Assembly (NCBI GenBank): GCA_014649555.1
Contig: BMTG01000022.1
Location: forward strand, 1-64,000
Origin: Streptomyces globisporus
Lineage (GTDB): Bacteria; Actinomycetota; Actinomycetes; Streptomycetales; Streptomycetaceae
Direction of reading: 5' to 3'
DNA length: 64,000 nt
The translations under genes and the position numbers were made by a program. This document shows positions 1-64,000 of the stretch, piece after piece. The notes beneath the pieces were generated by a model. The model had not been told where the DNA came from, searched no databases, and saw only the letters and a program-made list of their open reading frames with translations. Numbering within the stretch: the first letter of the stretch is position 1; every line of letters begins with the position of its first letter.

Positions 1-105
1 GCGTGGGCCAAGAGCCAGGGCCTGGGCGGCGCGTTCTTCTGGGAGTTCAACGGAGACACGGCCAACGGCGAACTCGTGACGGCCATCAACAGCGGCCTCA
101 AGTAG
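1..105 (+). CDS. GH18 chitinase, C-terminal fragment
   Basis: Only the last 34 codons are in the window. They read in frame 1 from base 1 to a TAG at 103-105. The peptide contains GGAFFWEFNGDTANGELV, which matches the last beta-strand and helix of family 18 chitinases, where the Trp lines the -1 sugar site. By family knowledge the enzyme would hydrolyse chitin outside the cell, but the catalytic DxDxE motif and signal peptide lie upstream of the window. The gene converges on the DUF2267 gene at 168-572, with a shared hairpin between them. Assignment rests on a short tail, so the family is likely but the exact enzyme is not fixed. Confidence 0.72.
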   Translation, partial: AWAKSQGLGGAFFWEFNGDTANGELVTAINSGLK

Positions 106-121
106 TCCGCGGTACGGTCCT

Positions 122-156
122 GGGCCCGCCCGCTCCGCAACGGGGCGAGCGGGCCC
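122..156. terminator. bidirectional hairpin between convergent genes
   Basis: Arms GGGCCCGC (122-129) and GCGGGCCC (149-156) are perfect complements, and the loop contains further GC pairing. It sits 16 bases past the chitinase stop and just before the stop of the convergent DUF2267 gene, so it can serve both. There is no U-tract, as is common in Streptomyces. Confidence 0.55.
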
Positions 157-167
157 GTACGGTCGGG

Positions 168-572
168 TCAGGCCGCCTGGGTGAGGAGTTCCGCCCGGCC
201 GAAGAGGAGCGCGTAACCGGGCGGCAGGCAGCTGACGACCTCGGCGACGAGGTCGTCGCCCACCAGGGTGGCGATCTGGCTGAGGACCACCCCGGCGTCC
301 CACCGGGCGGTCGCCGGGGTGCCTCCGGTGCGCTCGGCGAGTTCGGCGACGAAGGCGGCTCCGGCGAGCTGCTTCACGGCCGGGACGTCCGCGGTGAAGA
401 CGCGGGCGGCCTCCTCGGGCAGGGCGGCGGCCAGGGCGACGCGTTCGTCGCCGGTGATCTGGCGGCCGAGCGCGCCCAGCACGGCACGCAGGCTCTTCTC
501 GGCGCGTTCGCGCGTCGGGTAGGCGCCCTCGTACCGGATCTTCTCCAACAGCAGGCCAAAGGTCGTGTCCAT
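168..572 (-). CDS. DUF2267 domain protein
   Basis: A protein of about 134 aa made of one DUF2267 domain. Landmarks are ARWDAG in the middle and LPPGYALLFGRAE near the C-terminus, which correspond closely to ARWDVG and LPPGYDLLFGGHA in the neighbour at 709-1107, so the two are paralogues. Function is unknown; the family is small, alpha-helical and often found near stress genes in actinomycetes. I start at the ATG at 572 because it aligns with the paralogue's start; an ATG at 605 would add 11 residues and has no better ribosome site. Same strand as the second DUF2267 gene and hsp18, with about 135 bp to the next gene upstream. Confidence 0.75.
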   Translation of the reverse strand: MDTTFGLLLEKIRYEGAYPTRERAEKSLRAVLGALGRQITGDERVALAAALPEEAARVFTADVPAVKQLAGAAFVAELAERTGGTPATARWDAGVVLSQIATLVGDDLVAEVVSCLPPGYALLFGRAELLTQAA

Positions 573-708
573 CGGTGCGCCGGCGTTCCGAGGCTCGTGG
601 ATCATCGTGGCGGCAGCCCTTCTCGTCCGTACTGCTCATGTCGAAGCGCTGTCCGCCCCCGCGGCTCGTCGTCGAGCGGGCGCCGGGGCGGACAGCGGTG
701 AATCAAGG

Positions 709-1107
709 TCAGGTGCTCTTCGCATGCCCACCGAAGAGCAAGTCATACCCGGGCGGCAGCTGAAGCAGGATGCGCCGGGTGAGATCCTCGCCCGCCGCCT
801 CGGCCGCCACGCTGAGGACGGCTCCGACGTCCCACCGGGCCGTCTGTTCGCCGGCACCCTCGATCCAGGCCGCGGTGGCGCGCACGAACCGTTCCGGGGA
901 GAGCGGCTCGACGGCCTGGAGCGGGTTGAGCAGGATCAGGGCCATGGTCTCCGGGAGCCGGGCGGCCAGCTCGGCCCGGTCACGGCCCACCAGGTGGGCG
1001 CCGAGGAGGGCCAGGACGACGCGCGCGGCGCGTTCGGCCTCTCCGTGGGTCTCGTACTCGCCGCGTTCCCGGACCCGGTCCAGGAACGCTTCCCATCGCA
1101 GGGTCAC
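709..1107 (-). CDS. DUF2267 domain protein (paralogue)
   Basis: 132 aa, a single DUF2267 domain, paralogous to the product of 168-572 (shared RWDxG and LPPGYxLLFG motifs). GTG start at 1107 with GGGAGG about 8 bases upstream, a convincing ribosome site. It lies 100 bp downstream of hsp18 on the same strand; the gap includes a run of ten G at 1147-1156, so read-through from the heat-shock promoter is possible but unproven. Function is not known. A role in the stress response is inferred from position only. Confidence 0.78.
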   Translation of the reverse strand: MTLRWEAFLDRVRERGEYETHGEAERAARVVLALLGAHLVGRDRAELAARLPETMALILLNPLQAVEPLSPERFVRATAAWIEGAGEQTARWDVGAVLSVAAEAAGEDLTRRILLQLPPGYDLLFGGHAKST

Positions 1108-1207
1108 CGCAGCCGCCTCCCAGGGGGTGCGGGCGGGGGCCGGAGCGGGGGGGGGGAGAGAAGGAGGGGGTTCCGTCCCGGCCCTCGCCGCTGTCGCGGG
1201 CCTCGGG

Positions 1208-1639
1208 TCAGCCCTTGATCTGCTTGCGCCGGGAGTCCCCGCCGATGGCGATCTTGCGGGGCTTGGCGCGCTCGGCGATCGGGATACGCAGGGTCAGCAC
1301 ACCCGCGTCGTAGTCGGCGTCGATGCGCTCGGTGTCGAGCGCGTCCGCGAGGACGATCTGCCGGGAGAAGACGCCCAGCGGACGCTCGGAGAGCTCCATC
1401 TGCACGTTGTCGGCGTTCACCGCGGGCCGTCGTTCGGCCTTGACGGTCAGCATGTTCCGCTCGACGTCGATGTCGATCGCGTCCGGCGAGACGCCGGGAA
1501 GATCGAAGGCCACCACATACTCGTCGCCCTCCCGGTACGCGTCCATCGGCATCGCCGAGGGGCGCGACCAGGTGCCGGGGCGCAGGAGTTGATCGGTGAT
1601 CCGGTCGAGTTCACGGAAGGGGTCGGTACGCATCAGCAT
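1208..1639 (-). CDS. hsp18: small heat-shock protein, Hsp18/Hsp20 family
   Basis: 143 aa ATP-independent chaperone that holds unfolding proteins under heat stress. The alpha-crystallin domain spans roughly residues 30-130: it opens with [20 protein letters not shown], and the family-typical G-V-L-T-L-R-I-P strand is visible near residue 115-122. The ATG at 1639 is preceded by GGAGGTG at good spacing; a second ATG two codons on is possible. The gene is divergent from rheA, and its promoter (-35 TTGTCA, 17-bp spacer, -10 TACAAC) is filled by the RheA inverted repeat. This matches the arrangement known for hsp18 of Streptomyces albus, where RheA represses until heat shock. Confidence 0.93.
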
Positions 1640-1694
1640 GACGGAAACACCTCCGGTCGATCAGGCGGACAGCCCGCGCTTTTCATCTGACACC

Positions 1695-1723
1695 GTTGTA
1701 GCATGTCATCTATTCGATGACAA
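1695..1723 (-). promoter_or_regulatory. hsp18 promoter with RheA operator
   Basis: Read on the minus strand: -35 TTGTCA (1723-1718), exactly 17 bases, -10 TACAAC (1700-1695). The perfect inverted repeat TGTCATC-N5-GATGACA occupies 1704-1722, i.e. the spacer and most of the -35. The same repeat is the RheA target described for S. albus hsp18. Extra half-site-like copies (TCATCTGACA, TGTCACC, GGATGACC) surround it. Repression by blocking RNA polymerase is therefore well supported. Confidence 0.88.
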
Positions 1724-1779
1724 CTGACCATGTCACCGAAAGGATGACCACATCGCCGAGCACAGCGAGGAGACCCCCC

Positions 1780-2463
1780 GTGACTCCGTCCATCCAGCCC
1801 GAGACGCCCCGCCGCCCCGCCCCGGACGCGGTCTCCTTCCTGGCCGCGTGGGCGGCCCTCCAGACCATCGACGAGGCGGTCCGCGACGCGCACGGCCAGG
1901 GCGGGGACGCCGCATCCGGACCGCCGCCCGGCACGGAGCGGGCCCAGGCCCTGGCCTCGCTCCAGCTGTTGCGCGAGGTGCGGGAGCAGCTCGCGGGCTG
2001 GGAGACCGGCCTGATCGAGACGGCCCGCGCGGCGGGCGCGAGCTGGGCCGACCTCGCCGACCCTCTGGGCGTCGCGAGCCGTCAGGCCGCCGAACGGCGC
2101 TATCTGCGCCTGCGCCCCGGATCCGAGGGAAGCACCGGGGAGCAGCGGGTCCGGGCGACCCGGGATCGCCGGGCAGGAGACCGTTCGATCACCACATGGG
2201 CCCGGCAGAACGCGGCGGATCTGCGGTCGCTCGCCGGGCGGATCACCGCGCTCACCGATCTTCCCGCCGCGGCGGACGCCTCGCTGGACCGGCTCCGCGC
2301 GGCGCTCGGTGCCGATGACGCCGCCGCCCTGGTCACCCCGCTCACCGCACTCCACCCCCATCTCGCCCCGGCGTATGAGGAGTTGGCGAACCGGGTGGGC
2401 ACGCTGACGCAGCACACCGGTCGGCTGCGCGAGGACACGGCCGCCCGCCGACGCGGCGACTGA
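1780..2463 (+). CDS. rheA: RheA-type transcriptional repressor of hsp18
   Basis: About 227 aa, very Ala/Leu/Arg-rich and helical. In S. albus the divergently placed RheA protein is a thermosensor that binds the hsp18 operator below the heat-shock temperature; this gene holds the same position and the operator matches exactly. A possible helix-turn-helix is the stretch SWADLADPLGVASRQAAERR around residues 88-107. I choose the GTG at 1780, which has AGGAG at correct spacing; the upstream in-frame ATGs at 1717 and 1744 lie in or beside the operator and lack a spaced ribosome site. It ends 3 bases before a strong terminator. Identity rests on position and operator, plus recognition of the family. 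Confidence 0.8.
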   Translation: MTPSIQPETPRRPAPDAVSFLAAWAALQTIDEAVRDAHGQGGDAASGPPPGTERAQALASLQLLREVREQLAGWETGLIETARAAGASWADLADPLGVASRQAAERRYLRLRPGSEGSTGEQRVRATRDRRAGDRSITTWARQNAADLRSLAGRITALTDLPAAADASLDRLRAALGADDAAALVTPLTALHPHLAPAYEELANRVGTLTQHTGRLREDTAARRRGD

Positions 2464-2465
2464 CG

Positions 2466-2514
2466 GCACGGCGGGCGGGCCCGGGCACACGCGCCCCGGA
2501 CCCGCCCGCCGTGC
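2466..2514. terminator. strong bidirectional terminator hairpin
   Basis: Perfect 14-base arms GCACGGCGGGCGGG (2466-2479) and its complement (2501-2514), with a second CCGGG/CCCGG pairing inside the loop. It fills the space between the convergent rheA (stop 2463) and the methyltransferase gene (stop 2531). Confidence 0.8.
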
Positions 2515-2530
2515 AGCTCCCGGCTCCCGG

Positions 2531-3316
2531 CTAAGGCTTGCGAGCGACGAGCCCCCACTGGTCGACCGGCACCGCGTCGGCCTCCTCGGGCCGCCAGCGG
2601 TCGATCGGGACGAAGCCCGGCTCGACCAGCTCCAGGCCCTCGGCGCAGCCGGTGATCTCCTCCGGTTCCCGCACGAGATAGGGCGGGTTGTCGCCCGACG
2701 CGTACGCCTCCTGCGCCGCCAGCGTCTGCGGGGTCTTCACCGTGTCGCAGAGCACCAGATGGCTTCCCGACGGCATCCGGGCCAGATACCGCTGGACGAC
2801 TTCGACGCCTTCGGCCGGAACGAGGTGCCCGAGGGTCGAGAGCAGGAGCACGGCGACGGGCTCGGACAGGTCAAGGGTCTTCGCCGCCTCGTCCACCACC
2901 GCGTCCGTCGCGGAGAGGTCGGCGTCCACATAGGCCGTACGTCCCTCGGGCGCGCTGGTCAGGAGCGCCTCCGCGTGGGCGAGGACGATCGGGTCGTTGT
3001 CGACGTAGACGATCCGGGACTCCGGCGCGATGCTCTGGGCCACCTCATGGGTGCTGTTCGCCACCGGCAGCCCGGTACCGACGTCCAGGAACTGGCGTAC
3101 CCCCACCGAGGCGAGATGGCGGATCGCCCGGATCTGGAAGGCGCGGGAGGCACGGGCGATGTCGGCCATCTGCGGGTAGGCCGCACTCACCGCCTCGGCC
3201 AGCTCCCGGTCCACCGGGTAGTGGTCCTTGCCGCCCAGCCACGCGTTCCAGACGCGCGCCGAGTGGGGAATGTCGGACCGGATGCTGCGGCGGAATTCGT
3301 CGTCGTCGACGCTCAT
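2531..3316 (-). CDS. SAM-dependent methyltransferase, DUF574/Methyltransf_19 family
   Basis: 261 aa. The N-terminal signature HSARVWNAWLGGKDHYPVDR (residues ~18-37) is diagnostic for this actinobacterial family, and FLDVGTGLPVANS (~75-87) forms the SAM-binding glycine loop. VYVDNDPIVLAHAEAL is the acidic strand that binds the SAM ribose. The family is greatly expanded in Streptomyces and substrates are unknown. ATG start with AGGAGATCC just upstream. It is transcribed alone, facing rheA across a terminator. Confidence 0.9.
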   Translation of the reverse strand: MSVDDDEFRRSIRSDIPHSARVWNAWLGGKDHYPVDRELAEAVSAAYPQMADIARASRAFQIRAIRHLASVGVRQFLDVGTGLPVANSTHEVAQSIAPESRIVYVDNDPIVLAHAEALLTSAPEGRTAYVDADLSATDAVVDEAAKTLDLSEPVAVLLLSTLGHLVPAEGVEVVQRYLARMPSGSHLVLCDTVKTPQTLAAQEAYASGDNPPYLVREPEEITGCAEGLELVEPGFVPIDRWRPEEADAVPVDQWGLVARKP

Positions 3317-3460
3317 GGATCTCCTCTACCGGCTGTCCGAACCTGGCGGTTGACCGGACGCACGCCGACCGGCCCCCTGCCGCCGACCGTACCCCGCACC
3401 CCGGCGCCAGGCAGCGATGGCGGGGCGGGCGGACCCGCGAGCAGGCCGCCGGGCGGACGG

Positions 3461-3616
3461 TCAGAAGATCCGGCCCACCAGGCCGAAGATCCAGCTGATC
3501 AGCACCGCGAGCAGGATGAAGATCCCGACGGTGATGACGCCGCACCACGACCAGCCGCCTCCGGTGTCCAGCCCCTGGTCGTCCCGGCCGCCCAGCTCCC
3601 CGTCGAACAGATCCAT
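3461..3616 (-). CDS. small membrane protein, 51 aa
   Basis: A 51-codon reading frame with ATG at 3616 and an excellent ribosome site (GGGGAGGGG about 6 bases upstream). The first 23 residues are polar and acidic (MDLFDGELGGRDDQ...), followed by one strongly hydrophobic helix, roughly CGVITVGIFILLAVLISWIF, and a short tail VGRIF. This looks like a single-span small membrane protein of the kind common in Streptomyces. No function can be named. The neighbours on both sides are on the same strand but separated by over 100 bp, so it is probably its own unit. Confidence 0.72.
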   Translation of the reverse strand: MDLFDGELGGRDDQGLDTGGGWSWCGVITVGIFILLAVLISWIFGLVGRIF

Positions 3617-3723
3617 GGGCCACCCCTCCCCCGTACCCGGAACCCCCCCGGTTCCGCAGGAGAGCAATCTCCCACATCGGCCTCCTGCCGGTCGAGCCGG
3701 GCGGGGGCCGCCGGGGAGCGGGC

Positions 3724-4734
3724 TCACGGCAGTTCGGTCCACCCGTGGGCCGTACGCCAGTGGCCTCCCGTCCGCAGGTGGCGGACCAGGGCACGGTGCA
3801 GGGTCGTCGACTGCGGCAGGCGGTCGAGGTCGGCCGTCCCCGGCGGTGTGTGGAAGACGAACTCCAGCACGTCGTCGTCGCCCACCGGCCGGGCTCCGAA
3901 GGCCGTGAAACGGCGCTGGAACGCGAGGATGTTGGAGTCGGCCGGGAGGTGGCCGGCGAGCTGCCGGTCCAGGAGCCAGGAGTGGCAGGTGGCGTGCCGG
4001 TGGGGGGCGCCGGGGAAGTGCCGGGCCTGGAATTCTCGGGCGGCGGCGAAGGAGGCGTCGCAGCCGGCGGGGTCGAGCGGGCCGTCGCCGGGGATGTGCA
4101 CCTGGAGGACCGGGTCTCCGTGGGCGGGGCCCCCGGCGGCCGCCGCGTCCCCTCCCGAGGTGTCCGCATCGAGGACGCCCCGCTCGAACTGGAGGCGGCC
4201 GAGCCGGTGCAGGGTGCCCCGGAAGTGGCGGACGATCCACCCCTGGCGGTCGAAGCCGCCGGTGCCGTGGCCGAGCCGGTACGTGGTCAGCTTCGCGCCC
4301 AGGTCGGCGAAGGTGGCGGCGACGATGTCGTCCGGGATGCCGAGGCGGCGTTGCCGCTCCAAGGCGTGCGGGAGGGCCAGGAGGTAGAGGTGGACGTAGA
4401 AGTAGCGGCCGGCGCTGCCGAGGGCGGCGGGCGCGGTGGGCCAGTCGGGCGCGGCGGACGGGACGTCGGGGCCGGGGTCGGCGTAGAGCTGCTGGTGGCA
4501 GCGGATCAGCGCCTCCCACCGGGCGGGGTCGCGCCCGGGGTCCGGAAGACCGGCGGCCGCTTCTTCCCGGTCCTGGCCGGGGACGGCCAGCAGGTCCATC
4601 CGCTCGGCCAGTTCCGCGCCGGTCGGCGGCTTCGGGTCGGCGACGGTCGTGGCGGCGGGTTGTCCGCCGAGGGCGGCCAGCCACTGCCCTGCGGCGGTGT
4701 CCGGATCGGCGGGACGTTCCGCGGGCCCGGTCAT
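3724..4734 (-). CDS. acyltransferase with GNAT-like C-terminal domain
   Basis: 336 aa. An N-terminal all-helical domain (residues ~1-130) precedes a GNAT-like fold (~150-330) with conserved LQVHIPGDGPLDP and CHSWLLDRQL motifs. This is the two-domain acyltransferase family found in actinobacterial glycoside-hydrolase loci. The ATG overlaps the stop of the GH20 gene as ATGA (4731-4734), so the two are translationally coupled. That argues that it acts on the same amino sugar or on the hydrolase product. The substrate is not known from sequence. Last gene of the minus-strand carbohydrate operon. Confidence 0.78.
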   Translation of the reverse strand: MTGPAERPADPDTAAGQWLAALGGQPAATTVADPKPPTGAELAERMDLLAVPGQDREEAAAGLPDPGRDPARWEALIRCHQQLYADPGPDVPSAAPDWPTAPAALGSAGRYFYVHLYLLALPHALERQRRLGIPDDIVAATFADLGAKLTTYRLGHGTGGFDRQGWIVRHFRGTLHRLGRLQFERGVLDADTSGGDAAAAGGPAHGDPVLQVHIPGDGPLDPAGCDASFAAAREFQARHFPGAPHRHATCHSWLLDRQLAGHLPADSNILAFQRRFTAFGARPVGDDDVLEFVFHTPPGTADLDRLPQSTTLHRALVRHLRTGGHWRTAHGWTELP

Positions 4735-6551
4735 GCGTGGGCCGCCGCGGTGAGCTGGTGGCGGAGCCGGTCCAGCTCGCGGATGCTGTCGTCGAGGCCG
4801 CCCGGGCGGGACCTGAGGAGCCAGCAGGCGCGCTGCTCGGTGAGCAGCGGCTCGATCCGGCGCAGCAGGCGGCGCGCGGCCGCCGGTTCGATCGCGTCGG
4901 CATCGGGGACGGCGTCCGCGTCGGCCCGTACGGCGGCGCGGGCGCGCAGCACGTCCAGGGCGAACTGAGCCAGCGCGACGGCGTGGTGGAGTTCGCGCCG
5001 CACCACGTCGCCGTCGGCGGCGGCCGGGTCGGCGGCGGTGAGGTCGTCCCGGCAGGCGGCGAGCGTCGCGGCGACCCGGTCCAAGGCTTCCGGTGCCGGA
5101 AGGGCGGGCAGCGGGACGGCGGGGTCGGGGAAGAGGGCGCGGGCGATCGGCGAACCGTTGAGCAGCGGCACCCCCAGGTCCCGGTGGACCCGGCCGAGGC
5201 GCATCAGGACGCCGCCCGTCAGGCGGGCCTCGTCGAGCAGGACGTGGTCGTCGAGCACGGCGGCGATGTCCAGGTCCCGGTTGGCCTCCAGGGACCAGCT
5301 CACCGCGCCGCCGAAGACGACCGGACCGTACGCCACCGAGGGCGCGTCCCAGTGGCCGTGGTCGCCCCAGGAGGTGAGCAGGAATCCCTGCGCGGCGTTC
5401 TCGCGGCCGGTCTCGGCGGCGTCCAGCATGTTGTCGACGGCGTTGTCGATCCGGCCGAGGAGGGAGTTCCAGTTGCTCGCGCCGGGGGCGACCCAGAACG
5501 GCACGCCGGCTTCGGAGAGGAGCTTGCCGCGCGAACGGAAGCCTTCGCGGAGGTTGTCGAGGTCGGCGCCGAGCCGCTGCCAGGTGCGGGCCTCGGGCGT
5601 GTCGCCGTCGATGACCTCGGACAGCAGCCGGGGCCCGTCGTACTGCCACACCACGGGGACGGCTCCCGGCGGGACCCGGTCCATCAGTTCGGGGTGGCCG
5701 GCGAAGACGTCGGCCCAGAACTCGACGGTGTACCCGGCCTCCAGCCAGGGGGCCATGAGCCGGGTGACGAAGGAGAAGTAGACCTCGCCGACGCCCTGTT
5801 CGGCCACCCGCTCCGCCGACCGCCCGCGTCCCAGCTCGAAGGGCTCGTCGGCGCCGATGTTGAGCCGCCGGGAGCGGACCTCGCGGGCGGCCTCCGCGAC
5901 CAGGGCGGTGGCGAAGGCGGCGTTGTCGTCGGTGGGTTGCAGGGTGCTGGGCGGGCGCTGGACGCCGCCGCGTTCGAAGCCTTCGGGGTTCTCGGCCCGG
6001 TGGGCGTGGCGGGGGTGACGCAGGAAGCGTTCCATGTGGCCGAAGGTGTTCTGGTTGGCGACCAGTTCGATGCCGGCGGCGGCGCAGCGCGCGTCGAGCC
6101 AGCGCAGGTCGTCGGCGGTGAGCGGGGAGGCGTCCTGCCACACGTCCCGGTGGTCGCGGAAGGCGTAGGTGTGCTCGCCGTACAGCTCCAGCTGGGTGAA
6201 GCGGGCCAGGGCCAGGATCTCGATCCAGCGGGCCAGGGTGCGGCGGGTGGGGACGCGGTCGCGGCTGATGTCGAGGAGGAAGCCGCGTACGGGGAAGTCG
6301 GGGTGGTCGCTGATGTCGTAGCCGGTGGCGGTGTAGTCGTGCCCGGCGCGGAGCTGGTCCAGGGTGCCCAGGGCGTAGCGCAGGCCGAGGACGTCGCAGT
6401 GGCCGACGGTTACGCCCTCGGGGCCGGTGCGCAGGCGGTATCCCTGGGGCGGGAGGTCCGGGTCGGCGGTCACGTGGACCGGGGCGTCGAGGGCCGCGCC
6501 GCCGGGGGTCGTGGTGACTGTGCGCGGGGCGGGGAAGAGGGGGACGGGCAC
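4731..6551 (-). CDS. family 20 glycoside hydrolase-like protein
   Basis: 606 aa. A short N-terminal alpha/beta domain is followed by a TIM barrel (~75-400): GFLLDISRDRVPTRRTL is the barrel entry, and LNIGADEPFELG carries the Asp-Glu pair that catalyses substrate-assisted hydrolysis in GH20 beta-N-acetylhexosaminidases. No signal peptide is seen, so the enzyme is probably cytoplasmic and would act on imported oligosaccharides. GTG start at 6551 with GGAG 7 bases upstream. It overlaps the acyltransferase gene by four bases and follows the lyase gene by 82 bp. The specificity (GlcNAc, GalNAc or other) is not determined. Confidence 0.85.
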   Translation of the reverse strand: MPVPLFPAPRTVTTTPGGAALDAPVHVTADPDLPPQGYRLRTGPEGVTVGHCDVLGLRYALGTLDQLRAGHDYTATGYDISDHPDFPVRGFLLDISRDRVPTRRTLARWIEILALARFTQLELYGEHTYAFRDHRDVWQDASPLTADDLRWLDARCAAAGIELVANQNTFGHMERFLRHPRHAHRAENPEGFERGGVQRPPSTLQPTDDNAAFATALVAEAAREVRSRRLNIGADEPFELGRGRSAERVAEQGVGEVYFSFVTRLMAPWLEAGYTVEFWADVFAGHPELMDRVPPGAVPVVWQYDGPRLLSEVIDGDTPEARTWQRLGADLDNLREGFRSRGKLLSEAGVPFWVAPGASNWNSLLGRIDNAVDNMLDAAETGRENAAQGFLLTSWGDHGHWDAPSVAYGPVVFGGAVSWSLEANRDLDIAAVLDDHVLLDEARLTGGVLMRLGRVHRDLGVPLLNGSPIARALFPDPAVPLPALPAPEALDRVAATLAACRDDLTAADPAAADGDVVRRELHHAVALAQFALDVLRARAAVRADADAVPDADAIEPAAARRLLRRIEPLLTEQRACWLLRSRPGGLDDSIRELDRLRHQLTAAAHA

Positions 6552-6633
6552 GGTGGGGCTCCGGGGTGCTGGGGCGGGAGGTGTGGCCGGGTGGGGCGGG
6601 GCCGGAGCCCCGCGCCACCCGGCGACGTGCGGG

Positions 6634-7539
6634 TCAGGTGCAGGAGCCGAGTTCGCAGATGTCGTTGCGGTCGGTGGAGACCTTGAGGTCGTCGTACCAG
6701 ATGAAGCTGTTGTCGTTGTTGGGGGCGAAGGAGGGGGTCGCGCCGCCGGCGAAGCTGGAGAAGTAGGCGCGGTCGACCTGGTCGTTGTTGGTGACGAAGC
6801 GCAGGCCGGTCACCTTGGCGGCGGACTTGCCGTTGTAGAAGACCTCGATCTCGCCGTCGGGGTTGGCGTTGCCGCCGGTGACGGTGTTGACCTTGACGCG
6901 CTGGGCGACGTTGACCCACTGGTTCTTGGGCCAGTGGATGTCGGCGCCGTTGTTCTTGAGAACGGCGTAGTCGCCGTACTGGCCCGCGTGGCCCATGTGG
7001 TAGTAGTACACCGCCGCTTGGCCGTTGTTCTGCCGCCAGATCATGCGGGAGCTGAAGCCGTTGGTGCCGTCGCAGACCTGGCCGCCGGAGCAGGAGGCCC
7101 CGCCGGCGAGTCCGAGCCCGACCTTGCCGGCGTACTCGGTGGTGCCCCAGCTGAAGTCGCCGCTGAACTTCACCCAGAACGAGAGGTAGTACTCGCGCGC
7201 CTTGGTGAGGGCGAAGGGCGCCTGCGCTCCGGACTCCTCGGGGCCGATCTTGCCCTTGGGGTAGTGGATGCGCAGCGACTTCGAACCGCCGTGCGCGGGT
7301 GTCGTGTTGTCGATGCGGGCCCGGGTCTCCATGCCCTGCTGCCAGGGCGCGGTCCAGCCGTCGGTGGCCCACTGGCCGAGCGGGTAGCCGTTCCCGGCGG
7401 CGGGGCGTTCGAAGGTGTTGACCTTGTACGTCGGCGCCTTCGCCGCCGGGGCGGGTCCGGCGGTGGCCTGCGGGGCCAGGACGGCGGCGGGCACGAGCAG
7501 CGCGGCCGCGGCCGTCAGGAGCAGGGTTTTCGTCTTCAT
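6634..7539 (-). CDS. secreted polysaccharide lyase, PL14-like
   Basis: 301 aa. A Sec signal peptide is clear: MKTK, a hydrophobic core of about 20 residues, then a cut near ATAG/PAPA. The rest is a beta-jelly-roll with motifs SLRIHYPKG, EYYLSFWVKF, GKVGLGLAGG and NDNSFIWYDDLKV, matching the polysaccharide lyase 14-type family. In that family related enzymes cut glucuronan or alginate by beta-elimination; the polymer used here is unknown. Two Cys near the middle (GGASCSGGQVCDG) and two at the end (ICELGSCT) suggest disulphides. ATG with GAAGAGGAACG ribosome site. Middle gene of the minus-strand operon, presumably supplying fragments for the plus-strand importer. Confidence 0.8.
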   Translation of the reverse strand: MKTKTLLLTAAAALLVPAAVLAPQATAGPAPAAKAPTYKVNTFERPAAGNGYPLGQWATDGWTAPWQQGMETRARIDNTTPAHGGSKSLRIHYPKGKIGPEESGAQAPFALTKAREYYLSFWVKFSGDFSWGTTEYAGKVGLGLAGGASCSGGQVCDGTNGFSSRMIWRQNNGQAAVYYYHMGHAGQYGDYAVLKNNGADIHWPKNQWVNVAQRVKVNTVTGGNANPDGEIEVFYNGKSAAKVTGLRFVTNNDQVDRAYFSSFAGGATPSFAPNNDNSFIWYDDLKVSTDRNDICELGSCT

Positions 7540-7611
7540 CGTTCCTCTTCCCTGTGGGGTGGGGATGCCAGGTGGGGCGGGCGTCTCCCCGTGGGTGGGT
7601 GCGGGGTGATG

Positions 7612-8679
7612 TCAGGCGAGCCAGCGCGGCAGGGCGCCGGCGATGAACGCGTCCTCCTCTGCGAGCCAGGGGTAGGCGGTGTGCACGCGGTCGATCTCCT
7701 GCGCCTGTCCGGGCGAGAGACCTTCCGCGGGATCGAGGCACCAGGTGCCGGTCAACAGGCCCTGGCGGCGGAGCACTTCGTGGACGCCCGCGATGACTCC
7801 GGCGAAGGAGCCGCGTACGTCGTAGACGGCGGCGTTGGCGTCGGTGTCCCCGGCGAGCCGGGCCAGCGCCCGCTGCCGGGCCGCTTCGTCCCCGGCGTCG
7901 GCGGCGTGGACGTCGGCGAGCAGCCGGACGGCCGAGCGGGTGCAGACGGCCCAGTGGCCGAGCAACCCGCCGACGAAGCGGCGGACGGCCGGGCCTGTGG
8001 GGGTGGTCACGTGGTACGGGGTGAGGAGGTCGGCGACGATGGTGTCGTCGTTGCCCGTGTAGAGGGCGACCTCGGCTCCCCGGTCGGAGTCGGCGATGCC
8101 CTGGACCAGCTCCAGGGTGCGGTAGCGGTCGAAGGGGGCGGCCTTGACCGCGACGGTGGCCTCCTGGTCGGCGAGCGCCCGCCAGTAGGCGCGGGGCAGT
8201 TCGCGGCCGCCGACGGCTTCCTGGAGGTAGAAGCCGATGACGGGGAGGATCTCGCCGACGGCGGCGCTGCGGTCCAGGAGGTCGTCGAGCGTGGCGTGCG
8301 GGAGCCCGGCGGGCGAGACGAGGACGGCGTCGTAGCCCAGTGCGCGGGCGGTGGCAGCCTCCTCGACGGCCTGGCGGACGGGCCCGGCGACTCCGGCGAT
8401 CCGGAGGAAGGAACGGCTCGCTACGGCCGACGCGCTTTCCTCGGCGGCGAGTTCGAGGACGGGCCGGAACAGGGCGTGGTCGCGGATGGCGAACTGGGTG
8501 GTGTGCACGCCCACCGCCACTCCCCCGGCGCCCGCCTCCAGGTAGTAGCGGGTGAGCGCGCGTTGCCGCCGTTCGTCGAGGGTGCGGCCGGCGGTGAGGG
8601 CGAGGGGGTGGGCGGGGATGACGGTTCCCCGGTGGAGGAGTGCGGCGGTCGCCGGGGCCAGCGGGGCGGACGCGGACAT
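7612..8679 (-). CDS. dihydrodipicolinate synthase family aldolase
   Basis: 355 aa, a TIM-barrel class I aldolase of the DHDPS/NanA superfamily. Landmarks are an N-terminal HPLALT strand, LPVIGFYLQEAVGG and VAVKAAPFDRYRT, whose Lys is the likely Schiff-base residue. It is more divergent and longer than true DapA, so a sugar-acid or keto-acid substrate fits better than lysine synthesis. The ATG at 8679 overlaps the stop of the epimerase gene as TGATG, indicating coupling. In context it probably breaks down the modified sugar taken up by the locus; that is an inference. Confidence 0.8.
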   Translation of the reverse strand: MSASAPLAPATAALLHRGTVIPAHPLALTAGRTLDERRQRALTRYYLEAGAGGVAVGVHTTQFAIRDHALFRPVLELAAEESASAVASRSFLRIAGVAGPVRQAVEEAATARALGYDAVLVSPAGLPHATLDDLLDRSAAVGEILPVIGFYLQEAVGGRELPRAYWRALADQEATVAVKAAPFDRYRTLELVQGIADSDRGAEVALYTGNDDTIVADLLTPYHVTTPTGPAVRRFVGGLLGHWAVCTRSAVRLLADVHAADAGDEAARQRALARLAGDTDANAAVYDVRGSFAGVIAGVHEVLRRQGLLTGTWCLDPAEGLSPGQAQEIDRVHTAYPWLAEEDAFIAGALPRWLA

Positions 8680-9713
8680 CAGAACGAACCGTCCCGTCGC
8701 TCGAACTTGGTCGGCTTGTCCCAGAGTTCGCCGCCCTCGGTGATCCATCGGGCCTGGAGTTCGACGAGTTGGCCGAGGGTGCGGTCCGGGTAGCCGAAGA
8801 GGGTGTGGCACAGCGTGGCGTCGGCGAGCAGGCTGGTGGCGGGTTCCTCTCCGGTGAACTCCGGCAGAACGTCGAGGTGGTGGGCCAGCCTGGTGGCGAG
8901 GGCGCGCACTCCGGCCGTCTCGGGCCCGGTCAGGTTGAGGACGAACGGCTCGGGTGCGGCCGCGTGGCCGACCGTGCGCAGGACGACCTCGTTGGCGTAC
9001 CGCTGCCAGACGACGTTCACCGCGCCCGCGCCGAGGTCGACGGGGTTTCCGGCGAGCAGGGTGCGGGCCAGGTCGGCGAGGACGCCGTAGCGGGGCTCCA
9101 CCGCGTAGTTGAGGCGGATCAGGGCGACGGGGGTGTCCTCGGTGCGTGCGGCGTGGGTGAAGACCTGTTCCCGGCCCCGGCAGGTGACGGCGTAGTCACC
9201 GACGGGGCGGGGCTCGTCGGTCTCCCGCGAGCCGCCGGTCACCGGGGCGGTCATGCCGTAGACGTTGCCGGTGGAGAGCGCGACGACGTGGGCGCCCCGG
9301 TAGCGCCGGGCCACGAAGACGGGCAGCACCGTGTTGGTCATCCAGGCCTGTTCGGGTGCGGAGGCGGTGCCGAACTTCGCGCCGACCAGGTGGATCACGA
9401 CCGCCGCGTCCGGCAGTGCGTCCACGGCGGCGGGGTCCGACAGATCGGCGACGACCGTGCGTACGCCGAGCTTCTCCAGTCCGGCCCGGCCCCGCGCGTC
9501 CGTCCACCGGGACACCGCCAGCACCTGGACGTCCTCACGGCCCGCCGCGTCCAGTGCCCGGCGGGCCATCGAGGCGATACCCGCCCCCGTCTTGCCGCCG
9601 GCTCCCAGGACGACCACGTCGCCGGGCCAGTCGGCGGCCTCGGCCACCAGCGCCGGTCCCGGGCGGCCCAGTTCCTCTTCGAGGTCCGGGACGCCGCTCC
9701 GGATTTCCTTCAT
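8679..9713 (-). CDS. NAD-dependent epimerase/dehydratase (extended SDR)
   Basis: 344 aa. A Rossmann fold starts at VVVLGAGGKTGAGIASMARR (residues ~33-52), giving the GxGGxxG nucleotide loop; VVADLSD and VVIHLVGAKFG follow. The usual SDR YxxxK is not seen at normal spacing: the site reads DYAVTCRGRE, with Cys where Lys is expected, as far as I can align it. First gene of the minus-strand operon, whose promoter must lie in the 9714-9835 divergent region with its palindromes. A role in oxidising or epimerising the sugar is inferred from the neighbours. Confidence 0.8.
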   Translation of the reverse strand: MKEIRSGVPDLEEELGRPGPALVAEAADWPGDVVVLGAGGKTGAGIASMARRALDAAGREDVQVLAVSRWTDARGRAGLEKLGVRTVVADLSDPAAVDALPDAAVVIHLVGAKFGTASAPEQAWMTNTVLPVFVARRYRGAHVVALSTGNVYGMTAPVTGGSRETDEPRPVGDYAVTCRGREQVFTHAARTEDTPVALIRLNYAVEPRYGVLADLARTLLAGNPVDLGAGAVNVVWQRYANEVVLRTVGHAAAPEPFVLNLTGPETAGVRALATRLAHHLDVLPEFTGEEPATSLLADATLCHTLFGYPDRTLGQLVELQARWITEGGELWDKPTKFERRDGSF

Positions 9714-9728
9714 CGCATTCTCCCACCC

Positions 9729-9755
9729 AATTCATTCCCTTGAAAGGAATGAATT
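9729..9755. promoter_or_regulatory. perfect 10-bp inverted repeat, candidate operator
   Basis: AATTCATTCC (9729-9738), a 7-base spacer, then GGAATGAATT (9746-9755). It is strikingly AT-rich for this DNA and lies just upstream of the epimerase gene in the divergent control region. An 11-base copy of one arm (AAGGAATGAAT, 9744-9754) recurs in inverted form at 9858-9868 inside the regulator gene. It is probably bound by the GntR/LacI-type regulator encoded next to it. Confidence 0.65.
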
Positions 9756-9799
9756 TCCGCATTTCTTGACGCTGGGGTTACAAAAGCACCGCCAAGTGG

Positions 9800-9835
9800 T
9801 TGACGCAAGAGATTGATTGCTGCAATCTCACCGGC
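9800..9835 (+). promoter_or_regulatory. regulator promoter with overlapping palindrome
   Basis: -35 TTGACG (9800-9805), 17 bases, -10 CAATCT (9823-9828), then 7 bases to the ATG at 9836, so the mRNA is probably leaderless. The perfect repeat GATTGC-T-GCAATC (9815-9827), extendable as GAGATTG...CAATCTC (9809-9829), covers the spacer and -10. This is a plausible autoregulatory operator. Confidence 0.62.
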
Positions 9836-10969
9836 ATGAAATCGGCAGAGAAGAAGGATTCATTCCTTCGCGGGCCCAAATACCTGCAAGTCGCCGAGCG
9901 GCTGCGCAGGGAGATCACGAGCGGCTCCTGGGCGCCCGGGGCGCAACTGCCCGTCGAGCGGGAGCTGGCGGACACGCTCGCGGTCAGCATCAACACGCTG
10001 CGCCGGGCGGTCAGCGTTCTCGTCGACGAGGGCATCGTGCAACGGCGGCAGGGGGCGGGCACGTTCGTGTCGCCGTCGCCCGAGGCCGCTCCTGCGGAGG
10101 CCGGTTCACCCAAGGGCCGCCGTCTGGTGGGCGTACTCGTCCCCTCGACGACGTACTACTATCCGCGGGTCGTCGACGGTATCCAGCGGGTGCTGCGGGA
10201 CGCCGGCGTCGGAGTCGTCCTCTCCTCCTCGAAGTACGACCTCGGCATCGAGCGCGACGAGGTGCGGGCGATGCTCGACAGCGGTGTGCAGGGGCTGCTG
10301 CTCGTGCCGAATCTTCATCTGCTGGACGAGCCGCAGGACTACGTGGACGACCTGCGACGCCTCACCGTGCCGTACGTCCTCGTGGAGCGACGTCCGCCCG
10401 CCCCGGCGCCGGACGATCCCACGTCCTACGTGGCCACGGATCATCCGGGCGGGGTCTGTCTGGCCGTACGTCATCTGCGCTCGCTCGGCCATGAGCGGAT
10501 CGGTCATCTGGGGCGGCTGCGCACCGGGACGTCGGACGCCGTGGCGCGCGGGTTCGACGAGGCCGCGGCGCTGCTGGGCGCCGATGTGGTGGAGGGCGCG
10601 GTGGCCCGCGCGGACATCTGGTCGCCCGAGGGCATCGCCGCCTACGCGCGGCACTGCGCCGACGCGGGCATCACAGCGGTGTTCTGCCACGGCGACCGGG
10701 ACGCGGCGGCTCTGGTGGTGGCCGCCCGGCGGCGCGGCTTGTCGGTCCCCGAAGACCTCGCCGTCGTCGCGTACGACGACGAGGTCACCGAAGTGGGCGA
10801 CATCCCGCTGACGGCGATCTCCCCGCCCAAGGAGGAGGTCGGAGCGCTTGCCGCCCAACTGCTCTTGAGCCGGATGGACTTCGGGTCCGGCGCGGTGTCC
10901 CACCGGGTCGATGTGCAGCCGCGCCTGATCGTCCGCGCGTCCTGCGGCGCGGCGCCGGGCGACCGCTGA
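9836..10969 (+). CDS. GntR/LacI hybrid transcriptional regulator
   Basis: 377 aa. Residues ~10-78 form a GntR winged helix (QVAERLRREITSGSWAPGAQ, LPVERELADTLAVSINTLRR, GAGTFV). Residues ~95-370 form a LacI/periplasmic-binding-protein sensor (GVLVPSTTYYYPRVVDGIQR, RIGHLGRL, AVVAYDDEV). This AraR-like architecture senses a sugar and releases DNA. Start: ATG 9836 fits a leaderless transcript; the in-frame TTG at 9800 is the first base triplet of the -35 box and is rejected as a start. Divergent from the minus operon and 51 bp ahead of the plus-strand catabolic genes, it most likely controls both. Confidence 0.88.
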   Translation: MKSAEKKDSFLRGPKYLQVAERLRREITSGSWAPGAQLPVERELADTLAVSINTLRRAVSVLVDEGIVQRRQGAGTFVSPSPEAAPAEAGSPKGRRLVGVLVPSTTYYYPRVVDGIQRVLRDAGVGVVLSSSKYDLGIERDEVRAMLDSGVQGLLLVPNLHLLDEPQDYVDDLRRLTVPYVLVERRPPAPAPDDPTSYVATDHPGGVCLAVRHLRSLGHERIGHLGRLRTGTSDAVARGFDEAAALLGADVVEGAVARADIWSPEGIAAYARHCADAGITAVFCHGDRDAAALVVAARRRGLSVPEDLAVVAYDDEVTEVGDIPLTAISPPKEEVGALAAQLLLSRMDFGSGAVSHRVDVQPRLIVRASCGAAPGDR

Positions 10970-11020
10970 CCCCGCTTCTCCCTTCTTCCGACCTGTTCCT
11001 TACCTCACCTGGAGATCCCC

Positions 11021-12043
11021 ATGCCCCCCGCCCCGTCCGCCGACCGGTTCCGTATCGGCGTCCTCGGCGCGGGAGGTGTCGGCGCCGCGCATGTGCACGC
11101 GGCCGCCGGCGCCCCCGACCACGAGATCGCGGCGATCTGCGACACCAACCGTCCCGCGGCCCGGGCACTCGCCGGGTCCGCCGGCGTACCGGCCTACAGC
11201 GACCACCGGGTCATGTTCGCCGAGGCCGGTCTCGACGCGGTCGTGATCGCCGCACCGCACGCGCTGCACGCCCCGATGACCGTCGAGGCCGCGCGGGCCG
11301 GACTCCACGTCCTGGTGGAGAAGCCGATGGCCACCACCACCGAGGACTGCGCCCTGATGACGGAGGCGTGCAAGGCGGCCGGTGTGCTGCTGGCGGTCGC
11401 CCATGTCATCCACTTCGACCCGGTCGTCCGCGAGACCCGGACCCTCATCGCCTCCGGGCGGTACGGGCAGCCACTGCTCATCACGCACCGGCGCTCCTCC
11501 CACTACGAGCCCGGCTCCCGCCCGCCGTGGTTCTTCGACCGGGCGGTCGCCGGAGGGGGCATCGTCCTCAACGTCGGCACCCACGGCCTCGACCGCATCC
11601 AGCTGTTCGCCGACTCCGCCGTCCGCCGCGTCAGCGGGGTCGTGCGGGGCCGTCCCGGACTGGAGGTGGAGACCGACGCCCTGGCGCTGGTGGAGCTCGA
11701 CAACGGCATCAACGCCAGCATCGCGCTCACCAGCCGGGGCATGCCGTACTTCGACGAGACCGAGGTCGTGCTCGACGAGGCGACCCTGCGCATATCCGCG
11801 ACCGAGGGACTCTTCGTGCTCCGCGACGGGCAGGCCACGCACCTCCTCAAGGCCGACCCGGGCCACCAACCACAGGCTTTCCGTGACCAGTTGGACGGGT
11901 TCGTGGCGGCGGCACGCGGCGGCCCCGGCCACTACGTCGACGGGGCGTACGGGCGCGGTGTCGTCGCCGCCGCGCTCGCCGTGTACGACTCCGCCGAGCG
12001 GGGACAACGGGTCGACGTGGCCGCCGAGCGGGTGGCCCCGTGA
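11021..12043 (+). CDS. Gfo/Idh/MocA family oxidoreductase
   Basis: 340 aa. The N-terminal NAD(P)-binding domain has RIGVLGAGGVGAAHVHA (residues ~10-26) and the family signature HVLVEKPMATTTEDC (~94-108), whose Lys is catalytic. The C-terminal alpha/beta domain has GGGIVLNVGTHGLDRI with the conserved His. Such enzymes oxidise or reduce sugars such as myo-inositol or glucose derivatives. ATG with GGAG at good spacing. Its stop overlaps the GTG of the next gene (GTGA), so it is the first gene of a coupled catabolic operon. Confidence 0.9.
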   Translation: MPPAPSADRFRIGVLGAGGVGAAHVHAAAGAPDHEIAAICDTNRPAARALAGSAGVPAYSDHRVMFAEAGLDAVVIAAPHALHAPMTVEAARAGLHVLVEKPMATTTEDCALMTEACKAAGVLLAVAHVIHFDPVVRETRTLIASGRYGQPLLITHRRSSHYEPGSRPPWFFDRAVAGGGIVLNVGTHGLDRIQLFADSAVRRVSGVVRGRPGLEVETDALALVELDNGINASIALTSRGMPYFDETEVVLDEATLRISATEGLFVLRDGQATHLLKADPGHQPQAFRDQLDGFVAAARGGPGHYVDGAYGRGVVAAALAVYDSAERGQRVDVAAERVAP

Positions 12044-12816
12044 ACCCCCGGGCGTTCAGCACGCTGGGCTGCCCAGGTGCCGGCCTGGACGAGGTCGTCC
12101 GGCTGGCCCGTACCGGCCCCTGCACCGGCATCGAACTCCGTTGTTCCGATGACCAGTTGGTGCATCCGGAGTTGGATTCGGACGAGGCGGACCGCATCGC
12201 GGGAGCGCTGCGCCGGGCCGGTCTCGCGGTGCCGGTGCTCGCCTCGTACGTCCAGGTCGCCGCCGACGGGCCGGACGTCGTCGAGCAGTTGGCCCGGCAT
12301 ATCGCCCTCGCGGCCCGGCTCGGCGCGGGCCAGGTGCGGGTCTTCGGCGGCGGGGCCGGGCTGCCGAAGGGGCGGTGGGAGCGGGCGGTGCGTCATCTGG
12401 CCGCGGCCGCGCCTCTCGCCGCCGCGGCCGGGGTCGGCATCGCGCTGGAGACCCACGACGAGTTCCTGACGGGCGCCGAGGTGGCCGAGGTGCTGGAGGC
12501 CGTCGACTCTCCCGCAGTGGGGGCCGTGTGGGACGCGGTCAACCCGTGGCGGGCGGGCGAGAGCCCGGAGCGCACCGCCGACCTGCTGGGGCCCTGGCTC
12601 CGCCACGTACAGCTCAAGGACGTCGCTTCGCCCACCGATCTGCGGCCGGTCCTGCCCGGCCGGGGTGTACTGCCGCTCGGCGATGTGCTGGGGCAGCTCC
12701 GCCGTCTCGGTTACGACGGCTGGATCAGCCTCGAATGGGAGCGCACCTGGTACCCCGAGGCGGCTCCGCTCGCCGAGGTGCTCCCCGCCTTCCACCGGGT
12801 CCTCGACGCCGCCTGA
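12040..12816 (+). CDS. sugar phosphate isomerase/epimerase (xylose isomerase-like TIM barrel)
   Basis: 258 aa single TIM barrel of the AP-endonuclease-2/xylose-isomerase-like superfamily. Metal-ligand positions are visible: GIALETHDEF (Glu and His), VGAVWDAVNPW (Asp), HVQLKDV (His) and WISLEWERTW (Glu). This pattern fits divalent-metal sugar isomerases and epimerases. GTG start overlaps the stop of the dehydrogenase gene by four bases. With that gene it probably converts the imported sugar to a central intermediate. Exact substrate unknown. Confidence 0.87.
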   Translation: MNPRAFSTLGCPGAGLDEVVRLARTGPCTGIELRCSDDQLVHPELDSDEADRIAGALRRAGLAVPVLASYVQVAADGPDVVEQLARHIALAARLGAGQVRVFGGGAGLPKGRWERAVRHLAAAAPLAAAAGVGIALETHDEFLTGAEVAEVLEAVDSPAVGAVWDAVNPWRAGESPERTADLLGPWLRHVQLKDVASPTDLRPVLPGRGVLPLGDVLGQLRRLGYDGWISLEWERTWYPEAAPLAEVLPAFHRVLDAA

Positions 12817-12879
12817 CGGCGCCCGTATCCCCGTCTCCGTCCTCATCTCCCTTCCCACTCCCACGAAAAGGGGATCCCC

Positions 12880-12936
12880 ATGCGTTCTTCCTGTCCCATC
12901 GCCACCGTTCCCGCCCCGGGTGTCCGTCATGGCTAG
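12880..12936 (+). CDS. putative 18-aa leader peptide
   Basis: A short frame, MRSSCPIATVPAPGVRHG, begins at an ATG preceded by GAAAAGGGG and ends at a TAG (12934-12936) just past the ATG of the binding-protein gene (12929). The binding-protein start itself has no clear ribosome site, so translation of this peptide may deliver ribosomes to it. The palindrome GGGGATCCCC (12870-12879) sits between the ribosome site and the ATG. It may be chance; conservation in relatives is the test. Confidence 0.35.
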   Translation: MRSSCPIATVPAPGVRHG

Positions 12937-14248
12937 CCCGGCGCTCAGCAGACGGGGCCTGCTCTCCGCCGGGCTGTGGACCGCCCTGGCCGGCGTCACC
13001 GCCACCGCGTGCGGGGGTGGCTCCGATGCCGGGCCGAGCGGCCCCGACGGCCCGCTGACCCTGTGGTCGGCACTGCGCGGCACGGACACCCTGGTCGCGG
13101 CCTGGAACGAGCTGCACCCGGAGGAGCCCGTCGACTTCTCCCCGATGACGTCCGGGCTCGCGGGCGGCAACGCGAAGCTGTCGAACGCCGCGCGGGCCGG
13201 GAACGCGCCGGACATCGTGACGCTCGTCGACGCCGATCTGCCGTCCTTCGCCATCGACGGCGTCTGTGCGGACGTGACCGATCTCGTTACGCCCCGGCTA
13301 CGCGAACGGCTCGGTCCGCAGGCGTGGACCAACGGCGTGCTGGACGGCCGGACGTACGGCATTCCGGTCGACCTCGGCCCGATGCTGTTCGCCTACCGCG
13401 AGGACATCCTGACTCGGCACCGTATCGAACCACCCACCACCTGGGAGGAGTTCGAGGAGGCGGCCCGTCGGCTGAAGCGGGACGCGGGCGTCGATCTCGC
13501 GACCTTCCACCCCAACGCGTACAACGTGCTGGCCGGGCACACCATGCAGAGCGGCGGGCAGTGGTTCGCCATCGAGGACGACGCCTGGGTGCTGGACTTC
13601 CTCGGCGAACCGAGCCGGCGGGTCGCGGAGTTCTGGCAGGGCCTGGTCGACGAGAAGGTGTTGATGTTCGCCCCCGGCTCCAGCCAGCAGTGGCTGTCCG
13701 CGCTCGCCCGGGGCGCGGTCGCCTCGCATCTCGTGGGGCCGTGGGGGCTCGCCGCCCTCGTCCGCTCCGTGCCGGGCACCTCTGGGCGCTGGCGGGTGGC
13801 CCCGCTGCCCCGCTGGGAGGGCGGCGAGGACGTCGTGGGGACCGACGGGGTCTCCGTGCACGCCATCACCGCCGACAGCGACAAGAAGGAACGCGCGATG
13901 CGGTTCCTGGAGTGGATGACCACGGCGCCCGAGGCGATCACCGCCCGCCTCTCCGGCGGCCGCTCCAGCATCCTGCCGGCAGACGCCGGTCTGGTGGCCA
14001 ACGCCTCCCGCGAGTTCGACACGGCGTTCTACGGCGGCCAGGACGTCTACCGACTCGTGGAGCAGCAGGCCGCGTTGCTGCGCACCGGCTGGACGTGGGG
14101 TCCACGCATGCAGGCGACGGCGACCTCGCTGCACCAGGGGCTGGCCCGGCTGGAGTACGGCACGACCATCGCCGACGCGCTCCGCACCGCCCAATCCGAG
14201 ACGCTGCCCGACCTGCGCAGCCTGGGTCTTTCTGTGAGGCAAGCATGA
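12929..14248 (+). CDS. ABC transporter sugar-binding lipoprotein
   Basis: 439 aa family 1 extracellular solute-binding protein. The N-terminus has a twin-arginine-like SRRGLL, a hydrophobic stretch and a lipobox ending TATAC (Cys about residue 27), so it is exported and lipid-anchored. Body motifs VTLVDADLPSFAIDGVC, GRTYGIPVDLGPMLFAYR and WEEFEEAARRLK are typical of sugar-binding components. The start could also be the GTG three codons upstream (12920). The stop overlaps the permease ATG as ATGA. It probably captures an oligosaccharide released by the secreted lyase or chitinase-like enzymes; the ligand is not known. Confidence 0.88.
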   Translation: MASPALSRRGLLSAGLWTALAGVTATACGGGSDAGPSGPDGPLTLWSALRGTDTLVAAWNELHPEEPVDFSPMTSGLAGGNAKLSNAARAGNAPDIVTLVDADLPSFAIDGVCADVTDLVTPRLRERLGPQAWTNGVLDGRTYGIPVDLGPMLFAYREDILTRHRIEPPTTWEEFEEAARRLKRDAGVDLATFHPNAYNVLAGHTMQSGGQWFAIEDDAWVLDFLGEPSRRVAEFWQGLVDEKVLMFAPGSSQQWLSALARGAVASHLVGPWGLAALVRSVPGTSGRWRVAPLPRWEGGEDVVGTDGVSVHAITADSDKKERAMRFLEWMTTAPEAITARLSGGRSSILPADAGLVANASREFDTAFYGGQDVYRLVEQQAALLRTGWTWGPRMQATATSLHQGLARLEYGTTIADALRTAQSETLPDLRSLGLSVRQA

Positions 14249-15234
14249 GCACCGCCACCGAACGTATGAGAACCGCCACCGAAGGCATGAGCACCGACAA
14301 CGACTCCCGCCGTGCGCGCCGCCCTCAGCGGCTGGCCGTCTCCACCCTGCTCGGTCCGTTCGGGGTTCTGCTGGTCGCGGTGTTCGTCGTCCCGACCCTG
14401 TACGCCGTCTACCTGAGCTTCTTCTCGACCTCGCACAGCGGCCTGGGCTTCGGCAACGCCCGCACGGCCTTCGCCGGGCTGCGCAACTACACCGCCGTCC
14501 TGTCCGACCCGAGCTTCGTCCGGGGCGTCGGGATCACCTTGCTCTACGCGGTGGTCTTCATCCCGCTGGTCCTGGTGGGCGCTCTCGCCCTCGCGCTGCT
14601 CTTCGACTCGGGGCTGATCCGGGCCCGGCAGCTCACCCAGACGGTGCTGTTCGTACCGCACGCGGTGCCGGGCATCATCGCCACGGTCATCTGGCTGTAC
14701 CTCTACACCCCGGGGATCTCCCCCGTGCTGGACGCGCTCCAGGGCATCGACATCACGGTGAACTTCCTGGGCCTGACGATGATCGTGCCGTCGCTGGTGA
14801 ACATCGCGCTGTGGAGCGGACTCGGCTACACCGCGGTCATCTTCTTCGCCGCGCTCAAGGCCATCCCCCGCGAGCTGATCGAGGCCGCCGCGATGGACGG
14901 GGCGGGCCCGGTGCGCACCGCGCTGACCATCAAGGTTCCGCTGGTGCGCTCCACGCTCTCGACGGTCGCGATCTTCACGACGATCGGCGCACTCCAGTTG
15001 TTCACCGAGCCGATGCTGCTGGCGAAGGCCACCCCGCTGATCAGCCCGCGCTACACGCCCAACATGTACATCTTCGACGCGGCGTTCACCCGGAACAACT
15101 ACGGCCTGGCCTCCGCCGCCTCCGTCCTCCTCCTGATCGTCTGCTGTGCCCTGTCCTTCGCCGTGACCCGTGGTTCGGCCGGTTCGGCGCGACGGAAGAC
15201 ACGTGTCACCTCTTCGAGAAAGGCCCGCCCGTGA
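14245..15234 (+). CDS. ABC sugar transporter permease, MalF-type
   Basis: 329 aa inner-membrane subunit with about six helices. The binding-protein-dependent transport signature (EAA loop) reads ELIEAAAMDGAGPVRTALTI around residues 211-230 and docks the ATPase. The first 17 codons are built from a 21-base unit repeated about 2.3 times, each copy starting with ATG (14245, 14266, 14287), so three starts are possible. I keep the first because of its ATGA overlap with the binding-protein stop. No ATPase gene is present in this locus, so a shared MsiK-type ATPase elsewhere is expected. Confidence 0.9.
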   Translation: MSTATERMRTATEGMSTDNDSRRARRPQRLAVSTLLGPFGVLLVAVFVVPTLYAVYLSFFSTSHSGLGFGNARTAFAGLRNYTAVLSDPSFVRGVGITLLYAVVFIPLVLVGALALALLFDSGLIRARQLTQTVLFVPHAVPGIIATVIWLYLYTPGISPVLDALQGIDITVNFLGLTMIVPSLVNIALWSGLGYTAVIFFAALKAIPRELIEAAAMDGAGPVRTALTIKVPLVRSTLSTVAIFTTIGALQLFTEPMLLAKATPLISPRYTPNMYIFDAAFTRNNYGLASAASVLLLIVCCALSFAVTRGSAGSARRKTRVTSSRKARP

Positions 15235-16157
15235 GTACGTCGGTCCGCACCACCCCACCGGCCCCCACCGCTCCGGCCGGCTCCTCGCCCGCGACCGGGC
15301 GTCCGCCGGGCCGCCCGCGCCGGACCGGCTGGTACGGCCCGGCGGCGGCCAACCTCGTGGTCGGGGTGAGCGCCCTCTACGCGCTCCTGCCGCTGCTGTG
15401 GCTGCTCGTCGCCTCCGCGGTGGACTCCGAGGCGCTGTTCGCCTCCGACTTCTTCGACCCATCACACTTCGCGCTGTTCGACAACATCGGGGCGCTGCTC
15501 GCCCAGGACGACGGGGCGTATCTGCGCTGGTACGGCAACAGCCTGCTGTACGCGGTCGGCGGCGCGGCAGTCGGGGCGCTGATCAGCACCGCCGCCGGAT
15601 ACGTCTTCGACAAGTTCGAGTTCACCGGGAAGCGTCCGCTGTTCGCGCTGATCCTGATCTCCGTCATGGTCCCGGCGACCGTCCTCGCGCTGCCGATGTA
15701 TCTGCTCGCCTCCGACCTGGGCCTCGCCAACACGGTGTGGTCGGTCCTGATCCCGGTGCTGTTCAACCCCTTCGGCGTCTATCTGGCCCGGATGTTCTCC
15801 GCCTCCTACGTGCCGGACGAGGTGCTGGAGGCCGCACGGGTGGACGGGGCGAACGAGCTGCGGAGCTTCTTCTCGGTCGGGCTCAGGATGATCGCCCCGG
15901 GCTATGTGACGATCTTCCTGTTCCAGCTCACCGCGATCTGGAACAACTTCTTCCTGCCGCTCGTGATGCTCTCCGACGAGTCGCTGTATCCGCTCAGCCT
16001 CGGCCTGTACAGCTGGAACGCGGCCGCCCCCATCAACCCCGACTACTACCCGTTGATGGTGATCGGTTCGCTGCTGGCGCTGTTGCCGCTGGTGATCGCG
16101 TTCCTGCTGCTCCAGCGGTACTGGCGGTCGGGGCTCACGGCGGGCAGCGTGAAGTAG
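15231..16157 (+). CDS. ABC sugar transporter permease, MalG-type
   Basis: 308 aa, six predicted membrane helices, with the EAA loop VLEAARVDGANELRSFF around residues 197-213. It pairs with the preceding permease to form the channel. GTG start overlaps the previous stop (GTGA at 15231-15234). A Pro/Thr-rich cytoplasmic N-terminus of about 35 residues precedes the first helix. Last gene of the plus-strand operon. The absence of an ATP-binding subunit is normal for Streptomyces carbohydrate importers of this class. Confidence 0.9.
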   Translation: MSTSVRTTPPAPTAPAGSSPATGRPPGRPRRTGWYGPAAANLVVGVSALYALLPLLWLLVASAVDSEALFASDFFDPSHFALFDNIGALLAQDDGAYLRWYGNSLLYAVGGAAVGALISTAAGYVFDKFEFTGKRPLFALILISVMVPATVLALPMYLLASDLGLANTVWSVLIPVLFNPFGVYLARMFSASYVPDEVLEAARVDGANELRSFFSVGLRMIAPGYVTIFLFQLTAIWNNFFLPLVMLSDESLYPLSLGLYSWNAAAPINPDYYPLMVIGSLLALLPLVIAFLLLQRYWRSGLTAGSVK

Positions 16158-16310
16158 GCACGTCGCCGCTCTCTCCCCCGTACCCCTCACCCATGCGCAC
16201 CGCCCGGAAGGCCGGTCCGCGGCGGCGGGGCCAGAATCGGAGGCGCTGAGCTCCGGGATTCCCCGTGCCCCACCGCGGCGGCCGTCCTCGCGGGCGGAGA
16301 GGGCGGACCG

Positions 16311-17885
16311 ATGGCGGGACCTGCACGCCGGGGGCGTACTCCCCGGCGCGAACGTGACAACGTGGCCGTGGAGCGCATGGTCCGCACCCTCATCCGGCGG
16401 CGGAAGAAGTCGTACCACGAGGACGACGTCACCGTCACCGATCCGCCGAAGGTCCGGCGGGCCGTGACGGCGGCGGCCCTCGGCAACACCATGGAGTGGT
16501 TCGACTTCGGGGTCTACGCCTATCTGGCCGGGACGCTCGGCAAGGTCTTCTTCCCCTCCAGCTCGCCGGGCGCCCAGGTGGTGTCGACGTTCGCGACCTT
16601 CGCGGCGGCCTTCCTGGTACGCCCGCTGGGCGGTCTGGTCTTCGGTCCGCTGGGCGACCGGGTGGGGCGGCAGAAGGTCCTCGCGCTCACGATGATCATG
16701 ATGGCGGCGAGCACCTTCGCCGTCGGGTTCCTGCCCACGTACGCGGCGGTCGGCTTCGCCGCCCCGCTGCTGCTCCTGGTCTGCCGCCTGGTGCAGGGCT
16801 TCTCCACCGGCGGCGAGTACGCGGGCGCCACGACGTACATCGCGGAGTACGCCCCCGACAAGCGGCGCGGGTTCCTGGGCAGCTGGCTCGACTTCGGCAC
16901 GTTCGTCGGTTATTCGCTGGGCTCGGGTCTGGTCACCGTGCTCACCGCCGTTCTCGGCACGGACGGGATGACGGACTGGGGCTGGCGCATCCCGTTCTTC
17001 GTCGCGGGTCCGATGGGCATCATCGGGCTGTACATGCGGCTGAAGCTGGAGGAGACACCCGCCTTCCAGAAGGAGGAGGCCTACCAGGCCGCCGAGTCAC
17101 GCTCCGGTTCCGGGGACGATCCGGTCGAGGAAGCCCGGCAGTCGGGCAAGGGGCGGCTCAAGGAGATCTTCACGAAGCACTGGGAGGCCGTGCTCATCTG
17201 CATGGGTCTGGTGCTGCTGTACAACGTCACGAACTACATGGTGACGTCCTATCTGCCCACGTACATGTCCTCCACCCTGGGCGAGCCGGAGACCACATCG
17301 CAGCTGCTGGTCCTCGGCACGATGCTGCTGGTGGTGCTGCTCATCACCACCGTGGGCCGGACCTCGGACCGGTGGGGCCGCAGACCCGTCTTCATGGCGG
17401 GCAGCGTGGCCCTGATCGCGCTGGCCGCGCCCGCCTTCCTGCTGATCCGGCAGGGCGGCATCCTGCTGCCCGCCCTGGGGTGCGCGGTGCTCGGCCTGCT
17501 GCTGGTCTGCTTCGCGGGGACGGCGGCCTCGACGCTGCCCGCGCTGTTCCCGACGCGGCTGCGGTACGGGGCGCTGTCGATCGCCTTCAACATCTCGGTG
17601 TCGCTGTTCGGCGGTACGACCCCGCTGTTCGTCTCGGGTCTGGTGGAGGCCACGGGCAACGAGATGGTGCCCGCGTACTACCTGATGGTGGCCGGGGTGA
17701 TCGGTCTGGTGGCCACCTTCTTCCTGCACGAGACGGCGGGGCGGCCGCTGCGCGGTTCGGGCCCGATGGTGGAGACGCCCGAGCAGGCCCGCGAGCTGGT
17801 GGCGCGGAGCCGGACGGCGGCGGGCCGTCAGGCGCGCGATGTGTGGCTGCGGGTGCGGAACCTGTGGCGGGGGCCGCCGCACTGA
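16311..17885 (+). CDS. MFS transporter, metabolite:H+ symporter (MHS) type
   Basis: 524 aa with about twelve membrane helices. GNTMEWFDFGVYAYLAGTLG opens helix 1 and is characteristic of MHS carriers (ProP, KgtP, citrate/shikimate). The loop GPLGDRVGRQKVL between helices 2 and 3 is the MFS signature, and RLVQGFSTGGEYAGA follows. Substrates in this group are osmolytes or organic acids; which one is not visible. ATG at 16311 has GGAGAGGG upstream; an inner ATG at 16377 would shorten the polar N-terminus. An unusually long basic tail follows the last helix. Stands alone. Confidence 0.88.
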   Translation: MAGPARRGRTPRRERDNVAVERMVRTLIRRRKKSYHEDDVTVTDPPKVRRAVTAAALGNTMEWFDFGVYAYLAGTLGKVFFPSSSPGAQVVSTFATFAAAFLVRPLGGLVFGPLGDRVGRQKVLALTMIMMAASTFAVGFLPTYAAVGFAAPLLLLVCRLVQGFSTGGEYAGATTYIAEYAPDKRRGFLGSWLDFGTFVGYSLGSGLVTVLTAVLGTDGMTDWGWRIPFFVAGPMGIIGLYMRLKLEETPAFQKEEAYQAAESRSGSGDDPVEEARQSGKGRLKEIFTKHWEAVLICMGLVLLYNVTNYMVTSYLPTYMSSTLGEPETTSQLLVLGTMLLVVLLITTVGRTSDRWGRRPVFMAGSVALIALAAPAFLLIRQGGILLPALGCAVLGLLLVCFAGTAASTLPALFPTRLRYGALSIAFNISVSLFGGTTPLFVSGLVEATGNEMVPAYYLMVAGVIGLVATFFLHETAGRPLRGSGPMVETPEQARELVARSRTAAGRQARDVWLRVRNLWRGPPH

Positions 17886-17930
17886 GGGCGGGCGGCGGTC
17901 CCGTACACGTACCTGCGGTCCCGTACGCGC

Positions 17931-18884
17931 TCAGGCGTCCGGGGCCACGGCGACCGCCGGCTCGTTGAGCTTCCCGAACGGTACGTGCACGCTCGGGGTG
18001 GTCCGCGAGGTGCTCGCCAGGTGGCCCTGCTGGTCGTCGAAGAAGATGTGCGGCTTCAGGATGCCCATGATCCGGCCCTTGTCGATGCCGCCGAGGAAGA
18101 ACGCGTCGTTGACGGTCACACCCCACCCCTTGAGGCTCTGCACCGCCCGCTCGTGCGCAGGCGCGTTGCGTGCTGTGACGATGGAGACGTGCAGGCGGAT
18201 CCGGTAGTCGGGATCCTTCCGTCGCTCCTGCTCCTCCCGGTGCTGGATCCGGTTCACGTTCGCCAGGAAGTCCCGCAGCGGCCCGGCGTCGTGCGGGACG
18301 GCGGCGTTCGCGACCTCGTGGGCGCGGAACTTCTCGATCCCGCCCTCCTGGAACACCTGCTCCGAGGCGTCCGTGGCGAGGACGCCGTCGAAGTCGAAGG
18401 AGATCCGCAGATCGTGGTCGTCCGCGTCGTCCTCGTAGGGGGCGCCGAGGACATGCCCCGCGGGCAGTCCGGCGGCGACCGCCTCCCGGACGTCCCCCTC
18501 GTGCGCCGACAGGAACAGGGACATGTTGAGGGCGGGCATGAACCGGTGGGGCGAGCGGCCCTGCGTGAAGATGGCCCGGCTGATGGGCAGGTGGTGGCTC
18601 TCTATGGAGCGCATGACCCGCAGCCCGGTGTCGGGGTCGTTGCGGGACAGGACGATCACCTCGACCAGCGGGTCGTTCACCTCGCCGAGGTCGTTCAGCG
18701 ACAGCAGCCGACGGATGAAGGGGAACGCGGCGCCCGGGCGGAGCGGGTCGCCCACATGCTTCTCCTGGTAGGCGCGGTAGCTCTCCTCGCCCTGCTCCTG
18801 GAAGACGGCGTCCGACTCGGTCAGGTCGAACAGAGCGCTGGACGCGATCCCGATGACCAGACGGTCGGCGAGTTCGTAGTGCAC
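17931..18884 (-). CDS. cytosolic 5'-nucleotidase family protein
   Basis: 317 aa of the 5-nucleotidase family related to vertebrate cN-I. It carries a HAD-like core, ISFDFDGVLATDASEQVF (Asp-x-Asp), with the second half GIDKGRIMGILKPHIFFDDQ providing the distal acidic residues. LVIGIASSALFDLTESDAVF is the N-terminal family signature. It would dephosphorylate nucleoside monophosphates in the cytoplasm. GTG start at 18884 with GGAGG about 8 bases away. It is downstream of the lanthipeptide operon on the same strand with a 65-bp gap, so it is probably unrelated to it. Confidence 0.85.
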   Translation of the reverse strand: MHYELADRLVIGIASSALFDLTESDAVFQEQGEESYRAYQEKHVGDPLRPGAAFPFIRRLLSLNDLGEVNDPLVEVIVLSRNDPDTGLRVMRSIESHHLPISRAIFTQGRSPHRFMPALNMSLFLSAHEGDVREAVAAGLPAGHVLGAPYEDDADDHDLRISFDFDGVLATDASEQVFQEGGIEKFRAHEVANAAVPHDAGPLRDFLANVNRIQHREEQERRKDPDYRIRLHVSIVTARNAPAHERAVQSLKGWGVTVNDAFFLGGIDKGRIMGILKPHIFFDDQQGHLASTSRTTPSVHVPFGKLNEPAVAVAPDA

Positions 18885-18949
18885 GGGCGGTTCCTCCGGT
18901 CGGGGCCTGACGGGGTGGCCCCTACTATCGCACCGGCGTACGACCGCGC

Positions 18950-20407
18950 TCAGCTCAGCATCAGGGCGCTGTCCCAGGAGGTGACCGGTGCACGGCCGGT
19001 GGCGTACGTGTGCAGGGCCAGGGCGATGCCCGCGGCCCCCTCCAGGAAGCCGGGGCGGTCGAGTGGGCGCTTCGCGAGCGCGTGGGCGTATCGGAAGCCG
19101 AACGGCGACCCGGGGTCGAATCCGTCCAGCGCACGGGCCGCCAAGCGGTCGGCGGTGGCGTGGAGTTCCGGGTCGCCGGTGTCCTCGGCGGTGCGCAGCA
19201 CGATCTGCAGGAGGCCGGCCCAGCCGTGGCACAGCGCGGAGTCACGGATCGACCCGTCGCCCGCCACCGCCAGCGCCCCGCGCAGCGCCGCCTCCGCGTC
19301 AGCTCGCCAGTCCGGCCGGTCCAGGGCGGTTCCGGCGAGGTGGACGGCGCGGGCCGCACCGGCCGCTCCGTAGCACCAGGAGTCCCGTCCGCGCTCCGGC
19401 GGCTCCCCCTTCTCGATGCGCTCCCGCGACATCAGGTGCGGCCAGCGCGGGCCCGCCTCGTCACGGGTGCGCAGGCGGGTCAGCAGCGCCATGATCCGTT
19501 CGACGGCCTCGTCCTGGCGGGCCACCCGGACCCCGGCCCGCCAGGCGAGGGCGAGGAGGGCCAGCGGGCCGGGGACACCGTGGGCGAGGCCGAGGTTGAC
19601 GTGCTCGGGGAGCCCGTGGTCCAGCCCGTCGGTGACCCACCACGCGGGCAGCCGGGAGCCGTGCCGGGTGATGTCGTCGGCAGTGGCCACGGCCACGAGG
19701 GAGGTGAGCACCTCGGTCAGCGCGGCCCCGGCCGTCTGCCGCGCCTCCTGCCCCTCGGCCGCCAGGTGGCGGGCCAGCAGATAGCGGCCGATCCCGGCGG
19801 TTCCGGCGAGGACGTCGTAGCGGCTCCACGCTCCGGCGGGGTCCCCGGCGCGGGTCCGCTCCAGGTCGGCGCGGGCGCGGGTGCGGACCCGGTCGAGGAT
19901 GTGCCGGTCCAGTCCGGCGAGCATCGCGGTGTATCCGCCGGAGCCGACGGCCGTCGTGTGCCCGGCGTACGCGAGCGCCACCATGCCGCCGAACAGCGAC
20001 TGGGGCACCGGCCTGATCCCGACCGCGAGCCCTGCTGACAGGTGTGCGTGGGCCCGGTGGCGCAGGGCCGGGTCCGTGACGGCCAACTCGGCGTACAGCA
20101 GGGCGACTCCGGGGTGTCCGTCGGAGAGCTGGAGCGGCTCCCACACGGGTTGGGGGTCGCCCGGGTAGTGCATCAGGTTGTCCGGCACACCCGCGATCCG
20201 GGCCACCCGCTCGGGGTCGGCCAGCCGGTCCACGACCTCGGCGACGACCCGGGCGGCGGCCTCCCGGTGCACCGGCTCGCGGGCGTTATCGGCGGCAGCC
20301 TCCCGGTGCGCCGGCTCGGACGACGAGCGGGCGTTCCCGGCGGCGGCCTCCCGGCCGGCCTGCTCGCGGGGCGAGCGGTCAGTGGGCGTCGACGCGGATG
20401 ACGGCAC
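18950..20407 (-). CDS. stand-alone LanC-like lanthionine cyclase
   Basis: 485 aa. The cyclase barrel shows GLAHGVPGPLALL (~residue 277 on), DSWCYGAAG (Cys ~345) and LCHGWAG (Cys ~393, His ~394). These give the catalytic His and the three Zn ligands of LanC, so the active site looks intact. The enzyme would add Cys thiols to dehydrated Ser/Thr to close thioether rings. I pick the GTG at 20407, which has CTGGAGAG in front and overlaps the end of the cupin gene by 29 bases. The N-terminal ~55 residues contain three REAAA repeats absent from typical LanC. Last gene of the RiPP operon. Confidence 0.88.
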   Translation of the reverse strand: MPSSASTPTDRSPREQAGREAAAGNARSSSEPAHREAAADNAREPVHREAAARVVAEVVDRLADPERVARIAGVPDNLMHYPGDPQPVWEPLQLSDGHPGVALLYAELAVTDPALRHRAHAHLSAGLAVGIRPVPQSLFGGMVALAYAGHTTAVGSGGYTAMLAGLDRHILDRVRTRARADLERTRAGDPAGAWSRYDVLAGTAGIGRYLLARHLAAEGQEARQTAGAALTEVLTSLVAVATADDITRHGSRLPAWWVTDGLDHGLPEHVNLGLAHGVPGPLALLALAWRAGVRVARQDEAVERIMALLTRLRTRDEAGPRWPHLMSRERIEKGEPPERGRDSWCYGAAGAARAVHLAGTALDRPDWRADAEAALRGALAVAGDGSIRDSALCHGWAGLLQIVLRTAEDTGDPELHATADRLAARALDGFDPGSPFGFRYAHALAKRPLDRPGFLEGAAGIALALHTYATGRAPVTSWDSALMLS

Positions 20408-21590
20408 GGAAGCTCTCCAGTTCCTCCAGCAGGCTGCGGACCTCGGCGCGGCCGGTCTCGGGCAGTTCGCCGACCCGTACCGCCTCCCCGGCGTCCAGTC
20501 GGCGCAGCACCGCGAGGGCTTCGGCAGTGGTCGCGACGGAGGTGACATGGCCACCCGTGGCCCAGCGGGGCGGGGCCTCGCCGGGTGCGGGCAGCAGCGG
20601 GGCACAGCCGCGTACGGGGGTGTCGTCGTCCAGGGGGCGGGGCTCGGCGGGCGGTTCGGTCGGCCAGAAGCCGCCCGCCGTCCTGACCCGCAGGGCGAGC
20701 TCGGTGGCCCGGTCGGCGAACCGGTCCTCGTCCAGGCGGGCCGCGAAGGCGTCCACCGCGTCGGCGAGGGCCGTGGGCAGTTCGGCGGCGAGGCGGCCGC
20801 CCGGGGCGGCGTCCGGGGTGAACAGCGGGGCGGACGCGGCGGGCCGGGTGCCCCGGAACAGGTCCTTGATCTCGTAGTAGGGCCGGTGCTCGCGGCGCGG
20901 GATGCCCACGTTGACGCTGGTCGCCGGGGCGTCCCCGGTGCTCTCCCCCACGTGGTAGTAGCGCGAGGGCCAGTAGAGCAGGTCGCCCGGTTCGACCTCG
21001 GCGACGAACGAGGAGGCCAGGTAGGGCTGGTAGTCCAGCACCGTGTGCACCGGATCCGACCACGGCCGCTCGGCCCAGAACCGCATCCGCTTGGTGCCGC
21101 GTACGCAGAACATGAAGGTGGCGAAGCGGTCCTGGTGCACGCCGACCGGGCTGTGTTCGTAGGAGCCGTGGAACATCGTGGAGCCCGCGCTGTGCGTGGG
21201 CTGGCCGACCCGCTCCCACAGTCCGGCGTAGAACCGCCGCGCCCGGTCCCAGAGCGGGTGGGAGAAGGAGTGGAAGCGGTGGACGACGAGGGCGTAGCGC
21301 TGTCCGCCCAGCCGGTCGGCCATGCGCTGTTCGTAGCCGTCGAACGATTCGTCGGAGAGTTCGGGCAGATAGTCGTGGGGCCGGGTCTGCTGCCGTCGCC
21401 GTACGAGGAACTGGAGGTTGCTTGGTACGGCGAGCGGGTGGGGCGGGCGGCTGCCGAGCACGGCGGCCCGGAAGACCTCGGGCTCGGCGAACGGGACGGC
21501 GTCGACGGCCTTGTAGAGCACGGGCTGCCGGTCCCAGAACCGCTCGGTGAAGGTGTCCCAGTCGAAGGACTTCTCGACGGTCAGCGTCAT
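20379..21590 (-). CDS. JmjC/cupin oxygenase-like protein, intact iron site
   Basis: 403 aa, related to the cupin (JmjC-like, ROXA/YcfD-type) Fe(II)/2-oxoglutarate hydroxylases. The iron-binding pattern is present: VGVHQDRFATF gives His152 and Asp154, and YYHVGES gives His213. ROXA-type relatives hydroxylate side chains of ribosomal proteins; inside a RiPP operon a precursor peptide is the more likely target. The C-terminal ~120 residues form a separate helical part as in ROXA enzymes. ATG start overlaps the stop of the second cupin gene (ATGA, 21587-21590). Which residue it modifies is unknown. Confidence 0.82.
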   Translation of the reverse strand: MTLTVEKSFDWDTFTERFWDRQPVLYKAVDAVPFAEPEVFRAAVLGSRPPHPLAVPSNLQFLVRRRQQTRPHDYLPELSDESFDGYEQRMADRLGGQRYALVVHRFHSFSHPLWDRARRFYAGLWERVGQPTHSAGSTMFHGSYEHSPVGVHQDRFATFMFCVRGTKRMRFWAERPWSDPVHTVLDYQPYLASSFVAEVEPGDLLYWPSRYYHVGESTGDAPATSVNVGIPRREHRPYYEIKDLFRGTRPAASAPLFTPDAAPGGRLAAELPTALADAVDAFAARLDEDRFADRATELALRVRTAGGFWPTEPPAEPRPLDDDTPVRGCAPLLPAPGEAPPRWATGGHVTSVATTAEALAVLRRLDAGEAVRVGELPETGRAEVRSLLEELESFRAVIRVDAH

Positions 21591-22861
21591 CGTGTCGCCT
21601 CCTCGGCCAGGTCGATGCCGCGCAGCCGGTACAGCTTGTCGAGCAGCGCGAGCACCGTCACCGCGTTCCGGTCGTCGTCGCCCGCGGCCAGCGCGCGGCA
21701 GACCTCGTCGGCCCCGGTCTCCTCCCCGTCGCCGAGTGCGGCGTACACCCGGTCGCCCGCCGCTCGCGGCAGGGTGAAGACGTTCCCCTCCACCGCCCAG
21801 ACCTCGTGGGCGGGCCCGTCGGGCATCCGGACGATCTCTCCGGTGCGGCGGAAGCGGGTGGACCGGGTGACGGTGACGCCTTCGCGGGGCACCGGGATCG
21901 GTTCGAGTCCGGCGGCGGAGCGCAGCGCGGCCCACCGGATCCGCAGGGTCCTGCGCAGGTGTTCGCCGTCCACGACCGTACGCAGGTCGTGACCGAGGCC
22001 GGTCAGCCGGGGCAGCACCCCGTCCTCGTCGTCGATGCCGGTCCCGGGGCCGAACGAAAAGTACGGCACGGTCTCGTCGTTGCCCTGCCCGGCGTGCACC
22101 AGGTCCGCGAGCAGGTCCCGCAGGGCGGTGAACGGCAGGGTCCGGTCGACGGGGATCCGCAGGCGCAGGGCGACGCACCGGTTCCGGTAGGTGTCCACGT
22201 GCCGTTGGTCGCCGGGCCAGTACAGCAGTTCCCCGGCCCCCGCGCTGAGGGTGCGTACCCCGGGCACCGCCCGGTCCGGGTCGGCGATGTCCGGGGGCGG
22301 GGGCCCGCCGCGCTCGTCCCACAGCCGTACGTCCATCCGGCCGCGCAGCACCCAGGTCAGCGCCGCGTGGGTGGGGGCCTCGGTCGCGCCGACGTGCTGG
22401 GTGAACCGGTCGCCGGTCAGCACCTCGGCGACGACGGGGAGGTTGGGCCAGCCGACCTGCCGCCACAGCCCGCTGATGGTGTCCCGTACGGCGGACCACA
22501 GCGCGTGGTCCAGGAGGAGCGGCTGGCGCACCGTCAGCAGGTAGCCCTGGCGACCGCTGTCGGAGTCGAGCCGGTCGAGGTAGGCGTCCAGGCTCGGATC
22601 GGTGGTGTCCGGCAGGAGGGTCCCGGGGGCCCGCAGCCAGCCGTCGCCGACGAGGAACCGGACGTCGGGCATCACCCAGAACCGGGTGCCGGCGCGGAAG
22701 GGTGCGCACGAGGCGACGTTCAGGGGGTGGACCGCTTCGAGGCCGAACGGGGGCCGTGCGTGCAGCCGGACGGGCCGCCGGTCCCAGTAGCGCTGCCCGA
22801 ACAGCTCCCAGTCGACACCGTCGGGCGGCGTCCGCCGTGTTTCGGGGGCGAGGGTGCTCAT
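21587..22861 (-). CDS. JmjC/cupin paralogue lacking the HxD motif
   Basis: 424 aa, clearly homologous to the next gene along its length (FGQRYWDRRPV versus FTERFWDRQPV; GELLYWPGDQRHVD versus GDLLYWPSRYYHVG). The segment equivalent to VGVHQDRFAT reads VGATEAPTHAA, so the iron-binding His-x-Asp is missing while the distal His (~221) remains. It may be a structural partner or substrate-binding subunit of the active paralogue, or a cupin with altered chemistry. ATG at 22861 overlaps the stop of the synthetase gene (ATGA). The pair probably arose by tandem duplication. Confidence 0.8.
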   Translation of the reverse strand: MSTLAPETRRTPPDGVDWELFGQRYWDRRPVRLHARPPFGLEAVHPLNVASCAPFRAGTRFWVMPDVRFLVGDGWLRAPGTLLPDTTDPSLDAYLDRLDSDSGRQGYLLTVRQPLLLDHALWSAVRDTISGLWRQVGWPNLPVVAEVLTGDRFTQHVGATEAPTHAALTWVLRGRMDVRLWDERGGPPPPDIADPDRAVPGVRTLSAGAGELLYWPGDQRHVDTYRNRCVALRLRIPVDRTLPFTALRDLLADLVHAGQGNDETVPYFSFGPGTGIDDEDGVLPRLTGLGHDLRTVVDGEHLRRTLRIRWAALRSAAGLEPIPVPREGVTVTRSTRFRRTGEIVRMPDGPAHEVWAVEGNVFTLPRAAGDRVYAALGDGEETGADEVCRALAAGDDDRNAVTVLALLDKLYRLRGIDLAEEATR

Positions 22862-25347
22862 GTCGCTTCCCTTCCGGCCGGGGTCCGCCCGGCGTCCCCC
22901 AGGGGGAAGCGCCGCCGGATCCGGTCCGTGTGATCGGCCAGGGGTTCCATGCCCAGCGCGGCGCGCCGCCGGTCGACCTGCTCCGGCTCCTCGATCGGCC
23001 AGGGCACCAGCTCGCCCGCGACGGGCTCGAACTTGGTCCCGTAGACCTGCGGGCGCCCTTCGTCGACGCACAACTCATCGGTGAGATAGGCGACTTCACG
23101 CCATGGCAGATCGCGGCGCTCCGCCGCGTCCCGCATCAGCTCCAGGCAGTGCCGGCGGAAGTCGAGGTGTTCCCTGGCGTGTTGTACGAGGCGGCTCGCG
23201 GAGGCGGCCGCCTCCGCGCCGACGAGGGCGTGTCCCGGCCACCCGTGGTCGGCCACGACCGTGGTGAGCCAGGCGATTCCGGCGTCGGTCAGTTCCCGCA
23301 GCCGGCGTTCCGCGCTCTCGTCGCGCATGCCGCCGTCGGCCCACGGCGTCCGGATCGTGCCGTCGAGCCGGTCCAGCCGCAGCAGTCTGCGGCGGATCTC
23401 CCCGGCGGGCGCGGGCTCGACGGGGGCCTCGGGCGCGTCGGCCGGGTCGACGCTCAGCCGCACCTTCTGCCGGTCCCAGAGGTAGGTGATCCGCCGTCCG
23501 GCCTCCGGCCAGTCGAAGGAGACCCGGCCTTCGGAGGGGCTCTGCAGATGCAGCCGCACGCCGAGCGAGGCGTCGGTGACGACGTGGTCGGTCACATCGT
23601 CGAAGACATGCTCCACGGCGTCCCGCAGGGCCACCCCGAGACCGGCGAGGGTGAGGTTCTCTCCCGCCAGCAGGCGGGGCAGCGGGGGCCAGCCGCCCTC
23701 GGGTTCCGGCCGGGCCGCGACTGGGGACGTGCCGAACGGCCCGGGCGGGGGGTCGACGCTGAGCACCGGGCCGCCCTCCAGCGAGCGGACGAAGTAGGGC
23801 ACGTCCATGCGCCGCAGCTGATCCGTCTCGGGCCGGTCGAAGTGGACGTCGGGTTCGGCGGGGCGGGGTGCGGCCCCGCCCCCGGACAGCCAGCGGGGCA
23901 CGAGCGCGTCGAAGTACCGGAACGTGGGCTGCCGCAGGACCCTGACGTAGTGGCCGGCGGTGGCGGCCGCCAGGAAGTCCCGGATGGCGGGCCGTTGCCG
24001 GCACATCAGGGTCCAGGCGTCGAACATGCCGCGCAGCATGGCCGGGAGGTAGGGCCCGTAGCCGGTCCGCCCGTCGGTGTCGGCGACGACGTTCCTGGTC
24101 TCGTCCCGGGCGAAGGAGACCCGGCGGCGGTGCAGGCTCAGCGCGCCCGTCGGCCGAGCGCTCCAGACCACCGGCGGGCCCTCGGCGCTGCACCAGCGGG
24201 CGGTGCGTTCCAGGCCGACGTGGTGCTGGTCGATCTCGGCGGTCGCGTCGTGCAGGAGGCCGGTGTCGTAGAGGCGCGGGACCCGGCAGAAGTAGATCTC
24301 CAGGTCGATCGGGTGGAGCAGCGGCTCCGGGTCGCCGGGTCTGCTCCCGGTGACCACGTTGCCGCCGATCATGTCGGTGATCCCGAAGGCGAACATGGCG
24401 GCGGTCAGCGAACCGGTCCGGTGCCAGAACCGCCCCGACTCCGCCGGGGTCAGCCGGGTACCGGACAGCTCCCACGGCCCGGACGTACGGATCGGCCCCC
24501 ACTGGGCGGGCGGTTCGATCCACTCCTGCCAGAGGTAGCCGGGCTCGGCCCCGGGCCAGCAGGACAGCACGGGGAGCCGGATTCCGCCGGACGCGGCGGG
24601 CGCCTGGTTGAGCAGGTCGAACAGCGAGGCGGGCGAAGCTGTCGCGCCGGTTCCGGCGGCCTGGGTGAACAGCAGCTCGCCGGAGGCCGGACGGGGTTTG
24701 TAGGCGATCCGGCCGCCGCCCGCGCAGTCGAGGCGCAGGACGCGCTGGCGTCCGTTGTGGGTCTCCTCGCCGTGGGTCCAGAGTCCGACGACCGGCCCCC
24801 GGAACGCCGGTTCGTCGGGCCAGCAGGCGTCCATGTCCCGGAGCAACCGGTCGAGAAAGAGCGTCAGGAATTCCTGGCAGCGCACCGCCCACTCGACCAC
24901 CCGGTCGCGGGCGTAGTGCGGTCTCCCGGCAGCACAGGCGACGAATGCCTCGGATACCACGGGCCCGAACAGGTCGGCGTTCGTGATGTCGAGTATTTCG
25001 GGAGAAATAACGGACGAATAGCGCTGCCGGGAATGGGCGCACCAGCCGTCGAGCCGCTCCCACAGCTCCAGCAGCGGCGCGAACCGCCGGTCGCGGAGAG
25101 CGTGTTCGATCATCCGCGCGTCGCTCTCGCCGCCGAGCAGCCGGTCGACCGCGACGGTCCCCTCGGGGCCCGCGGCGACCACGGGCGGGAACATGCCGCC
25201 GGCCTCGCCCTTGCGGACGGCGTCGACGATCCGCCGTGCCACTGGAAGTAGTTGGGGAGTTGCGGCCCGGTCAGAACCCATTCCGGAGGCTTCACCCGAG
25301 GCTCGCATCTCCCAGAGCGCCCGGGGGTCCAGGGGGGAATCCGGCAC
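22858..25347 (-). CDS. LanM-type dehydratase domain fused to DUF6624-like domain
   Basis: 829 aa. Residues ~90-550 resemble the DUF4135 dehydratase half of class II lanthipeptide synthetases: THGEETHNGRQRVL and GRIAYKPRP (~191-220) and GITDMIGGNVVT followed by HPIDLEIYF (~320-360) are the kinase-like phosphate-transfer motifs. The LanC half of LanM is absent. Instead the last ~150 residues (HGWPGHALVG, VQHAREH, YLTDELCVDEGRPQVYGT) resemble DUF6624. It would phosphorylate and eliminate Ser/Thr in the precursor, leaving ring closure to the separate LanC. GTG at 25347 has GGAGG 6 bases before it. It follows the precursor after a hairpin. Confidence 0.83.
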   Translation of the reverse strand: MPDSPLDPRALWEMRASGEASGMGSDRAATPQLLPVARRIVDAVRKGEAGGMFPPVVAAGPEGTVAVDRLLGGESDARMIEHALRDRRFAPLLELWERLDGWCAHSRQRYSSVISPEILDITNADLFGPVVSEAFVACAAGRPHYARDRVVEWAVRCQEFLTLFLDRLLRDMDACWPDEPAFRGPVVGLWTHGEETHNGRQRVLRLDCAGGGRIAYKPRPASGELLFTQAAGTGATASPASLFDLLNQAPAASGGIRLPVLSCWPGAEPGYLWQEWIEPPAQWGPIRTSGPWELSGTRLTPAESGRFWHRTGSLTAAMFAFGITDMIGGNVVTGSRPGDPEPLLHPIDLEIYFCRVPRLYDTGLLHDATAEIDQHHVGLERTARWCSAEGPPVVWSARPTGALSLHRRRVSFARDETRNVVADTDGRTGYGPYLPAMLRGMFDAWTLMCRQRPAIRDFLAAATAGHYVRVLRQPTFRYFDALVPRWLSGGGAAPRPAEPDVHFDRPETDQLRRMDVPYFVRSLEGGPVLSVDPPPGPFGTSPVAARPEPEGGWPPLPRLLAGENLTLAGLGVALRDAVEHVFDDVTDHVVTDASLGVRLHLQSPSEGRVSFDWPEAGRRITYLWDRQKVRLSVDPADAPEAPVEPAPAGEIRRRLLRLDRLDGTIRTPWADGGMRDESAERRLRELTDAGIAWLTTVVADHGWPGHALVGAEAAASASRLVQHAREHLDFRRHCLELMRDAAERRDLPWREVAYLTDELCVDEGRPQVYGTKFEPVAGELVPWPIEEPEQVDRRRAALGMEPLADHTDRIRRRFPLGDAGRTPAGREAT

Positions 25348-25387
25348 AGCAGCCTCCGACTCGTCACCGATGGACGGACGGCGCGAC

Positions 25388-25419
25388 CGGGTGGCGCCGG
25401 ACCAGGCCGGCGCCACCCG
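25388..25419 (-). terminator. attenuating hairpin between precursor and synthetase
   Basis: A perfect 13-base stem (arms 25388-25400 and 25407-25419, core GGGTGGCGCCGG) with a 6-base loop sits 8 bases after the precursor stop and about 40 before the synthetase start. Partial termination here would give more precursor than enzyme mRNA, a known pattern in lantibiotic operons. Confidence 0.75.
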
Positions 25420-25426
25420 CCACGCA

Positions 25427-25594
25427 TCAACAGCAGTAGACGCCCGCGCACGTACCACAGGCGGTGCCGCTGCCCGAGTTCGTCGGGGAAGCGAGCGGCG
25501 GAATTTCCTGTTCCAGATCGCCGATCACCAGATCGAATACCTCATCGGCGTTCCGGTCCGTTCCGCTCTGGACCTTTTCCTCAACTGCCTGCAT
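25427..25594 (-). CDS. lanthipeptide-like RiPP precursor peptide
   Basis: 55 aa. The ATG at 25594 has the strongest ribosome site of the region (GGGAGGAGG). The leader is acidic and helical (residues ~1-33, with DEVFDLVIGDLEQE), then PPLA and a core of about 20 residues, SPTNSGSGTACGTCAGVYCC, holding six Ser/Thr and four Cys, with two Cys at the very end. There is no double-Gly cleavage site, and no protease or transporter gene lies in the operon. All this fits a lanthionine precursor made by the downstream dehydratase and cyclase. The exact leader/core cut and ring pattern are not known. Confidence 0.85.
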   Translation of the reverse strand: MQAVEEKVQSGTDRNADEVFDLVIGDLEQEIPPLASPTNSGSGTACGTCAGVYCC

Positions 25595-25634
25595 GAATAT
25601 CCTCCTCCCGTACTGGCCAATTGATCCGCCACTC

Positions 25635-25663
25635 AGTAGAACAATGCGACATGCACCTGTCAA
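25635..25663 (-). promoter_or_regulatory. lanthipeptide operon promoter
   Basis: On the minus strand, -35 TTGACA (25663-25658), 17 bases, -10 TCTACT (25640-25635), giving a transcript start about 35 bases before the precursor ATG. A consensus -35 is unusual in this GC-rich DNA. No clear operator repeat is seen, and no regulator gene is in the operon. Confidence 0.7.
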
Positions 25664-25824
25664 CGCGGCGAATGCGGGCGCGGCACCGGCGCGAGAGCTC
25701 TACTGGCCGGTAGACATCTATGCGACGCAGGTCACACTGCTCTACGGTCGGGGCACTGCCCCGGCCCCACGTCGGTGAGCCGCCGACCGGGCCCGGCATC
25801 CCGTCTCCCGCCCCAGGAGGTTCC

Positions 25825-27885
25825 ATGCCACCCCCCACCGTCCGCCGCTCCCGGCGCCGGCTCCCCGTCGCCCTGCTCGCCGCCGCCCTCGGAGCGGTCA
25901 CCCTCGGCGCCCCCTCCCCCGCGTCCGCGTCGGACACCGCCGAGGAGACGGGCCATCTCGTCGGGCGCGGCATCGCCGATGTCACGGGCGAGGCGGCCGA
26001 GACGGGGATGATGGGCTATTCCAGCTTCGACCAGAAGACCTCGGGCATCCACCAGCGGCAGCGGTCCCGGGCCTTCGTCGTCGTCGACCGGTCGACCGGC
26101 AAGCGCGTGGTGTACGTCAACGCGGACCTCGCGATGATCTTCCAGTCCGTCCGGCAGGGCGTCATGGCACAGCTGAAGGAGCGTTACGGCAGCCTGTACG
26201 GCGAGGAGAACGTCCTGCTCTCGGCCACCCACACCCACTCGGGGCCGGGCGGGTACTCCCACAACGTCGCCTACAACCTCTCCGTGCTCGGCTTCCAGAA
26301 GGAGACCTACCGGGCGATCGTCGACGGCATCACGGAGTCCGTGGCCGAGGCGCACGAGGACCTGAAGCCCGGCACGATGAGCCTGGGCACGGGGACCCTG
26401 ACCAACGCCAGCGTCAACCGCTCGCGGGAGGCGTTCGACCGCAATCCGGCCGCCGACCGGGCCGCCTTCCCCGACGGCATCGACCCGGCGATGACCGTGC
26501 TGCGCTTCAGGCAGGGCGAGAAGGACGCGGGCGCGATCAGCTGGTTCGCCACCCACAACACCTCGATCACCAACAAGAACACGCTCATCAGCCCCGACAA
26601 CAAGGGCTACGCCTCCTACGCCTGGGAGCACGACCACGAAGGCGTCCGCTATCTCGACGACACCCCGGGGTTCGTCGCGGCCTTCCCCAACACCAACGCC
26701 GGCGACATGTCCCCCAACCTCAACCTGAAGCCCGGTTCCGGGCCCACCGAGGACGAGTTCGAGAACACGCGCATCATCGGCGAGCGCCAGCTCGACAAGG
26801 CCCGCGAGATCTACGACGACGCGCGGCCCGTCGCCGGAGGGGTCGACTCCCGGCTCACGTATGTCGACATGGAGAGCGTGACCGTACGCCCGGAGTACAC
26901 CCCGGACGGCAAGGAGCACCGCACCTGCCCCGCCGTCGTGGGCGCGTCCACGCTCGCGGGCAGCGTCGAGGACGGCCCGGCCATCCCCCTCTTCGAGGAG
27001 GGCATGCGCACCCCGATCGCCCCCATCCTCGAAGCGCTGCGCGTCGACACCCCGTCCTGGCTCGCCACCTGCCAGTACCCCAAGGCGAGCCTGATCCCCA
27101 CGGGCCTGCTGAGCAACGTCCACCCGGTCACCCCGAAGCGGCTCCCCCTGCAGATCATGAAGATCGGCGAGCTGCACCTGGTGGCCGCCCCGGGCGAGTT
27201 CACGATCGCCTCCGGCCTGCGCGTGCGCCGCACGGTGGCCGAGCAGCTGGGTGTGCCGCTGGACCGCGTCCTGCTCCAGGGGTACGCCAACGCCTACAGC
27301 CAGTACGTCACGACGCCGGAGGAGTACGACACCCAGAACTACGAGGGCGGCTCCACGCTGTACGGCCGCTACACCCTGCCCGCCTACCAGCAGGAGTACG
27401 CCCGGGTCGCGGAGTCCCTGCGCGCGGGCACGGCCCTGGAGCGGGGCACGATGCCGGCGGACGAGTCGGGGCGGCAGTTCACCTTCCAGACGGGGGTCGT
27501 GTACGACAACCCGCCCTCGGGCAAGGCGTTCGGCGGAGTCCTCAAGGCCCCGGAGAGCTCGTACGCGCGCGGCTCCACCGCCACCGTCGAGTTCGCCACC
27601 GGCCACCCGAAGAACAACGTCCGCCGGGGCTCCACCTTCCTGGAGGTCCAGCGGCTGGAGAACGGCACCTGGAAGCGGGTCCTGGACGACGGTGACTGGG
27701 AGACCACCTACCGCTGGACCCGGCTCAACGGACTGACCGGCACCTCGAAGGCCACGATCACCTGGAAGATCGCGGCGGACACCGCACCCGGCACCTACCG
27801 GATCGTGCACCACGGGGACGCGAAGAACCTGTTCGGGAAGATCACGCCGTTCACCGGGGCGACCGGGACCTTCACCGTGGAGTAG
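25825..27885 (+). CDS. secreted neutral/alkaline ceramidase
   Basis: 686 aa. A signal peptide (RRSRRRLPVALLAAALGAVT, cut near ASAS) directs export. The catalytic domain (~40-530) has the zinc site ATHTHSGPGGYSHN, the second His motif FATHNTS and the nucleophile NTNAGDMSPN, all hallmarks of neutral ceramidases that hydrolyse the amide of ceramide. The last ~150 residues form the usual immunoglobulin-like domain. ATG at 25825 follows CAGGAGGTTCC, an ideal ribosome site. Divergent from the lanthipeptide operon with 230 bp between. In a soil actinomycete it probably attacks host or fungal sphingolipids. Confidence 0.93.
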   Translation: MPPPTVRRSRRRLPVALLAAALGAVTLGAPSPASASDTAEETGHLVGRGIADVTGEAAETGMMGYSSFDQKTSGIHQRQRSRAFVVVDRSTGKRVVYVNADLAMIFQSVRQGVMAQLKERYGSLYGEENVLLSATHTHSGPGGYSHNVAYNLSVLGFQKETYRAIVDGITESVAEAHEDLKPGTMSLGTGTLTNASVNRSREAFDRNPAADRAAFPDGIDPAMTVLRFRQGEKDAGAISWFATHNTSITNKNTLISPDNKGYASYAWEHDHEGVRYLDDTPGFVAAFPNTNAGDMSPNLNLKPGSGPTEDEFENTRIIGERQLDKAREIYDDARPVAGGVDSRLTYVDMESVTVRPEYTPDGKEHRTCPAVVGASTLAGSVEDGPAIPLFEEGMRTPIAPILEALRVDTPSWLATCQYPKASLIPTGLLSNVHPVTPKRLPLQIMKIGELHLVAAPGEFTIASGLRVRRTVAEQLGVPLDRVLLQGYANAYSQYVTTPEEYDTQNYEGGSTLYGRYTLPAYQQEYARVAESLRAGTALERGTMPADESGRQFTFQTGVVYDNPPSGKAFGGVLKAPESSYARGSTATVEFATGHPKNNVRRGSTFLEVQRLENGTWKRVLDDGDWETTYRWTRLNGLTGTSKATITWKIAADTAPGTYRIVHHGDAKNLFGKITPFTGATGTFTVE

Positions 27886-27918
27886 AGGTGACGGGAACCT
27901 TCACCGTGAAGGGGAGGT

Positions 27919-28401
27919 TCAGGTCGTGCGCGGGGTGGGCTGGAACCAGGCGGGGCCCTCGGTGAGGGCCTGCTTGATCCGGAACAGGGCGAACTCGCCG
28001 AGCGGCGGGAGCCCGTCCAGCGGGAACCAGCCCACCTCCAGCGACTCGTCGTCGTTGACCCGCGCCTCGCCGCCGGTCGCCCGGCAGCGGAAGGTGATGT
28101 CCAGGTACTGGCAGCGGTCGCCGTTGGCGTACTGCACGGGCTCCAGCGCCTGGGTGAGCACCACCCGTTCGGCCACGCAGTGGACGCCGGTCTCCTCCAG
28201 CACCTCGCGCTCCGCCGTCGCCGCCGGCTCCTCCCCGGGCTCGGAGATCCCCCCGACGACCGACCACTTCCCGGTGTCCGCGCGCCGGCCCAGCAGCACG
28301 CGGCCCTCGTCGTCGAGCACGATGGCCGTCACGCCGGGCAGCAGGAGCAGCTGGTGCCCGGCGGTGGCGCGGATGTCACGGATGAAGTCGGGGGTAGCCA
28401 T
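27919..28401 (-). CDS. NUDIX hydrolase
   Basis: 160 aa. The Nudix box is complete: G-x5-E-x7-REVLEETGV within residues ~50-72 (GGISEPGEEP...REVLEETG), preceded by VTAIVLDDEGRVLLGRRAD. Members hydrolyse nucleoside diphosphates linked to another moiety; this length suits a small house-cleaning or ADP-ribose/NTP pyrophosphatase, substrate unknown. ATG at 28401. It converges on the ceramidase gene; a CCTTCAC-C-GTGAAGG hairpin lies at 27898-27912 between the two stops. Confidence 0.9.
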   Translation of the reverse strand: MATPDFIRDIRATAGHQLLLLPGVTAIVLDDEGRVLLGRRADTGKWSVVGGISEPGEEPAATAEREVLEETGVHCVAERVVLTQALEPVQYANGDRCQYLDITFRCRATGGEARVNDDESLEVGWFPLDGLPPLGEFALFRIKQALTEGPAWFQPTPRTT

Positions 28402-28431
28402 GGATCCGAGCCTACGTGGCCGGTTGTGGTG

Positions 28432-30024
28432 CTACTTCTGCGCGCCCCGCGCCTTACGGGCGCGGAGCGCCGAGACGCTCACCCAGCCCAGGCCCGCCAG
28501 GGCCAGCAGCGCGATGACGCCCTCCGGCAACGGGCCCATCCGGGTGGCGGGGGTGAGCGAGGAGCGCAGCGGGACCTCGGCGACGAGGGCGTCGGGGGTG
28601 AACATCCCGCTCTTCTCCACGATCGTGCCGTCGGGCCGGATCACCGCGCTGACCCCGCTGGTGACGGGGACGACGACGGCCCGGCCGTGCTCGACGGCCC
28701 GCACCTGGGACATGGCCAGCTGCTGGTAGGTCATCTCACTGCGGCCGAAGGTCGCGTTGTTGCTCGGCACGGCGATCATCTGCCCGCCGTGGGTGACGGT
28801 GTCGCGTACGGCGTCGTCGAAGGCTGCCTCGTAACAGGTCACGAGCCCGACCTTCGTGCCCGCGAGGTCGAAGACGCCCACCTCGGTGCCGGGGACGAAC
28901 TCGCGCTGCACCCGGTCCACGTCCTCGCTGAAGAAGCGGGCGACCGTGCGCATCGGCATGTACTCGCCGAACGGCTGGATGTGGCGCTTGTCGTAGGTGG
29001 CGACGGGACCCTGGTCCGGGTCCCACTCGATCAGCGTGTTGCGGAGGCTGTCGGAGCCCTTCTCGACCACCGAGCCGACGACCGTGGGCGCGCCGATCGC
29101 CTTGACCGCGTCGTCGATGACCTGGCGGGCGTCCGCGTTGAGGTACGGGTCCAGGTCCGAGGAGTTCTCCGGCCACAGCACGAAGTCGGGCTGCTTCTCC
29201 TTGCCCGCTTTCACGTCCTCGGCCAGCTGGGTGGTGCGCCGGGCGTGGTTGTCGAGGACGGCGCGCCGCTGGGCGTTGAAGTCGAGGCCGAGGCGCGGCA
29301 CGTTGCCCTGGATCGCCGCGACGGTGGCCGTGCCGTTCTCCGCCGAATCATCGCCCAGGGGCAGTGCCACGAGGGCCCCCGCGATGGGTACGAGGACGCT
29401 CACGGCGGCCCCGGCGACGGCGGCGCGGGGAACCTTCCCGGTGGACCGGTACGCCATGATCTGGCGCGCCGCCTCGTAGAGGCCGAAGCCGCACAGCACG
29501 ACGGCGAAGGAGAGCAACGGGGTGCCGCCGAGCGCGGCGAGCGGCAGGAAGGCGCTCTCCGACTGGCCGAAGGCGATCTTGCCCCAGGGGAAGCCGCCGA
29601 ACGGGATGCGGGCGCGGACCGCCTCGTCCAGCGTCCAGACCGCGGCCGCCCACACGGGCCAGTACGCGAGGCGGGTCACGGCGGCGATGCCCAGGCACCC
29701 CACGGCGATGAAGAGCCCCTCCGCCGCGGCCAGGGCCAGCCACGGCACCGGGCCGACGTCCTCACCGGTCCAGTGCAGCAGCGGCAGCATGAAGCCGAGG
29801 CCGGACAGGAGGCCGAGGCCGAACGCGGCTCGCAGCCGACGCCCGTGCAGCACCCAGCCGAGCAGCGCGAACCCGGGCAGCACGAGCCACCACACGGTCC
29901 GGGGCGGGAAGCTCGCGTAGAGCAGAAGCCCGGACAGCACGGCGGCGGCCGGGCGGAGGAGCCGCCGGGGCAGTCCGGCGGCCCGGGGGGCTGCCGGGGG
30001 CGGCGAATCGTCGACGGGGGTCAT
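28432..30024 (-). CDS. lnt: apolipoprotein N-acyltransferase
   Basis: 530 aa membrane enzyme that adds the third acyl chain to lipoproteins. An N-terminal region with about six helices (residues ~20-220) precedes a nitrilase-like periplasmic domain. The catalytic triad is visible as VLWPENSSD (Glu), YDKRHIQPFGEYMP (Lys) and GLVTCYEAAF (Cys). A last helix near the C-terminus (VIALLALAGLGWV) completes the fold. I use the ATG at 30024; a GTG at 30036 adds four codons. Streptomyces carry Lnt homologues although they are Gram-positive, so its presence is expected. Confidence 0.92.
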   Translation of the reverse strand: MTPVDDSPPPAAPRAAGLPRRLLRPAAAVLSGLLLYASFPPRTVWWLVLPGFALLGWVLHGRRLRAAFGLGLLSGLGFMLPLLHWTGEDVGPVPWLALAAAEGLFIAVGCLGIAAVTRLAYWPVWAAAVWTLDEAVRARIPFGGFPWGKIAFGQSESAFLPLAALGGTPLLSFAVVLCGFGLYEAARQIMAYRSTGKVPRAAVAGAAVSVLVPIAGALVALPLGDDSAENGTATVAAIQGNVPRLGLDFNAQRRAVLDNHARRTTQLAEDVKAGKEKQPDFVLWPENSSDLDPYLNADARQVIDDAVKAIGAPTVVGSVVEKGSDSLRNTLIEWDPDQGPVATYDKRHIQPFGEYMPMRTVARFFSEDVDRVQREFVPGTEVGVFDLAGTKVGLVTCYEAAFDDAVRDTVTHGGQMIAVPSNNATFGRSEMTYQQLAMSQVRAVEHGRAVVVPVTSGVSAVIRPDGTIVEKSGMFTPDALVAEVPLRSSLTPATRMGPLPEGVIALLALAGLGWVSVSALRARKARGAQK

Positions 30025-30172
30025 GGTGGCGCTCACCCGCCGGAGTCTACGGTGGGCGGCTGTGAGCGGCGGCGTTGACCTGCGCGGGGCCGGGTCGCCG
30101 GCGGCTGTGGGGCGGTGCGCCGCCGGGGCGGCGCGGTCACCGGCGGGGATGCCGGGCGCCGGCGCCGCCCGG

Positions 30173-30736
30173 TCAGTCCCCGGGCCGTTTCCCCGAGGAC
30201 GGCAGATGCAGGCGTTGCCGGATGAACCGTACGGCCGTTTCCGCGTCGTCGACCGTGACGGTGAAGGTCCGGCCGTCGCCGAGGCGCAGGGCCACGCCCT
30301 CGCCCTTGCGGACCACCACGGCGGTGCCCTGTTCGGGGCGCCAGCGGTAGCCCCAGCCGCCCCACTCGCGCGGATTGATCCGGGGGACGAACTCCGCTCC
30401 CGTGACATGGCTGAGCAGGATCCGGCGGCGCGGCAGGCCGGCGTGGCCGCAGCGGACCTCCAGGCTGTCCCCGTCGACCTTGACGGCCACATGGACGAAG
30501 GCGAGGGTGCCGAAGAGGATCAGCAGTCCGGCGGCGAGGCAGCCGATCACGGACATGAGCAGCGGGGCGATGCCCGAGGTCCAGGCTCCGTCGACGGCGA
30601 GTTCGATGCCGAGCGCCACACATCCCGCGCCCGCGAGGGCCAGCAGCCACTGGAGCCGGTTGGTGGCGCGGCCGTTCCACTCCGTGGGCGGCGCCTGGCT
30701 CGACCCGTGCCTCGCACTCTCGGGGTGGTCGGTCAT
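30173..30736 (-). CDS. two-helix membrane protein with PH-like C-terminal domain
   Basis: 187 aa. A polar N-terminus of ~28 residues is followed by two membrane helices (WLLALAGAGCVALGIEL and IAPLLMSVIGCLAAGLLILF) and then a soluble basic beta-rich domain (~85-180) with VKVDGDSLEVRCG, WRPEQGTAVVVRKG and GRTFTVTVDDAETAVRFI. The latter resembles the bacterial PH-like modules of actinobacterial membrane proteins. No specific function is known. ATG at 30736, single gene, same strand as lnt with about 150 bp between; that gap holds nothing I recognise. Confidence 0.75.
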   Translation of the reverse strand: MTDHPESARHGSSQAPPTEWNGRATNRLQWLLALAGAGCVALGIELAVDGAWTSGIAPLLMSVIGCLAAGLLILFGTLAFVHVAVKVDGDSLEVRCGHAGLPRRRILLSHVTGAEFVPRINPREWGGWGYRWRPEQGTAVVVRKGEGVALRLGDGRTFTVTVDDAETAVRFIRQRLHLPSSGKRPGD

Positions 30737-30805
30737 ATGCAGCAGCGTAGCCGCGTTCCGGGCTCCCGGCCGGGGCTGCGGGGGCCGATCGGGCGAGCCG
30801 TACGG

Positions 30806-31591
30806 TCAGCGGACGGGCGCTCCGGCGGCCAGGATCCGGCCTTCCACGTAGGTCAGGGCGGCGTCCGGGAGGGCGGCGACGTGGCCCGCCCGCAGCACGG
30901 TGAGCGCGCCGGAGGGTGCGGCCGTCGGGGTGGGTTCCGCGCCGATCCGGCGCAGCGCCTGGGCGGCGACCGCCCCGGCGGAGGCGTGCAGCGCGAGCGG
31001 CGGGCGGCCGGGGCGCTGCACGGCGTCGCGGATCCGGGTCGCGACCAGCTCGTAATGGGTGCAGCCGAGGACAACGGCCCGTACGTCGGGCGGGGTGAGG
31101 GCGGCGGCCGCCGCGACGGCCCGGTCGATCGCGGCCTCGTCGCCGTGCTCGACGGCGTCGGCGAGTCCGGGGCAGGGCACCTCGGTGACCTCGGCGGTGC
31201 CGCCGAATTCCGCGATCAGTCCGCGCTGGTAGGGGCTGCCGGTGGTGGCCGGGGTGGCCCAGATGGCGACGGAGCCGCCCCCTGCGGCGGCGGGCTTGAT
31301 CGCGGGGACCGTGCCGATGACCGGCAGGGCGGGCTCCAGCTCGGCGCGGATCGTCGGCAGGGCGTGGACCGAGGCCGTGTTGCAGGCGATGATCAGCGCG
31401 TCGGGGCGCTGGGCCGCGGCGGCGCGGGCGACGTCCAGGGCCAGGGCGGTCAGGTCCTGGGGGGTGCGGGGTCCCCAGGGCATCGAGCCGGGGTCGGAGG
31501 AGAGCACCAGCTCGGCGTCGGGCCGCAGGCGGCGCACGGCGGCCGCTGCCGCCAGCAGGCCGATTCCGGAGTCCATGAGCGCGATCTTCAC
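30806..31591 (-). CDS. glutamate racemase-like protein
   Basis: 261 aa of the Asp/Glu racemase superfamily. Both catalytic Cys motifs are present: IIACNTASVHALP (~69-81) and VVLGCTHYELV (~180-190), and the N-terminal MDSGIGLLAAAAA matches the family's DSGxGG loop, here DSGIGL with one Gly replaced. It makes D-glutamate for peptidoglycan or is a second racemase copy. GTG at 31591. Divergent from the glycosyltransferase gene with 58 bp between. The changed loop and modest length leave some doubt that it is the essential MurI. Confidence 0.85.
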   Translation of the reverse strand: MKIALMDSGIGLLAAAAAVRRLRPDAELVLSSDPGSMPWGPRTPQDLTALALDVARAAAAQRPDALIIACNTASVHALPTIRAELEPALPVIGTVPAIKPAAAGGGSVAIWATPATTGSPYQRGLIAEFGGTAEVTEVPCPGLADAVEHGDEAAIDRAVAAAAALTPPDVRAVVLGCTHYELVATRIRDAVQRPGRPPLALHASAGAVAAQALRRIGAEPTPTAAPSGALTVLRAGHVAALPDAALTYVEGRILAAGAPVR

Positions 31592-31649
31592 CCGGTCACC
31601 CTAGCCGACAGCCCTTGCGAACCGGGCTCGGTGGGGCAGACTTCGGCGG

Positions 31650-32831
31650 ATGAGCGCCGTTGCCTGGATCGCCGTGGGTTCGCTGATCGTGTGGGTGTGG
31701 CTGCTGCTGGGGCAGGGCTTCTACTGGCGGACGGACCAGCGGCTCCCCCGGCGCTCCGACCCGGCGCGCTGGCCGTCGGTCGCGGTGGTCGTGCCGGCCC
31801 GCGACGAGGCGGCGATGCTGCCGGTGAGCCTGCCGTCGCTGCTGGTCCAGGACTATCCGGGGGACGCGCGGATCATCCTCGTCGACGACTGCAGCAGCGA
31901 CGGCACCGGGCAGCTGGCCCGGGACCTGGCCACCCGGTACGGCGGTCTCCCGCTGACGGTGGTGACGCCCGGGGAGCCCGAGCGGGGCTGGACGGGCAAG
32001 CTGTGGGCCCTGCGGCACGGGATCGCGGTGGCCCGGCGGGACAAGCCGGACTTTCTGCTGCTGACCGACGCGGACATCGCGCACGAGCCGGACAGCCTGC
32101 GCGATCTGGTGGCCGCGGCCGGTCCCGGCGGCCCCGACGGTTTCGACCTGGTGTCGCAGATGGCGCGGCTGCGGGTGGAGAGCGTCTGGGAGCGCCTGGT
32201 GGTGCCCGCGTTCGTCTACTTCTTCGGGCAGCTCTACCCGTTCCGCCGGGTCAACAGCGCCCGGTCGCGGACGGCCGCGGCGGCGGGGGGCTGTGTCCTG
32301 CTGCGTACGGAGGCCGCCGAGCGGGCGCGGATCCCGGAGTCGATCCGGCAGGCGGTGATCGACGACGTGTCGCTGGCGCGGGAGGTGCGGCGCGGCGGCG
32401 GCCGGATCTGGCTGGGGCTCGCGGAGCGGGTGGACAGCGTGCGGCCGTATCCACGTCTCGCGGATCTGTGGCGGATGGTCGCGCGCAGCGCGTACGCGCA
32501 GTTGCGGCACAGCCCGCTGCTGCTGGCGGGGACGGTCCCGGGGCTGCTGCTCGTCTATGTGGCGCCGCCCGCGACGCTGGTGGCGGGGTTGGCGACGGGT
32601 GACGCGGTGGCGGCCTGGGCGGGCGGTGCGGCCTGGGCGGTGATCACGGCGACGTATCTGCCGATGCTGGCGTACTACCGGCAGTCGCTGTGGCTGGGCC
32701 CGCTACTGCCGCTGACGGCGGTCCTGTATCTGCTGATGACGGTCGACTCGGCCGTGCAGCACTATCGGGGGCGGGGCGCGGCCTGGAAGGGCCGCACCTA
32801 CGCCCGCCCGGAGGCCGCGCCCGACCGGTGA
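31650..32831 (+). CDS. family 2 glycosyltransferase, HpnB-like
   Basis: 393 aa. An N-terminal helix anchors a GT-A domain: VAVVVPARDEAAMLPVSLPS, IILVDDCSSDGTGQLARDL, FLLLTDADIAHEP (DxD-type metal site) and VIDDVSLAREVRRGGGRI (catalytic Asp region). Three to four further helices follow from residue ~285. This matches the hopanoid-locus-associated glycosyltransferase HpnB, but there is no other hopanoid gene here. So the acceptor lipid is uncertain. ATG at 31650; no strong ribosome site. It converges on the TerD gene. Confidence 0.85.
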   Translation: MSAVAWIAVGSLIVWVWLLLGQGFYWRTDQRLPRRSDPARWPSVAVVVPARDEAAMLPVSLPSLLVQDYPGDARIILVDDCSSDGTGQLARDLATRYGGLPLTVVTPGEPERGWTGKLWALRHGIAVARRDKPDFLLLTDADIAHEPDSLRDLVAAAGPGGPDGFDLVSQMARLRVESVWERLVVPAFVYFFGQLYPFRRVNSARSRTAAAAGGCVLLRTEAAERARIPESIRQAVIDDVSLAREVRRGGGRIWLGLAERVDSVRPYPRLADLWRMVARSAYAQLRHSPLLLAGTVPGLLLVYVAPPATLVAGLATGDAVAAWAGGAAWAVITATYLPMLAYYRQSLWLGPLLPLTAVLYLLMTVDSAVQHYRGRGAAWKGRTYARPEAAPDR

Positions 32832-32883
32832 TGCCGCCGGGGGGCGGGATGCCGGTCCGGGCGGGCGCGGCGGGGGCGGGTCG

Positions 32884-34173
32884 TCACTTGCGGCCGGGCG
32901 TCCAGTTCATGCCCCAGCCGTAGGCGGCGTCGACGGTGCGCTGGGGGCTGACGCCCCGGTCCGGGACGAGGTAGCGGGCCTCGCGCTGCACGGTGAGGTC
33001 GCCGCCGGTGTTGGTGATCAGGGCGAGGGCGCAGACGGTGGAGGGCACGGTGCACTCGTCGAGGGAGAAGTCGACGGCCGCTCCGTTCTGCGGCTGGAGG
33101 GTGACGGTGGCATGGAGATCGGCGAAACTCCGGGCGCCTTCATAGATGGTGACGAAGATCAGTACGCGCCGCAGCTGGTTCTTGTGGTCGAGGTTGATGG
33201 TCATGTTCTCGCCGGTGGAGAGCGCGCCGGTACGGTCGTCGCCGTCGAGATGGATAAAGGGCGGCTGATTCAGAGAACCGAACGCATTTCCGAGAGACTG
33301 CACAACTCCCTTGCGTCCGTCGGTGAGTTCGTAGAGCGCGCAGAGATCAAGATCGAGATCGGCGTGCATGGCGACGGCCCGTCCGAGTTTCGCTCCCCAG
33401 CCTTTGAACTGTTTGCGCACTTCCCAGTTGAGGTTGACCCGCAGCGCGCCGGAGGTGCCGCCCTGCTTGGCGAGCGAGACGGACGGCGCGCTCTTCGTCA
33501 GCGTGATCTTGGTCAGCCGTACGGACTGCGTGACGGGCGGGGCCGCGGGAGCGGCAGGCACGGGGGGCTGCGGGGCGACCGGGACCGCGGCGGGCACGGG
33601 GGCCGGGGCGGCGGGCGCGGCAGCCTGTGGGGCGGGCGGGGCCTGCTGCGGTTCGTCCACGGAGATACCGAAGTCCGTCGCCAGGCCTTCGAGGCCGGTG
33701 CTGTAGCCCTGCCCGACGGCCCGGAACTTCCACGCGCCCTGACGGAGATACAGCTCGCCGAGGATGAAGGCGGTCTCGACCGTGGCGTCCGCGCTCTCGA
33801 AGCGCGCCAGCTCCGAGCCGCCCGCCGCGTCCGTGACGCGCACGTACAGTCCGCTCACCCGGCCGAAGTTCCCGCCGTCCGCCGAGGCCGCGACCACGAT
33901 GCGCTCGATCCCGGGCTCGACCTTCCCGAAGTCGACGAGGAGGGTGTCGGTGACCCCGTCGGGGGCGGTCCGCTTGCCCTCGTGCCGGACCGCTCCGGAG
34001 GCGTGGGCCGGCTGGTTGTAGAAGACGAAGTCGGCGTCGCTGCGGACCTTGCCCGCCATCAGCAGGAGCGCGGAGGCGTCGACGTCCGGGGCGCCGGGTG
34101 CGGCGTGCCACCCCAATTCGACGCGCACGGCACCGGCAGGCACCGGAACGTTGGTCCCTTTTTGCATGATCAT
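32884..34173 (-). CDS. TerD-family protein with two TerD domains
   Basis: 429 aa. Domain 1 (~1-165) has [20 protein letters not shown] and FIRGELYLR-like [19 protein letters not shown]; domain 2 (~230-420) has [41 protein letters not shown] and FVTIYEG. A linker of Pro/Ala/Val (~170-225) joins them. TerD folds bind Ca2+ through Asp clusters such as DADLDLDL, visible here, and act in tellurite/stress and cell-envelope processes. ATG at 34173 has GGGGGCGAGA upstream; two earlier in-frame ATGs are less likely. Large two-domain forms are common in Streptomyces. Confidence 0.9.
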
Positions 34174-34443
34174 TCTCGCCCCCATCACGAGTCCGGCTGC
34201 CCACAGGCATTTCCCGACAACCTAATCCCCGGTCTGCCGGAGCGTGCCCCCGCCGGCCCCGTCCCCTCCCGGCGATCTGCCGGTAACCCCCCGTGAACTC
34301 GGCCTTTACACGATCAGTAGACGTCAGTGCGCCCTTTTTTGCCAAGTTCGCTCGCATTGGGGATCGCGGTTCACTCACATCGCGGAAAACAACCCTCTTA
34401 TCGGGCTCCCCTTCCAGCACATCGTGGGCTTAACTTAGGTGGC

Positions 34444-34923
34444 ATGACGTCCCCCCGCTCCACCTTCGGCGGCGGCTACTACGCCGCGTCGTTCCCCGAC
34501 ACTCCGATCTACGACTCCTTGGTCGCGGAGCGGGGAACCCCTCAGATCGCCCCCATCCGTGTGCCGGCCGCGTACGACACCGGTAACAGCTATCTGCCGG
34601 CCCTGCCGTCGGCGCTGCCGGCGCTGCCCGCGGCCCCGTCGCAGCAGACCGGCTCCTACGGCTACCCGCAGCAGCAGCCGATGCCGCAGTACCAGCAGGC
34701 TCCGGCGCAGCCGATGCAACACGCCCAGCTGCAGCACGCGCCCGCGCCGTACATCCCGCAGCAGCCCTCGGCGGTCCGCGGCTATCCGCAGCAGCCCCAG
34801 CCGCAGCGCCCCGCGCCCGCCACCGGGTACGAGTCGATGCGCCCGGCCTCGCCGCGCCCCGTACCGGCCCAGTCGCCGTACGAGGACCCGTACAACCGGC
34901 CGTACCAGAGCCGGGGGTACTGA
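34444..34923 (+). CDS. DUF6643-like Gln/Pro-rich protein
   Basis: 159 aa. The first ~45 residues are conserved-looking (MTSPRSTFGGGYYAASFPDT, LVAERGTPQIAPIRVP). The rest is low-complexity, rich in Pro, Gln, Ala and Tyr with YPQQQP-type repeats, and is probably disordered. I recognise the start as that of a Streptomyces-specific family of unknown function. ATG at 34444 follows AGGTGG; a TAACTT hexamer 7 bases before the ATG could instead make it leaderless. It is divergent from the TerD gene; the 270-bp gap is AT-richer than usual and probably holds both promoters. Confidence 0.75.
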   Translation: MTSPRSTFGGGYYAASFPDTPIYDSLVAERGTPQIAPIRVPAAYDTGNSYLPALPSALPALPAAPSQQTGSYGYPQQQPMPQYQQAPAQPMQHAQLQHAPAPYIPQQPSAVRGYPQQPQPQRPAPATGYESMRPASPRPVPAQSPYEDPYNRPYQSRGY

Positions 34924-35101
34924 ACCGCCACCCCTCTCCCGTACGGCACGGTGCGCCGGGGGACGCACCAGGCAACCTCCGACGGCAGAAAGCGGTCTAG
35001 GGGTACGGAGGCCGGGCTCGGCATCTCGACGATCCACCGCACCACGGGCCCGCCGAGGCAGGCCGCGGGGACATCGATCGACGGGGAGACGGGGGCACGG
35101 C

Positions 35102-35722
35102 GTGAGGGGGCAGTGGGCACTGCTGCGGGGGCTGTTGAGCGGGCGGGACAATGCGCTGCGCCGCGCCACCGACCGCCGCGAGGCCTGGGTGGCGCTCGGA
35201 GCTCTGCTGCTCCTCGTGATCGGGGCCCCGGCCGCGGGCTGGGCCGGCGGTTCCGTCGCCGACGCCGCCCTCCAGCGGTCTGTCCGCGCCCAGCACCAGG
35301 AGCGCCACCCCGTCGACGCGGTCGTGGTGGGCCGGGTCCCGGGGCGGGAACGGTACGTGGGTGATCCCGAGGGCGGCTCCGAACGGGCGGCGCGCATCCG
35401 GGTGGTGGCGTCCTGGCAGGCTCCGGACGGCAGCCCGCGCACCGGAGAGGTGGCCACCGCGTCGGGGTCCGGCGCACCGGGGTCCCCGCTGCGGATCTGG
35501 ACGGACGCTGCGGGTCTTCCCGTTTCCCCGCCGATGGACGGGCGCGCCGCCCGGTCCCACGCGGTGCTGGCCGGCATCGGTACGTTCCTGCTCGCCGCCG
35601 GATGTGTCGAGGCGGGCCGCAGGGTGGTCGTAGGGCGCATGATGCGGCAGCGGTACGCGCGTCTCGACCAGGAGTGGGCCGCGGCGGGCGCGGACTGGGG
35701 CCGGGCCGGAACGGGCGGCTGA
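35102..35722 (+). CDS. Rv1733c-like membrane protein
   Basis: 206 aa with two membrane helices: AWVALGALLLLVIGAPAAGW (~28-47) and HAVLAGIGTFLLAAGCVEAG (~152-171), and an extracytoplasmic region between them with RIRVVASWQAPDGSPRTGEV and PLRIWTDAAG. This arrangement matches the Rv1733c family, common in actinomycetes, function unknown. The GTG at 35102 is preceded by GGGAGACGGGGG. It stands about 170 bp before the beta-helix/AAA gene on the same strand. Confidence 0.78.
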   Translation: MRGQWALLRGLLSGRDNALRRATDRREAWVALGALLLLVIGAPAAGWAGGSVADAALQRSVRAQHQERHPVDAVVVGRVPGRERYVGDPEGGSERAARIRVVASWQAPDGSPRTGEVATASGSGAPGSPLRIWTDAAGLPVSPPMDGRAARSHAVLAGIGTFLLAAGCVEAGRRVVVGRMMRQRYARLDQEWAAAGADWGRAGTGG

Positions 35723-35890
35723 CCACGGTCTCCGTCGGGCGGGCGCGGCCGTCGGCGAACATCGCCCCGCGGGGCCGACTCGTCAACTCCCGGCCCTCAC
35801 GCGCGCTACGGTGGTCCGACCCCGTCCGCCTCCCCGGCGACGGACGGGCCCGAGGCAGCGCACAGCACGAGGTGGGGGCACAGCAACGCC

Positions 35891-38320
35891 ATGGCACAGG
35901 GCACGGTCCAGGTGACGCACACCGGAACATCGCGATGGCGCCGCCGCACCGGCGAGTACGCCTCCCTCTCCGCGGCCCTGGAGGCGGCGGCCGAGGGCGA
36001 CGTCCTCACCGTCGCACCCGGGACCTACCGGGAGAACCTCGTCGTCCCGCGCGCGGTGACGCTGCGCGGCCCGGAGGGCTCGGCCGGCTCCGTGCGGATC
36101 GCGCCGCTCGACGGCGTACCGCTGACCGTGCGTGCCTCCGCGGTCGTCCAGGGGCTGCACATCGAGGGCCAGGACTCGGCGGCCCCGGCGCTGCTGGTCG
36201 AGGACGGTACGGCGGAACTGACGGACCTGCGGATCGTGACCCGGTCCGCCGCGGGCATCGAGGTGCGCGGCGCGGCCCGGCCCACCGTGCGGCGCTGCAC
36301 GGTCGACAATCCGGCCGGGGTAGGCATCGCCGTACTGGACGGCGCGGGCGGGGTGTTCGAGGAGTGCGAGATCGTCTCGGCGGGCCAGTCCGGGGTGTCG
36401 GTCCGCGACGGCGGGCATCCGCGCCTGGACCGCTGCCGGATCCACCACGCGTCCGGGGCCGGCATCGGCGTCACCGGCGACGGCAGCGGGCTCGAGGCGT
36501 TCGGCTGCGAGGTGTACGAGATCAAGGGCAGCGGCGTCCAGGTCACCGCCCGCGCCTCGGCGCACCTCACCGACTGCACCGTGCACCGCACGTCGGCGGA
36601 CGGCGTCACGCTGGACACCGACGCGGTGCTGACGCTCGCCGACTGCGACATCCACGACATCCCGGAGAACGCGATCGACCTGCGGTCGCGTTCGGTGCTC
36701 ACGCTGACCCGCTCCACGGTCCGCCGGTTCGGCCGCAACGGGCTCTCGGTCTGGGATCCGGGGACCCGGGTCGACGCCAACCAGTGCGAGATCCACGACA
36801 GTACGGGCGACTACCCGGCGGTCTGGGTCAGTGACGGCGCGACGGTGATACTGGACGCCTGCCGGGTGCACGACGTGCCCGACGCGCTGTTCGTCCTCGA
36901 CCGGGGTTCACGCGCCGATGTGGTGGACAGCGACCTCTCCCAGATCCGCAACACCGCCGTGTCGGTGAGCGACGGGGCGACCGCGCAGCTCGACGACTGC
37001 CGGATCCGGGAGGCGTCCACGGGCGCCTGGTTCCGTGACCACGGCAGCGGCGGCACGCTGAACAACTGCACCATCGACGCGGCGCAGACCGGTGTCATCG
37101 TCACCAAGGGCGCGGACCCCACCATCGAGCGCTGCACGGTCACCTCACCCGCCGAGGCGGGGTTCTACGTCTCGGCCGAGGGCCGGGGCACCTTCGACGG
37201 CTGCCGGGTGACGGGCAGTGAGGGGTACGGCTTCCATGTCATGGAGGGCTGCCGTACGACCCTGACCCGGTGCCGTACCGAGCGCTGCGCGCGGGGCGGT
37301 TACGAGTTCCCCGAGGGGGACGGGGCGTCCTCGGCCGGGCCGGTGGCCCGGGACTGCACGAGCGACGAGAGCGCGCTGCGGACGGCTCCGGCCCCGCCTC
37401 CCCCGGTGCTGACGGCCACGCAGTCGACGCCGGGGCTGCTGGGCGCACTGCCCGGGCAGCGCCCGGTCGGGCCCGCCCCCGAGCCCCTCGCCCCGGCGGA
37501 GCCGGCCCGGGACTCCTCGGCGGTCCTCGGTGAACTGGACGCGCTGGTGGGCCTGGAGAGCGTCAAGCGGGAGGTGCGGGCGCTCACGGACATGATCGAG
37601 GTGGGCCGGCGCCGCGCGGAGGCCGGTCTGAAGGCCGCGTCCGTCCGCCGCCACCTCGTCTTCACCGGCTCCCCCGGTACGGGCAAGACCACGGTCGCCC
37701 GGCTGTACGGGGAGATCCTGGCCTCGCTCGGCGTGCTGGAGCGCGGCCATCTGGTCGAGGTGTCCAGGGTCGATCTGGTCGGCGAGCACATCGGCTCGAC
37801 GGCGATCCGGACCCAGGAGGCGTTCGACCGGGCGCGCGGCGGGGTGCTGTTCGTCGACGAGGCGTACGCCCTCTCCCCCGAGGACTCCGGCCGGGACTTC
37901 GGGCGGGAGGCCATCGACACGCTGGTGAAGCTGATGGAGGACCACCGGGACGCGGTGGTCGTGATCGTCGCGGGCTACACCCATGAGATGGAGCGGTTCC
38001 TCACCGTCAACCCCGGTGTGGCGTCGCGGTTCTCCCGGACCATCACCTTCCAGGACTACCTCCCCGAGGAACTGCTGCGGATCGTCGAGCAGCAGGCCGA
38101 GGAGCATGAGTACAGCATGGCGGCGGGGACCGGGGAGGCGCTCCTGAAACACTTCACGGCGCTCCCCAAGGGCCCCGCCTTCGGTAACGGCCGCACCGCC
38201 CGCCAGACCTTCGAGTCGATGGTGGAGCGGCACGCGGGCCGGGTCGCCCAGCTCGCCGAGCCGAGCACGGACGACCTGACCCTGCTCTACCCGGAAGACC
38301 TCCCCGACGTGCCCTTCTGA
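35891..38320 (+). CDS. right-handed beta-helix protein fused to CbxX/CfqX-type AAA ATPase
   Basis: 809 aa. Residues ~20-480 form a parallel beta-helix with some 20 short turns of the type 'C-x-I/V-x(n)-G-V-x-V' (pectate-lyase-like fold, NosD/CASH repeats). A Pro/Ala linker follows, and residues ~545-800 are an AAA+ module of the CbxX/SpoVK/EccA group: HLVFTGSPGTGKTTVARLYG (Walker A), GVLFVDEAYAL (Walker B) and SRFSRTITF (arginine finger region). No signal peptide, so both halves are cytoplasmic. The AAA part probably remodels a complex recognised by the beta-helix; the target is unknown. Its 3' end overlaps the convergent hydrolase gene by 34 bases. Confidence 0.88.
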   Translation: MAQGTVQVTHTGTSRWRRRTGEYASLSAALEAAAEGDVLTVAPGTYRENLVVPRAVTLRGPEGSAGSVRIAPLDGVPLTVRASAVVQGLHIEGQDSAAPALLVEDGTAELTDLRIVTRSAAGIEVRGAARPTVRRCTVDNPAGVGIAVLDGAGGVFEECEIVSAGQSGVSVRDGGHPRLDRCRIHHASGAGIGVTGDGSGLEAFGCEVYEIKGSGVQVTARASAHLTDCTVHRTSADGVTLDTDAVLTLADCDIHDIPENAIDLRSRSVLTLTRSTVRRFGRNGLSVWDPGTRVDANQCEIHDSTGDYPAVWVSDGATVILDACRVHDVPDALFVLDRGSRADVVDSDLSQIRNTAVSVSDGATAQLDDCRIREASTGAWFRDHGSGGTLNNCTIDAAQTGVIVTKGADPTIERCTVTSPAEAGFYVSAEGRGTFDGCRVTGSEGYGFHVMEGCRTTLTRCRTERCARGGYEFPEGDGASSAGPVARDCTSDESALRTAPAPPPPVLTATQSTPGLLGALPGQRPVGPAPEPLAPAEPARDSSAVLGELDALVGLESVKREVRALTDMIEVGRRRAEAGLKAASVRRHLVFTGSPGTGKTTVARLYGEILASLGVLERGHLVEVSRVDLVGEHIGSTAIRTQEAFDRARGGVLFVDEAYALSPEDSGRDFGREAIDTLVKLMEDHRDAVVVIVAGYTHEMERFLTVNPGVASRFSRTITFQDYLPEELLRIVEQQAEEHEYSMAAGTGEALLKHFTALPKGPAFGNGRTARQTFESMVERHAGRVAQLAEPSTDDLTLLYPEDLPDVPF

Positions 38321-40716
38321 GTCCGCGCCTCCGCCTGCCGGGGGACGTGCGGAGCCAGCTCCGCCAGGAGGTCGGCGCGCGCGTCGGCGAAGGCCGGGTC
38401 CGCCTGGTAGTCGGAGTGCCCGAGAATCGGTTCGGGCAGCGGGAGCTCCGTGGTCCGCCCGTAGGCCAGCGGGTCCTTCAACGGGCCCCGGTCGACACTC
38501 GGATCGGGGTCGGCGCAGATGCGGACGGGGCCGCCGATCGGGTCGGTGGCCCGCCACAGATTGCGCCAGCAGTGCACCGAGCGGTGCAGCCCGAGCAGCG
38601 GGCCGGGGCCGAAGTAGGCCGGGAACCAGCGTCCGTACAGCCGCTCCAGGGGCGAGCCGTAGGTGAGCAGGGCGACCCGCGGGCGGGTGGCGTCGGGCAG
38701 TTGCCAGACGGCGGACGCGGCGAGCACGCTGCCCTGGGAGTGGCCCGAGATGACGAGCCGGCCCCGGGGCGTGGTCGACGTCCAGGCGGACATCCGCGAG
38801 GCGAGGTCGGGGACGGCGCGCTCGGCGTAGCACGGGGGCGCGAAGGGGTGGGCGGCGCGGGGCCAGAAGGTGCCCACGTCCCAGAGGATGCCGATGGTCC
38901 GGCGGGCCGAGGCGTCCTTGTAGGCGCGGCGGCCGCCGGCGACGAAGAGTATGAAGCCGAAGCCGATCAGCCAGGAGCCGGTGGACTGTGCGGCGTCGGC
39001 GAACGATTCGAGGAGCGGACCGCTTCCGTCGGCGGCCCGGCCCGGCACCTGGCCGCTGTACCAGGATCCGGCGATCGCGCCCGCCCCGAGCAACAGGGTG
39101 GCGGTGGAGACCACGCCGACGATCCAGGGCGCTGAGTCGGTGAGGGCGGCGGCGGCGCGGATCCGGGCGATCCGGCGGGTGCGGCCCTCGTCGGACGGTT
39201 CGGGGGCGTACTCCGCCTCGATGACCGGGCCCAGCCGGCGGGCGGTGCGCGCGGTCCGGACGACCAGCACCAGGACGGGGACGAGCAGGAGAAGCAGGAG
39301 CACCGGGATGACGGAGGCCTGCCAGCTCAGCAGGACCGGCGGTCCGGCGATGTCGGAGCTGCGGCCCATGCCCGGGGTGCCGGGGCCGTCCAGCCAGTCG
39401 GCGACGCGCTGGGCCACCCCGCCGGTCATCACACCGCCGAGGGCGCAGGCGAGCATCGCGACCGCGGGGCCGCCGAGTCCGTACAGGACGGTACGGGGTT
39501 CGGGGGTGCGCCGGTAGAGACCCCGGGCGACCACGGCGAGGGCGACGACAAGGACACCCTGGCCGAGGGTGAGGAACCGGAAGGCGGTCTCGACGGGCAG
39601 GGCGCCCGAGGACTGCCAGTCGGGGCGCGACCAGGACGCGTACAGCACGGCGAGGCCGAGCAGGACCAGCGCGGAGCCGGGCAGATAGCTGATCAGGGCG
39701 CCGTCCAGGCGGGTGTCGCGGGTCCGTTCGCTGCGGCCCCGGCGGCAGACGACCCAGACGACGACGAGCGCGCACAGCACGATGCCGCCCTCGACGGCCG
39801 CGCCGATGAACCGGGGTACCGGCCCTTCGGCGCCCCGGTCGTGCCGTGCGGCGGCGCCGGCGACGGCCGCGGCGACGGTCAGGAACCCGGCCGCCGTGTG
39901 GGCGGCGCGGAGCCGGGCGACGAGCCGCCGGCCGTACCAGAAGCCGGGCCTGCCGAGCGCGGGGCGGACCGGAACGGACGGGCGCGGGTCGTCGTCGGCG
40001 TCCGGGCCGTGGTCCGCCGCCGCCCCGAAGGACTCGTCCGCTCCGAAGTCCTCGCCGTCCAGGGGACGTTGGGACTCGTACGCACTCCAGGTCCGGTTGG
40101 ACAGGTACCACAGGAGTCCCACCAGAGCGGCGGGTACGACGGCGGCCAGAGCGAGGCGGCGGCCGGGCTGGGACCACCAACCGCCCTGACCCTCCGACAG
40201 GAAGCCGAGCCAGGAACGGCGTGCGGCGCAGGCGTCGGCGCCCGCGCACTGCCAGGCCAGCAGGTCGAGTGCGACTTCGCAGGCCGCCGCCGTGAGCAGC
40301 ACGGTGAGGCTGAGCGCGACGAGCCGCACCAAAACCCCGTACAGCCGGACCGCGCGGGTACGGCCGGTGGCGGTGGGGCGCATCCAGTGGGCGAGGTTGA
40401 CCACCATGAACGGCAGGAGCAGCAGCCACAGCGCACGGGAGCCGTTCCCGGAGGTGAGGCCGGACCAGCAGTACGCCTCGGCGACGGGCTCGTCCCGGTA
40501 GCGCTCGGGGTGCTTCTCGCCGTGGGCGTCCTCGGTGCGCCGGTACACGGCGGCGGTCGTGTCCCCGGTGACCCGGACGGTACGCGGATCACCCAGCATC
40601 TCCTGCGGGGTGGCGCCGCCGACGCCGTGGACGAGCAGTTCCAGCGCTGTCCCGGTGTGCTGCGGGGGCTCGGTGGCGGGCGGGGAGGCGGACGGAGGCG
40701 GGGTGGCAGGAGCCAA
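38287..40716 (-). CDS. polytopic membrane protein with serine hydrolase domain
   Basis: About 809 aa. It opens with LELLVHGVGGATPQEML, an alpha/beta-hydrolase-like strand and oxyanion loop. About eight to ten membrane helices then spread over residues ~85-570. The C-terminal soluble part has LVISGHSQGSVLAASAVW, a GxSxG nucleophile elbow, and LLTYGSPLERLYGRWFPAYF. The hydrolase fold thus seems to be interrupted by the membrane region. Function unknown; a lipase or esterase at the membrane is the simplest idea. The start is uncertain: TTG at 40716 is the best in-frame candidate I find. Its end overlaps the convergent AAA gene. Confidence 0.7.
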   Translation of the reverse strand: MAPATPPPSASPPATEPPQHTGTALELLVHGVGGATPQEMLGDPRTVRVTGDTTAAVYRRTEDAHGEKHPERYRDEPVAEAYCWSGLTSGNGSRALWLLLLPFMVVNLAHWMRPTATGRTRAVRLYGVLVRLVALSLTVLLTAAACEVALDLLAWQCAGADACAARRSWLGFLSEGQGGWWSQPGRRLALAAVVPAALVGLLWYLSNRTWSAYESQRPLDGEDFGADESFGAAADHGPDADDDPRPSVPVRPALGRPGFWYGRRLVARLRAAHTAAGFLTVAAAVAGAAARHDRGAEGPVPRFIGAAVEGGIVLCALVVVWVVCRRGRSERTRDTRLDGALISYLPGSALVLLGLAVLYASWSRPDWQSSGALPVETAFRFLTLGQGVLVVALAVVARGLYRRTPEPRTVLYGLGGPAVAMLACALGGVMTGGVAQRVADWLDGPGTPGMGRSSDIAGPPVLLSWQASVIPVLLLLLLVPVLVLVVRTARTARRLGPVIEAEYAPEPSDEGRTRRIARIRAAAALTDSAPWIVGVVSTATLLLGAGAIAGSWYSGQVPGRAADGSGPLLESFADAAQSTGSWLIGFGFILFVAGGRRAYKDASARRTIGILWDVGTFWPRAAHPFAPPCYAERAVPDLASRMSAWTSTTPRGRLVISGHSQGSVLAASAVWQLPDATRPRVALLTYGSPLERLYGRWFPAYFGPGPLLGLHRSVHCWRNLWRATDPIGGPVRICADPDPSVDRGPLKDPLAYGRTTELPLPEPILGHSDYQADPAFADARADLLAELAPHVPRQAEARTQKGTSGRSSG

Positions 40717-40971
40717 GGGGGAACTCTTTCTCGGGCGAGCGGCACAGCGGGAAGCGGCACAGCGGTCACGGGTGCGGGCAGGGCGGCGGGCGGGCCGGGA
40801 GGCGGGGAAGCGGCGGGCCGCCCGGAGCCACGATCCCCGGCCCGGGGCGGCCGCGTGAGCGGTCTCACGGAATCTCCCCAGGTGGTACGCCGGACATGCC
40901 TGCGTGGCAGGATGAGCGTGGCCCGCAGACCGCTGCGGACGGTACGGCAGAGGGAAGGACCGGACCCGGCG

Positions 40972-41832
40972 TTGAGCGAGAATCAGAACCTGCTCGCGGA
41001 GCAGCGCCGTGCGCTGATCCTCGACGAGGTGCGCAGGCGTGGTGGGGTCCGGGTCAACGAGCTGACCCGCAAGCTGAACGTCTCCGACATGACGATCCGC
41101 CGGGACCTGGACGCGCTGGCCCGCCAGGGTGTCATCGAGAAGGTCCACGGCGGTGCGGTCCCGGTCGTCGAGGCGAGCACGCACGAGCCCGGGTTCGAGG
41201 CGAAGTCGGCGCTGGAGCTGAGCGCCAAGGAGGACATCGCCCGGGCGGCGGCGGCGCTCGCGGTGCCCGGCAGCGCCATCGCGCTCTCGGGCGGGACGAC
41301 GACCTTCGCGCTGGCCCGGCATCTGCTGGACGTACCGGATCTGACGGTGGTGACCAACTCGGTGCGGGTGGCCGATGTGTTCCACGACGCGCAGCGTCCG
41401 GCCGGGGGGCGCGGCGCGCGGCCCGGGGCGGCGACGGTGGTGCTGACGGGCGGGGTGCGCACGCCATCGGACTCGCTGGTCGGGCCGGTCGCGGACCGGG
41501 CCATCGACTCCCTCCACTTCGATGTGCTGTTCCTGGGCGTGCACGGGATCTCGGCGGAGGCGGGGCTCTCGACGCCCAATCTCGCGGAGGCGGAGACCAA
41601 CCGCCGTTTCGTGCGGGCGGCGCGCCGGATCGTGGTGGTGGCCGACCACACCAAGTGGGGCACGGTGGGCCTGAGTTCCTTCGCCGCGCTGGAGGAGGTC
41701 GACACGCTGGTCACGGACGCGGGCCTGGCTCCTGAGCTGCGCGCGGAGATCGAGGAGCACCTGCCGGGTCTGCTGGTGGCGGGCGACGCTCCGGCCGGTG
41801 CCGCCGACGCCTCGCCCGCCACCGAGGGCTGA
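40972..41832 (+). CDS. DeoR/GlpR-family transcriptional regulator
   Basis: 286 aa. The N-terminal winged helix reads LLAEQRRALILDEVRRRGGV and VSDMTIRRDLDALARQG (~5-55). The DeoR sensor domain has the phosphosugar loop ALSGGTTTFALARHL and VVVADHTKWG near the end, where the conserved Asp/Lys bind sugar phosphate. I start at TTG 40972 (giving the family-typical SENQNLLAEQRR), with GGAAGG upstream at a long spacing; an ATG at 40912 would add 20 residues. Targets unknown. Divergent from the membrane hydrolase gene. Confidence 0.88.
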   Translation: MSENQNLLAEQRRALILDEVRRRGGVRVNELTRKLNVSDMTIRRDLDALARQGVIEKVHGGAVPVVEASTHEPGFEAKSALELSAKEDIARAAAALAVPGSAIALSGGTTTFALARHLLDVPDLTVVTNSVRVADVFHDAQRPAGGRGARPGAATVVLTGGVRTPSDSLVGPVADRAIDSLHFDVLFLGVHGISAEAGLSTPNLAEAETNRRFVRAARRIVVVADHTKWGTVGLSSFAALEEVDTLVTDAGLAPELRAEIEEHLPGLLVAGDAPAGAADASPATEG

Positions 41833-41886
41833 CGCGGGTTCCGCTCGGCTCGCGGCATGCGGGACAGCTCCCTGGGGCCTGTCGTC

Positions 41887-41922
41887 GGCCTGCCGTCCGA
41901 CGGCAGGCCCTAGGATCGGGCT
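41887..41922 (+). promoter_or_regulatory. palindrome plus TAGGAT -10 box before SRPBCC gene
   Basis: GGCCTGCCGTC-C-GACGGCAGGCC (41887-41909) is a perfect 11-base inverted repeat. It is followed at once by TAGGAT (41911-41916) and 6 bases to the GTG at 41923. Read as a promoter, this is a leaderless start with an operator over the -35 region. It could also act as terminator for the DeoR gene ending at 41832. Confidence 0.55.
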
Positions 41923-42375
41923 GTGGCCGTCTTCCGGATCGAGCGCTTCTCCCCTCTCCCCGCAGCCGAGGCCTGGCGCCGGGTGACCGACTGGGAACGG
42001 CACGCCGCGCAGGTGCCGTTGACCGCGATCTCGGTACCGACCGGGCTTCCCTCGCAGCTCGGCACCGTCTTCGTGGCGCGTACGGGGCTGGGCCCGCTGG
42101 CGTTCGACGATCCGATGGAAGTGGTGCGGTGGACGCCGCCCGCCGGGGGCCGGGCCGGGGTGTGCCAACTGGAGAAGCGGGGCGCCGTGGTGCTGGGCCG
42201 GGCCTCGATCGACGTGCTGCCCACGGAGTCCGGTTCCCATGTGGTGTGGGTCGAGGAACTGCGGGTGCGGCTGGTGCCCCGGTGGGGTGACCCGCTGCTC
42301 GCCTCCGCCGGTCGACGCATGTTCGGCAAGGTCCTGGACGCTCTGCTCGCCTCTCCCGGAGACGCGAACGGGTGA
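41923..42375 (+). CDS. SRPBCC (polyketide cyclase-like) family protein
   Basis: 150 aa with a START/SRPBCC fold: FRIERFSPLPAAEAWRRVTD is the first strand plus helix, PMEVVRWTPPAGGRAGVCQL and SHVVWVEELRVRL are the central strands, and MFGKVLDALLAS is the long C-terminal helix that closes the cavity. Such proteins bind small hydrophobic ligands; the ligand is unknown. GTG start preceded 6 bases earlier by TAGGAT, suggesting a leaderless mRNA. Confidence 0.82.
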   Translation: MAVFRIERFSPLPAAEAWRRVTDWERHAAQVPLTAISVPTGLPSQLGTVFVARTGLGPLAFDDPMEVVRWTPPAGGRAGVCQLEKRGAVVLGRASIDVLPTESGSHVVWVEELRVRLVPRWGDPLLASAGRRMFGKVLDALLASPGDANG

Positions 42376-42512
42376 GGCCTCGGGCGGGCCTGTACAGGCG
42401 GGCCCGCACGGGTGGGGAGCACACGCGCCGCGTACGGGTGATGTGACCGTCACACGATTGACTCGTTTGTCGGTATGACCACCCCGCCACGGCCCCGGAA
42501 GGCACCGATTCC

Positions 42513-44531
42513 ATGCCGATCCATCAACCGCAGCAGCGGACCGACGCACAGAGCGACCGTACCGGCGTGCGGCAGGCCGAAGCCGCCCTCGTGGAGCACT
42601 ACCCGCGTCTGGTGCGGCTCGCCTATGTCGTCCTGCCGCCGGGACTCGGCCGGCACCGCCGGGTCCTGACCGCCCACGCCGTCGTCCAGCGGGCCCTGCC
42701 CGCGGCCGGGAGCAAGGCGTCGAGCCCGCGCGTACCGGCCCAGTCCCGCCGGACCGGCCCTTCGGCGAGCACGGAGGGCACCTCGGCGGACCGGGGCCCC
42801 GCGCACCCGGCGTACGGGTGGGTGCGGCTGCGGGTGCTGCGGGCGGCGCTGGCCCACGAGCGGCGGCCCCGCTGGTGGCCCGGGCGGCTCCCGGCCCCGG
42901 CCGCGCTGCGTCCGGCCCTGCCGGTGGTATGGGGGCTGCGGCTCTTCCCCCGGGCGGGCGGCGTCGACGAACTGGCCCTGGACCGGGCGCTGTCGGCGGT
43001 GGACGGGCCGGTCCGGGCGGCGTTCGCGCTGCACCTGCTGGAAGGGCTCGACGAGTCCGGGGTCCGGGAGCTGCTGGCCGAAGCGGCGGTGGCGGATCCG
43101 GCGGGCGCGGTGCGCCGGGCGGCCCGGCTGGGGCGGCCGGACCGGGCCGGGGCACAGGCGATGCTCAGGTCAGGGGAGTTCGACCCGTGCACGGTCCAGA
43201 CCCGCCCGAGCGACCTGCTGCGCCGCAGGCACCGGGTGCGGGCGGCGGCGGTGGCAGCGGCGCTGTGCGTGGTGGCGGGGGGCCTGACGGTCGCCGTCGA
43301 GCAGAGGGCACGGGGCGGGGGCGAAGAACGGTCCCCGGCGGGTGTGTTCGCGCCGGTGCTCGATCCGGCGGAGCTGATGCGGACGGCGGCCGAGCGGTGG
43401 GCGGACACCTCGCGCGTCGACTTCACCGCCTGGCCTGCCCGGGGCGGGCGCACGGACGACGACGCACTGCTGGGCCGGGCGCTGCGGGCCTGGGCCGAGC
43501 CGCCGGAGTCGGTCCGGGTCTCCACCACGCCGGGCACGGCCGCGGCGCCGCCCGCCGAGCCGCCCCGGCTGCTGTTCGCCGATGAGGTGGACGGGGCGGC
43601 CGTGGTGCTGTTCCACGACAGCGCCGACCGGGTGGTGCGCTACGCGGAGCCGCTGTCCGGGGCCGGTGGGGCGGCGCTCGACTTCGCCCGCACCGACGAC
43701 GCGGACGTGACGACGGGTGCGGCGGTCGTCGTCAGCCGTACGGCCGACGGCGCGCGGTTCCTGCTCGCCCCCTGGATCGCGGAGTCCACCACCCGGGACC
43801 TGCTCGCTCCCGAAACGCCCGGACGGCCGCTGGAGGTGGGCCCGGACGGCGTCACCGCCGAGGTGCCCCGGCCCGCCGCGGGCGGCGCGTGCGGGACGTG
43901 GCCGGTGCTCCAGCTGCGGTCCTCGGAGCAGATCGTGGAGAAACACGCGTTTTTGGTGACGGACCTGGGCGATCTGGCTCCCGTGCATCTGACGTACACG
44001 CCGAAACCCGGGCGGGGCGCGCCGGCCCGGCAGCCGCGCGAGGCGACGAGCACCGAGGCGCTGCTCGCCTGGGCGCGTACGGCGTGTTCCCTGCGGACCC
44101 TGGCGGGCTCCGGTGTGCGGTCGGTCAACAACTGGGCCTTCGCCGAGCAGAAACTGCCCGAGGGCGGCGCTTCGGCCGACTGGCTGTGCACCCGGGCCGA
44201 CACCTGGCGGGGTCCCGGCCGCGTCCTGGTGCAGTTCCTCTCCCCCGCCGCCTCGCCCACGGAGCCGGCCTCCGTGGTCGCCGACCGCGACGACACGGCG
44301 CTGTGCAGCAGGTTCGGGCAGCACGTCCTGGCGGGCACGCACTGGAAGGCGCCCTCCGGCCGGTGGTACGTCCTGGCCGCAGGAAGCCGGGCGGTGACCC
44401 GTATCCAGGCGAGCGGGGCGGTGCGGGACGCGGCGGGCGGGCCGACGTTCGCGGTGCGTGCGCCCCGTGACGCCGACGTGGAGCTGACGGCGTCGCTGCG
44501 CGAGGGAGGGACGCTCACGGCGGTGCACTGA
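42513..44531 (+). CDS. membrane-anchored protein of unknown function
   Basis: 672 aa. Residues ~20-235 are helical and begin like a sigma-factor region 2 (LVEHYPRLVRLAYVVLP), but no other sigma motif is clear. One membrane helix follows (VRAAAVAAALCVVAGGLTVAV, ~242-262), then a large extracytoplasmic domain with paired Cys (GGACGTW, ARTACSLRTL, ADWLCTRAD, DTALCSRFG). The topology, a cytoplasmic helical part linked to an exterior sensor-like domain, recalls anti-sigma or signalling proteins, but I cannot assign it. ATG at 42513 has GGAAGG 10 bases upstream. Confidence 0.72.
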   Translation: MPIHQPQQRTDAQSDRTGVRQAEAALVEHYPRLVRLAYVVLPPGLGRHRRVLTAHAVVQRALPAAGSKASSPRVPAQSRRTGPSASTEGTSADRGPAHPAYGWVRLRVLRAALAHERRPRWWPGRLPAPAALRPALPVVWGLRLFPRAGGVDELALDRALSAVDGPVRAAFALHLLEGLDESGVRELLAEAAVADPAGAVRRAARLGRPDRAGAQAMLRSGEFDPCTVQTRPSDLLRRRHRVRAAAVAAALCVVAGGLTVAVEQRARGGGEERSPAGVFAPVLDPAELMRTAAERWADTSRVDFTAWPARGGRTDDDALLGRALRAWAEPPESVRVSTTPGTAAAPPAEPPRLLFADEVDGAAVVLFHDSADRVVRYAEPLSGAGGAALDFARTDDADVTTGAAVVVSRTADGARFLLAPWIAESTTRDLLAPETPGRPLEVGPDGVTAEVPRPAAGGACGTWPVLQLRSSEQIVEKHAFLVTDLGDLAPVHLTYTPKPGRGAPARQPREATSTEALLAWARTACSLRTLAGSGVRSVNNWAFAEQKLPEGGASADWLCTRADTWRGPGRVLVQFLSPAASPTEPASVVADRDDTALCSRFGQHVLAGTHWKAPSGRWYVLAAGSRAVTRIQASGAVRDAAGGPTFAVRAPRDADVELTASLREGGTLTAVH

Positions 44532-44565
44532 GCCGCTGCGAGGGCCGGGGGCCGTCACCGTACCG

Positions 44566-46224
44566 ATGGCCTCGATGCGGCCGTACGGAGTCCTCGACCG
44601 GTCCCGGGAGCCGTCAGGTGTCACACTCGGACAGGTGACGGATCTTGAGGACGGCCCCGGCGACAACACAGGACACTCCGACGACTCCGCGCCGCGCTGC
44701 CTGGTGACCGGGGCCACCGGTTACATCGGCGGCCGGCTGGTGCCCGCACTGCTCGATGCCGGGTACCGGGTGCGCGCGCTGGCGAGAACGCCGCAGAAGC
44801 TGCGCGACTACCCGTGGGCGGACCGGGTCGAGGTGGTGCGCGGCGATGTCACCGACGCCGGCTCCCTGGCGGAGGCGATGCGGGGCGTCGATGTGGCGTA
44901 CTACCTGGTGCACGCGCTCGGCACCGGTTCGGACTTCGAGAGGACCGACCGCGATGCGGCCCGGACCTTCGGAGAGCAGGCGCGGGCGGCGGGCGTGCGC
45001 CGGATCGTGTATCTGGGCGGGCTGACTCCGGCGGGAGTGCCGGAGCAGAACCTGTCGCCGCACCTGCGTTCGCGGGCCGAGGTGGGTCACATCCTGCTGG
45101 CCTCCGAGGTGCCGACGGCGGTGCTGCGCGCGGCGATCGTCATCGGCTCGGGTTCCGCCTCGTTCGAGATGCTGCGGTATCTCACGGAGCGGCTGCCGTT
45201 GATGGTCACCCCGAGCTGGGTACGGACCCGGATCCAGCCGGTGGCCGTCCGGGACGTGATCCGCTACCTGGTGGGGTGCGCGGCGCTGCCGGCCGGGGTG
45301 AACCGGGCCTTCGACATCGGGGGCCCGGACGTCATGACGTACCGGGACATGATGCAGCGCTACGCGGCGGTGGCGGGGCTGCGGCCGCGTGTCATCCTGC
45401 CGGTGCCGGTGCTCACCCCGACGCTCTCCAGCCGCTGGGTCGGTCTGGTCACTCCGGTGCCCAGCTCCATCGCCCGGCCGCTCACGGAGTCGCTGCGCCA
45501 CGAGGTGGTCTGCCGGGAGCACGACATCAAGGAGTACGTCCCCGATCCGCCGGACGGGACCATCGGCTTCGACCGGGCGCTGCGGCTGGCGCTGAAGCGG
45601 ATCCAGGAGGCGCGGGTCGACACCCGCTGGTCCAACGCCTCGGTGCCGGGCGCGCCGAGCGACCCGCTGCCCACCGACCCGGACTGGGCGGGCGGCAGCC
45701 TCTACCGCGACGAGCGTGAGATGGCCGTTCCGGTCGGTCCCGAGGCGCTGTGGCGGGTGATCGAGGGCATCGGCGGGGAGAACGGCTGGTACTCCTTCCC
45801 GCTGGCCTGGGCGGTACGGGGCTGGCTCGACCGGCTCGTCGGCGGGGTGGGGCTGCGGCGCGGCCGGCGGGACGCCCAGCATCTGCGGGTGGGCGACTCG
45901 CTGGACTTCTGGCGGGTGGAGGAGATCCTGCCGGGCGAACTGCTGCGGCTGCGGGCCGAGATGCGGGTGCCGGGCCTGGCCTGGCTGGAGCTGTCGGTAC
46001 GCCGCGACGAGCGGGGCCGGACGGTGTACGGGCAGCGCGCGCTGTTCCACCCGCGCGGGCTGTTCGGCCACGCGTACTGGTGGAGCGTGTGGCCCTTCCA
46101 CTCGGTGGTGTTCGGCGGAATGGCGCGCAATATCGCCAAGGCGGCGGCGACGGAGGAGAAGCGGCGCGCACCGGCGGCCGGCAGCGGTCGCGAACCGGTG
46201 ACCGACAGTGGTACAGACAACTGA
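44566..46224 (+). CDS. SDR nucleoside-sugar epimerase-like protein fused to DUF2867
   Basis: 552 aa. The N-terminal half is an atypical SDR: CLVTGATGYIGGRLVPALLD (residues ~45-64), VVRGDVTD, VAYYLVHALG and VYLGGLTP. The C-terminal half (~390-530) is a DUF2867 START-like domain: WRVEEILPGELLRLRAEMRV and YWWSVWPFHSVVFGGMARNI. This two-domain protein is widespread in actinobacteria, with unknown substrate and probable NAD(P) binding. The ATG at 44566 lacks a clear ribosome site; a GTG at 44635 is an alternative start that loses 23 residues but not the Rossmann fold. Followed by a single-domain SRPBCC gene. Confidence 0.85.
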   Translation: MASMRPYGVLDRSREPSGVTLGQVTDLEDGPGDNTGHSDDSAPRCLVTGATGYIGGRLVPALLDAGYRVRALARTPQKLRDYPWADRVEVVRGDVTDAGSLAEAMRGVDVAYYLVHALGTGSDFERTDRDAARTFGEQARAAGVRRIVYLGGLTPAGVPEQNLSPHLRSRAEVGHILLASEVPTAVLRAAIVIGSGSASFEMLRYLTERLPLMVTPSWVRTRIQPVAVRDVIRYLVGCAALPAGVNRAFDIGGPDVMTYRDMMQRYAAVAGLRPRVILPVPVLTPTLSSRWVGLVTPVPSSIARPLTESLRHEVVCREHDIKEYVPDPPDGTIGFDRALRLALKRIQEARVDTRWSNASVPGAPSDPLPTDPDWAGGSLYRDEREMAVPVGPEALWRVIEGIGGENGWYSFPLAWAVRGWLDRLVGGVGLRRGRRDAQHLRVGDSLDFWRVEEILPGELLRLRAEMRVPGLAWLELSVRRDERGRTVYGQRALFHPRGLFGHAYWWSVWPFHSVVFGGMARNIAKAAATEEKRRAPAAGSGREPVTDSGTDN

Positions 46225-46295
46225 CGGTCCGGGCGCTAGGGTGTGCGCTCCACAGACCACACACCGCGACTGCGGACCGCCGGGAGGTGCACGGG

Positions 46296-46775
46296 ATGGC
46301 ACGCCGACTCCGTACCGTGGGAAGGGATTTCACCGACTCGGCGCCGATGCGGCTGGTGTTCGCCGCCGAGGTGTCCGCGCCGCCGGACGTGGTGTACCGC
46401 GCCCTCGCCGATGACGTCGCGTCCTGGCCGTCCTGGTTCACGGCCGTCACCCGGGCCACGCCCACCGACGGGGGCGCGGGCCGGGAGGTGCGGCTGCGGG
46501 GCGGGGTCCGTTTCCGCGAGACGATCGTCGCCACCGAGCCGGGCAGCTGTTACGCCTACCGGGTCGACGAGACCAACGCACCCGGTCTGCGGGCCCTGCT
46601 GGAGGAGTGGCGGCTCACTCCGGAGGGGGCGGGGACCCGGGTGCAGTGGACCTTCGCGGCCGACGGGACGGGTCTGTTCCGCCTGGTGCTGAGCCTGGGC
46701 CGGGCCGGGGTGGGCCGGTCCTTCCGGGACGCCGTGCGCCGCCTGGACACGCGGCTGGCGGCGACGACGCCCTGA
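46296..46775 (+). CDS. SRPBCC family protein
   Basis: 159 aa START-fold protein. LVFAAEVSAPPDVVYRALAD is strand 1 plus helix, SWPSWFTAVTRATPTDGGAG and VRLRGGVRFRETIVATEPG are the central sheet, and FRDAVRRLDTRLAAT is the C-terminal helix. The ligand is unknown. ATG at 46296 follows GGGAGGTG, a strong ribosome site. It lies about 70 bp after the SDR/DUF2867 gene on the same strand and is 19 bp from the convergent PLP-enzyme gene. Confidence 0.85.
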   Translation: MARRLRTVGRDFTDSAPMRLVFAAEVSAPPDVVYRALADDVASWPSWFTAVTRATPTDGGAGREVRLRGGVRFRETIVATEPGSCYAYRVDETNAPGLRALLEEWRLTPEGAGTRVQWTFAADGTGLFRLVLSLGRAGVGRSFRDAVRRLDTRLAATTP

Positions 46776-46794
46776 GCGGACCGGGTGCGGGCTC

Positions 46795-47928
46795 TCAGCA
46801 GGGCCAGGTGCCGGTGGCGAGGAAGTCGTCGATGGCGGCGGCGTACGGAGAGATGTCCAGGCCCTGTTCCTCCAGCCAGGAGTCGGAGTAGTACTTGTCC
46901 AGGTAGCGGTCGCCCGGGTCGCACAGCAGCGTGACGACGCTGCCCTGCTCGCCGCGCGCCACCATCTCGGCGATCAGCTTGAACGCGCTCCACAGCCCGG
47001 TGCCCGTGGAGCCGCCCGCCTTCCGGCCGATGGCCCGCTCCAGGGCGCGGACGGCGGCGACGCTGGCCGCGTCGGGGACCTTCATCATCCGGTCGATGGC
47101 GCCGGGCACGAAGCTGGGTTCCATGCGCGGGCGGCCGATGCCCTCGATGCGCGAGCCGCGGTCGCTGGTGGCGTGCGGGTCGTGGTGGGTCCAGCCGTCG
47201 AAGAAGCAGGAGTTCTCCGGGTCGGGCACGCAGATGCGGGTGTCGTGCTGGAGGTAGTGGACGTAGCGGGCGATGGTCGCCGAGGTGCCGCCGGTCCCGG
47301 CGGTGGCGACGATCCAGGCGGGTTCCGGGTAGCGCTCCAGCCGCAGCTGCTGGTAGATCGACTCCGCGATGTTGTTGTTGCCGCGCCAGTCGGTGGCGCG
47401 CTCCGCGTAGGTGAACTGGTCCATGTAGTGCCCGCCGGTCTCGGCGGCGAGCGCCGCGGACTGTTCGTACATGGTGCGCGAGTCGTCCACGAAGTGGCAC
47501 TGCCCGCCGTGGAATTCGATGAGGCGGCACTTCTCGGGGCTGGTGGTGCGCGGCATCACGGCGATGAACGGGACGCCGATGAGCTTGGCGAAGTACGCCT
47601 CCGACACCGCGGTCGAACCGCTGGACGCCTCGATGACCGGCTTGCCCGGCCGGATCCAGCCGTTGCAGAGCCCGTACAGGAAGAGCGAGCGGGCCAGGCG
47701 GTGCTTGAGGCTGCCGGTGGGGTGCGTGGACTCGTCCTTGAGATACAGGTCGATGCCCCACGCCTCGGGCAGCGGGAAGCGCAGCAGATGAGTGTCGGCG
47801 GAGCGGTTCGCGTCGGCCTGGACCTTGCGGACGGCCTCCTTCAGCCAGGCCCGGTAATCCGGGTCGCTGCGGTCGACGTCCACGGTCGCCCTGGCCCCGC
47901 CCCCGGCTGCGTGTTCACTGGTCTCCAT
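46795..47928 (-). CDS. cds1: PLP-dependent cysteine synthase-fold enzyme, Cds1-like
   Basis: 377 aa fold-type II PLP enzyme. The Lys that binds PLP is in [14 protein letters not shown] (~80-93), the phosphate/substrate loop in [16 protein letters not shown], and the glycine loop [15 protein letters not shown] follows. It matches the actinobacterial group containing M. tuberculosis Rv3684 (Cds1), an L-cysteine desulfhydrase, better than CysK or CysM. The reaction would release H2S, pyruvate and ammonia from cysteine. ATG at 47928 has AGGAGC upstream. Single gene. I am sure of the family, less of the reaction. Confidence 0.85.
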
Positions 47929-48163
47929 GGGCCTGCTCCTGTTGATCGTCGATCCGGTGCTCGCACCTCTCACGATAGGCACCCCACCTGCACAAACAGT
48001 CACTTTGATGGTCCATAGCGCTGCCTTTGACCGCCGCCCGCGGGGCGGCTGTGACGGGCGGTGCGGGCGGCCGGGAGCTGGGCTTCCGGGCCCTCTGGCG
48101 GTCCGGCCCGCGTCCGGGCACACTGCAACAGCAGGAGTGGTGACGAAGGGGGGCGAATCCGCG

Positions 48164-48481
48164 ATGGCGGACGTCGAGTTCAGTGCGTCGGGGGTCAGGA
48201 TCGAGCGGTTCACCAGGTCGCTGACCAGGGCTGGTCAGGTGGTGGTGAAGGACGGCCGGCTGTCCCTCCTCACGAGCAACGGGCGGGAGATCGACAGCGC
48301 CCCGGTGGGCACGGTCAGCGCCCGTAAGTGGTGGTTCATCGCGGCGGATTCCGTCATCGCCCGGGTGAACGGGGTGCGCTACCGGTTGACGATGGGGCAG
48401 CGCAACCGCAGACGCGACGGGGCGGCTCCGCTGCGGCGCTTCCTGGAGACGCTGCGCAGCGCGCGCGGCCGCCGGGACTGA
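48164..48481 (+). CDS. conserved hypothetical protein, 105 aa
   Basis: A basic 105-aa protein, beta-rich ([58 protein letters not shown]) with an Arg-rich helical tail ([16 protein letters not shown]). The first half resembles a PH-like barrel. No function known. ATG at 48164 has AAGGGGGGCG upstream; an in-frame GTG pair near 48137 offers an alternative start. Codon bias and clean end support a real gene. Confidence 0.7.
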
Positions 48482-48807
48482 GCCGGTTGTCCGTTCCGGC
48501 GGGCGGGATCCCGGGCCTGCCGGTACGGACGCCGAAAGACCGGCCACGGAGCCTGCCGGTACGCACACGGCGACCGGGCTCCCCGGCCGTCGGGCTCCGC
48601 CGCGAGTTGCGGAGCCACAGCCCCTGGGCCACGCTGGAGCCACGTCACTGAAGGTGCAGCCTCGGTGACAGAGCGATCCGCTCCACGGACCGGGTCGCGC
48701 GACACGAGCAGACACGACAAGAGCAGAGCGGATTCGGCAGTCAGTCGTCCGCCGGGCCCGTTCGTGTCTCTTCTCTTCTTCCGGACCTATTTCGGGGAGT
48801 CGCAGCC
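48482..48807. other. intergenic region with repeat and hairpin
   Basis: 326 bp without a gene. It holds a 13-base direct repeat GCCTGCCGGTACG (48515-48527 and 48551-48563) and the hairpin at 48593-48616. The last ~120 bases are AT-richer and purine-rich and probably contain the promoter of the ATP-binding protein gene. I cannot place -35 and -10 boxes with confidence. Confidence 0.5.
48593..48616 (+). terminator. hairpin after 105-aa gene
   Basis: Perfect 8-base arms GGCTCCGC (48593-48600) and GCGGAGCC (48609-48616) with an 8-base loop, 112 bases after the stop of the hypothetical gene. No U-tract. Confidence 0.45.
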
Positions 48808-49326
48808 GTGATCAGCGAGCCAAGCAGGCACTGCACGGTGGAGCTCCAGGCCCTGCCGGCGCGGATCGGTCAAGTCCGCAGAATCATCTCGGCGCAACTG
48901 CGCTACTGGCATCTCGATCCTCTGATCGACCAGGCGGCCCTGGGCGTCACCGAGCTTCTCACCAACGTTCACCGGCACGCACAGCCGGACAAATCATGCA
49001 CCGTGGACATCGAGCTGCTGCTCGACCGTCTGACGGTCTCCGTCCACGACCACGATCCGCGCCTGCCCACGGTGAACGAGGCGGATTCCTTCGCCACGTC
49101 GGGCCGGGGCCTGGCGCTGATCGCCGCCGTCAGCGAGAGCTGGGGCGTACGGCCGATCGGCTCGGCCGGGAAGGCCGTCTGGTTCACCCTGCCGGCCGTC
49201 ACCGGCGCCTCGACCCTGCCGCCGCTCGCGGTCTACGGGTCGATGACCGACGGACCGTTCGGGGCCGTGACCATCACCCCCGACGACATCGCGGCCCTGC
49301 CCGCCCGGTCGGCCGTCGTCGGCTGA
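48808..49326 (+). CDS. ATP-binding anti-sigma-factor-type kinase domain protein
   Basis: 172 aa HATPase_c domain of the SpoIIAB/RsbW type. The N box reads GVTELLTNVHRHAQPD (~47-62), and the G1/G2 region is VSVHDHDPRLPTV and SGRGLALIAAVSESWG. Such proteins bind ATP and usually hold a sigma factor or phosphorylate an antagonist; Streptomyces has many orphans. No sigma or anti-anti-sigma gene is adjacent, so partners are unknown. The ~35-residue tail after GKAVWFTLP is extra. GTG start with GGGGAG upstream. Confidence 0.87.
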   Translation: MISEPSRHCTVELQALPARIGQVRRIISAQLRYWHLDPLIDQAALGVTELLTNVHRHAQPDKSCTVDIELLLDRLTVSVHDHDPRLPTVNEADSFATSGRGLALIAAVSESWGVRPIGSAGKAVWFTLPAVTGASTLPPLAVYGSMTDGPFGAVTITPDDIAALPARSAVVG

Positions 49327-49336
49327 CGGGGCGGTC

Positions 49337-49370
49337 CCGCCCGGTCGGCCGACGCAGGCCCACCGGGCGG
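49337..49370. terminator. bidirectional terminator hairpin
   Basis: Arms CCGCCCGGT (49337-49345) and ACCGGGCGG (49362-49370) are perfect, with an inner GGCC/GGCC pairing after one mismatch. Lies between the convergent ATP-binding and SHOCT genes. Confidence 0.65.
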
Positions 49371-49387
49371 AGCCGGCGGTCACGGGG

Positions 49388-49681
49388 TCACGCCGGGCCG
49401 CCGCCCGCGGTCCGGCCGAACTGCTCGTCCAGCACGGACAGTCGGCGCCAGTACTCGTCCTCGTCGATCTCCCCCGCGGCGAACCGGCGGCCGAGCAGCG
49501 CGACGGGCGAGGACGGTCCGGGCGCTCCCTGCGGAGTGCGGGCGGCCGCCCACGGGCCCTTGCGTCCGCGCCACACGGTGCGGCGCAGCAAGGTGACGAT
49601 CCCGATGACGACCGCCGCCCAGAAGAGCGGGAAGAGCAGGACCCAGGGGCCGGGTCCGCCGGTGTGCGCCAGGGCGTTCAT
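49388..49681 (-). CDS. SHOCT-domain small membrane protein
   Basis: 97 aa. One membrane helix (WVLLFPLFWAAVVIGIVTLL, ~13-32), a basic stretch, a linker, then a C-terminal SHOCT motif ALLGRRFAAGEIDEDEYWRR (~61-80), a short helix pair thought to mediate oligomer formation or nucleic-acid contact. Function unknown; these proteins are common in actinomycetes. ATG at 49681 with GGGAG about 10 bases upstream. Convergent with the ATP-binding protein gene. Confidence 0.82.
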   Translation of the reverse strand: MNALAHTGGPGPWVLLFPLFWAAVVIGIVTLLRRTVWRGRKGPWAAARTPQGAPGPSSPVALLGRRFAAGEIDEDEYWRRLSVLDEQFGRTAGGGPA

Positions 49682-49835
49682 CTCGGTCAGCTCCCTCGTT
49701 CGCGGAAGGCGTGATGCCTTCCGGTCGCTTTCGAACCTGCCGCGATGAGGTGCTTCGGGGCGTCGTACGCGAGGCGGCCGTGTGCGTACTGCGGTGGGAG
49801 CACGCCTCCCCACGCGATGACCGCCCGGCAGCCGC

Positions 49836-51050
49836 TCAGGCCAGCGCGGCGAGCGGGTCGTCGAGGACCGGCTGCCAGGCCAGTTCGGCGGCGCCCACCA
49901 GGCTGTTGTGGGCCAGGGTGCACGGCAGGATCGGCACGCTGCCGCTGCGCCCCCACAGGCTCCGGTCGGCGACGACGGCGCGCAGCCGTTCGGGGTCCGC
50001 CTCCAGCAGGTCCCGGTGGAGGCCGCCGAGGATGATGCGGTCGGGGTTGAGGATGTTGACCAGTCCGGCGAGCCCCAGGCCCAAGCGGTCGATCAGCGCC
50101 TCGGCGGCCTGTCGCACCGCCGGGTCGTCGTACTCCGTGCGGAGCAGGTTCCCGGCCTGCTTGAGGAGGGACTCCTCGGGGCCGGGTTCACGGCGGGCGG
50201 TGGTGAGGAAGGCCAGCGGGTCGGTCTCCACGTCGAGGCAGCCACGCCCGCCGCAGTGGCAGGGCCGCCCCTCGGGGTTCACGGTGAGATGGCCCACCTC
50301 CAGCGCAAGGCCCGAACTCCCGCTGTGCAGGCGGCCGTCGAGCACGAGGGCCCCGCCCACACCCCGGTGTCCCGTGGCTACGCACAGCAGGTGCTGGGCG
50401 CCTCGGCCCGCACCGTGCCGGTGCTCGGCCAGCGCGGTGAGGTTGACGTCGTTGCCGGTGAACGCAGGGCCGGTGATGCCCGCTCGGCGCACACAGGCGG
50501 CGAAGATGTCCCGGACCGGGGAGCCCGCGGGCCAGGCGATGTGCAGCGGGTTGAGGGCGGTGCCCTCCGGTTCGGCGACCGCCGACGGCACGGCGAGTCC
50601 GGCGCCGACGCAGCGCAGCCCGCTCGCGCGGAGCAGCTGCGCTCCCGCCTCCACGACCTCGCCGAGCACCTGCGCGGGGTCGGCCATCACCGCGACACAG
50701 CCCGGCGAGGTGGCGACGATCCGGCCGCCGAGCCCGACGAGCGCGGCCCGGAAGCCGTCGGCGTGCACCTGGGCGGCGAGGACGACGGGGCCGGTCTCCA
50801 GAACGGACAGCCGGTGCGAGGGCCGGCCCTGGGACCCGGCCGCCGACCCGGGGCTGGAGTCGACCCGGATCAGCCCGAGCGCCTCCAGTTCCGCGGCGAC
50901 CGCCCCGGCGGTGGCGCGGGTGACGCCGAGTTCGGAGGTGAGGACGGCCCGGGTGGGGGCGCGTCCGGTGTGGACCAGTTCCAGCGCGGGCCCGAGCGCG
51001 CTGCGGCCCCTCTCCAACTTGGTCCGGGTGGTGGTCGCCTTGCCGTTCAT
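49836..51050 (-). CDS. ROK-family transcriptional regulator
   Basis: 404 aa. An N-terminal winged helix (LELVHTGRAPTRAVLTSELG, VTRATAGAVAAELEALGLI) is followed by a sugar-kinase-like ROK domain. The ROK zinc motif CHCGGRGCLDVE and upstream GHLTVNPEG are present, as is the late glycine motif LNPDRIILGGLH. It would bind DNA and release it on sugar binding. ATG at 51050 with GGGAG upstream. Divergent from an MFS transporter whose start region carries an AGTTTGT/ACAAACT repeat, the probable operator. Confidence 0.9.
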   Translation of the reverse strand: MNGKATTTRTKLERGRSALGPALELVHTGRAPTRAVLTSELGVTRATAGAVAAELEALGLIRVDSSPGSAAGSQGRPSHRLSVLETGPVVLAAQVHADGFRAALVGLGGRIVATSPGCVAVMADPAQVLGEVVEAGAQLLRASGLRCVGAGLAVPSAVAEPEGTALNPLHIAWPAGSPVRDIFAACVRRAGITGPAFTGNDVNLTALAEHRHGAGRGAQHLLCVATGHRGVGGALVLDGRLHSGSSGLALEVGHLTVNPEGRPCHCGGRGCLDVETDPLAFLTTARREPGPEESLLKQAGNLLRTEYDDPAVRQAAEALIDRLGLGLAGLVNILNPDRIILGGLHRDLLEADPERLRAVVADRSLWGRSGSVPILPCTLAHNSLVGAAELAWQPVLDDPLAALA

Positions 51051-51157
51051 GGGGGCGAGTCTCCCATGATCCGGAGGCTTCCCGGACGCCCAGGGCCGGT
51101 CCGGGGATCCCGTTCCGGCCACGGCCCCGCCCCCGGAACGCGCGGTGCGCAGCGGTG

Positions 51158-51213
51158 TTGCGTCCGCCGCCGGAGCGCCTCTATGCTGAGTTTGTGCCGC
51201 AACTAAACAAACT
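51158..51213 (+). promoter_or_regulatory. leaderless promoter with candidate ROK operator
   Basis: -35 TTGCGT (51158-51163), 18 bases, -10 TATGCT (51182-51187), 6 bases, then GTG (51194), so transcription should start at or next to the start codon. The inverted repeat AGTTTGT-N11-ACAAACT (51189-51195, 51207-51213) overlaps the start and is AT-rich against its background, typical of ROK targets. Confidence 0.68.
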
Positions 51214-52420
51214 GCGGACGGCCCTGCCCGGGGGACCCGGCGGAGACACCGCCCCACCCGCGTCGGCCCGCCTCCGTACCGCGCTGACCGTGTTCTTCGC
51301 CCTCGACGGGTTCCTCTTCGCCGGCTGGGTGGTCCGTATCCCGGCCATCAAGCAGCAGACCGGAGCCTCTGCCTCCACCCTCGGCCTGGCCCTGCTCGGC
51401 GTCTCCGCCGGTGCGGTGATCACCATGATGCTCACCGGCCGGCTCTGCCGCCGCTACGGCAGCCATGCCGTCACCGTGGCCTGCGGTGTCCTGCTCCCCC
51501 TGAGCATCGCCCTGCCCGCCCAGACCCACTCCGCGCTCTCCCTCGGCCTCGTACTGCTGGTGTTCGGAGCCGCGTACGGCGGGATGAACGTGGCGATGAA
51601 CAGCGCCGCCGTCGATCTGGTCGCCGCCCTGCGCCGGCCGGTGATGCCCAGCTTCCACGCGGCGTTCAGCCTGGGCGGGATGGTCGGCGCCGGGCTCGGC
51701 GGCCTGGTCGCGGGCGGTCTCTCCGCCTCCACCCATCTGTTCCTGCTGGCCGGAATCGGCCTGCTGGTCACCGCGTTCGCCGGACCCTCCCTGCTCCGCC
51801 ACCGCCCGGCCCCGACCGCCGTGGAGACCGCCGGCCCGCGCGAGCCGAAGCAGCGGCTGTCGCCCCGGGCCCGCCGGATCGTCGTGCTCTTCGGCGTGAT
51901 CGCCCTGTGCACGGCGTACGGGGAAGGGGCCCTGGCCGACTGGGGCGCGCTCCACCTGGAACAGGACCTGGGCGCGCACCCCGGGCTCGCCGCCGCCGGA
52001 TACGCGCTGTTCGCCCTGACGATGACGGCGGGCCGGCTGACCGGGACCCTGCTCCTGGAACGGCTCGGCCAGACCCGCACCCTGGTCCTCGGCGGGACGA
52101 CGGCCGCGGCCGGGATGCTGCTGGGTTCGCTGGCGCCGACCACCTGGCTCGCCCTGGCCGGCTTCGCGGTGACCGGACTCGGGCTCGCCAACATCTTCCC
52201 CGTCGCCGTGGGGCGCGCGGGCGAGCTGGCAGGGCCCAGCGGGGTCGCCGCCGCCTCGACGCTCGGCTACGGCGGAATGCTGCTCGGCCCGCCCGCGATC
52301 GGCTTCCTCGCCGACTGGTTCTCGCTGCCGGTGGCCCTGACCACGGTCGCCCTGCTGGCCGCCGCGGCAGCCGCTCTGGGTTACACGGCCCGCAACGCCA
52401 CCACGAGCGCGCCCGTCTGA
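51194..52420 (+). CDS. MFS transporter
   Basis: 408 aa with about twelve helices: TALTVFFALDGFLFAGWVVR (helix 1), ALLGVSAGAVITMMLTG then RLCRRYGSHAV (signature loop between helices 2 and 3), FGAAYGGMNVAMNSAAVDL and later TAGRLTGTLLLERLG (repeat-two signature). It resembles the FucP/YbjJ-like bacterial branch, which includes sugar and drug carriers. The GTG at 51194 suits a leaderless transcript; no ribosome site is needed or seen. Divergence from the ROK regulator suggests a sugar or sugar-like substrate under its control. Confidence 0.87.
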   Translation: MPQLNKLRTALPGGPGGDTAPPASARLRTALTVFFALDGFLFAGWVVRIPAIKQQTGASASTLGLALLGVSAGAVITMMLTGRLCRRYGSHAVTVACGVLLPLSIALPAQTHSALSLGLVLLVFGAAYGGMNVAMNSAAVDLVAALRRPVMPSFHAAFSLGGMVGAGLGGLVAGGLSASTHLFLLAGIGLLVTAFAGPSLLRHRPAPTAVETAGPREPKQRLSPRARRIVVLFGVIALCTAYGEGALADWGALHLEQDLGAHPGLAAAGYALFALTMTAGRLTGTLLLERLGQTRTLVLGGTTAAAGMLLGSLAPTTWLALAGFAVTGLGLANIFPVAVGRAGELAGPSGVAAASTLGYGGMLLGPPAIGFLADWFSLPVALTTVALLAAAAAALGYTARNATTSAPV

Positions 52421-52477
52421 CCGATCACCCGGCCGGTGGAGCCGGTCGGGCCGCGCGGCACTGGCACAATCGCCGCC

Positions 52478-53230
52478 ATGCAGATCACCGAGCACATCGC
52501 GTCGTTGTCGGAGGAGGGGCGGCTGCTCGCGGCGGCCGCCGAGCAGGCGGGCCCCGGCGCATCCGTCCCGACCTGCCCCGGCTGGCAGATACGCCATCTG
52601 CTGCGGCACACCGGCATGGTCCACCGGTGGGCGGCGGCGTTCATCACCGAGGGGCACACCGCCTACCACCCCGACGGCGGCGAGCCCGATCTCGACGGCG
52701 CCGAACTCCTGGCCTGGTTCCGCGAGGGGCACGGCCATCTGGTCCGGTCGCTGGAGGAGGCGCCCTTCGGCCTGGAGTGCTGGACCTTCCTGCCGGCCCC
52801 CTCGCCCCTGGCGTTCTGGTCCCGCCGTCAGCTCAACGAGACGACGGTGCACCGGGTGGACGCGCAATCGGCGCTCGGCGGTCCGCTGACCCCGGTGTCG
52901 GCGCCCCGGGCTGTCGACGGCATCGACGAACTGCTCACCTGCTTCCACGCCCGCCCCAGGAGCCGGGTCCGCTCGGAGAAGCCGCGCACGCTGCGGGTAC
53001 GGGCCGTCGACACGGCGGCGACCTGGACGGTACGGATCTCCGAGGACCCGCCGCAGACCGTACGGGATGCGGGTGAGGGGGGCGAGGAAACCGTCGACTG
53101 CGAGCTGAGCGGTACGGCCGAAGGGCTCTACCTCGCCCTCTGGAACCGGCTGCCGCTCACCGCCGTCACCCTGCGCGGCGACCGCGCGGTGGCCAGACTC
53201 TGGAAGGAGAACTCCGCGGTCACCTGGTGA
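52478..53230 (+). CDS. maleylpyruvate isomerase-family mycothiol-dependent enzyme
   Basis: 250 aa. The DinB-like four-helix N-terminal domain (MDMPI_N) shows VPTCPGWQIRHLLRHTGMVH (~29-48), whose His are metal ligands, and LNETTVHRVDAQSALG (~120-135) with the second metal site. The C-terminal part has an SCP2-like fold (CELSGTAEGLYLALWNR). Family members use mycothiol, the actinobacterial thiol, for isomerisation or transfer. Substrate unknown. ATG at 52478 with CACAAT 7 bases before it, possibly leaderless. Confidence 0.85.
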   Translation: MQITEHIASLSEEGRLLAAAAEQAGPGASVPTCPGWQIRHLLRHTGMVHRWAAAFITEGHTAYHPDGGEPDLDGAELLAWFREGHGHLVRSLEEAPFGLECWTFLPAPSPLAFWSRRQLNETTVHRVDAQSALGGPLTPVSAPRAVDGIDELLTCFHARPRSRVRSEKPRTLRVRAVDTAATWTVRISEDPPQTVRDAGEGGEETVDCELSGTAEGLYLALWNRLPLTAVTLRGDRAVARLWKENSAVTW

Positions 53231-53242
53231 GGACGGACCGGC

Positions 53243-53908
53243 TCAGCCGAGCCAGCCGGGACGCACCAGCCCCGATTCGTAGGCGAGGACGACGAGCTGG
53301 GCCCGGTCCCGGGCGCCGAGCTTGACCATCGTGCGGCTGACGTGGGTCTTCGCGGTGAGCGGACTGACGACCAGTCTGCGGGCGATCTCCTCGTTCGACA
53401 GGCCGATGCCGACCAGCGCCATCACCTCCCGCTCCCGCTCGGTGAGCAGGGCGAGCGAGGCGGCGGCGGTCGGTTCCTTGGAGCGGGCCGCGAACTCCGC
53501 GATCAGCCGGCGCGTCACGCCCGGGGAGAGCAGCGCGTCCCCGCCGACCACCGCCCGTACCGCGCGCAGCAGTTCCTCCGGCTCGGTGTCCTTGACCAGG
53601 AAACCCGAGGCCCCGTTGCGGAGGGCCTCGAAGACGTACTCGTCGAGTTCGAAGGTGGTGAGCATTACCACCTTCACCTCGTTCAGCTCTGGGTCCCCGG
53701 TGATCCGCCGGGTGGCGGCAAGGCCATCCAACCGGGGCATGCGGATGTCCATCAGCACGATGTCGGGGCGCAGTTCGCGCACGAGGCGGACGGCCTCCTC
53801 GCCGTCGGCGGCCTCCCCGGCGACCTCGATGTCGGGCTGCGCGTCGAGCAGGGCGCGGAAGCCCGCCCGTACGAGGAGCTGGTCGTCGGCGAGCGTTGCG
53901 CGGATCAC
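53243..53908 (-). CDS. NarL/FixJ-family response regulator
   Basis: 221 aa. Receiver domain (~1-120): ATLADDQLLVRAGF, phospho-acceptor in DIVLMDIRMPRLDG (Asp about 53), and VVMLTTFELDEYVFEALRNG. Effector LuxR-type helix-turn-helix (~150-215): LTEREREVMALVGIGLSNEE and RLVVSPLTAKTHVSR. GTG at 53908 has GGAG upstream and overlaps the kinase stop (GTGA), so the pair is coupled. No linked transporter hints at the signal. Convergent with the mycothiol enzyme gene, 12 bp apart. Confidence 0.93.
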   Translation of the reverse strand: MIRATLADDQLLVRAGFRALLDAQPDIEVAGEAADGEEAVRLVRELRPDIVLMDIRMPRLDGLAATRRITGDPELNEVKVVMLTTFELDEYVFEALRNGASGFLVKDTEPEELLRAVRAVVGGDALLSPGVTRRLIAEFAARSKEPTAAASLALLTEREREVMALVGIGLSNEEIARRLVVSPLTAKTHVSRTMVKLGARDRAQLVVLAYESGLVRPGWLG

Positions 53909-55140
53909 GTCGTCTCCTCGGGGGGCTCGGGCGGGCGCCGGTCGCGGTCCGGGCCGGTGAACGGCAGTTCGGCCAGGACCCGGAAGCCGCCGTCCGGGCG
54001 TGGGCCCGCCTCGATCGTGCCACCGAGGGCGGCGGCCCGCTCCCGCATCCCGACGAGTCCGTTGCCGCTGCCGCCCGCGTCGCCGCCGGTGGCCGGTCCC
54101 GCGTCGTCGATACGGAGGCGGAGGCGCCCGGAGCCGTAGCCGATGTGCACCTCGGCGGTGCGGGAGCCGGAGTGGCGGACGACGTTGGTCAGGGCTTCCT
54201 GGACGATGCGGAAGGCGGCGAGTCCGGCGCCGGGCGGGACGGCGGCCGGGGCGCCCTCGCTCCCGACGGTGACGGTGAGTCCGGCGGCCGCGGCCTGTTC
54301 GACGAGTTCCGGCAGCCGGTCGAGGCCGGGGGCGGGGGAGGTCGGGGCGTCGCCGGGCGTACGGAGGTTGGCGAGCACCTGACGTACCTCGTCGAGCGCC
54401 TCCTTGCTGGCCCCCTTGATCGTGGTGAGCGCGGTCCTGGCCTGTTCCGGGTCGGAGTCGAGCAGCGCGAGCCCGACCCCGGCCTGGACGTTGATGACGG
54501 AGACGGAGTGCGCCAGCACGTCGTGGAGTTCGCGGGCCATGCGGAGCCGTTCCTCGTCGGCCCGGCGGCGCTCCGCCGCCTCGCGCTCCGCCCGGGCGGC
54601 CGCCCACTGTTCGCGGCGCACGCGCAGCAGTTCGGCGGCGGCCACGACGGCGACGACCCAGGCGGTGATGAAGCCTTGCTGCGTCCAGGGCACGGCCCGG
54701 TCGCCGTCCGGCGGCAGCCAGCGGTAGAGCCAGTGGGAGACCAGGACGTGCCCGGCCCACAGCCCGCCCAGCGACCACCAGGCGGCCTCGCGGTGTCCGG
54801 TCACGATCGCGCTGAAGCAGCCGACGGCCACGGCGACGAACACCGGACCGTACGGATAGCCCGCCGCGAGGTGGACCAGGGTCGCCGCGCAGGTCGTGGC
54901 CACGGCGACCACGGGCCGACGACGGCGCAGGAGCAGCACGCCGACCGCGACGAGCAGCAGCAGCCGGGCCGCCAGGTCCAGGGGCCGGCGGCCCTGCCCT
55001 TCCTCGGCGAAGCCCGTACCGACCATGACGAACACCAGGAGCACCGCCGTCGACACCCAGGGCAGCCCGGCGGCGGTCCGCGAGCGTGCGCCGGACCGCC
55101 ACGGCGGCCCGCCCCGGCGCGGCGGTTGCAGTTCGTCCAT
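53905..55140 (-). CDS. two-component sensor histidine kinase (HisKA_3 type)
   Basis: 411 aa. Four to five membrane helices fill residues ~25-175. A coiled segment rich in Arg/Glu/Ala (ARAEREAAERRRADEERLRM) leads to the phospho-acceptor box ARELHDVLAHSVSVI, then the HATPase with FRIVQEALTNVVRHS (N box) and GNGLVGMRERAAALGG (G box). The short extracellular loops suggest it senses the membrane or a small ligand. ATG at 55140. It forms an operon with the response regulator. Confidence 0.92.
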   Translation of the reverse strand: MDELQPPRRGGPPWRSGARSRTAAGLPWVSTAVLLVFVMVGTGFAEEGQGRRPLDLAARLLLLVAVGVLLLRRRRPVVAVATTCAATLVHLAAGYPYGPVFVAVAVGCFSAIVTGHREAAWWSLGGLWAGHVLVSHWLYRWLPPDGDRAVPWTQQGFITAWVVAVVAAAELLRVRREQWAAARAEREAAERRRADEERLRMARELHDVLAHSVSVINVQAGVGLALLDSDPEQARTALTTIKGASKEALDEVRQVLANLRTPGDAPTSPAPGLDRLPELVEQAAAAGLTVTVGSEGAPAAVPPGAGLAAFRIVQEALTNVVRHSGSRTAEVHIGYGSGRLRLRIDDAGPATGGDAGGSGNGLVGMRERAAALGGTIEAGPRPDGGFRVLAELPFTGPDRDRRPPEPPEETT

Positions 55141-55261
55141 GGCGGCCACGCTAGACGGCGGGCGGGGGCGGGGGCGTCCGCCGTGCGTGGTGATCACCCG
55201 TACTCCGTGGGGAGTACGCCCCCGGGAATGCCGGTGCTCGGGCCGGGCAGCCCCCGGCCCG

Positions 55262-55969
55262 TCAGACCGTACCGGCGTCGCGCAGGCCCACCGAGCGGGC
55301 CAGTTCACCGGCGGTCTGTCGGAACAGCGCCTCACGTTCCTCGACGACCCGGTTGTACTGACCGAACAGCTCGAAGGAGATCAGGCCGAACAACTGCGCC
55401 CAGGCGGCGACCAGAGCGGCCACGGACTCGGGCGGGACGCCCTCGGCGAAATCGGCGGCCATCCGCTCCGCGTCGGCGCGCAGCTCGTCCGCGAGCGGCG
55501 GCAGGGTGAGGTCTCCGGCCCGGAACGCGCCGCGCACGATGTCGATGAGGACCAGGCCCACGCGCGCCGCGGGCCCCACCGTGTCCATCGGGGCGATGTA
55601 GCCGGGGACGGGCGAGCCGTAGATCAGGGCGTACTCATGGGGGTGGGCGAGCGCCCACTCCCGCACGGCGCAGGAGACGGCGACCCAGCGCTCCGCCGGC
55701 GGAACCTCCCCCGCCGCCTGTTCCGCCACCGCTTGCTCAGCGGCCGCGCCGATCGCGTCGAACGCGTCGACGATCAGTGCGGTCAACAGGTCGTCGCGGC
55801 TGGGGAAGTAGCGGTAGAGCGCGGAGGAGACCATGCCCAGCTCACGGGCGACGGCCCGGAGCGAGAGCTTAGGCGCTCCCTCCTCGGCGAGCTGCTTCCT
55901 GGCCTCGTCCTTGATCGCCGCGGTCACTTCGATACGGGCGCGTTCCCTGGCCCCTCGGATGGTGCTCAT
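55262..55969 (-). CDS. TetR-family transcriptional repressor
   Basis: 235 aa. The DNA-binding helix-turn-helix is at ~28-55 (LSLRAVARELGMVSSALYRY, then FPSRDDLL). The C-terminal ligand domain resembles the WHG-type found in TetR proteins beside oxidoreductases. ATG at 55969. It is divergent from a deazaflavin-dependent oxidoreductase gene, and two matching GAGAGC-N3-GCTCTC-type palindromes lie between them, so repression of both genes by this protein is likely. Confidence 0.91.
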   Translation of the reverse strand: MSTIRGARERARIEVTAAIKDEARKQLAEEGAPKLSLRAVARELGMVSSALYRYFPSRDDLLTALIVDAFDAIGAAAEQAVAEQAAGEVPPAERWVAVSCAVREWALAHPHEYALIYGSPVPGYIAPMDTVGPAARVGLVLIDIVRGAFRAGDLTLPPLADELRADAERMAADFAEGVPPESVAALVAAWAQLFGLISFELFGQYNRVVEEREALFRQTAGELARSVGLRDAGTV

Positions 55970-56009
55970 GCGGTCAGTCTGCCATGCGATCGGAGCACTG
56001 ACCATGAAC

Positions 56010-56076
56010 GAGAGCAGTGCTCTTGCTTTGGATCGCCGTTCCGTGCACACTGATCTCAAGCGAGAGCACCGCTCTC
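56010..56076. promoter_or_regulatory. pair of TetR-type operators
   Basis: GAGAGC-AGT-GCTCTT (56010-56024) and GAGAGC-ACC-GCTCTC (56062-56076) share the same 6-3-6 palindrome, 52 bases centre to centre, or five helical turns. They flank the probable promoter of the plus-strand gene (TTGCTT at 56023-56028). Almost certainly bound by the adjacent TetR protein. Confidence 0.75.
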
Positions 56077-56096
56077 CTCGTAGCCTGGGAGTCATC

Positions 56097-56552
56097 ATGT
56101 CGCAGCAGCCCTACTACCTCCGGGCGAGCGCCACCGCCAACCGCTTCAACAAGGTCGTCGGCTGGCTGGCCCGGCACGGCTTCAGCCTGATGGGCTCCGC
56201 CGAGCTGTCGGTGCGCGGGCGCAAGAGCGGCCAGATGCAGCGCATCCCGGTCAACACCCACACCTTCGAGGGCGACCGGTACCTGGTCTCGGCGCGCGGC
56301 CACTCCCAGTGGGTGCGCAACATGCGCGTGGCGGGCGGCGGGGAGCTGCGGCTGGGACGCAAGGTCAGCCGCTTCACCGCCGTGGAGATCCCCGACGACG
56401 CGGAGAAGGCCCGGATCATCCGGGCCTACCTGGAGCGGTGGGGCTGGGAGGTCAACCAGTACTTCCAGGGGATCACGGCGAAGTCCACGGACGCCGAGCT
56501 GCTGGCCGCCTCCCCGGACCACCCGGTCTTCCGTATCACCGTCGAGGCATGA
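56097..56552 (+). CDS. nitroreductase-family deazaflavin-dependent oxidoreductase
   Basis: 151 aa split-barrel protein of the Ddn/FDOR family that uses coenzyme F420. Typical elements: LSVRGRKSGQMQRIPVNTHT (~38-57, cofactor phosphate contact), YLVSARGHSQWVRNMRVAGG and AYLERWGWEVNQYF. Members reduce quinones or nitro compounds. ATG at 56097. It is divergent from and probably repressed by the TetR protein, implying induction by a toxic or redox-active molecule. Confidence 0.9.
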   Translation: MSQQPYYLRASATANRFNKVVGWLARHGFSLMGSAELSVRGRKSGQMQRIPVNTHTFEGDRYLVSARGHSQWVRNMRVAGGGELRLGRKVSRFTAVEIPDDAEKARIIRAYLERWGWEVNQYFQGITAKSTDAELLAASPDHPVFRITVEA

Positions 56553-56555
56553 CGA

Positions 56556-56586
56556 CGCCCCCGTCGCCGTACGGGCAACGGGGGCG
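56556..56586. terminator. bidirectional terminator hairpin
   Basis: Arms CGCCCCCGT (56556-56564) and ACGGGGGCG (56578-56586) pair perfectly around a 13-base loop, between the convergent F420-type oxidoreductase and the reductase gene. Confidence 0.7.
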
Positions 56587-56606
56587 CGGTCGCGACGGGT
56601 GGGCCG

Positions 56607-57821
56607 CTAGCGGTCCATCGCGTGGAGCGCCCGCTGCGCCAGCGGATGCGTACGGACGAGCTCGGCCAGCGACGTCGTGCCCCGGGTGATTCCGGCGAAC
56701 GACTTCCAGGCCGGGCGGAAACCGGTCAGCACCGCGTGCAGCAGGCCAGGCCGGCGCTCGAACAGCTTGAGCATGCGGCGGCCGACACCCATCTCCACGC
56801 CGAGGCCGGCCTTGATGGCGAAGGCGTAGTTGAGTGCCTGGCGCCGGGCGTCCACCGCGTCGTGCGCCTCGGCGATCCTGACCGCCCACTCCCCCGCGAG
56901 CCGGCCCGAGCGCAGCGCGAAGGAGATGCCCTCCCGGGTCCACGGCTCCAGCAGTCCGGCCGCGTCGCCGCAGACCACGACCCGGCCGCGGGAGAGCGGC
57001 GAGTCGTCGCTGCGGCAGCGGGTGAGATGGCCCGAGGAGATGGACGGCTCGAACCCGGCGAGGCCGAGGCGGGCGATGAAGTCCTCCAGATACCGTTTGG
57101 TGCCCGCGCCGTCGCCGCGCGCCGAGATGACGCCCACGGTGAGGGTGTCGCCCTTGGGGAAGACCCAGCCGTAGCTTCCCGGCAGCGGGCCCCAGTCGAT
57201 GAGGACCCGGCCCGCCCAGTCCTCCGCGACGGTGGCAGGAACGGGGATCTCCGCCTCCAGGCCCAGGTCCACCTGATCGAGCTTCACCCCGACATGGGCT
57301 CCTATCCGGCCCGCGCTGCCGTCCGCGCCGACGACGGCCCGCGCGAGCACGGTCTCGCCACCGGCCAGCACCACGGCGACCGTTCGCCGGTCGGGCACGG
57401 CGGGGCCGTGCTGCTCGACCCGCACCACCGAGGCGCCGGTGCGCAGTTCGGCCCCGGCCTTCTGCGCCTCCTCGACCAGACCGGCGTCGAACTCGGGCCG
57501 GTTGATGAGCCCGAAGAGCATGCGCCGGGAGCGACGGGTGCGGGCCAGCTTGCCGTTGAGCGAGAAGGTGACCGCATGGATGCGGTCCTTCAGGGGCAGT
57601 TCGAACCCGGGCGGCAGGGCGTCCCGGGAGAAGCCGATGATGCCCCCGCCACAGGTCTTGTAGCGCGGCAGTTCCGCCTTCTCCAGCAGCAGGACCCTCC
57701 GGCCCGCCACGGCTGCCGCGTACGCCGCCGATGCCCCGGCCGGTCCGGCGCCGACCACGACGACATCCCACACCAACGACTCTTCCGGCTCACGTCCGGC
57801 GTCTGCGTTCTCGCTGCTCAC
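56607..57821 (-). CDS. geranylgeranyl reductase-family FAD enzyme
   Basis: 404 aa. The FAD-binding motif VVVVGAGPAGASAAYAA (~19-35), the substrate-side LPRYKTCGGGIIG, and the second flavin motif VVVCGDAAGLLEPWTREGIS (~285-304) define the GGR/digeranylgeranyl-glycerophospholipid reductase family. These saturate isoprenoid chains such as those of menaquinone. In many Streptomyces the gene sits near respiratory genes, but here it is alone. GTG at 57821 with GGAGC at somewhat long spacing. Quinone tail reduction is the best guess. Confidence 0.9.
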   Translation of the reverse strand: MSSENADAGREPEESLVWDVVVVGAGPAGASAAYAAAVAGRRVLLLEKAELPRYKTCGGGIIGFSRDALPPGFELPLKDRIHAVTFSLNGKLARTRRSRRMLFGLINRPEFDAGLVEEAQKAGAELRTGASVVRVEQHGPAVPDRRTVAVVLAGGETVLARAVVGADGSAGRIGAHVGVKLDQVDLGLEAEIPVPATVAEDWAGRVLIDWGPLPGSYGWVFPKGDTLTVGVISARGDGAGTKRYLEDFIARLGLAGFEPSISSGHLTRCRSDDSPLSRGRVVVCGDAAGLLEPWTREGISFALRSGRLAGEWAVRIAEAHDAVDARRQALNYAFAIKAGLGVEMGVGRRMLKLFERRPGLLHAVLTGFRPAWKSFAGITRGTTSLAELVRTHPLAQRALHAMDR

Positions 57822-58016
57822 GATGTGCTTCTGCTCCCGATCCGACCAGTGGCCCCAAGCTGCTCACGGCATCCTACGGCGCGCTACGGGCCGGCCCTCC
57901 TGTGGGAGGATCGGCCATGATTTCGTCGTACATGCGTCGTCACACGCACGGCGTCGCACACGGTCGCGTACACACCGCGCCCTACCCATAACGTCGCACC
58001 CACGAGGAGCGTGCCC

Positions 58017-59381
58017 ATGACCGCCCGTCCGATTCCCGAGACCGTCGCCTCGCTGATGCCCCGCGCCCGGGAGGAGCTGGCCGAGCTGGTGGCGTTCCAG
58101 TCGGTGGCGGACCCGGCGGTGTTCCCGAAGAGCGAGTGCGAGGGCGCCGCCGACTGGGTCGCCGACGCGCTGCGCGCCGAGGGGTTCACGGACGTCGCCC
58201 TCCTGGACACCCCCGACGGGACGCAGTCCGTCTACGGGTATCTGCCCGGGCCGGCAGGGGCGCCGACCGTGCTGCTCTACGCCCACTACGACGTGCAGCC
58301 GCCGCTGGACGAGTCGGCGTGGATCTCCCCGCCGTTCGAGCTCACCGAGCGCGACGGACGCTGGTACGGGCGGGGCGCGGCCGACTGCAAGGGCGGGTTC
58401 ATCATGCACCTGCTCGCGCTGCGCGCCCTCAAGGCGGACGGCGGCGTCCCGGTCTCGGTGAAGGTGATCGCCGAGGGCTCCGAGGAGCAGGGCACCGGCG
58501 GTCTGGAGCGGTACGCGGAGGCGCACCCGGAGCTGCTCCGCGCGGACACGATCGTGATCGGCGACACCGGCAACTTCCGGGTCGGGCTGCCGACGGTGAC
58601 GGCGACGCTGCGCGGGATGACCATGCTGCGCGTGCAGCTGGACACCCTCGAAGGGAACCTGCACTCGGGGCAGTTCGGCGGCGCGGCCCCGGACGCGCTG
58701 GCCGCGATGATCCAGCTGCTGGCCTCGCTGCGCGCGGAGGACGGGACGACCACGGTCGACGGTCTGACCGGTGACGCCGACTGGGACGGCATCCAGTACC
58801 CGGAGGCGGAGTTCCGGCAGGACGCCAAGGTGCTGGACGGCGTCGGCCTGATCGGCACGGGTACGGTCGCGGACCGCATCTGGGCCCGTCCCGCCGTCAC
58901 CGTCATCGGCATCGACTGCCCGCCGGTGGTCGGCGCGACCCCGTCCGTGCAGGCGAGCGCCCGGGCCCAGATCAGCCTGCGGGTGCCGCCGGGCCACGAC
59001 GCGGCCGAGGCGACGAAGCTGCTCACCGCCCACCTGGAGTCGCGGGCCCCCTGGGGTGCGCGGGTGAAGGTGGAACAGGTGGGCCAGGGCCAGCCGTTCC
59101 GGGCCGACATGAGCAGCCCGGCCTACCAGGCCATGGCGGACGCCATGCGGGACGCCTACCCGGGCCAGGAGATGCAGTCCTCCGGCATGGGCGGCTCCAT
59201 CCCGCTGTGCAACACCCTGGCGGGCCTCTACCCGGAGGCGGAGATCCTGCTGATCGGGCTGAGTGAGCCCGAGGCGCAGATCCACGCGGTGAACGAGAGC
59301 GTGTCGCCCGAGGAGCTGGAGCGGATGTCGGTCGCCGAGGCGCTGTTCCTGCGCAACTACGCGGAGTCGAGGAAGGCCTGA
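58017..59381 (+). CDS. M20-family metallopeptidase (dipeptidase)
   Basis: 454 aa. The di-zinc site is visible: VLLYAHYDVQPP (His, Asp), GRGAADCKGGFIMHL (bridging Asp), IAEGSEEQGTGGL (Glu pair) and IVIGDTGNF (Asp). GNLHSGQFGGAAPDALAAMI marks the dimerisation lid insertion. This is the cytosolic dipeptidase/PepV-like group. ATG at 58017 has GAGGAGC at ideal spacing; a GTG two codons earlier is too close to that site. Single gene. Confidence 0.93.
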   Translation: MTARPIPETVASLMPRAREELAELVAFQSVADPAVFPKSECEGAADWVADALRAEGFTDVALLDTPDGTQSVYGYLPGPAGAPTVLLYAHYDVQPPLDESAWISPPFELTERDGRWYGRGAADCKGGFIMHLLALRALKADGGVPVSVKVIAEGSEEQGTGGLERYAEAHPELLRADTIVIGDTGNFRVGLPTVTATLRGMTMLRVQLDTLEGNLHSGQFGGAAPDALAAMIQLLASLRAEDGTTTVDGLTGDADWDGIQYPEAEFRQDAKVLDGVGLIGTGTVADRIWARPAVTVIGIDCPPVVGATPSVQASARAQISLRVPPGHDAAEATKLLTAHLESRAPWGARVKVEQVGQGQPFRADMSSPAYQAMADAMRDAYPGQEMQSSGMGGSIPLCNTLAGLYPEAEILLIGLSEPEAQIHAVNESVSPEELERMSVAEALFLRNYAESRKA

Positions 59382-59496
59382 TTTCCTGGGAGGTGCTCCT
59401 CGGGAAGGCCCCAGCCGCACGGACCTACGCCCTCGGCGAAGTCGCCCGGAGCGTAGATCCGTGCGGCGTCCGTCCGCCGCTGCGTACGTTCGCCGC

Positions 59497-60184
59497 ATGG
59501 ATCTCGTCGAGGTACGCCCCCAGGTGCACATGTTCCGCTTCCGGATCGGTCAGGCGTATCTCTGGCGCGACGGGGCGGACCTGACGCTGATCGACGCGGG
59601 CGACATCACGTCGGCCGCCGCGATCGAGGACGGGGTCCGCTCGCTCGGCCACGACCCGGCCCGGATCCGGCGCATCGTCCTCACCCACGGCCACCGCGAC
59701 CATTACGGGGCCGCGCGGGAGCTGGCGGACCGGTACGGCGCCGGGATCCTCGCCCACGCGCTGGACGCCCCCCGTGATCCGGCGCGAGCGCCCCGTACCG
59801 GAGCCGGACCTGCTGGACTGGGAACGGCCGCTGTACGCCCACGGGTTGACGTGCCCCGAGGCCCCGCCCACGCAGGTCGACCGCGAGCTGACCGGCGGCG
59901 AGGTGCTGCCGTTCGGGGACGGCGCGCGGGTGGTCCACGCCCCCGGTCACACCCCGGGCTCCATCGCGCTCCATCTGCCGCGCCACGGCGTGCTGTTCAC
60001 CGGGGACGCCGTGGCCTCCGTGGAGCGGGTGATGCTCGGGGTGTTCAACGTGGACCGTGCGGAGGCGGCGGCCACGTTCCGGCGACTGGCCGCGCTCGTG
60101 CCCCGTACCGTCTGCTTCGGCCACGGCGACCCGCTCACCGAGGACGCCGCCGCGATGATGGAGGCGGCGGCGAACGGCGGATGA
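59497..60184 (+). pseudogene. MBL-fold metallo-hydrolase with apparent frameshift
   Basis: Frame 1 from ATG 59497 gives an MBL start (MDLVEVRPQVHMFRFRIGQA, LTLIDAGD, VLTHGHRDHYGAA) up to AHALDAP. The rest of the enzyme continues in another frame (VIRRERPVPEPDLLDWERPL, VVHAPGHTPGSIALHLP, VLFTGDAVASVERV, VCFGHGDPLT) to the stop at 60184. The shift falls at a run of six C (59768-59773); five C would restore a normal ~229-aa protein with all zinc ligands. This is either a sequencing error or a recent inactivation. A TACGTT hexamer 6 bases before the ATG suggests a leaderless promoter. Confidence 0.75.
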
Positions 60185-60268
60185 GGCCGGCCGGGTGTCC
60201 GGCGCGCACAGGGCTTCCGCGGCGACACGCGGCGGCCCGGCCGCACTCCGGCGCCGTACGGGCGCCGC

Positions 60269-61306
60269 TCAGCCCACCGGCACCCCCGCCTCCAGGTTGA
60301 GCACCGTCTTCCGCTCGCGCGCCCGCAGGGCCCAGCGCAGCCGTTCGTACCGGGTGGGCGGCAGCATCCCCGCGGCCTCCTCCTCGGTGACGAAGCGCCA
60401 TCCCCGCAGTTCGGAGCCCGGCAGCAGCAGCCGGCCCGCGTCCTCGGAGCGGAGCAGGCCGCCGTCGAAGAGGAAGCGGAGCCCGCCGTAGCCGGGCGGG
60501 CGGGGCGACTCCCAGTCGACGAGCAGCAGGGTGGGCACCCGGTCGAGGGTGAGGCCGATCTCCTCGGCGACCTCACGGATCCCGGCCTGGGCGGGGGCCT
60601 CGCCCGCCTCCACGACCCCGCCGGGGAACTCCCACCCCGGTTTGTACGTGGGGTCGACGAGCAGCACCCGGTCCTGTTCGTCGAAGAGGAGCACCCCGGC
60701 GGCCACCGTCTCGCCGGTCGGCTCGGGAGTCTGCACGATGGGGCACGGGCGCGCGCTCCCGGTGCGCACGGCGTCCGCGATCCGCTCGGCGGTCTCCCGG
60801 GGAGTGAGGGCGCTGTTGTCGACCACATGCGCGTCCTGGGCGATCCAGCCGAGGGCGTCGCGGTACGGGCCGATGTGCTCGTACGCCCACCGGCGCACCC
60901 GGTCGCTCTGCTCGTCGTCGCCGGGAAACTCCTCGCGGCCCGCGATCCGGCTGCGCAGGATCGTTTCCTCAGGTGAGAGCGCCACATGCCGGACCGGGAT
61001 GCGCCGGGAGGCGAGCCCGCCGAAGATCTCGTCGCGGTGCTCCTGGCGCAGCAGGGTCATCGGCACCACCAGCACCCCGGGCACCTCGGCGAGCAGCGCC
61101 GCCGCCGTGTCCACCACGAGCCGCCGCCAGATCGGCAGGTCCTGGAAGTCGGTGACCTCGGCGAGCCGCTTCTGCGGCAGCAGGGCGCGCAGCCCCGCGC
61201 CGGTGGCCTCCGGGTCGTACAGCGTGCTGTTCGGAATCAGATCGATCAGTTCGCCGGCGGCGCTGGTCTTGCCCGCGCCGAACGCACCGTTGATCCAGAC
61301 GATCAC
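60269..61306 (-). CDS. P-loop kinase-like ATPase fused to NUDIX hydrolase
   Basis: 345 aa. Residues 1-~185 form an AAA/zeta-toxin-like P-loop domain: VIVWINGAFGAGKTSAAGEL (Walker A), LRQEHRDEIFGGLASRRIPV and RHVALSPEETILRSR (lid). Residues ~195-330 form a NUDIX domain with box GVVEAGEAPAQAGIREVAEEIGL. The fusion is found in actinomycetes; both parts handle nucleotides, so salvage or repair is plausible but unproven. GTG at 61306 has AGAGGGGG upstream. Convergent with the broken MBL gene. Confidence 0.87.
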   Translation of the reverse strand: MIVWINGAFGAGKTSAAGELIDLIPNSTLYDPEATGAGLRALLPQKRLAEVTDFQDLPIWRRLVVDTAAALLAEVPGVLVVPMTLLRQEHRDEIFGGLASRRIPVRHVALSPEETILRSRIAGREEFPGDDEQSDRVRRWAYEHIGPYRDALGWIAQDAHVVDNSALTPRETAERIADAVRTGSARPCPIVQTPEPTGETVAAGVLLFDEQDRVLLVDPTYKPGWEFPGGVVEAGEAPAQAGIREVAEEIGLTLDRVPTLLLVDWESPRPPGYGGLRFLFDGGLLRSEDAGRLLLPGSELRGWRFVTEEEAAGMLPPTRYERLRWALRARERKTVLNLEAGVPVG

Positions 61307-61542
61307 GGTTCCCCCTCTTCCGTAGCCCCCTGTGGCTTGCCCGCAACACCCTGCCGCGGAAACCCCGCGGGGGCGACGGCGTTGGCCGGATGCAGTCGTC
61401 CGGGACGAGCAAGGGCTCTCGACGATAGGGAAGCGGGTTCCGGGGCAGGCGTATGCATGTCGGTCCCGCAGCGCCTGCGGGCCGGAGTCGTTGGAGCGTC
61501 GGCATCCGGACACCCGGGGGCCGGAAGACCAGGAGGTGCGTC

Positions 61543-61725
61543 GTGCGGCGGACTGTTCTTGAGCACTTTCCCGCGGGAGACCCGCGCGGCAGCAGGACCG
61601 CGGAGGAGTTCGCGGCCCGGCGGCGTGGTGAGGGCCTGGCCGCGGAGGTCGTGATGGACCTGGACCAGGATGCTTTCCTGGTGATCGTGGAGCAGCAGGC
61701 GGGCAGCACGGCACCGGCCCCCTAG
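61543..61725 (+). CDS. small conserved-looking protein, 60 aa
   Basis: Frame from GTG 61543, preceded by AGGAGG exactly 6 bases away, to TAG 61723-61725. The protein starts VRRTVLEHFPAGDPRGSRTA, then EEFAARRRGEGLAAEVVMDL and a beta strand DAFLVIVEQQ. Codon use fits the surroundings. Function unknown. Its stop codon is part of the CTAG that the adjacent IS element duplicated, so the insertion sits exactly at the gene end and leaves the coding sequence intact. Confidence 0.7.
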   Translation: MRRTVLEHFPAGDPRGSRTAEEFAARRRGEGLAAEVVMDLDQDAFLVIVEQQAGSTAPAP

Positions 61726-61750
61726 TACTCCAGTACGACTTCGCGATCTT
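61722..61750 (+). repeat. left end of IS element: CTAG duplication and inverted repeat
   Basis: CTAG (61722-61725) followed by TACTCCAGTACG and more. Its complement occurs at 63938-63954. Over 28 bases about 23-24 match the right end, the first 16 perfectly. CTAG is the usual 4-base target duplication of IS701-type elements. Confidence 0.8.
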
Positions 61751-61807
61751 GCGGCGGGCGACGGCTCCCGGACCGCGTGTTCGGCCTGACCATGAGGCCG
61801 GGCAGCT

Positions 61808-61837
61808 CAAACGTTTGCCTGCTGGCAAGATGATTCG
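61808..61837 (+). promoter_or_regulatory. promoter region of the passenger acetyltransferase gene
   Basis: CAAGAT (61826-61831) lies 6 bases before the GTG at 61838, matching the leaderless pattern seen elsewhere in the window. The 10-base palindrome CAAACGTTTG (61808-61817) lies just upstream in place of a clear -35 and might be an operator. Confidence 0.4.
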
Positions 61838-62446
61838 GTGAACATGGCACACCACGAAAACGTCCCTGTCGTACGTCCCATCACCGACGCCGACATCCCC
61901 ACCTCGGTCGACACACTTGCCCGAGCCTTCGCCGATTACCCCTTCACCCGGCACGTGATCGCCGCAGAAGGCCATGAGAAACGGGTCCGGCACTTCCAGG
62001 AAGTCTGTCTCACCCGTATCGGCATGGTGTACGGCCGCGTGTGGGTCGCCGACGAAGGGCGCGCTGTCGCCGTGTGGGCCACTCCCGACGAGGATCCCGC
62101 GCCAGCTTTCGCCGAGGTCGGCCCGGTGCTCGGGGAACTGACCGGCGACCGGCAGGTTGCCTACGAATCCGCAGAGCAGGCTGTTGCTCCATACCGGCCG
62201 CAGGAGCCGGCGTGGTTCCTCAACACGGTGGCCGTCGCTCCCGAAGCGCAGGGGAAGGGCCTTGGCGGCGCGGTGCTGGTTCCCGGTATCGAGGAGGCAG
62301 GGCACGCCGGGTATCCGGCGTTCCTGGAGACTTCCAGTGAAAGGAACGTGCGGTTCTACGAGCGGCTCGGCTTCCGGGTCACGGCTGCTGTCACCCTCCC
62401 CCACGGCGGCCCCCGCACATGGTGCATGCGCAAGGACCCGCGCTGA
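61838..62446 (+). CDS. GNAT acetyltransferase, puromycin N-acetyltransferase-like
   Basis: 202 aa. It follows the puromycin N-acetyltransferase (Pac) of Streptomyces alboniger motif for motif as I recall that protein: TLARAFADYPFTRHV, GRVWVADEGRAVAVW, QEPAWFLNTVAVAPEAQGKG, PAFLETSSERN, FYERLGF and RTWCM at the end. VAPEAQGKGLGG (~133-144) is the acetyl-CoA loop. It would N-acetylate and inactivate puromycin or a similar aminonucleoside, as self-protection or acquired resistance. GTG at 61838 (or ATG 61844). It lies inside the IS701 element, so mobility by transposition is expected. Exact substrate not proven. Confidence 0.85.
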   Translation: MNMAHHENVPVVRPITDADIPTSVDTLARAFADYPFTRHVIAAEGHEKRVRHFQEVCLTRIGMVYGRVWVADEGRAVAVWATPDEDPAPAFAEVGPVLGELTGDRQVAYESAEQAVAPYRPQEPAWFLNTVAVAPEAQGKGLGGAVLVPGIEEAGHAGYPAFLETSSERNVRFYERLGFRVTAAVTLPHGGPRTWCMRKDPR

Positions 62447-62589
62447 GGTCTGGAATCCCTGCTGGCGACGGGGCGCACTCGGGCGGGCCACCTCGCCGGG
62501 AATCGCAGTGCGGGTAGTTGCAATCCTGGACCGGGCCCGACCAGGCTGGGCTGGGAACGGGTGGAGCAACTGCGTGATCATCAGGGGTT

Positions 62590-63954
62590 GTGTGGACTCT
62601 CGAAGATCATGCGGTGGCCGCAGGCCAGCTCATAGACCCTGCCCGGTGGCGAGCCATGTTCGACCAGGTCATGTCCCGGATCGCGGGACGCTTCGGCCGA
62701 GTTGAGCCGCGGGCCACCGCCCGCGCCTACCTGCTCGGGCTGCTGTCGAGCGTCGAACGGAAGAACTGCTGGCAGCTGGCCGAACAGGCGGGCCATACCC
62801 GGCCCGGGCCGATGCAGCGTCTGCTGCGCTACGCCCGCTGGGACGCCGATGCTGTCCGCGACGACCTGCGTGCCCACGCCGCTGAACACCTCGGCGCTGA
62901 CGGCGGCGTTCTCGTGGTCGACGAGACCGGCTTCCTGAAGAAGGGCCGGTCCTCAGCAGGGGTACAGAGGCAGTACACCGGCACTGCGGGACGCATCGAG
63001 AACACCCAGGTCGGCGTGTTCCTCGCACTGGTCACCAGCCGGGGACGGGCTTGGATCGACCGACGGCTCTACCTGCCCGAGCACTCCTGGGCCAACGACC
63101 CCGAGCGCCGCACCGCGTCCGGGATACCCGAGACGGTGCAGTTCGCCACCAAGCCCCGCCTGGCCGCCGAGATGATCACAGCCGCGCTGTACGCCGGCAT
63201 CACCGCCTCCTGGGTGACCGGCGACGAAGCCTACGGCCAGGACCTCCAGCTCCGCGCCGCCCTCGAAGCACGCGGCACCGGCTACGTGATGGCCGCCGCC
63301 TGCTCGATGCGGGTCAGGATCAACCACGGCCGCACCCTTGTCCGCGCGGACACCGTCGTCGGCCGCCTGCCAACCACGGCCTGGCAGCAACACAGCGCCG
63401 GAAACGGCGCGAAAGGGCCGCGCTACTACGACTGGGCCTGGATCCAGACCGGCACCGACGACCATCGGCATCTGCTCATCCGACGCAACCCGTCCACCGG
63501 CGAACTCGCCTTCTACTTGTGCTGGTCACCAACCGAAGTGCCCCTGTCCGAACTGGTCCGCGTCGCCGGTGTCCGCTGGAGCGTGGAGGAGTGCTTCCAA
63601 GCCGCCAAGGGCCAGGTCGGCCTCGACCACTACCAGGTCCGAAACTGGACCGCCTGGCACCGGCACATCACGCTGGCCATGCTCGCCCTGGCCTTTCTGA
63701 CCGCCCTCGCCGCCGACGCGGCACCGCAACAGTCCGCCGATACACACCAGCCCGCCCGCAGCCGCGATCCGATCACGCTGACCGTTCCAGAGATCCGCCG
63801 CCTCCTCGCCGCCGTCTTCAACCCACCAGCCGTGCCTGCGGCCAGGCTGCTGCACTGGTCCAACTGGCGCAGACGCCACCAGGCAACAGCCCGACGCAGT
63901 CACTACCGACGACGAACCCGCTGGATAGTTCACGAAACCGTACTGGAGTACTAG
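62590..63954 (+). CDS. IS701-family transposase
   Basis: 454 aa DDE transposase. The catalytic residues are visible in VLVVDETGFLKKG (Asp ~111), WVTGDEAYGQD (Asp ~215) and RWSVEECFQAAKGQVGLDHY (Glu ~335). The N-terminus has RMFxxVMxRIAGRFGRVEPR-like DNA-binding helices. Length and motifs are full, so it looks active. GTG at 62590 after AGGGG. The last codons lie in the right inverted repeat, and the TAG stop is supplied by the duplicated target CTAG rather than the element itself. Confidence 0.92.
   Translation: MWTLEDHAVAAGQLIDPARWRAMFDQVMSRIAGRFGRVEPRATARAYLLGLLSSVERKNCWQLAEQAGHTRPGPMQRLLRYARWDADAVRDDLRAHAAEHLGADGGVLVVDETGFLKKGRSSAGVQRQYTGTAGRIENTQVGVFLALVTSRGRAWIDRRLYLPEHSWANDPERRTASGIPETVQFATKPRLAAEMITAALYAGITASWVTGDEAYGQDLQLRAALEARGTGYVMAAACSMRVRINHGRTLVRADTVVGRLPTTAWQQHSAGNGAKGPRYYDWAWIQTGTDDHRHLLIRRNPSTGELAFYLCWSPTEVPLSELVRVAGVRWSVEECFQAAKGQVGLDHYQVRNWTAWHRHITLAMLALAFLTALAADAAPQQSADTHQPARSRDPITLTVPEIRRLLAAVFNPPAVPAARLLHWSNWRRRHQATARRSHYRRRTRWIVHETVLEY
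63926..63954 (-). repeat. right end of IS element: inverted repeat and CTAG duplication
   Basis: Read on the minus strand from 63954 it begins CTAGTACTCCAGTACG, identical to the left end for 16 bases and similar for about 12 more. The last four bases (63951-63954) are the target duplication and contain the transposase stop codon. Confidence 0.8.
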
Positions 63955-63971
63955 GGCGTGTCCGGCGGTCT

Positions 63972-63991
63972 GCGGCTCACCCGAGAGCCGC
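63972..63991 (+). terminator. hairpin beyond the IS, probable original terminator of the 60-aa gene
   Basis: GCGGCTC (63972-63978) and GAGCCGC (63985-63991) pair around 6 bases. Removing the element would place this hairpin about 17 bases after the stop of the small gene at 61543-61725, a normal terminator position. Confidence 0.5.
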
Positions 63992-64000
63992 GCGTGCGGC

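Follow-up and report, generated by a model that had tools for sequence, protein, structure and literature searches.

A RiPP-type operon in Streptomyces globisporus with a LanM-like dehydratase-DUF6624 protein, two JmjC/cupin paralogues and a LanC that may have been added later

The window, a 64,000-nucleotide stretch of the Streptomyces globisporus contig BMTG01000022.1, carries on its minus strand (25663-18950) an operon that, judged by its sequence, is a RiPP-type biosynthetic gene set comprising a precursor peptide, a dehydratase, two cupins and a LanC (Table 1). Every feature given in a preliminary description of this DNA was found in its place. Pfam searches and the comparison of loci below also bear out its account of a RiPP-type operon with a conserved precursor, a LanM-type dehydratase-DUF6624 protein that has no cyclase domain, and a free zinc-type LanC. 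The genes overlap by 4 bases at both the dehydratase/CupA and the CupA/CupB junctions, and by 29 bases at the CupB/LanC junction if the GTG start in Table 1 is right.

Table 1. Features of the operon in window coordinates
Feature	Position	Strand	Details
Probable promoter	25635..25663	-	-35 TTGACA 25663-25658, 17-nt spacer, -10-like TCTACT 25640-25635
Putative ribosome-binding site of the precursor gene	25601..25609	-	GGGAGGAGG; from sequence
Precursor peptide, 55 aa, Cys-rich	25427..25594	-	ATG 25594; leader motif FDLVIGDLEQEIP, C-terminal part PTNSGSGTACGTCAGVYCC
RNA hairpin between precursor and enzyme genes	25381..25426	-	-39.8 kcal/mol for 46 nt; without T-run
Dehydratase-DUF6624, 829 aa	22858..25347	-	GTG 25347; DUF4135 ~24876-23791; DUF6624 ~23391-22930
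CupA, 424 aa, pseudo-JmjC/cupin	21587..22861	-	iron-binding HxD motif lost
CupB, 403 aa, JmjC/cupin	20379..21590	-	intact HxD..H (H152, D154, H213)
Stand-alone LanC cyclase, 485 aa	18950..20407	-	likeliest start GTG 20407; zinc ligands C, C, H

A strict consensus promoter scan returned 0 matches for the TTGACA/TCTACT region. Of the 20 type A loci, 19 carry TTGAC in their upstream segment (L057 does not), with TTGACG as the variant in L052 and L055, and the spacer and upstream bases vary around it. The hairpin 3' of the precursor gene is kept in 19/20 type A loci (absent in L049), and the 93-nt stretch that contains it is moderately stable compared with shuffled sequences (z = -2.2; 7 of 200 shuffles were equally good).

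A precursor ORF was detected in 44 of 46 loci by a profile search, the 15 seeds of the profile coming from these same loci; this is more than expected by chance. The two misses are L073, whose contig begins within the dehydratase gene, and L083, a diverged relative without DUF6624. Conservation of the precursor beside the enzymes in relatives is in keeping with the preliminary description. Most precursors share the leader motif DLVIG[DE]LE, and all 61 precursors found carry [ST]C-x(2-5)-YC near the C-terminus, 59 of them as [ST]C-x(2,4)-YC and the remaining two with five residues between. For the L063 and L075 precursors the Ser/Thr of this unit is the sole Ser/Thr in the last 20 residues. The last 26 residues hold four Cys in 21/21 precursors of the LanC group (including L050, whose LanC region lies off the contig) and two Cys in 38/38 others counted. 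With this fixed ending the family is easily mined and its modified residues can be predicted.

The 829-aa protein matches Pfam DUF4135 (E = 6e-16) and DUF6624 (E = 3e-14), the two domains that had been proposed for it. A hidden LanC domain was rejected: Pfam gave no LANC_like match, and Foldseek of the AlphaFold model (pLDDT 88.7) did not reveal one either, so the protein does lack a cyclase domain as described. At E < 0.001 the only PDB entries matched by the model in Foldseek were LicM2 (E = 3.5e-11) and CylM (E = 1.7e-10), and HMM-HMM comparison matched the dehydratase family to full LanM with a probability of 98.7%. A profile of the dehydratase alignment searched against PDB sequences gave one chance-level ribosomal match and nothing else.

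Seven of nine CylM catalytic positions are kept in the dehydratase family. Equivalents of K274, D347, N352, D364, H254, R506 and T512 are present in 39/39 aligned dehydratases (from 46 loci; L050, L072, L073, L077, L081, L082 and L083 were dropped as partial, frameshifted or diverged) and in 9/9 further Lysobacteraceae dehydratases, except that T512 there is Thr in eight and Ser in one. The equivalent of H349 is not His in any of the 39 (Ile in 25, Gly in nine, others in five) or of the nine from Lysobacteraceae, and that of D252 is Glu in all 39 and all nine. With these two positions changed, the kinase or elimination activity of the dehydratase could be altered; D252 is also needed for elimination in CylM, according to the available part of PMC4550811. 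The frameshifted L081 dehydratase, which is outside the H349 and D252 counts, keeps His at the H349 equivalent. Spread of the dehydratase in phages was also considered and rejected, as it had no match in the phage sequence collection searched.

CupA is a paralogue of CupB (in tblastn the window CupA matches the L032 CupB region at E = 3.6e-21). The Fe(II) triad HxD..H is present in 42/42 aligned CupB sequences; CupB matches Pfam JmjC_2 (E = 4e-7) and, in the PDB, an L16 arginine hydroxylase (E = 1e-4), and is predicted to be an Fe(II)/2-oxoglutarate hydroxylase. HxD is missing at the aligned place in all 42 CupA rows (of 44; the short L050 and L077 copies were dropped). The two proteins had both been called cupin oxygenases, a plural that does not hold since only CupB keeps an iron site. 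Pfam and NCBIfam gave nothing for CupA of the window or of L076, and a weak Cupin_2 match for that of L035 (E = 0.004). The split into an intact CupB and a degenerate CupA is repeated in 9/9 Lysobacteraceae pairs, and CupA always accompanies CupB where the contig allows; such a conserved partnership, one JmjC protein intact and the other degenerate, is an addition to RiPP biosynthesis. CupA of L060 has HRD six residues N-terminal to the aligned place, which leaves some doubt about the loss of the motif in that protein.

The window LanC matches Pfam LANC_like (E = 2e-45), and the zinc-ligand motifs are found in 18/18 copies longer than 400 aa (18 of 20 copies, the broken L049 and L081 being left out). 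Among the 46 loci, 20 have LanC, 20 were judged to be without it, each with at least 2.4 kb visible beyond CupB, and 6 were not assessable. Nine further Lysobacteraceae loci have the precursor, the dehydratase-DUF6624 and both cupins with no LanC nearby (one is cut by the contig end). The core of precursor, dehydratase-DUF6624, CupA and CupB spans two phyla, in Actinomycetota and in Lysobacteraceae. In the dehydratase tree (midpoint-rooted, built without L072, L073, L081, L082 and L083) the LanC rows and the cut L050 cluster together with support (20 rows in all), inside LanC-less rows. The CupB tree, also midpoint-rooted, agrees except for L081, which bears LanC and is placed apart from the other LanC rows; the "no LanC" label of L050 and L073 in the trees is due only to their cut contigs. 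The distribution and the trees suggest that LanC joined a system in which it is usually absent. Given the midpoint rooting and the placement of L081, two gains of LanC, or losses, are possible. LanC-like domains are encoded elsewhere in the LanC-less genomes examined, and help in trans is possible.

From these comparisons we favor, with a probability of roughly 0.55, a RiPP operon with a cyclase-independent core to which LanC was later added, acting by the following steps. The enzymes would recognize the precursor leader, and the dehydratase would phosphorylate and then eliminate the Ser/Thr that immediately precedes the unit's first Cys, yielding Dha or Dhb. CupB, scaffolded by the pseudoenzyme CupA, would hydroxylate one of the unit's invariant residues, most likely Tyr, a target that we guess from its conservation. 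We infer both the Ser/Thr dehydration and the CupB hydroxylation from the sequences. In systems without LanC the distal Cys would add to the Dha or Dhb, spontaneously or aided by DUF6624. In the branch of the window, LanC would close one or two further thioether rings by means of an extra Thr-Ala-Cys segment and the additional Cys at the C-terminus. Processing, export and immunity would come from outside the operon. The LanC-less relatives and the Cys counts (four versus two) indicate that the shared [ST]C..YC unit probably arises without LanC, whose role would be to close the extra rings. Lanthionine or methyllanthionine in the window product is plausible, given the Ser/Thr and Cys of the core and the zinc-type LanC. 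Closely related systems with and without LanC offer a natural comparison in which the contribution of LanC is directly testable.

Because it recurs in two phyla without a ring-closing enzyme, the operon core appears to represent a modified-peptide family that is so far undescribed. The preliminary description saw a distinct lanthipeptide subtype, a term that may fit only the LanC-bearing branch, as the LanC-less form is equally common in the sample and spans both phyla. A bolder proposal, which we rate at somewhat below even odds, is that the operon defines its own RiPP class whose basic form is not a lanthipeptide. In this view the dehydratase-DUF6624 and an obligate pair of pseudo- and active JmjC proteins would build a new unit, cross-linked or oxidized, from the [ST]C-x(2-5)-YC terminus (for example a thioether ring bearing hydroxytyrosine or dehydrotyrosine) with no cyclase, in Actinomycetota and Lysobacteraceae, with LanC and two extra Cys grafted on later in one branch.

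The preliminary description had instead proposed a split synthetase, in which the dehydratase and LanC are the fragments of a former class II LanM, and LanC cyclizes a lanthipeptide that is also hydroxylated. A LanM-type dehydratase and a zinc-type LanC do share one operon, and the best NCBIfam score of the window LanC is to LanM (62.5 bits), though LanL is close at 59.3 bits; the full-length LanM profile TIGR03897 gives 19.2 bits for the dehydratase and 62.5 bits for LanC, both under the cut-off of 304. However, LanC is missing from the 20 loci where 2.4 kb or more lies past CupB and from the nine further Lysobacteraceae loci (one contig-cut), it occurs mainly in one clade nested among LanC-less rows, and the domain fused to the dehydratase in LanC-less loci is DUF6624 and not LanC. 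We consider a split LanM unlikely.

More doubtful still is a replacement of LanC by DUF6624 in the LanC-less systems, as a ring-forming or other second catalytic domain. DUF6624 lies at the C-terminus, the position of the cyclase domain in LanM, and H723, D757, Q767 and R795 are identical in the 11 fused copies sampled out of 28, as well as in 24 further Streptomyces copies. Yet DUF6624 is retained in the LanC-bearing branch too, Foldseek of its model against the PDB detected no fold relative (best E = 1.5), and no DUF6624 has a known function or activity. The domain, unexplained yet recurrent in RiPP clusters (in four graspetide groups in the available parts of PMC13097080), here shares a chain with a dehydratase whose target residue is predictable. 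Least probable is a phosphopeptide maker like that of phospeptin, with a DUF4135 domain that only phosphorylates and an end product that keeps the phosphate. In its favor, EmbM, a single LanM-dehydration-like domain, phosphorylates without eliminating (PMC9259500, in part), and the family here differs at the H349 and D252 equivalents. Against it, the equivalents of R506, T512 and H254 are kept in 39/39, and in CylM the T512A variant failed to eliminate, whereas H349A reached nearly complete modification when incubated for long (PMC4550811, in part). A LanC acquired later would presumably lack a substrate if no dehydration took place.

Class II LanM enzymes (CylM, 5DZT; LicM2, 6ST5) resemble the operon system in their DUF4135 kinase-fold dehydration domain, with seven of nine catalytic positions in common, and in a leader followed by a Ser/Thr/Cys core; they differ in that the operon dehydratase has DUF6624 instead of a fused LanC, LanC is a separate gene and the residues equivalent to H349 and D252 have changed. 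In the available part of PMC9259500, the phospeptin enzyme EmbM is likewise a dehydration-type domain without a cyclase that acts on a small precursor, but its dehydration site is mutated and it yields a phosphopeptide, whereas the family here keeps the R506, T512 and H254 equivalents, though with Glu in place of D252, and has JmjC-type partners. The dehydrazole enzyme CcaM, a LanMbC (PMC10676384, in part), is also a divergent DUF4135 dehydratase in a RiPP cluster, and the dehydrazole product is without lanthionine rings; unlike the operon dehydratase, CcaM carries a fused class III-type cyclase domain and has a YcaO as its partner, and the operon encodes neither. CupB is JmjC-type with an Fe(II)/2-oxoglutarate triad like BipG (PMC12707348, in part) and the L16 arginine hydroxylases, but is paired with a degenerate CupA and a LanM-type dehydratase. 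The graspetide clusters with DUF6624, one group of which (group 18) also has oxygenases, are graspetide synthetase systems, and the parts of PMC13097080 consulted do not mention a fusion of DUF6624 to a LanM-type dehydratase.

For the other classes, Pfam and NCBIfam gave no LanB match among the five operon proteins (class I), the lyase and Ser/Thr-kinase domains fused to LanC in classes III and IV were absent from the operon by Pfam, and the LanL and LanKC profiles match the LanC part only, far under cut-off. No Pfam or NCBIfam match, among general models rather than dedicated ones, suggests class V LanK/LanX/LanY or class VI LanKCb. A literature search, mostly of open-access papers, gave no match to precursor peptide strings, no paper with both DUF4135 and JmjC and, in line with the novelty claimed earlier, no published family with the same architecture.

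A search for a transporter or protease was made by clustering flanking ORFs from a crude ORF caller in the 46 loci (the nine later Lysobacteraceae loci were excluded), with clusters of at least four loci. With the clusters unannotated by family, this approach could overlook a shared exporter. Besides operon genes and antisense ORFs, almost all clusters were confined to the LanC group, where we read them as synteny of close relatives, and there was one other four-locus cluster.

Two peptide patterns run against the genome collection matched 137 stretches, which gave 44 loci; with the window and L035, a locus of the same genus, 46 loci were analysed. They are a sample, because the scan picks up only genomes containing one of the patterns. 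Full-length matches were found in 6/199 genomes of the genus and 3/394 of the class, and 14/293 genomes of the order matched at E 1e-10 (two weakly, at about 44 bits), the window genome being counted each time. Any match occurred in 78/199 genomes of the genus, the other 72 being short and mostly to the DUF6624 part. Ten of 297 genomes of the family around Luteimonas matched, nine of which were taken for analysis. The operon is flanked by a ceramidase gene on the opposite strand and a 5'-nucleotidase gene (Pfam), both of which look unrelated to it.

Coordinates of the operon and of features in related loci and genomes
Feature	Locus or record	Positions	Strand	Observation
Probable promoter, 55-aa precursor gene, hairpin, four overlapping genes	Window	25663-18950	-	Seen in sequence
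Post-precursor region	L049, Streptomyces globisporus 1912-4Crt	about 420-480		Hairpin gone; apparent short duplication instead
Operon	L081, Fodinicola feengrottensis	9899-15920		Apparent frameshifts break dehydratase, CupA and LanC frames (assembly error or pseudogenes)
Dehydratase relative, 557 aa	L083, Stackebrandtia albiflava	9893-11566	+	YRPQ replaces YKPR
ORF cluster near operon	L079	7148-8389	-	Common to four loci (one LanC-group, three others)
Upstream neighbour	L076, L078, Luteimonas	about 6683-8640		Operon directly follows a gene we take to be like nuoN (respiratory complex I)
Similar DNA	NZ_LT559118.1, Nonomuraea gerenzanensis	7444200-7448765		87% of 5.2-kb query, 81% identity
DUF6624-like match	Window genome, G000:C3	185158-185562		Elsewhere in genome; about 13 kb from next row
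LanC-like match	Window genome, G000:C3	198327-199349

The preliminary description read the operon as a lanthipeptide system with a split synthetase. The system is real and unusual, but its LanC-bearing layout is one of two forms. The last operon protein matches LANC_like (2e-45, Pfam), and 20 of the 46 loci (window, L040-L049, L051-L058 and L081) have a LanC match after CupB, split over several frames in L049 and L081. Contig ends cut L050, L063, L073, L077 and L082, and L083 encodes a diverged LanM-like protein without DUF6624. The remaining 20 loci, with at least 2.4 kb past CupB, have no match to the window LanC at E 1e-3; two Luteimonas loci are ordered precursor, CupA, dehydratase, CupB. 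Each of the nine further Lysobacteraceae loci has the dehydratase, both cupins and one or more precursors, with no match to the operon-family LanC profile (L120 is cut at CupB).

In a midpoint-rooted dehydratase tree of 50 rows, the 19 LanC rows cluster with the truncated L050 in a single group of 20, which has full support and lies inside the LanC-less rows, and the row nearest to the window is L049 (97% identity). The midpoint-rooted CupB tree (51 rows) shows the same LanC grouping, with the truncated L073 inside, whereas L081 falls outside it as a separate long branch. Most simply, a single actinobacterial lineage acquired LanC, possibly on two occasions; the pattern may also have arisen through losses. 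LanC-like proteins may help in trans in LanC-less genomes, since such domains occur elsewhere in those examined, with four matches in G189, nine in G584, four in G585 and one each in G582 and G583 (frames of 966 and 965 aa). In the pathway that we infer for the operon, the peptide would be dehydrated, hydroxylated and ring-closed, with a role for LanC.

With a profile based on 15 seed peptides, precursor ORFs were recovered in 44/46 loci, a generous rate as most seeds were drawn from the same loci. All nine Lysobacteraceae loci contain precursors at E up to 0.01 (13 ORFs, 4 weaker than 1e-4), so that the precursor does accompany the enzymes in relatives. Among the 61 ORFs from 53 loci, 59 carry [ST]C-x(2,4)-YC at most four residues from the C-terminus, and those of L062 and L077 have five residues between the two parts of this unit. 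The ending is common to two phyla despite rather different leaders. The last 26 residues hold four Cys in 21/21 LanC-group precursors (20 type A loci and L081) and two in 38/38 other counted precursors, likewise in L062 and L077; LanC is mainly restricted to one clade with extra Cys in its precursors. The Ser/Thr preceding Cys is the sole one in the last 20 residues in L063 and L075. Eight loci (L059, L061, L069, L071, L112, L114, L115 and L118) have two precursor genes with different cores ahead of one enzyme set, as in L061 (TCGLHLYC and TCVRIYC).

The 829-aa protein had been described as a dehydratase ending in DUF6624 without a cyclase domain, and Pfam agrees: DUF4135 (6e-16) and DUF6624 (3e-14) both match, and a search for a hidden LanC domain found none. 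Its family aligns by profile to a full LanM of the window's own genome (probability 98.7%). Equivalents of CylM K274, D347, N352, D364, H254, R506 and T512 are kept in 39/39 dehydratase rows; the D252 position is Glu in 39/39 and the H349 position is His in 0/39. According to PMC4550811, elimination by CylM depends on D252, H254, R506 and T512, T512A shows no elimination, and H349A is slow, yet nearly complete after long incubation. When the complete protein was modelled with AlphaFold (28 sequences, pLDDT 88.7), the model matched only LicM2 and CylM in the PDB with E < 0.001. Given the retained equivalents, the H349A data and these structural matches, the dehydratase likely phosphorylates and eliminates, perhaps with altered kinetics; it may also be a purely phosphorylating enzyme. 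The L081 dehydratase retains His at the H349 position, and a LanC sequence is also present there. The L083 protein, for which the analyses run found neither DUF6624 nor nearby cupins, is possibly a degenerate descendant.

The DUF6624 domain alone was modelled with a pLDDT of 89.3, with no convincing match in the PDB (best E 1.5). Each of W703, P704, Q722, H723, D757, Q767, G770, T771 and R795 is conserved in 22 or more of the 24 other Streptomyces copies, which mostly occupy short separate frames; this suggests a common active or binding site. PMC13097080, the one paper in the literature searched to mention lanthipeptides together with DUF6624, presents the domain as a possible undiscovered biosynthetic enzyme class, frequent in graspetide groups 18, 20, 23 and 42.

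Of the two cupin oxygenases proposed, CupB stands and CupA has lost its iron motif. CupB (403 aa) matches JmjC_2 (4e-7) and Cupin_8 in Pfam, keeps H152, D154 and H213 equivalents in 42/42 and has ribosomal L16 arginine hydroxylases as PDB relatives (E 1e-4). CupA (424 aa) has no Pfam match and lacks HxD at the aligned place in 42/42, the last His being kept in 26; an HRD six residues before that place in L060 was taken for chance. The same split recurs in nine Lysobacteraceae pairs. This pairing of an intact copy with a degenerate one is preserved between phyla, which suggests a heteromeric enzyme. PMC12710340 reports fusions of RRE-like folds with JmjC domains, and by analogy the cupins could contain a leader-binding winged-helix part.

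No published family with the operon's exact architecture was found in the literature searched, mostly open-access papers, and novelty is hence unproven. No publication joined DUF4135 and JmjC, and none matched the precursor leader or core strings; titles and abstract openings on lanthipeptides with cupins, RiPPs with JmjC or SmaO/SmaX, and class VI or split LanM name no such architecture.

The promoter and hairpin proposed around the precursor gene recur in relatives. TTGAC is present in the upstream segment of 19/20 type A loci, though a strict promoter scan gave 0 matches. A hairpin without a T-run lies 3' of the precursor in 19/20, with a moderate z-score against shuffles for that of the window. 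Partial termination or processing may take place at the hairpin and leave precursor in excess of enzymes. The Nonomuraea match, which has no annotated feature beneath it, lies in an 11.85-Mb circular record entered as a plasmid in PLSDB.
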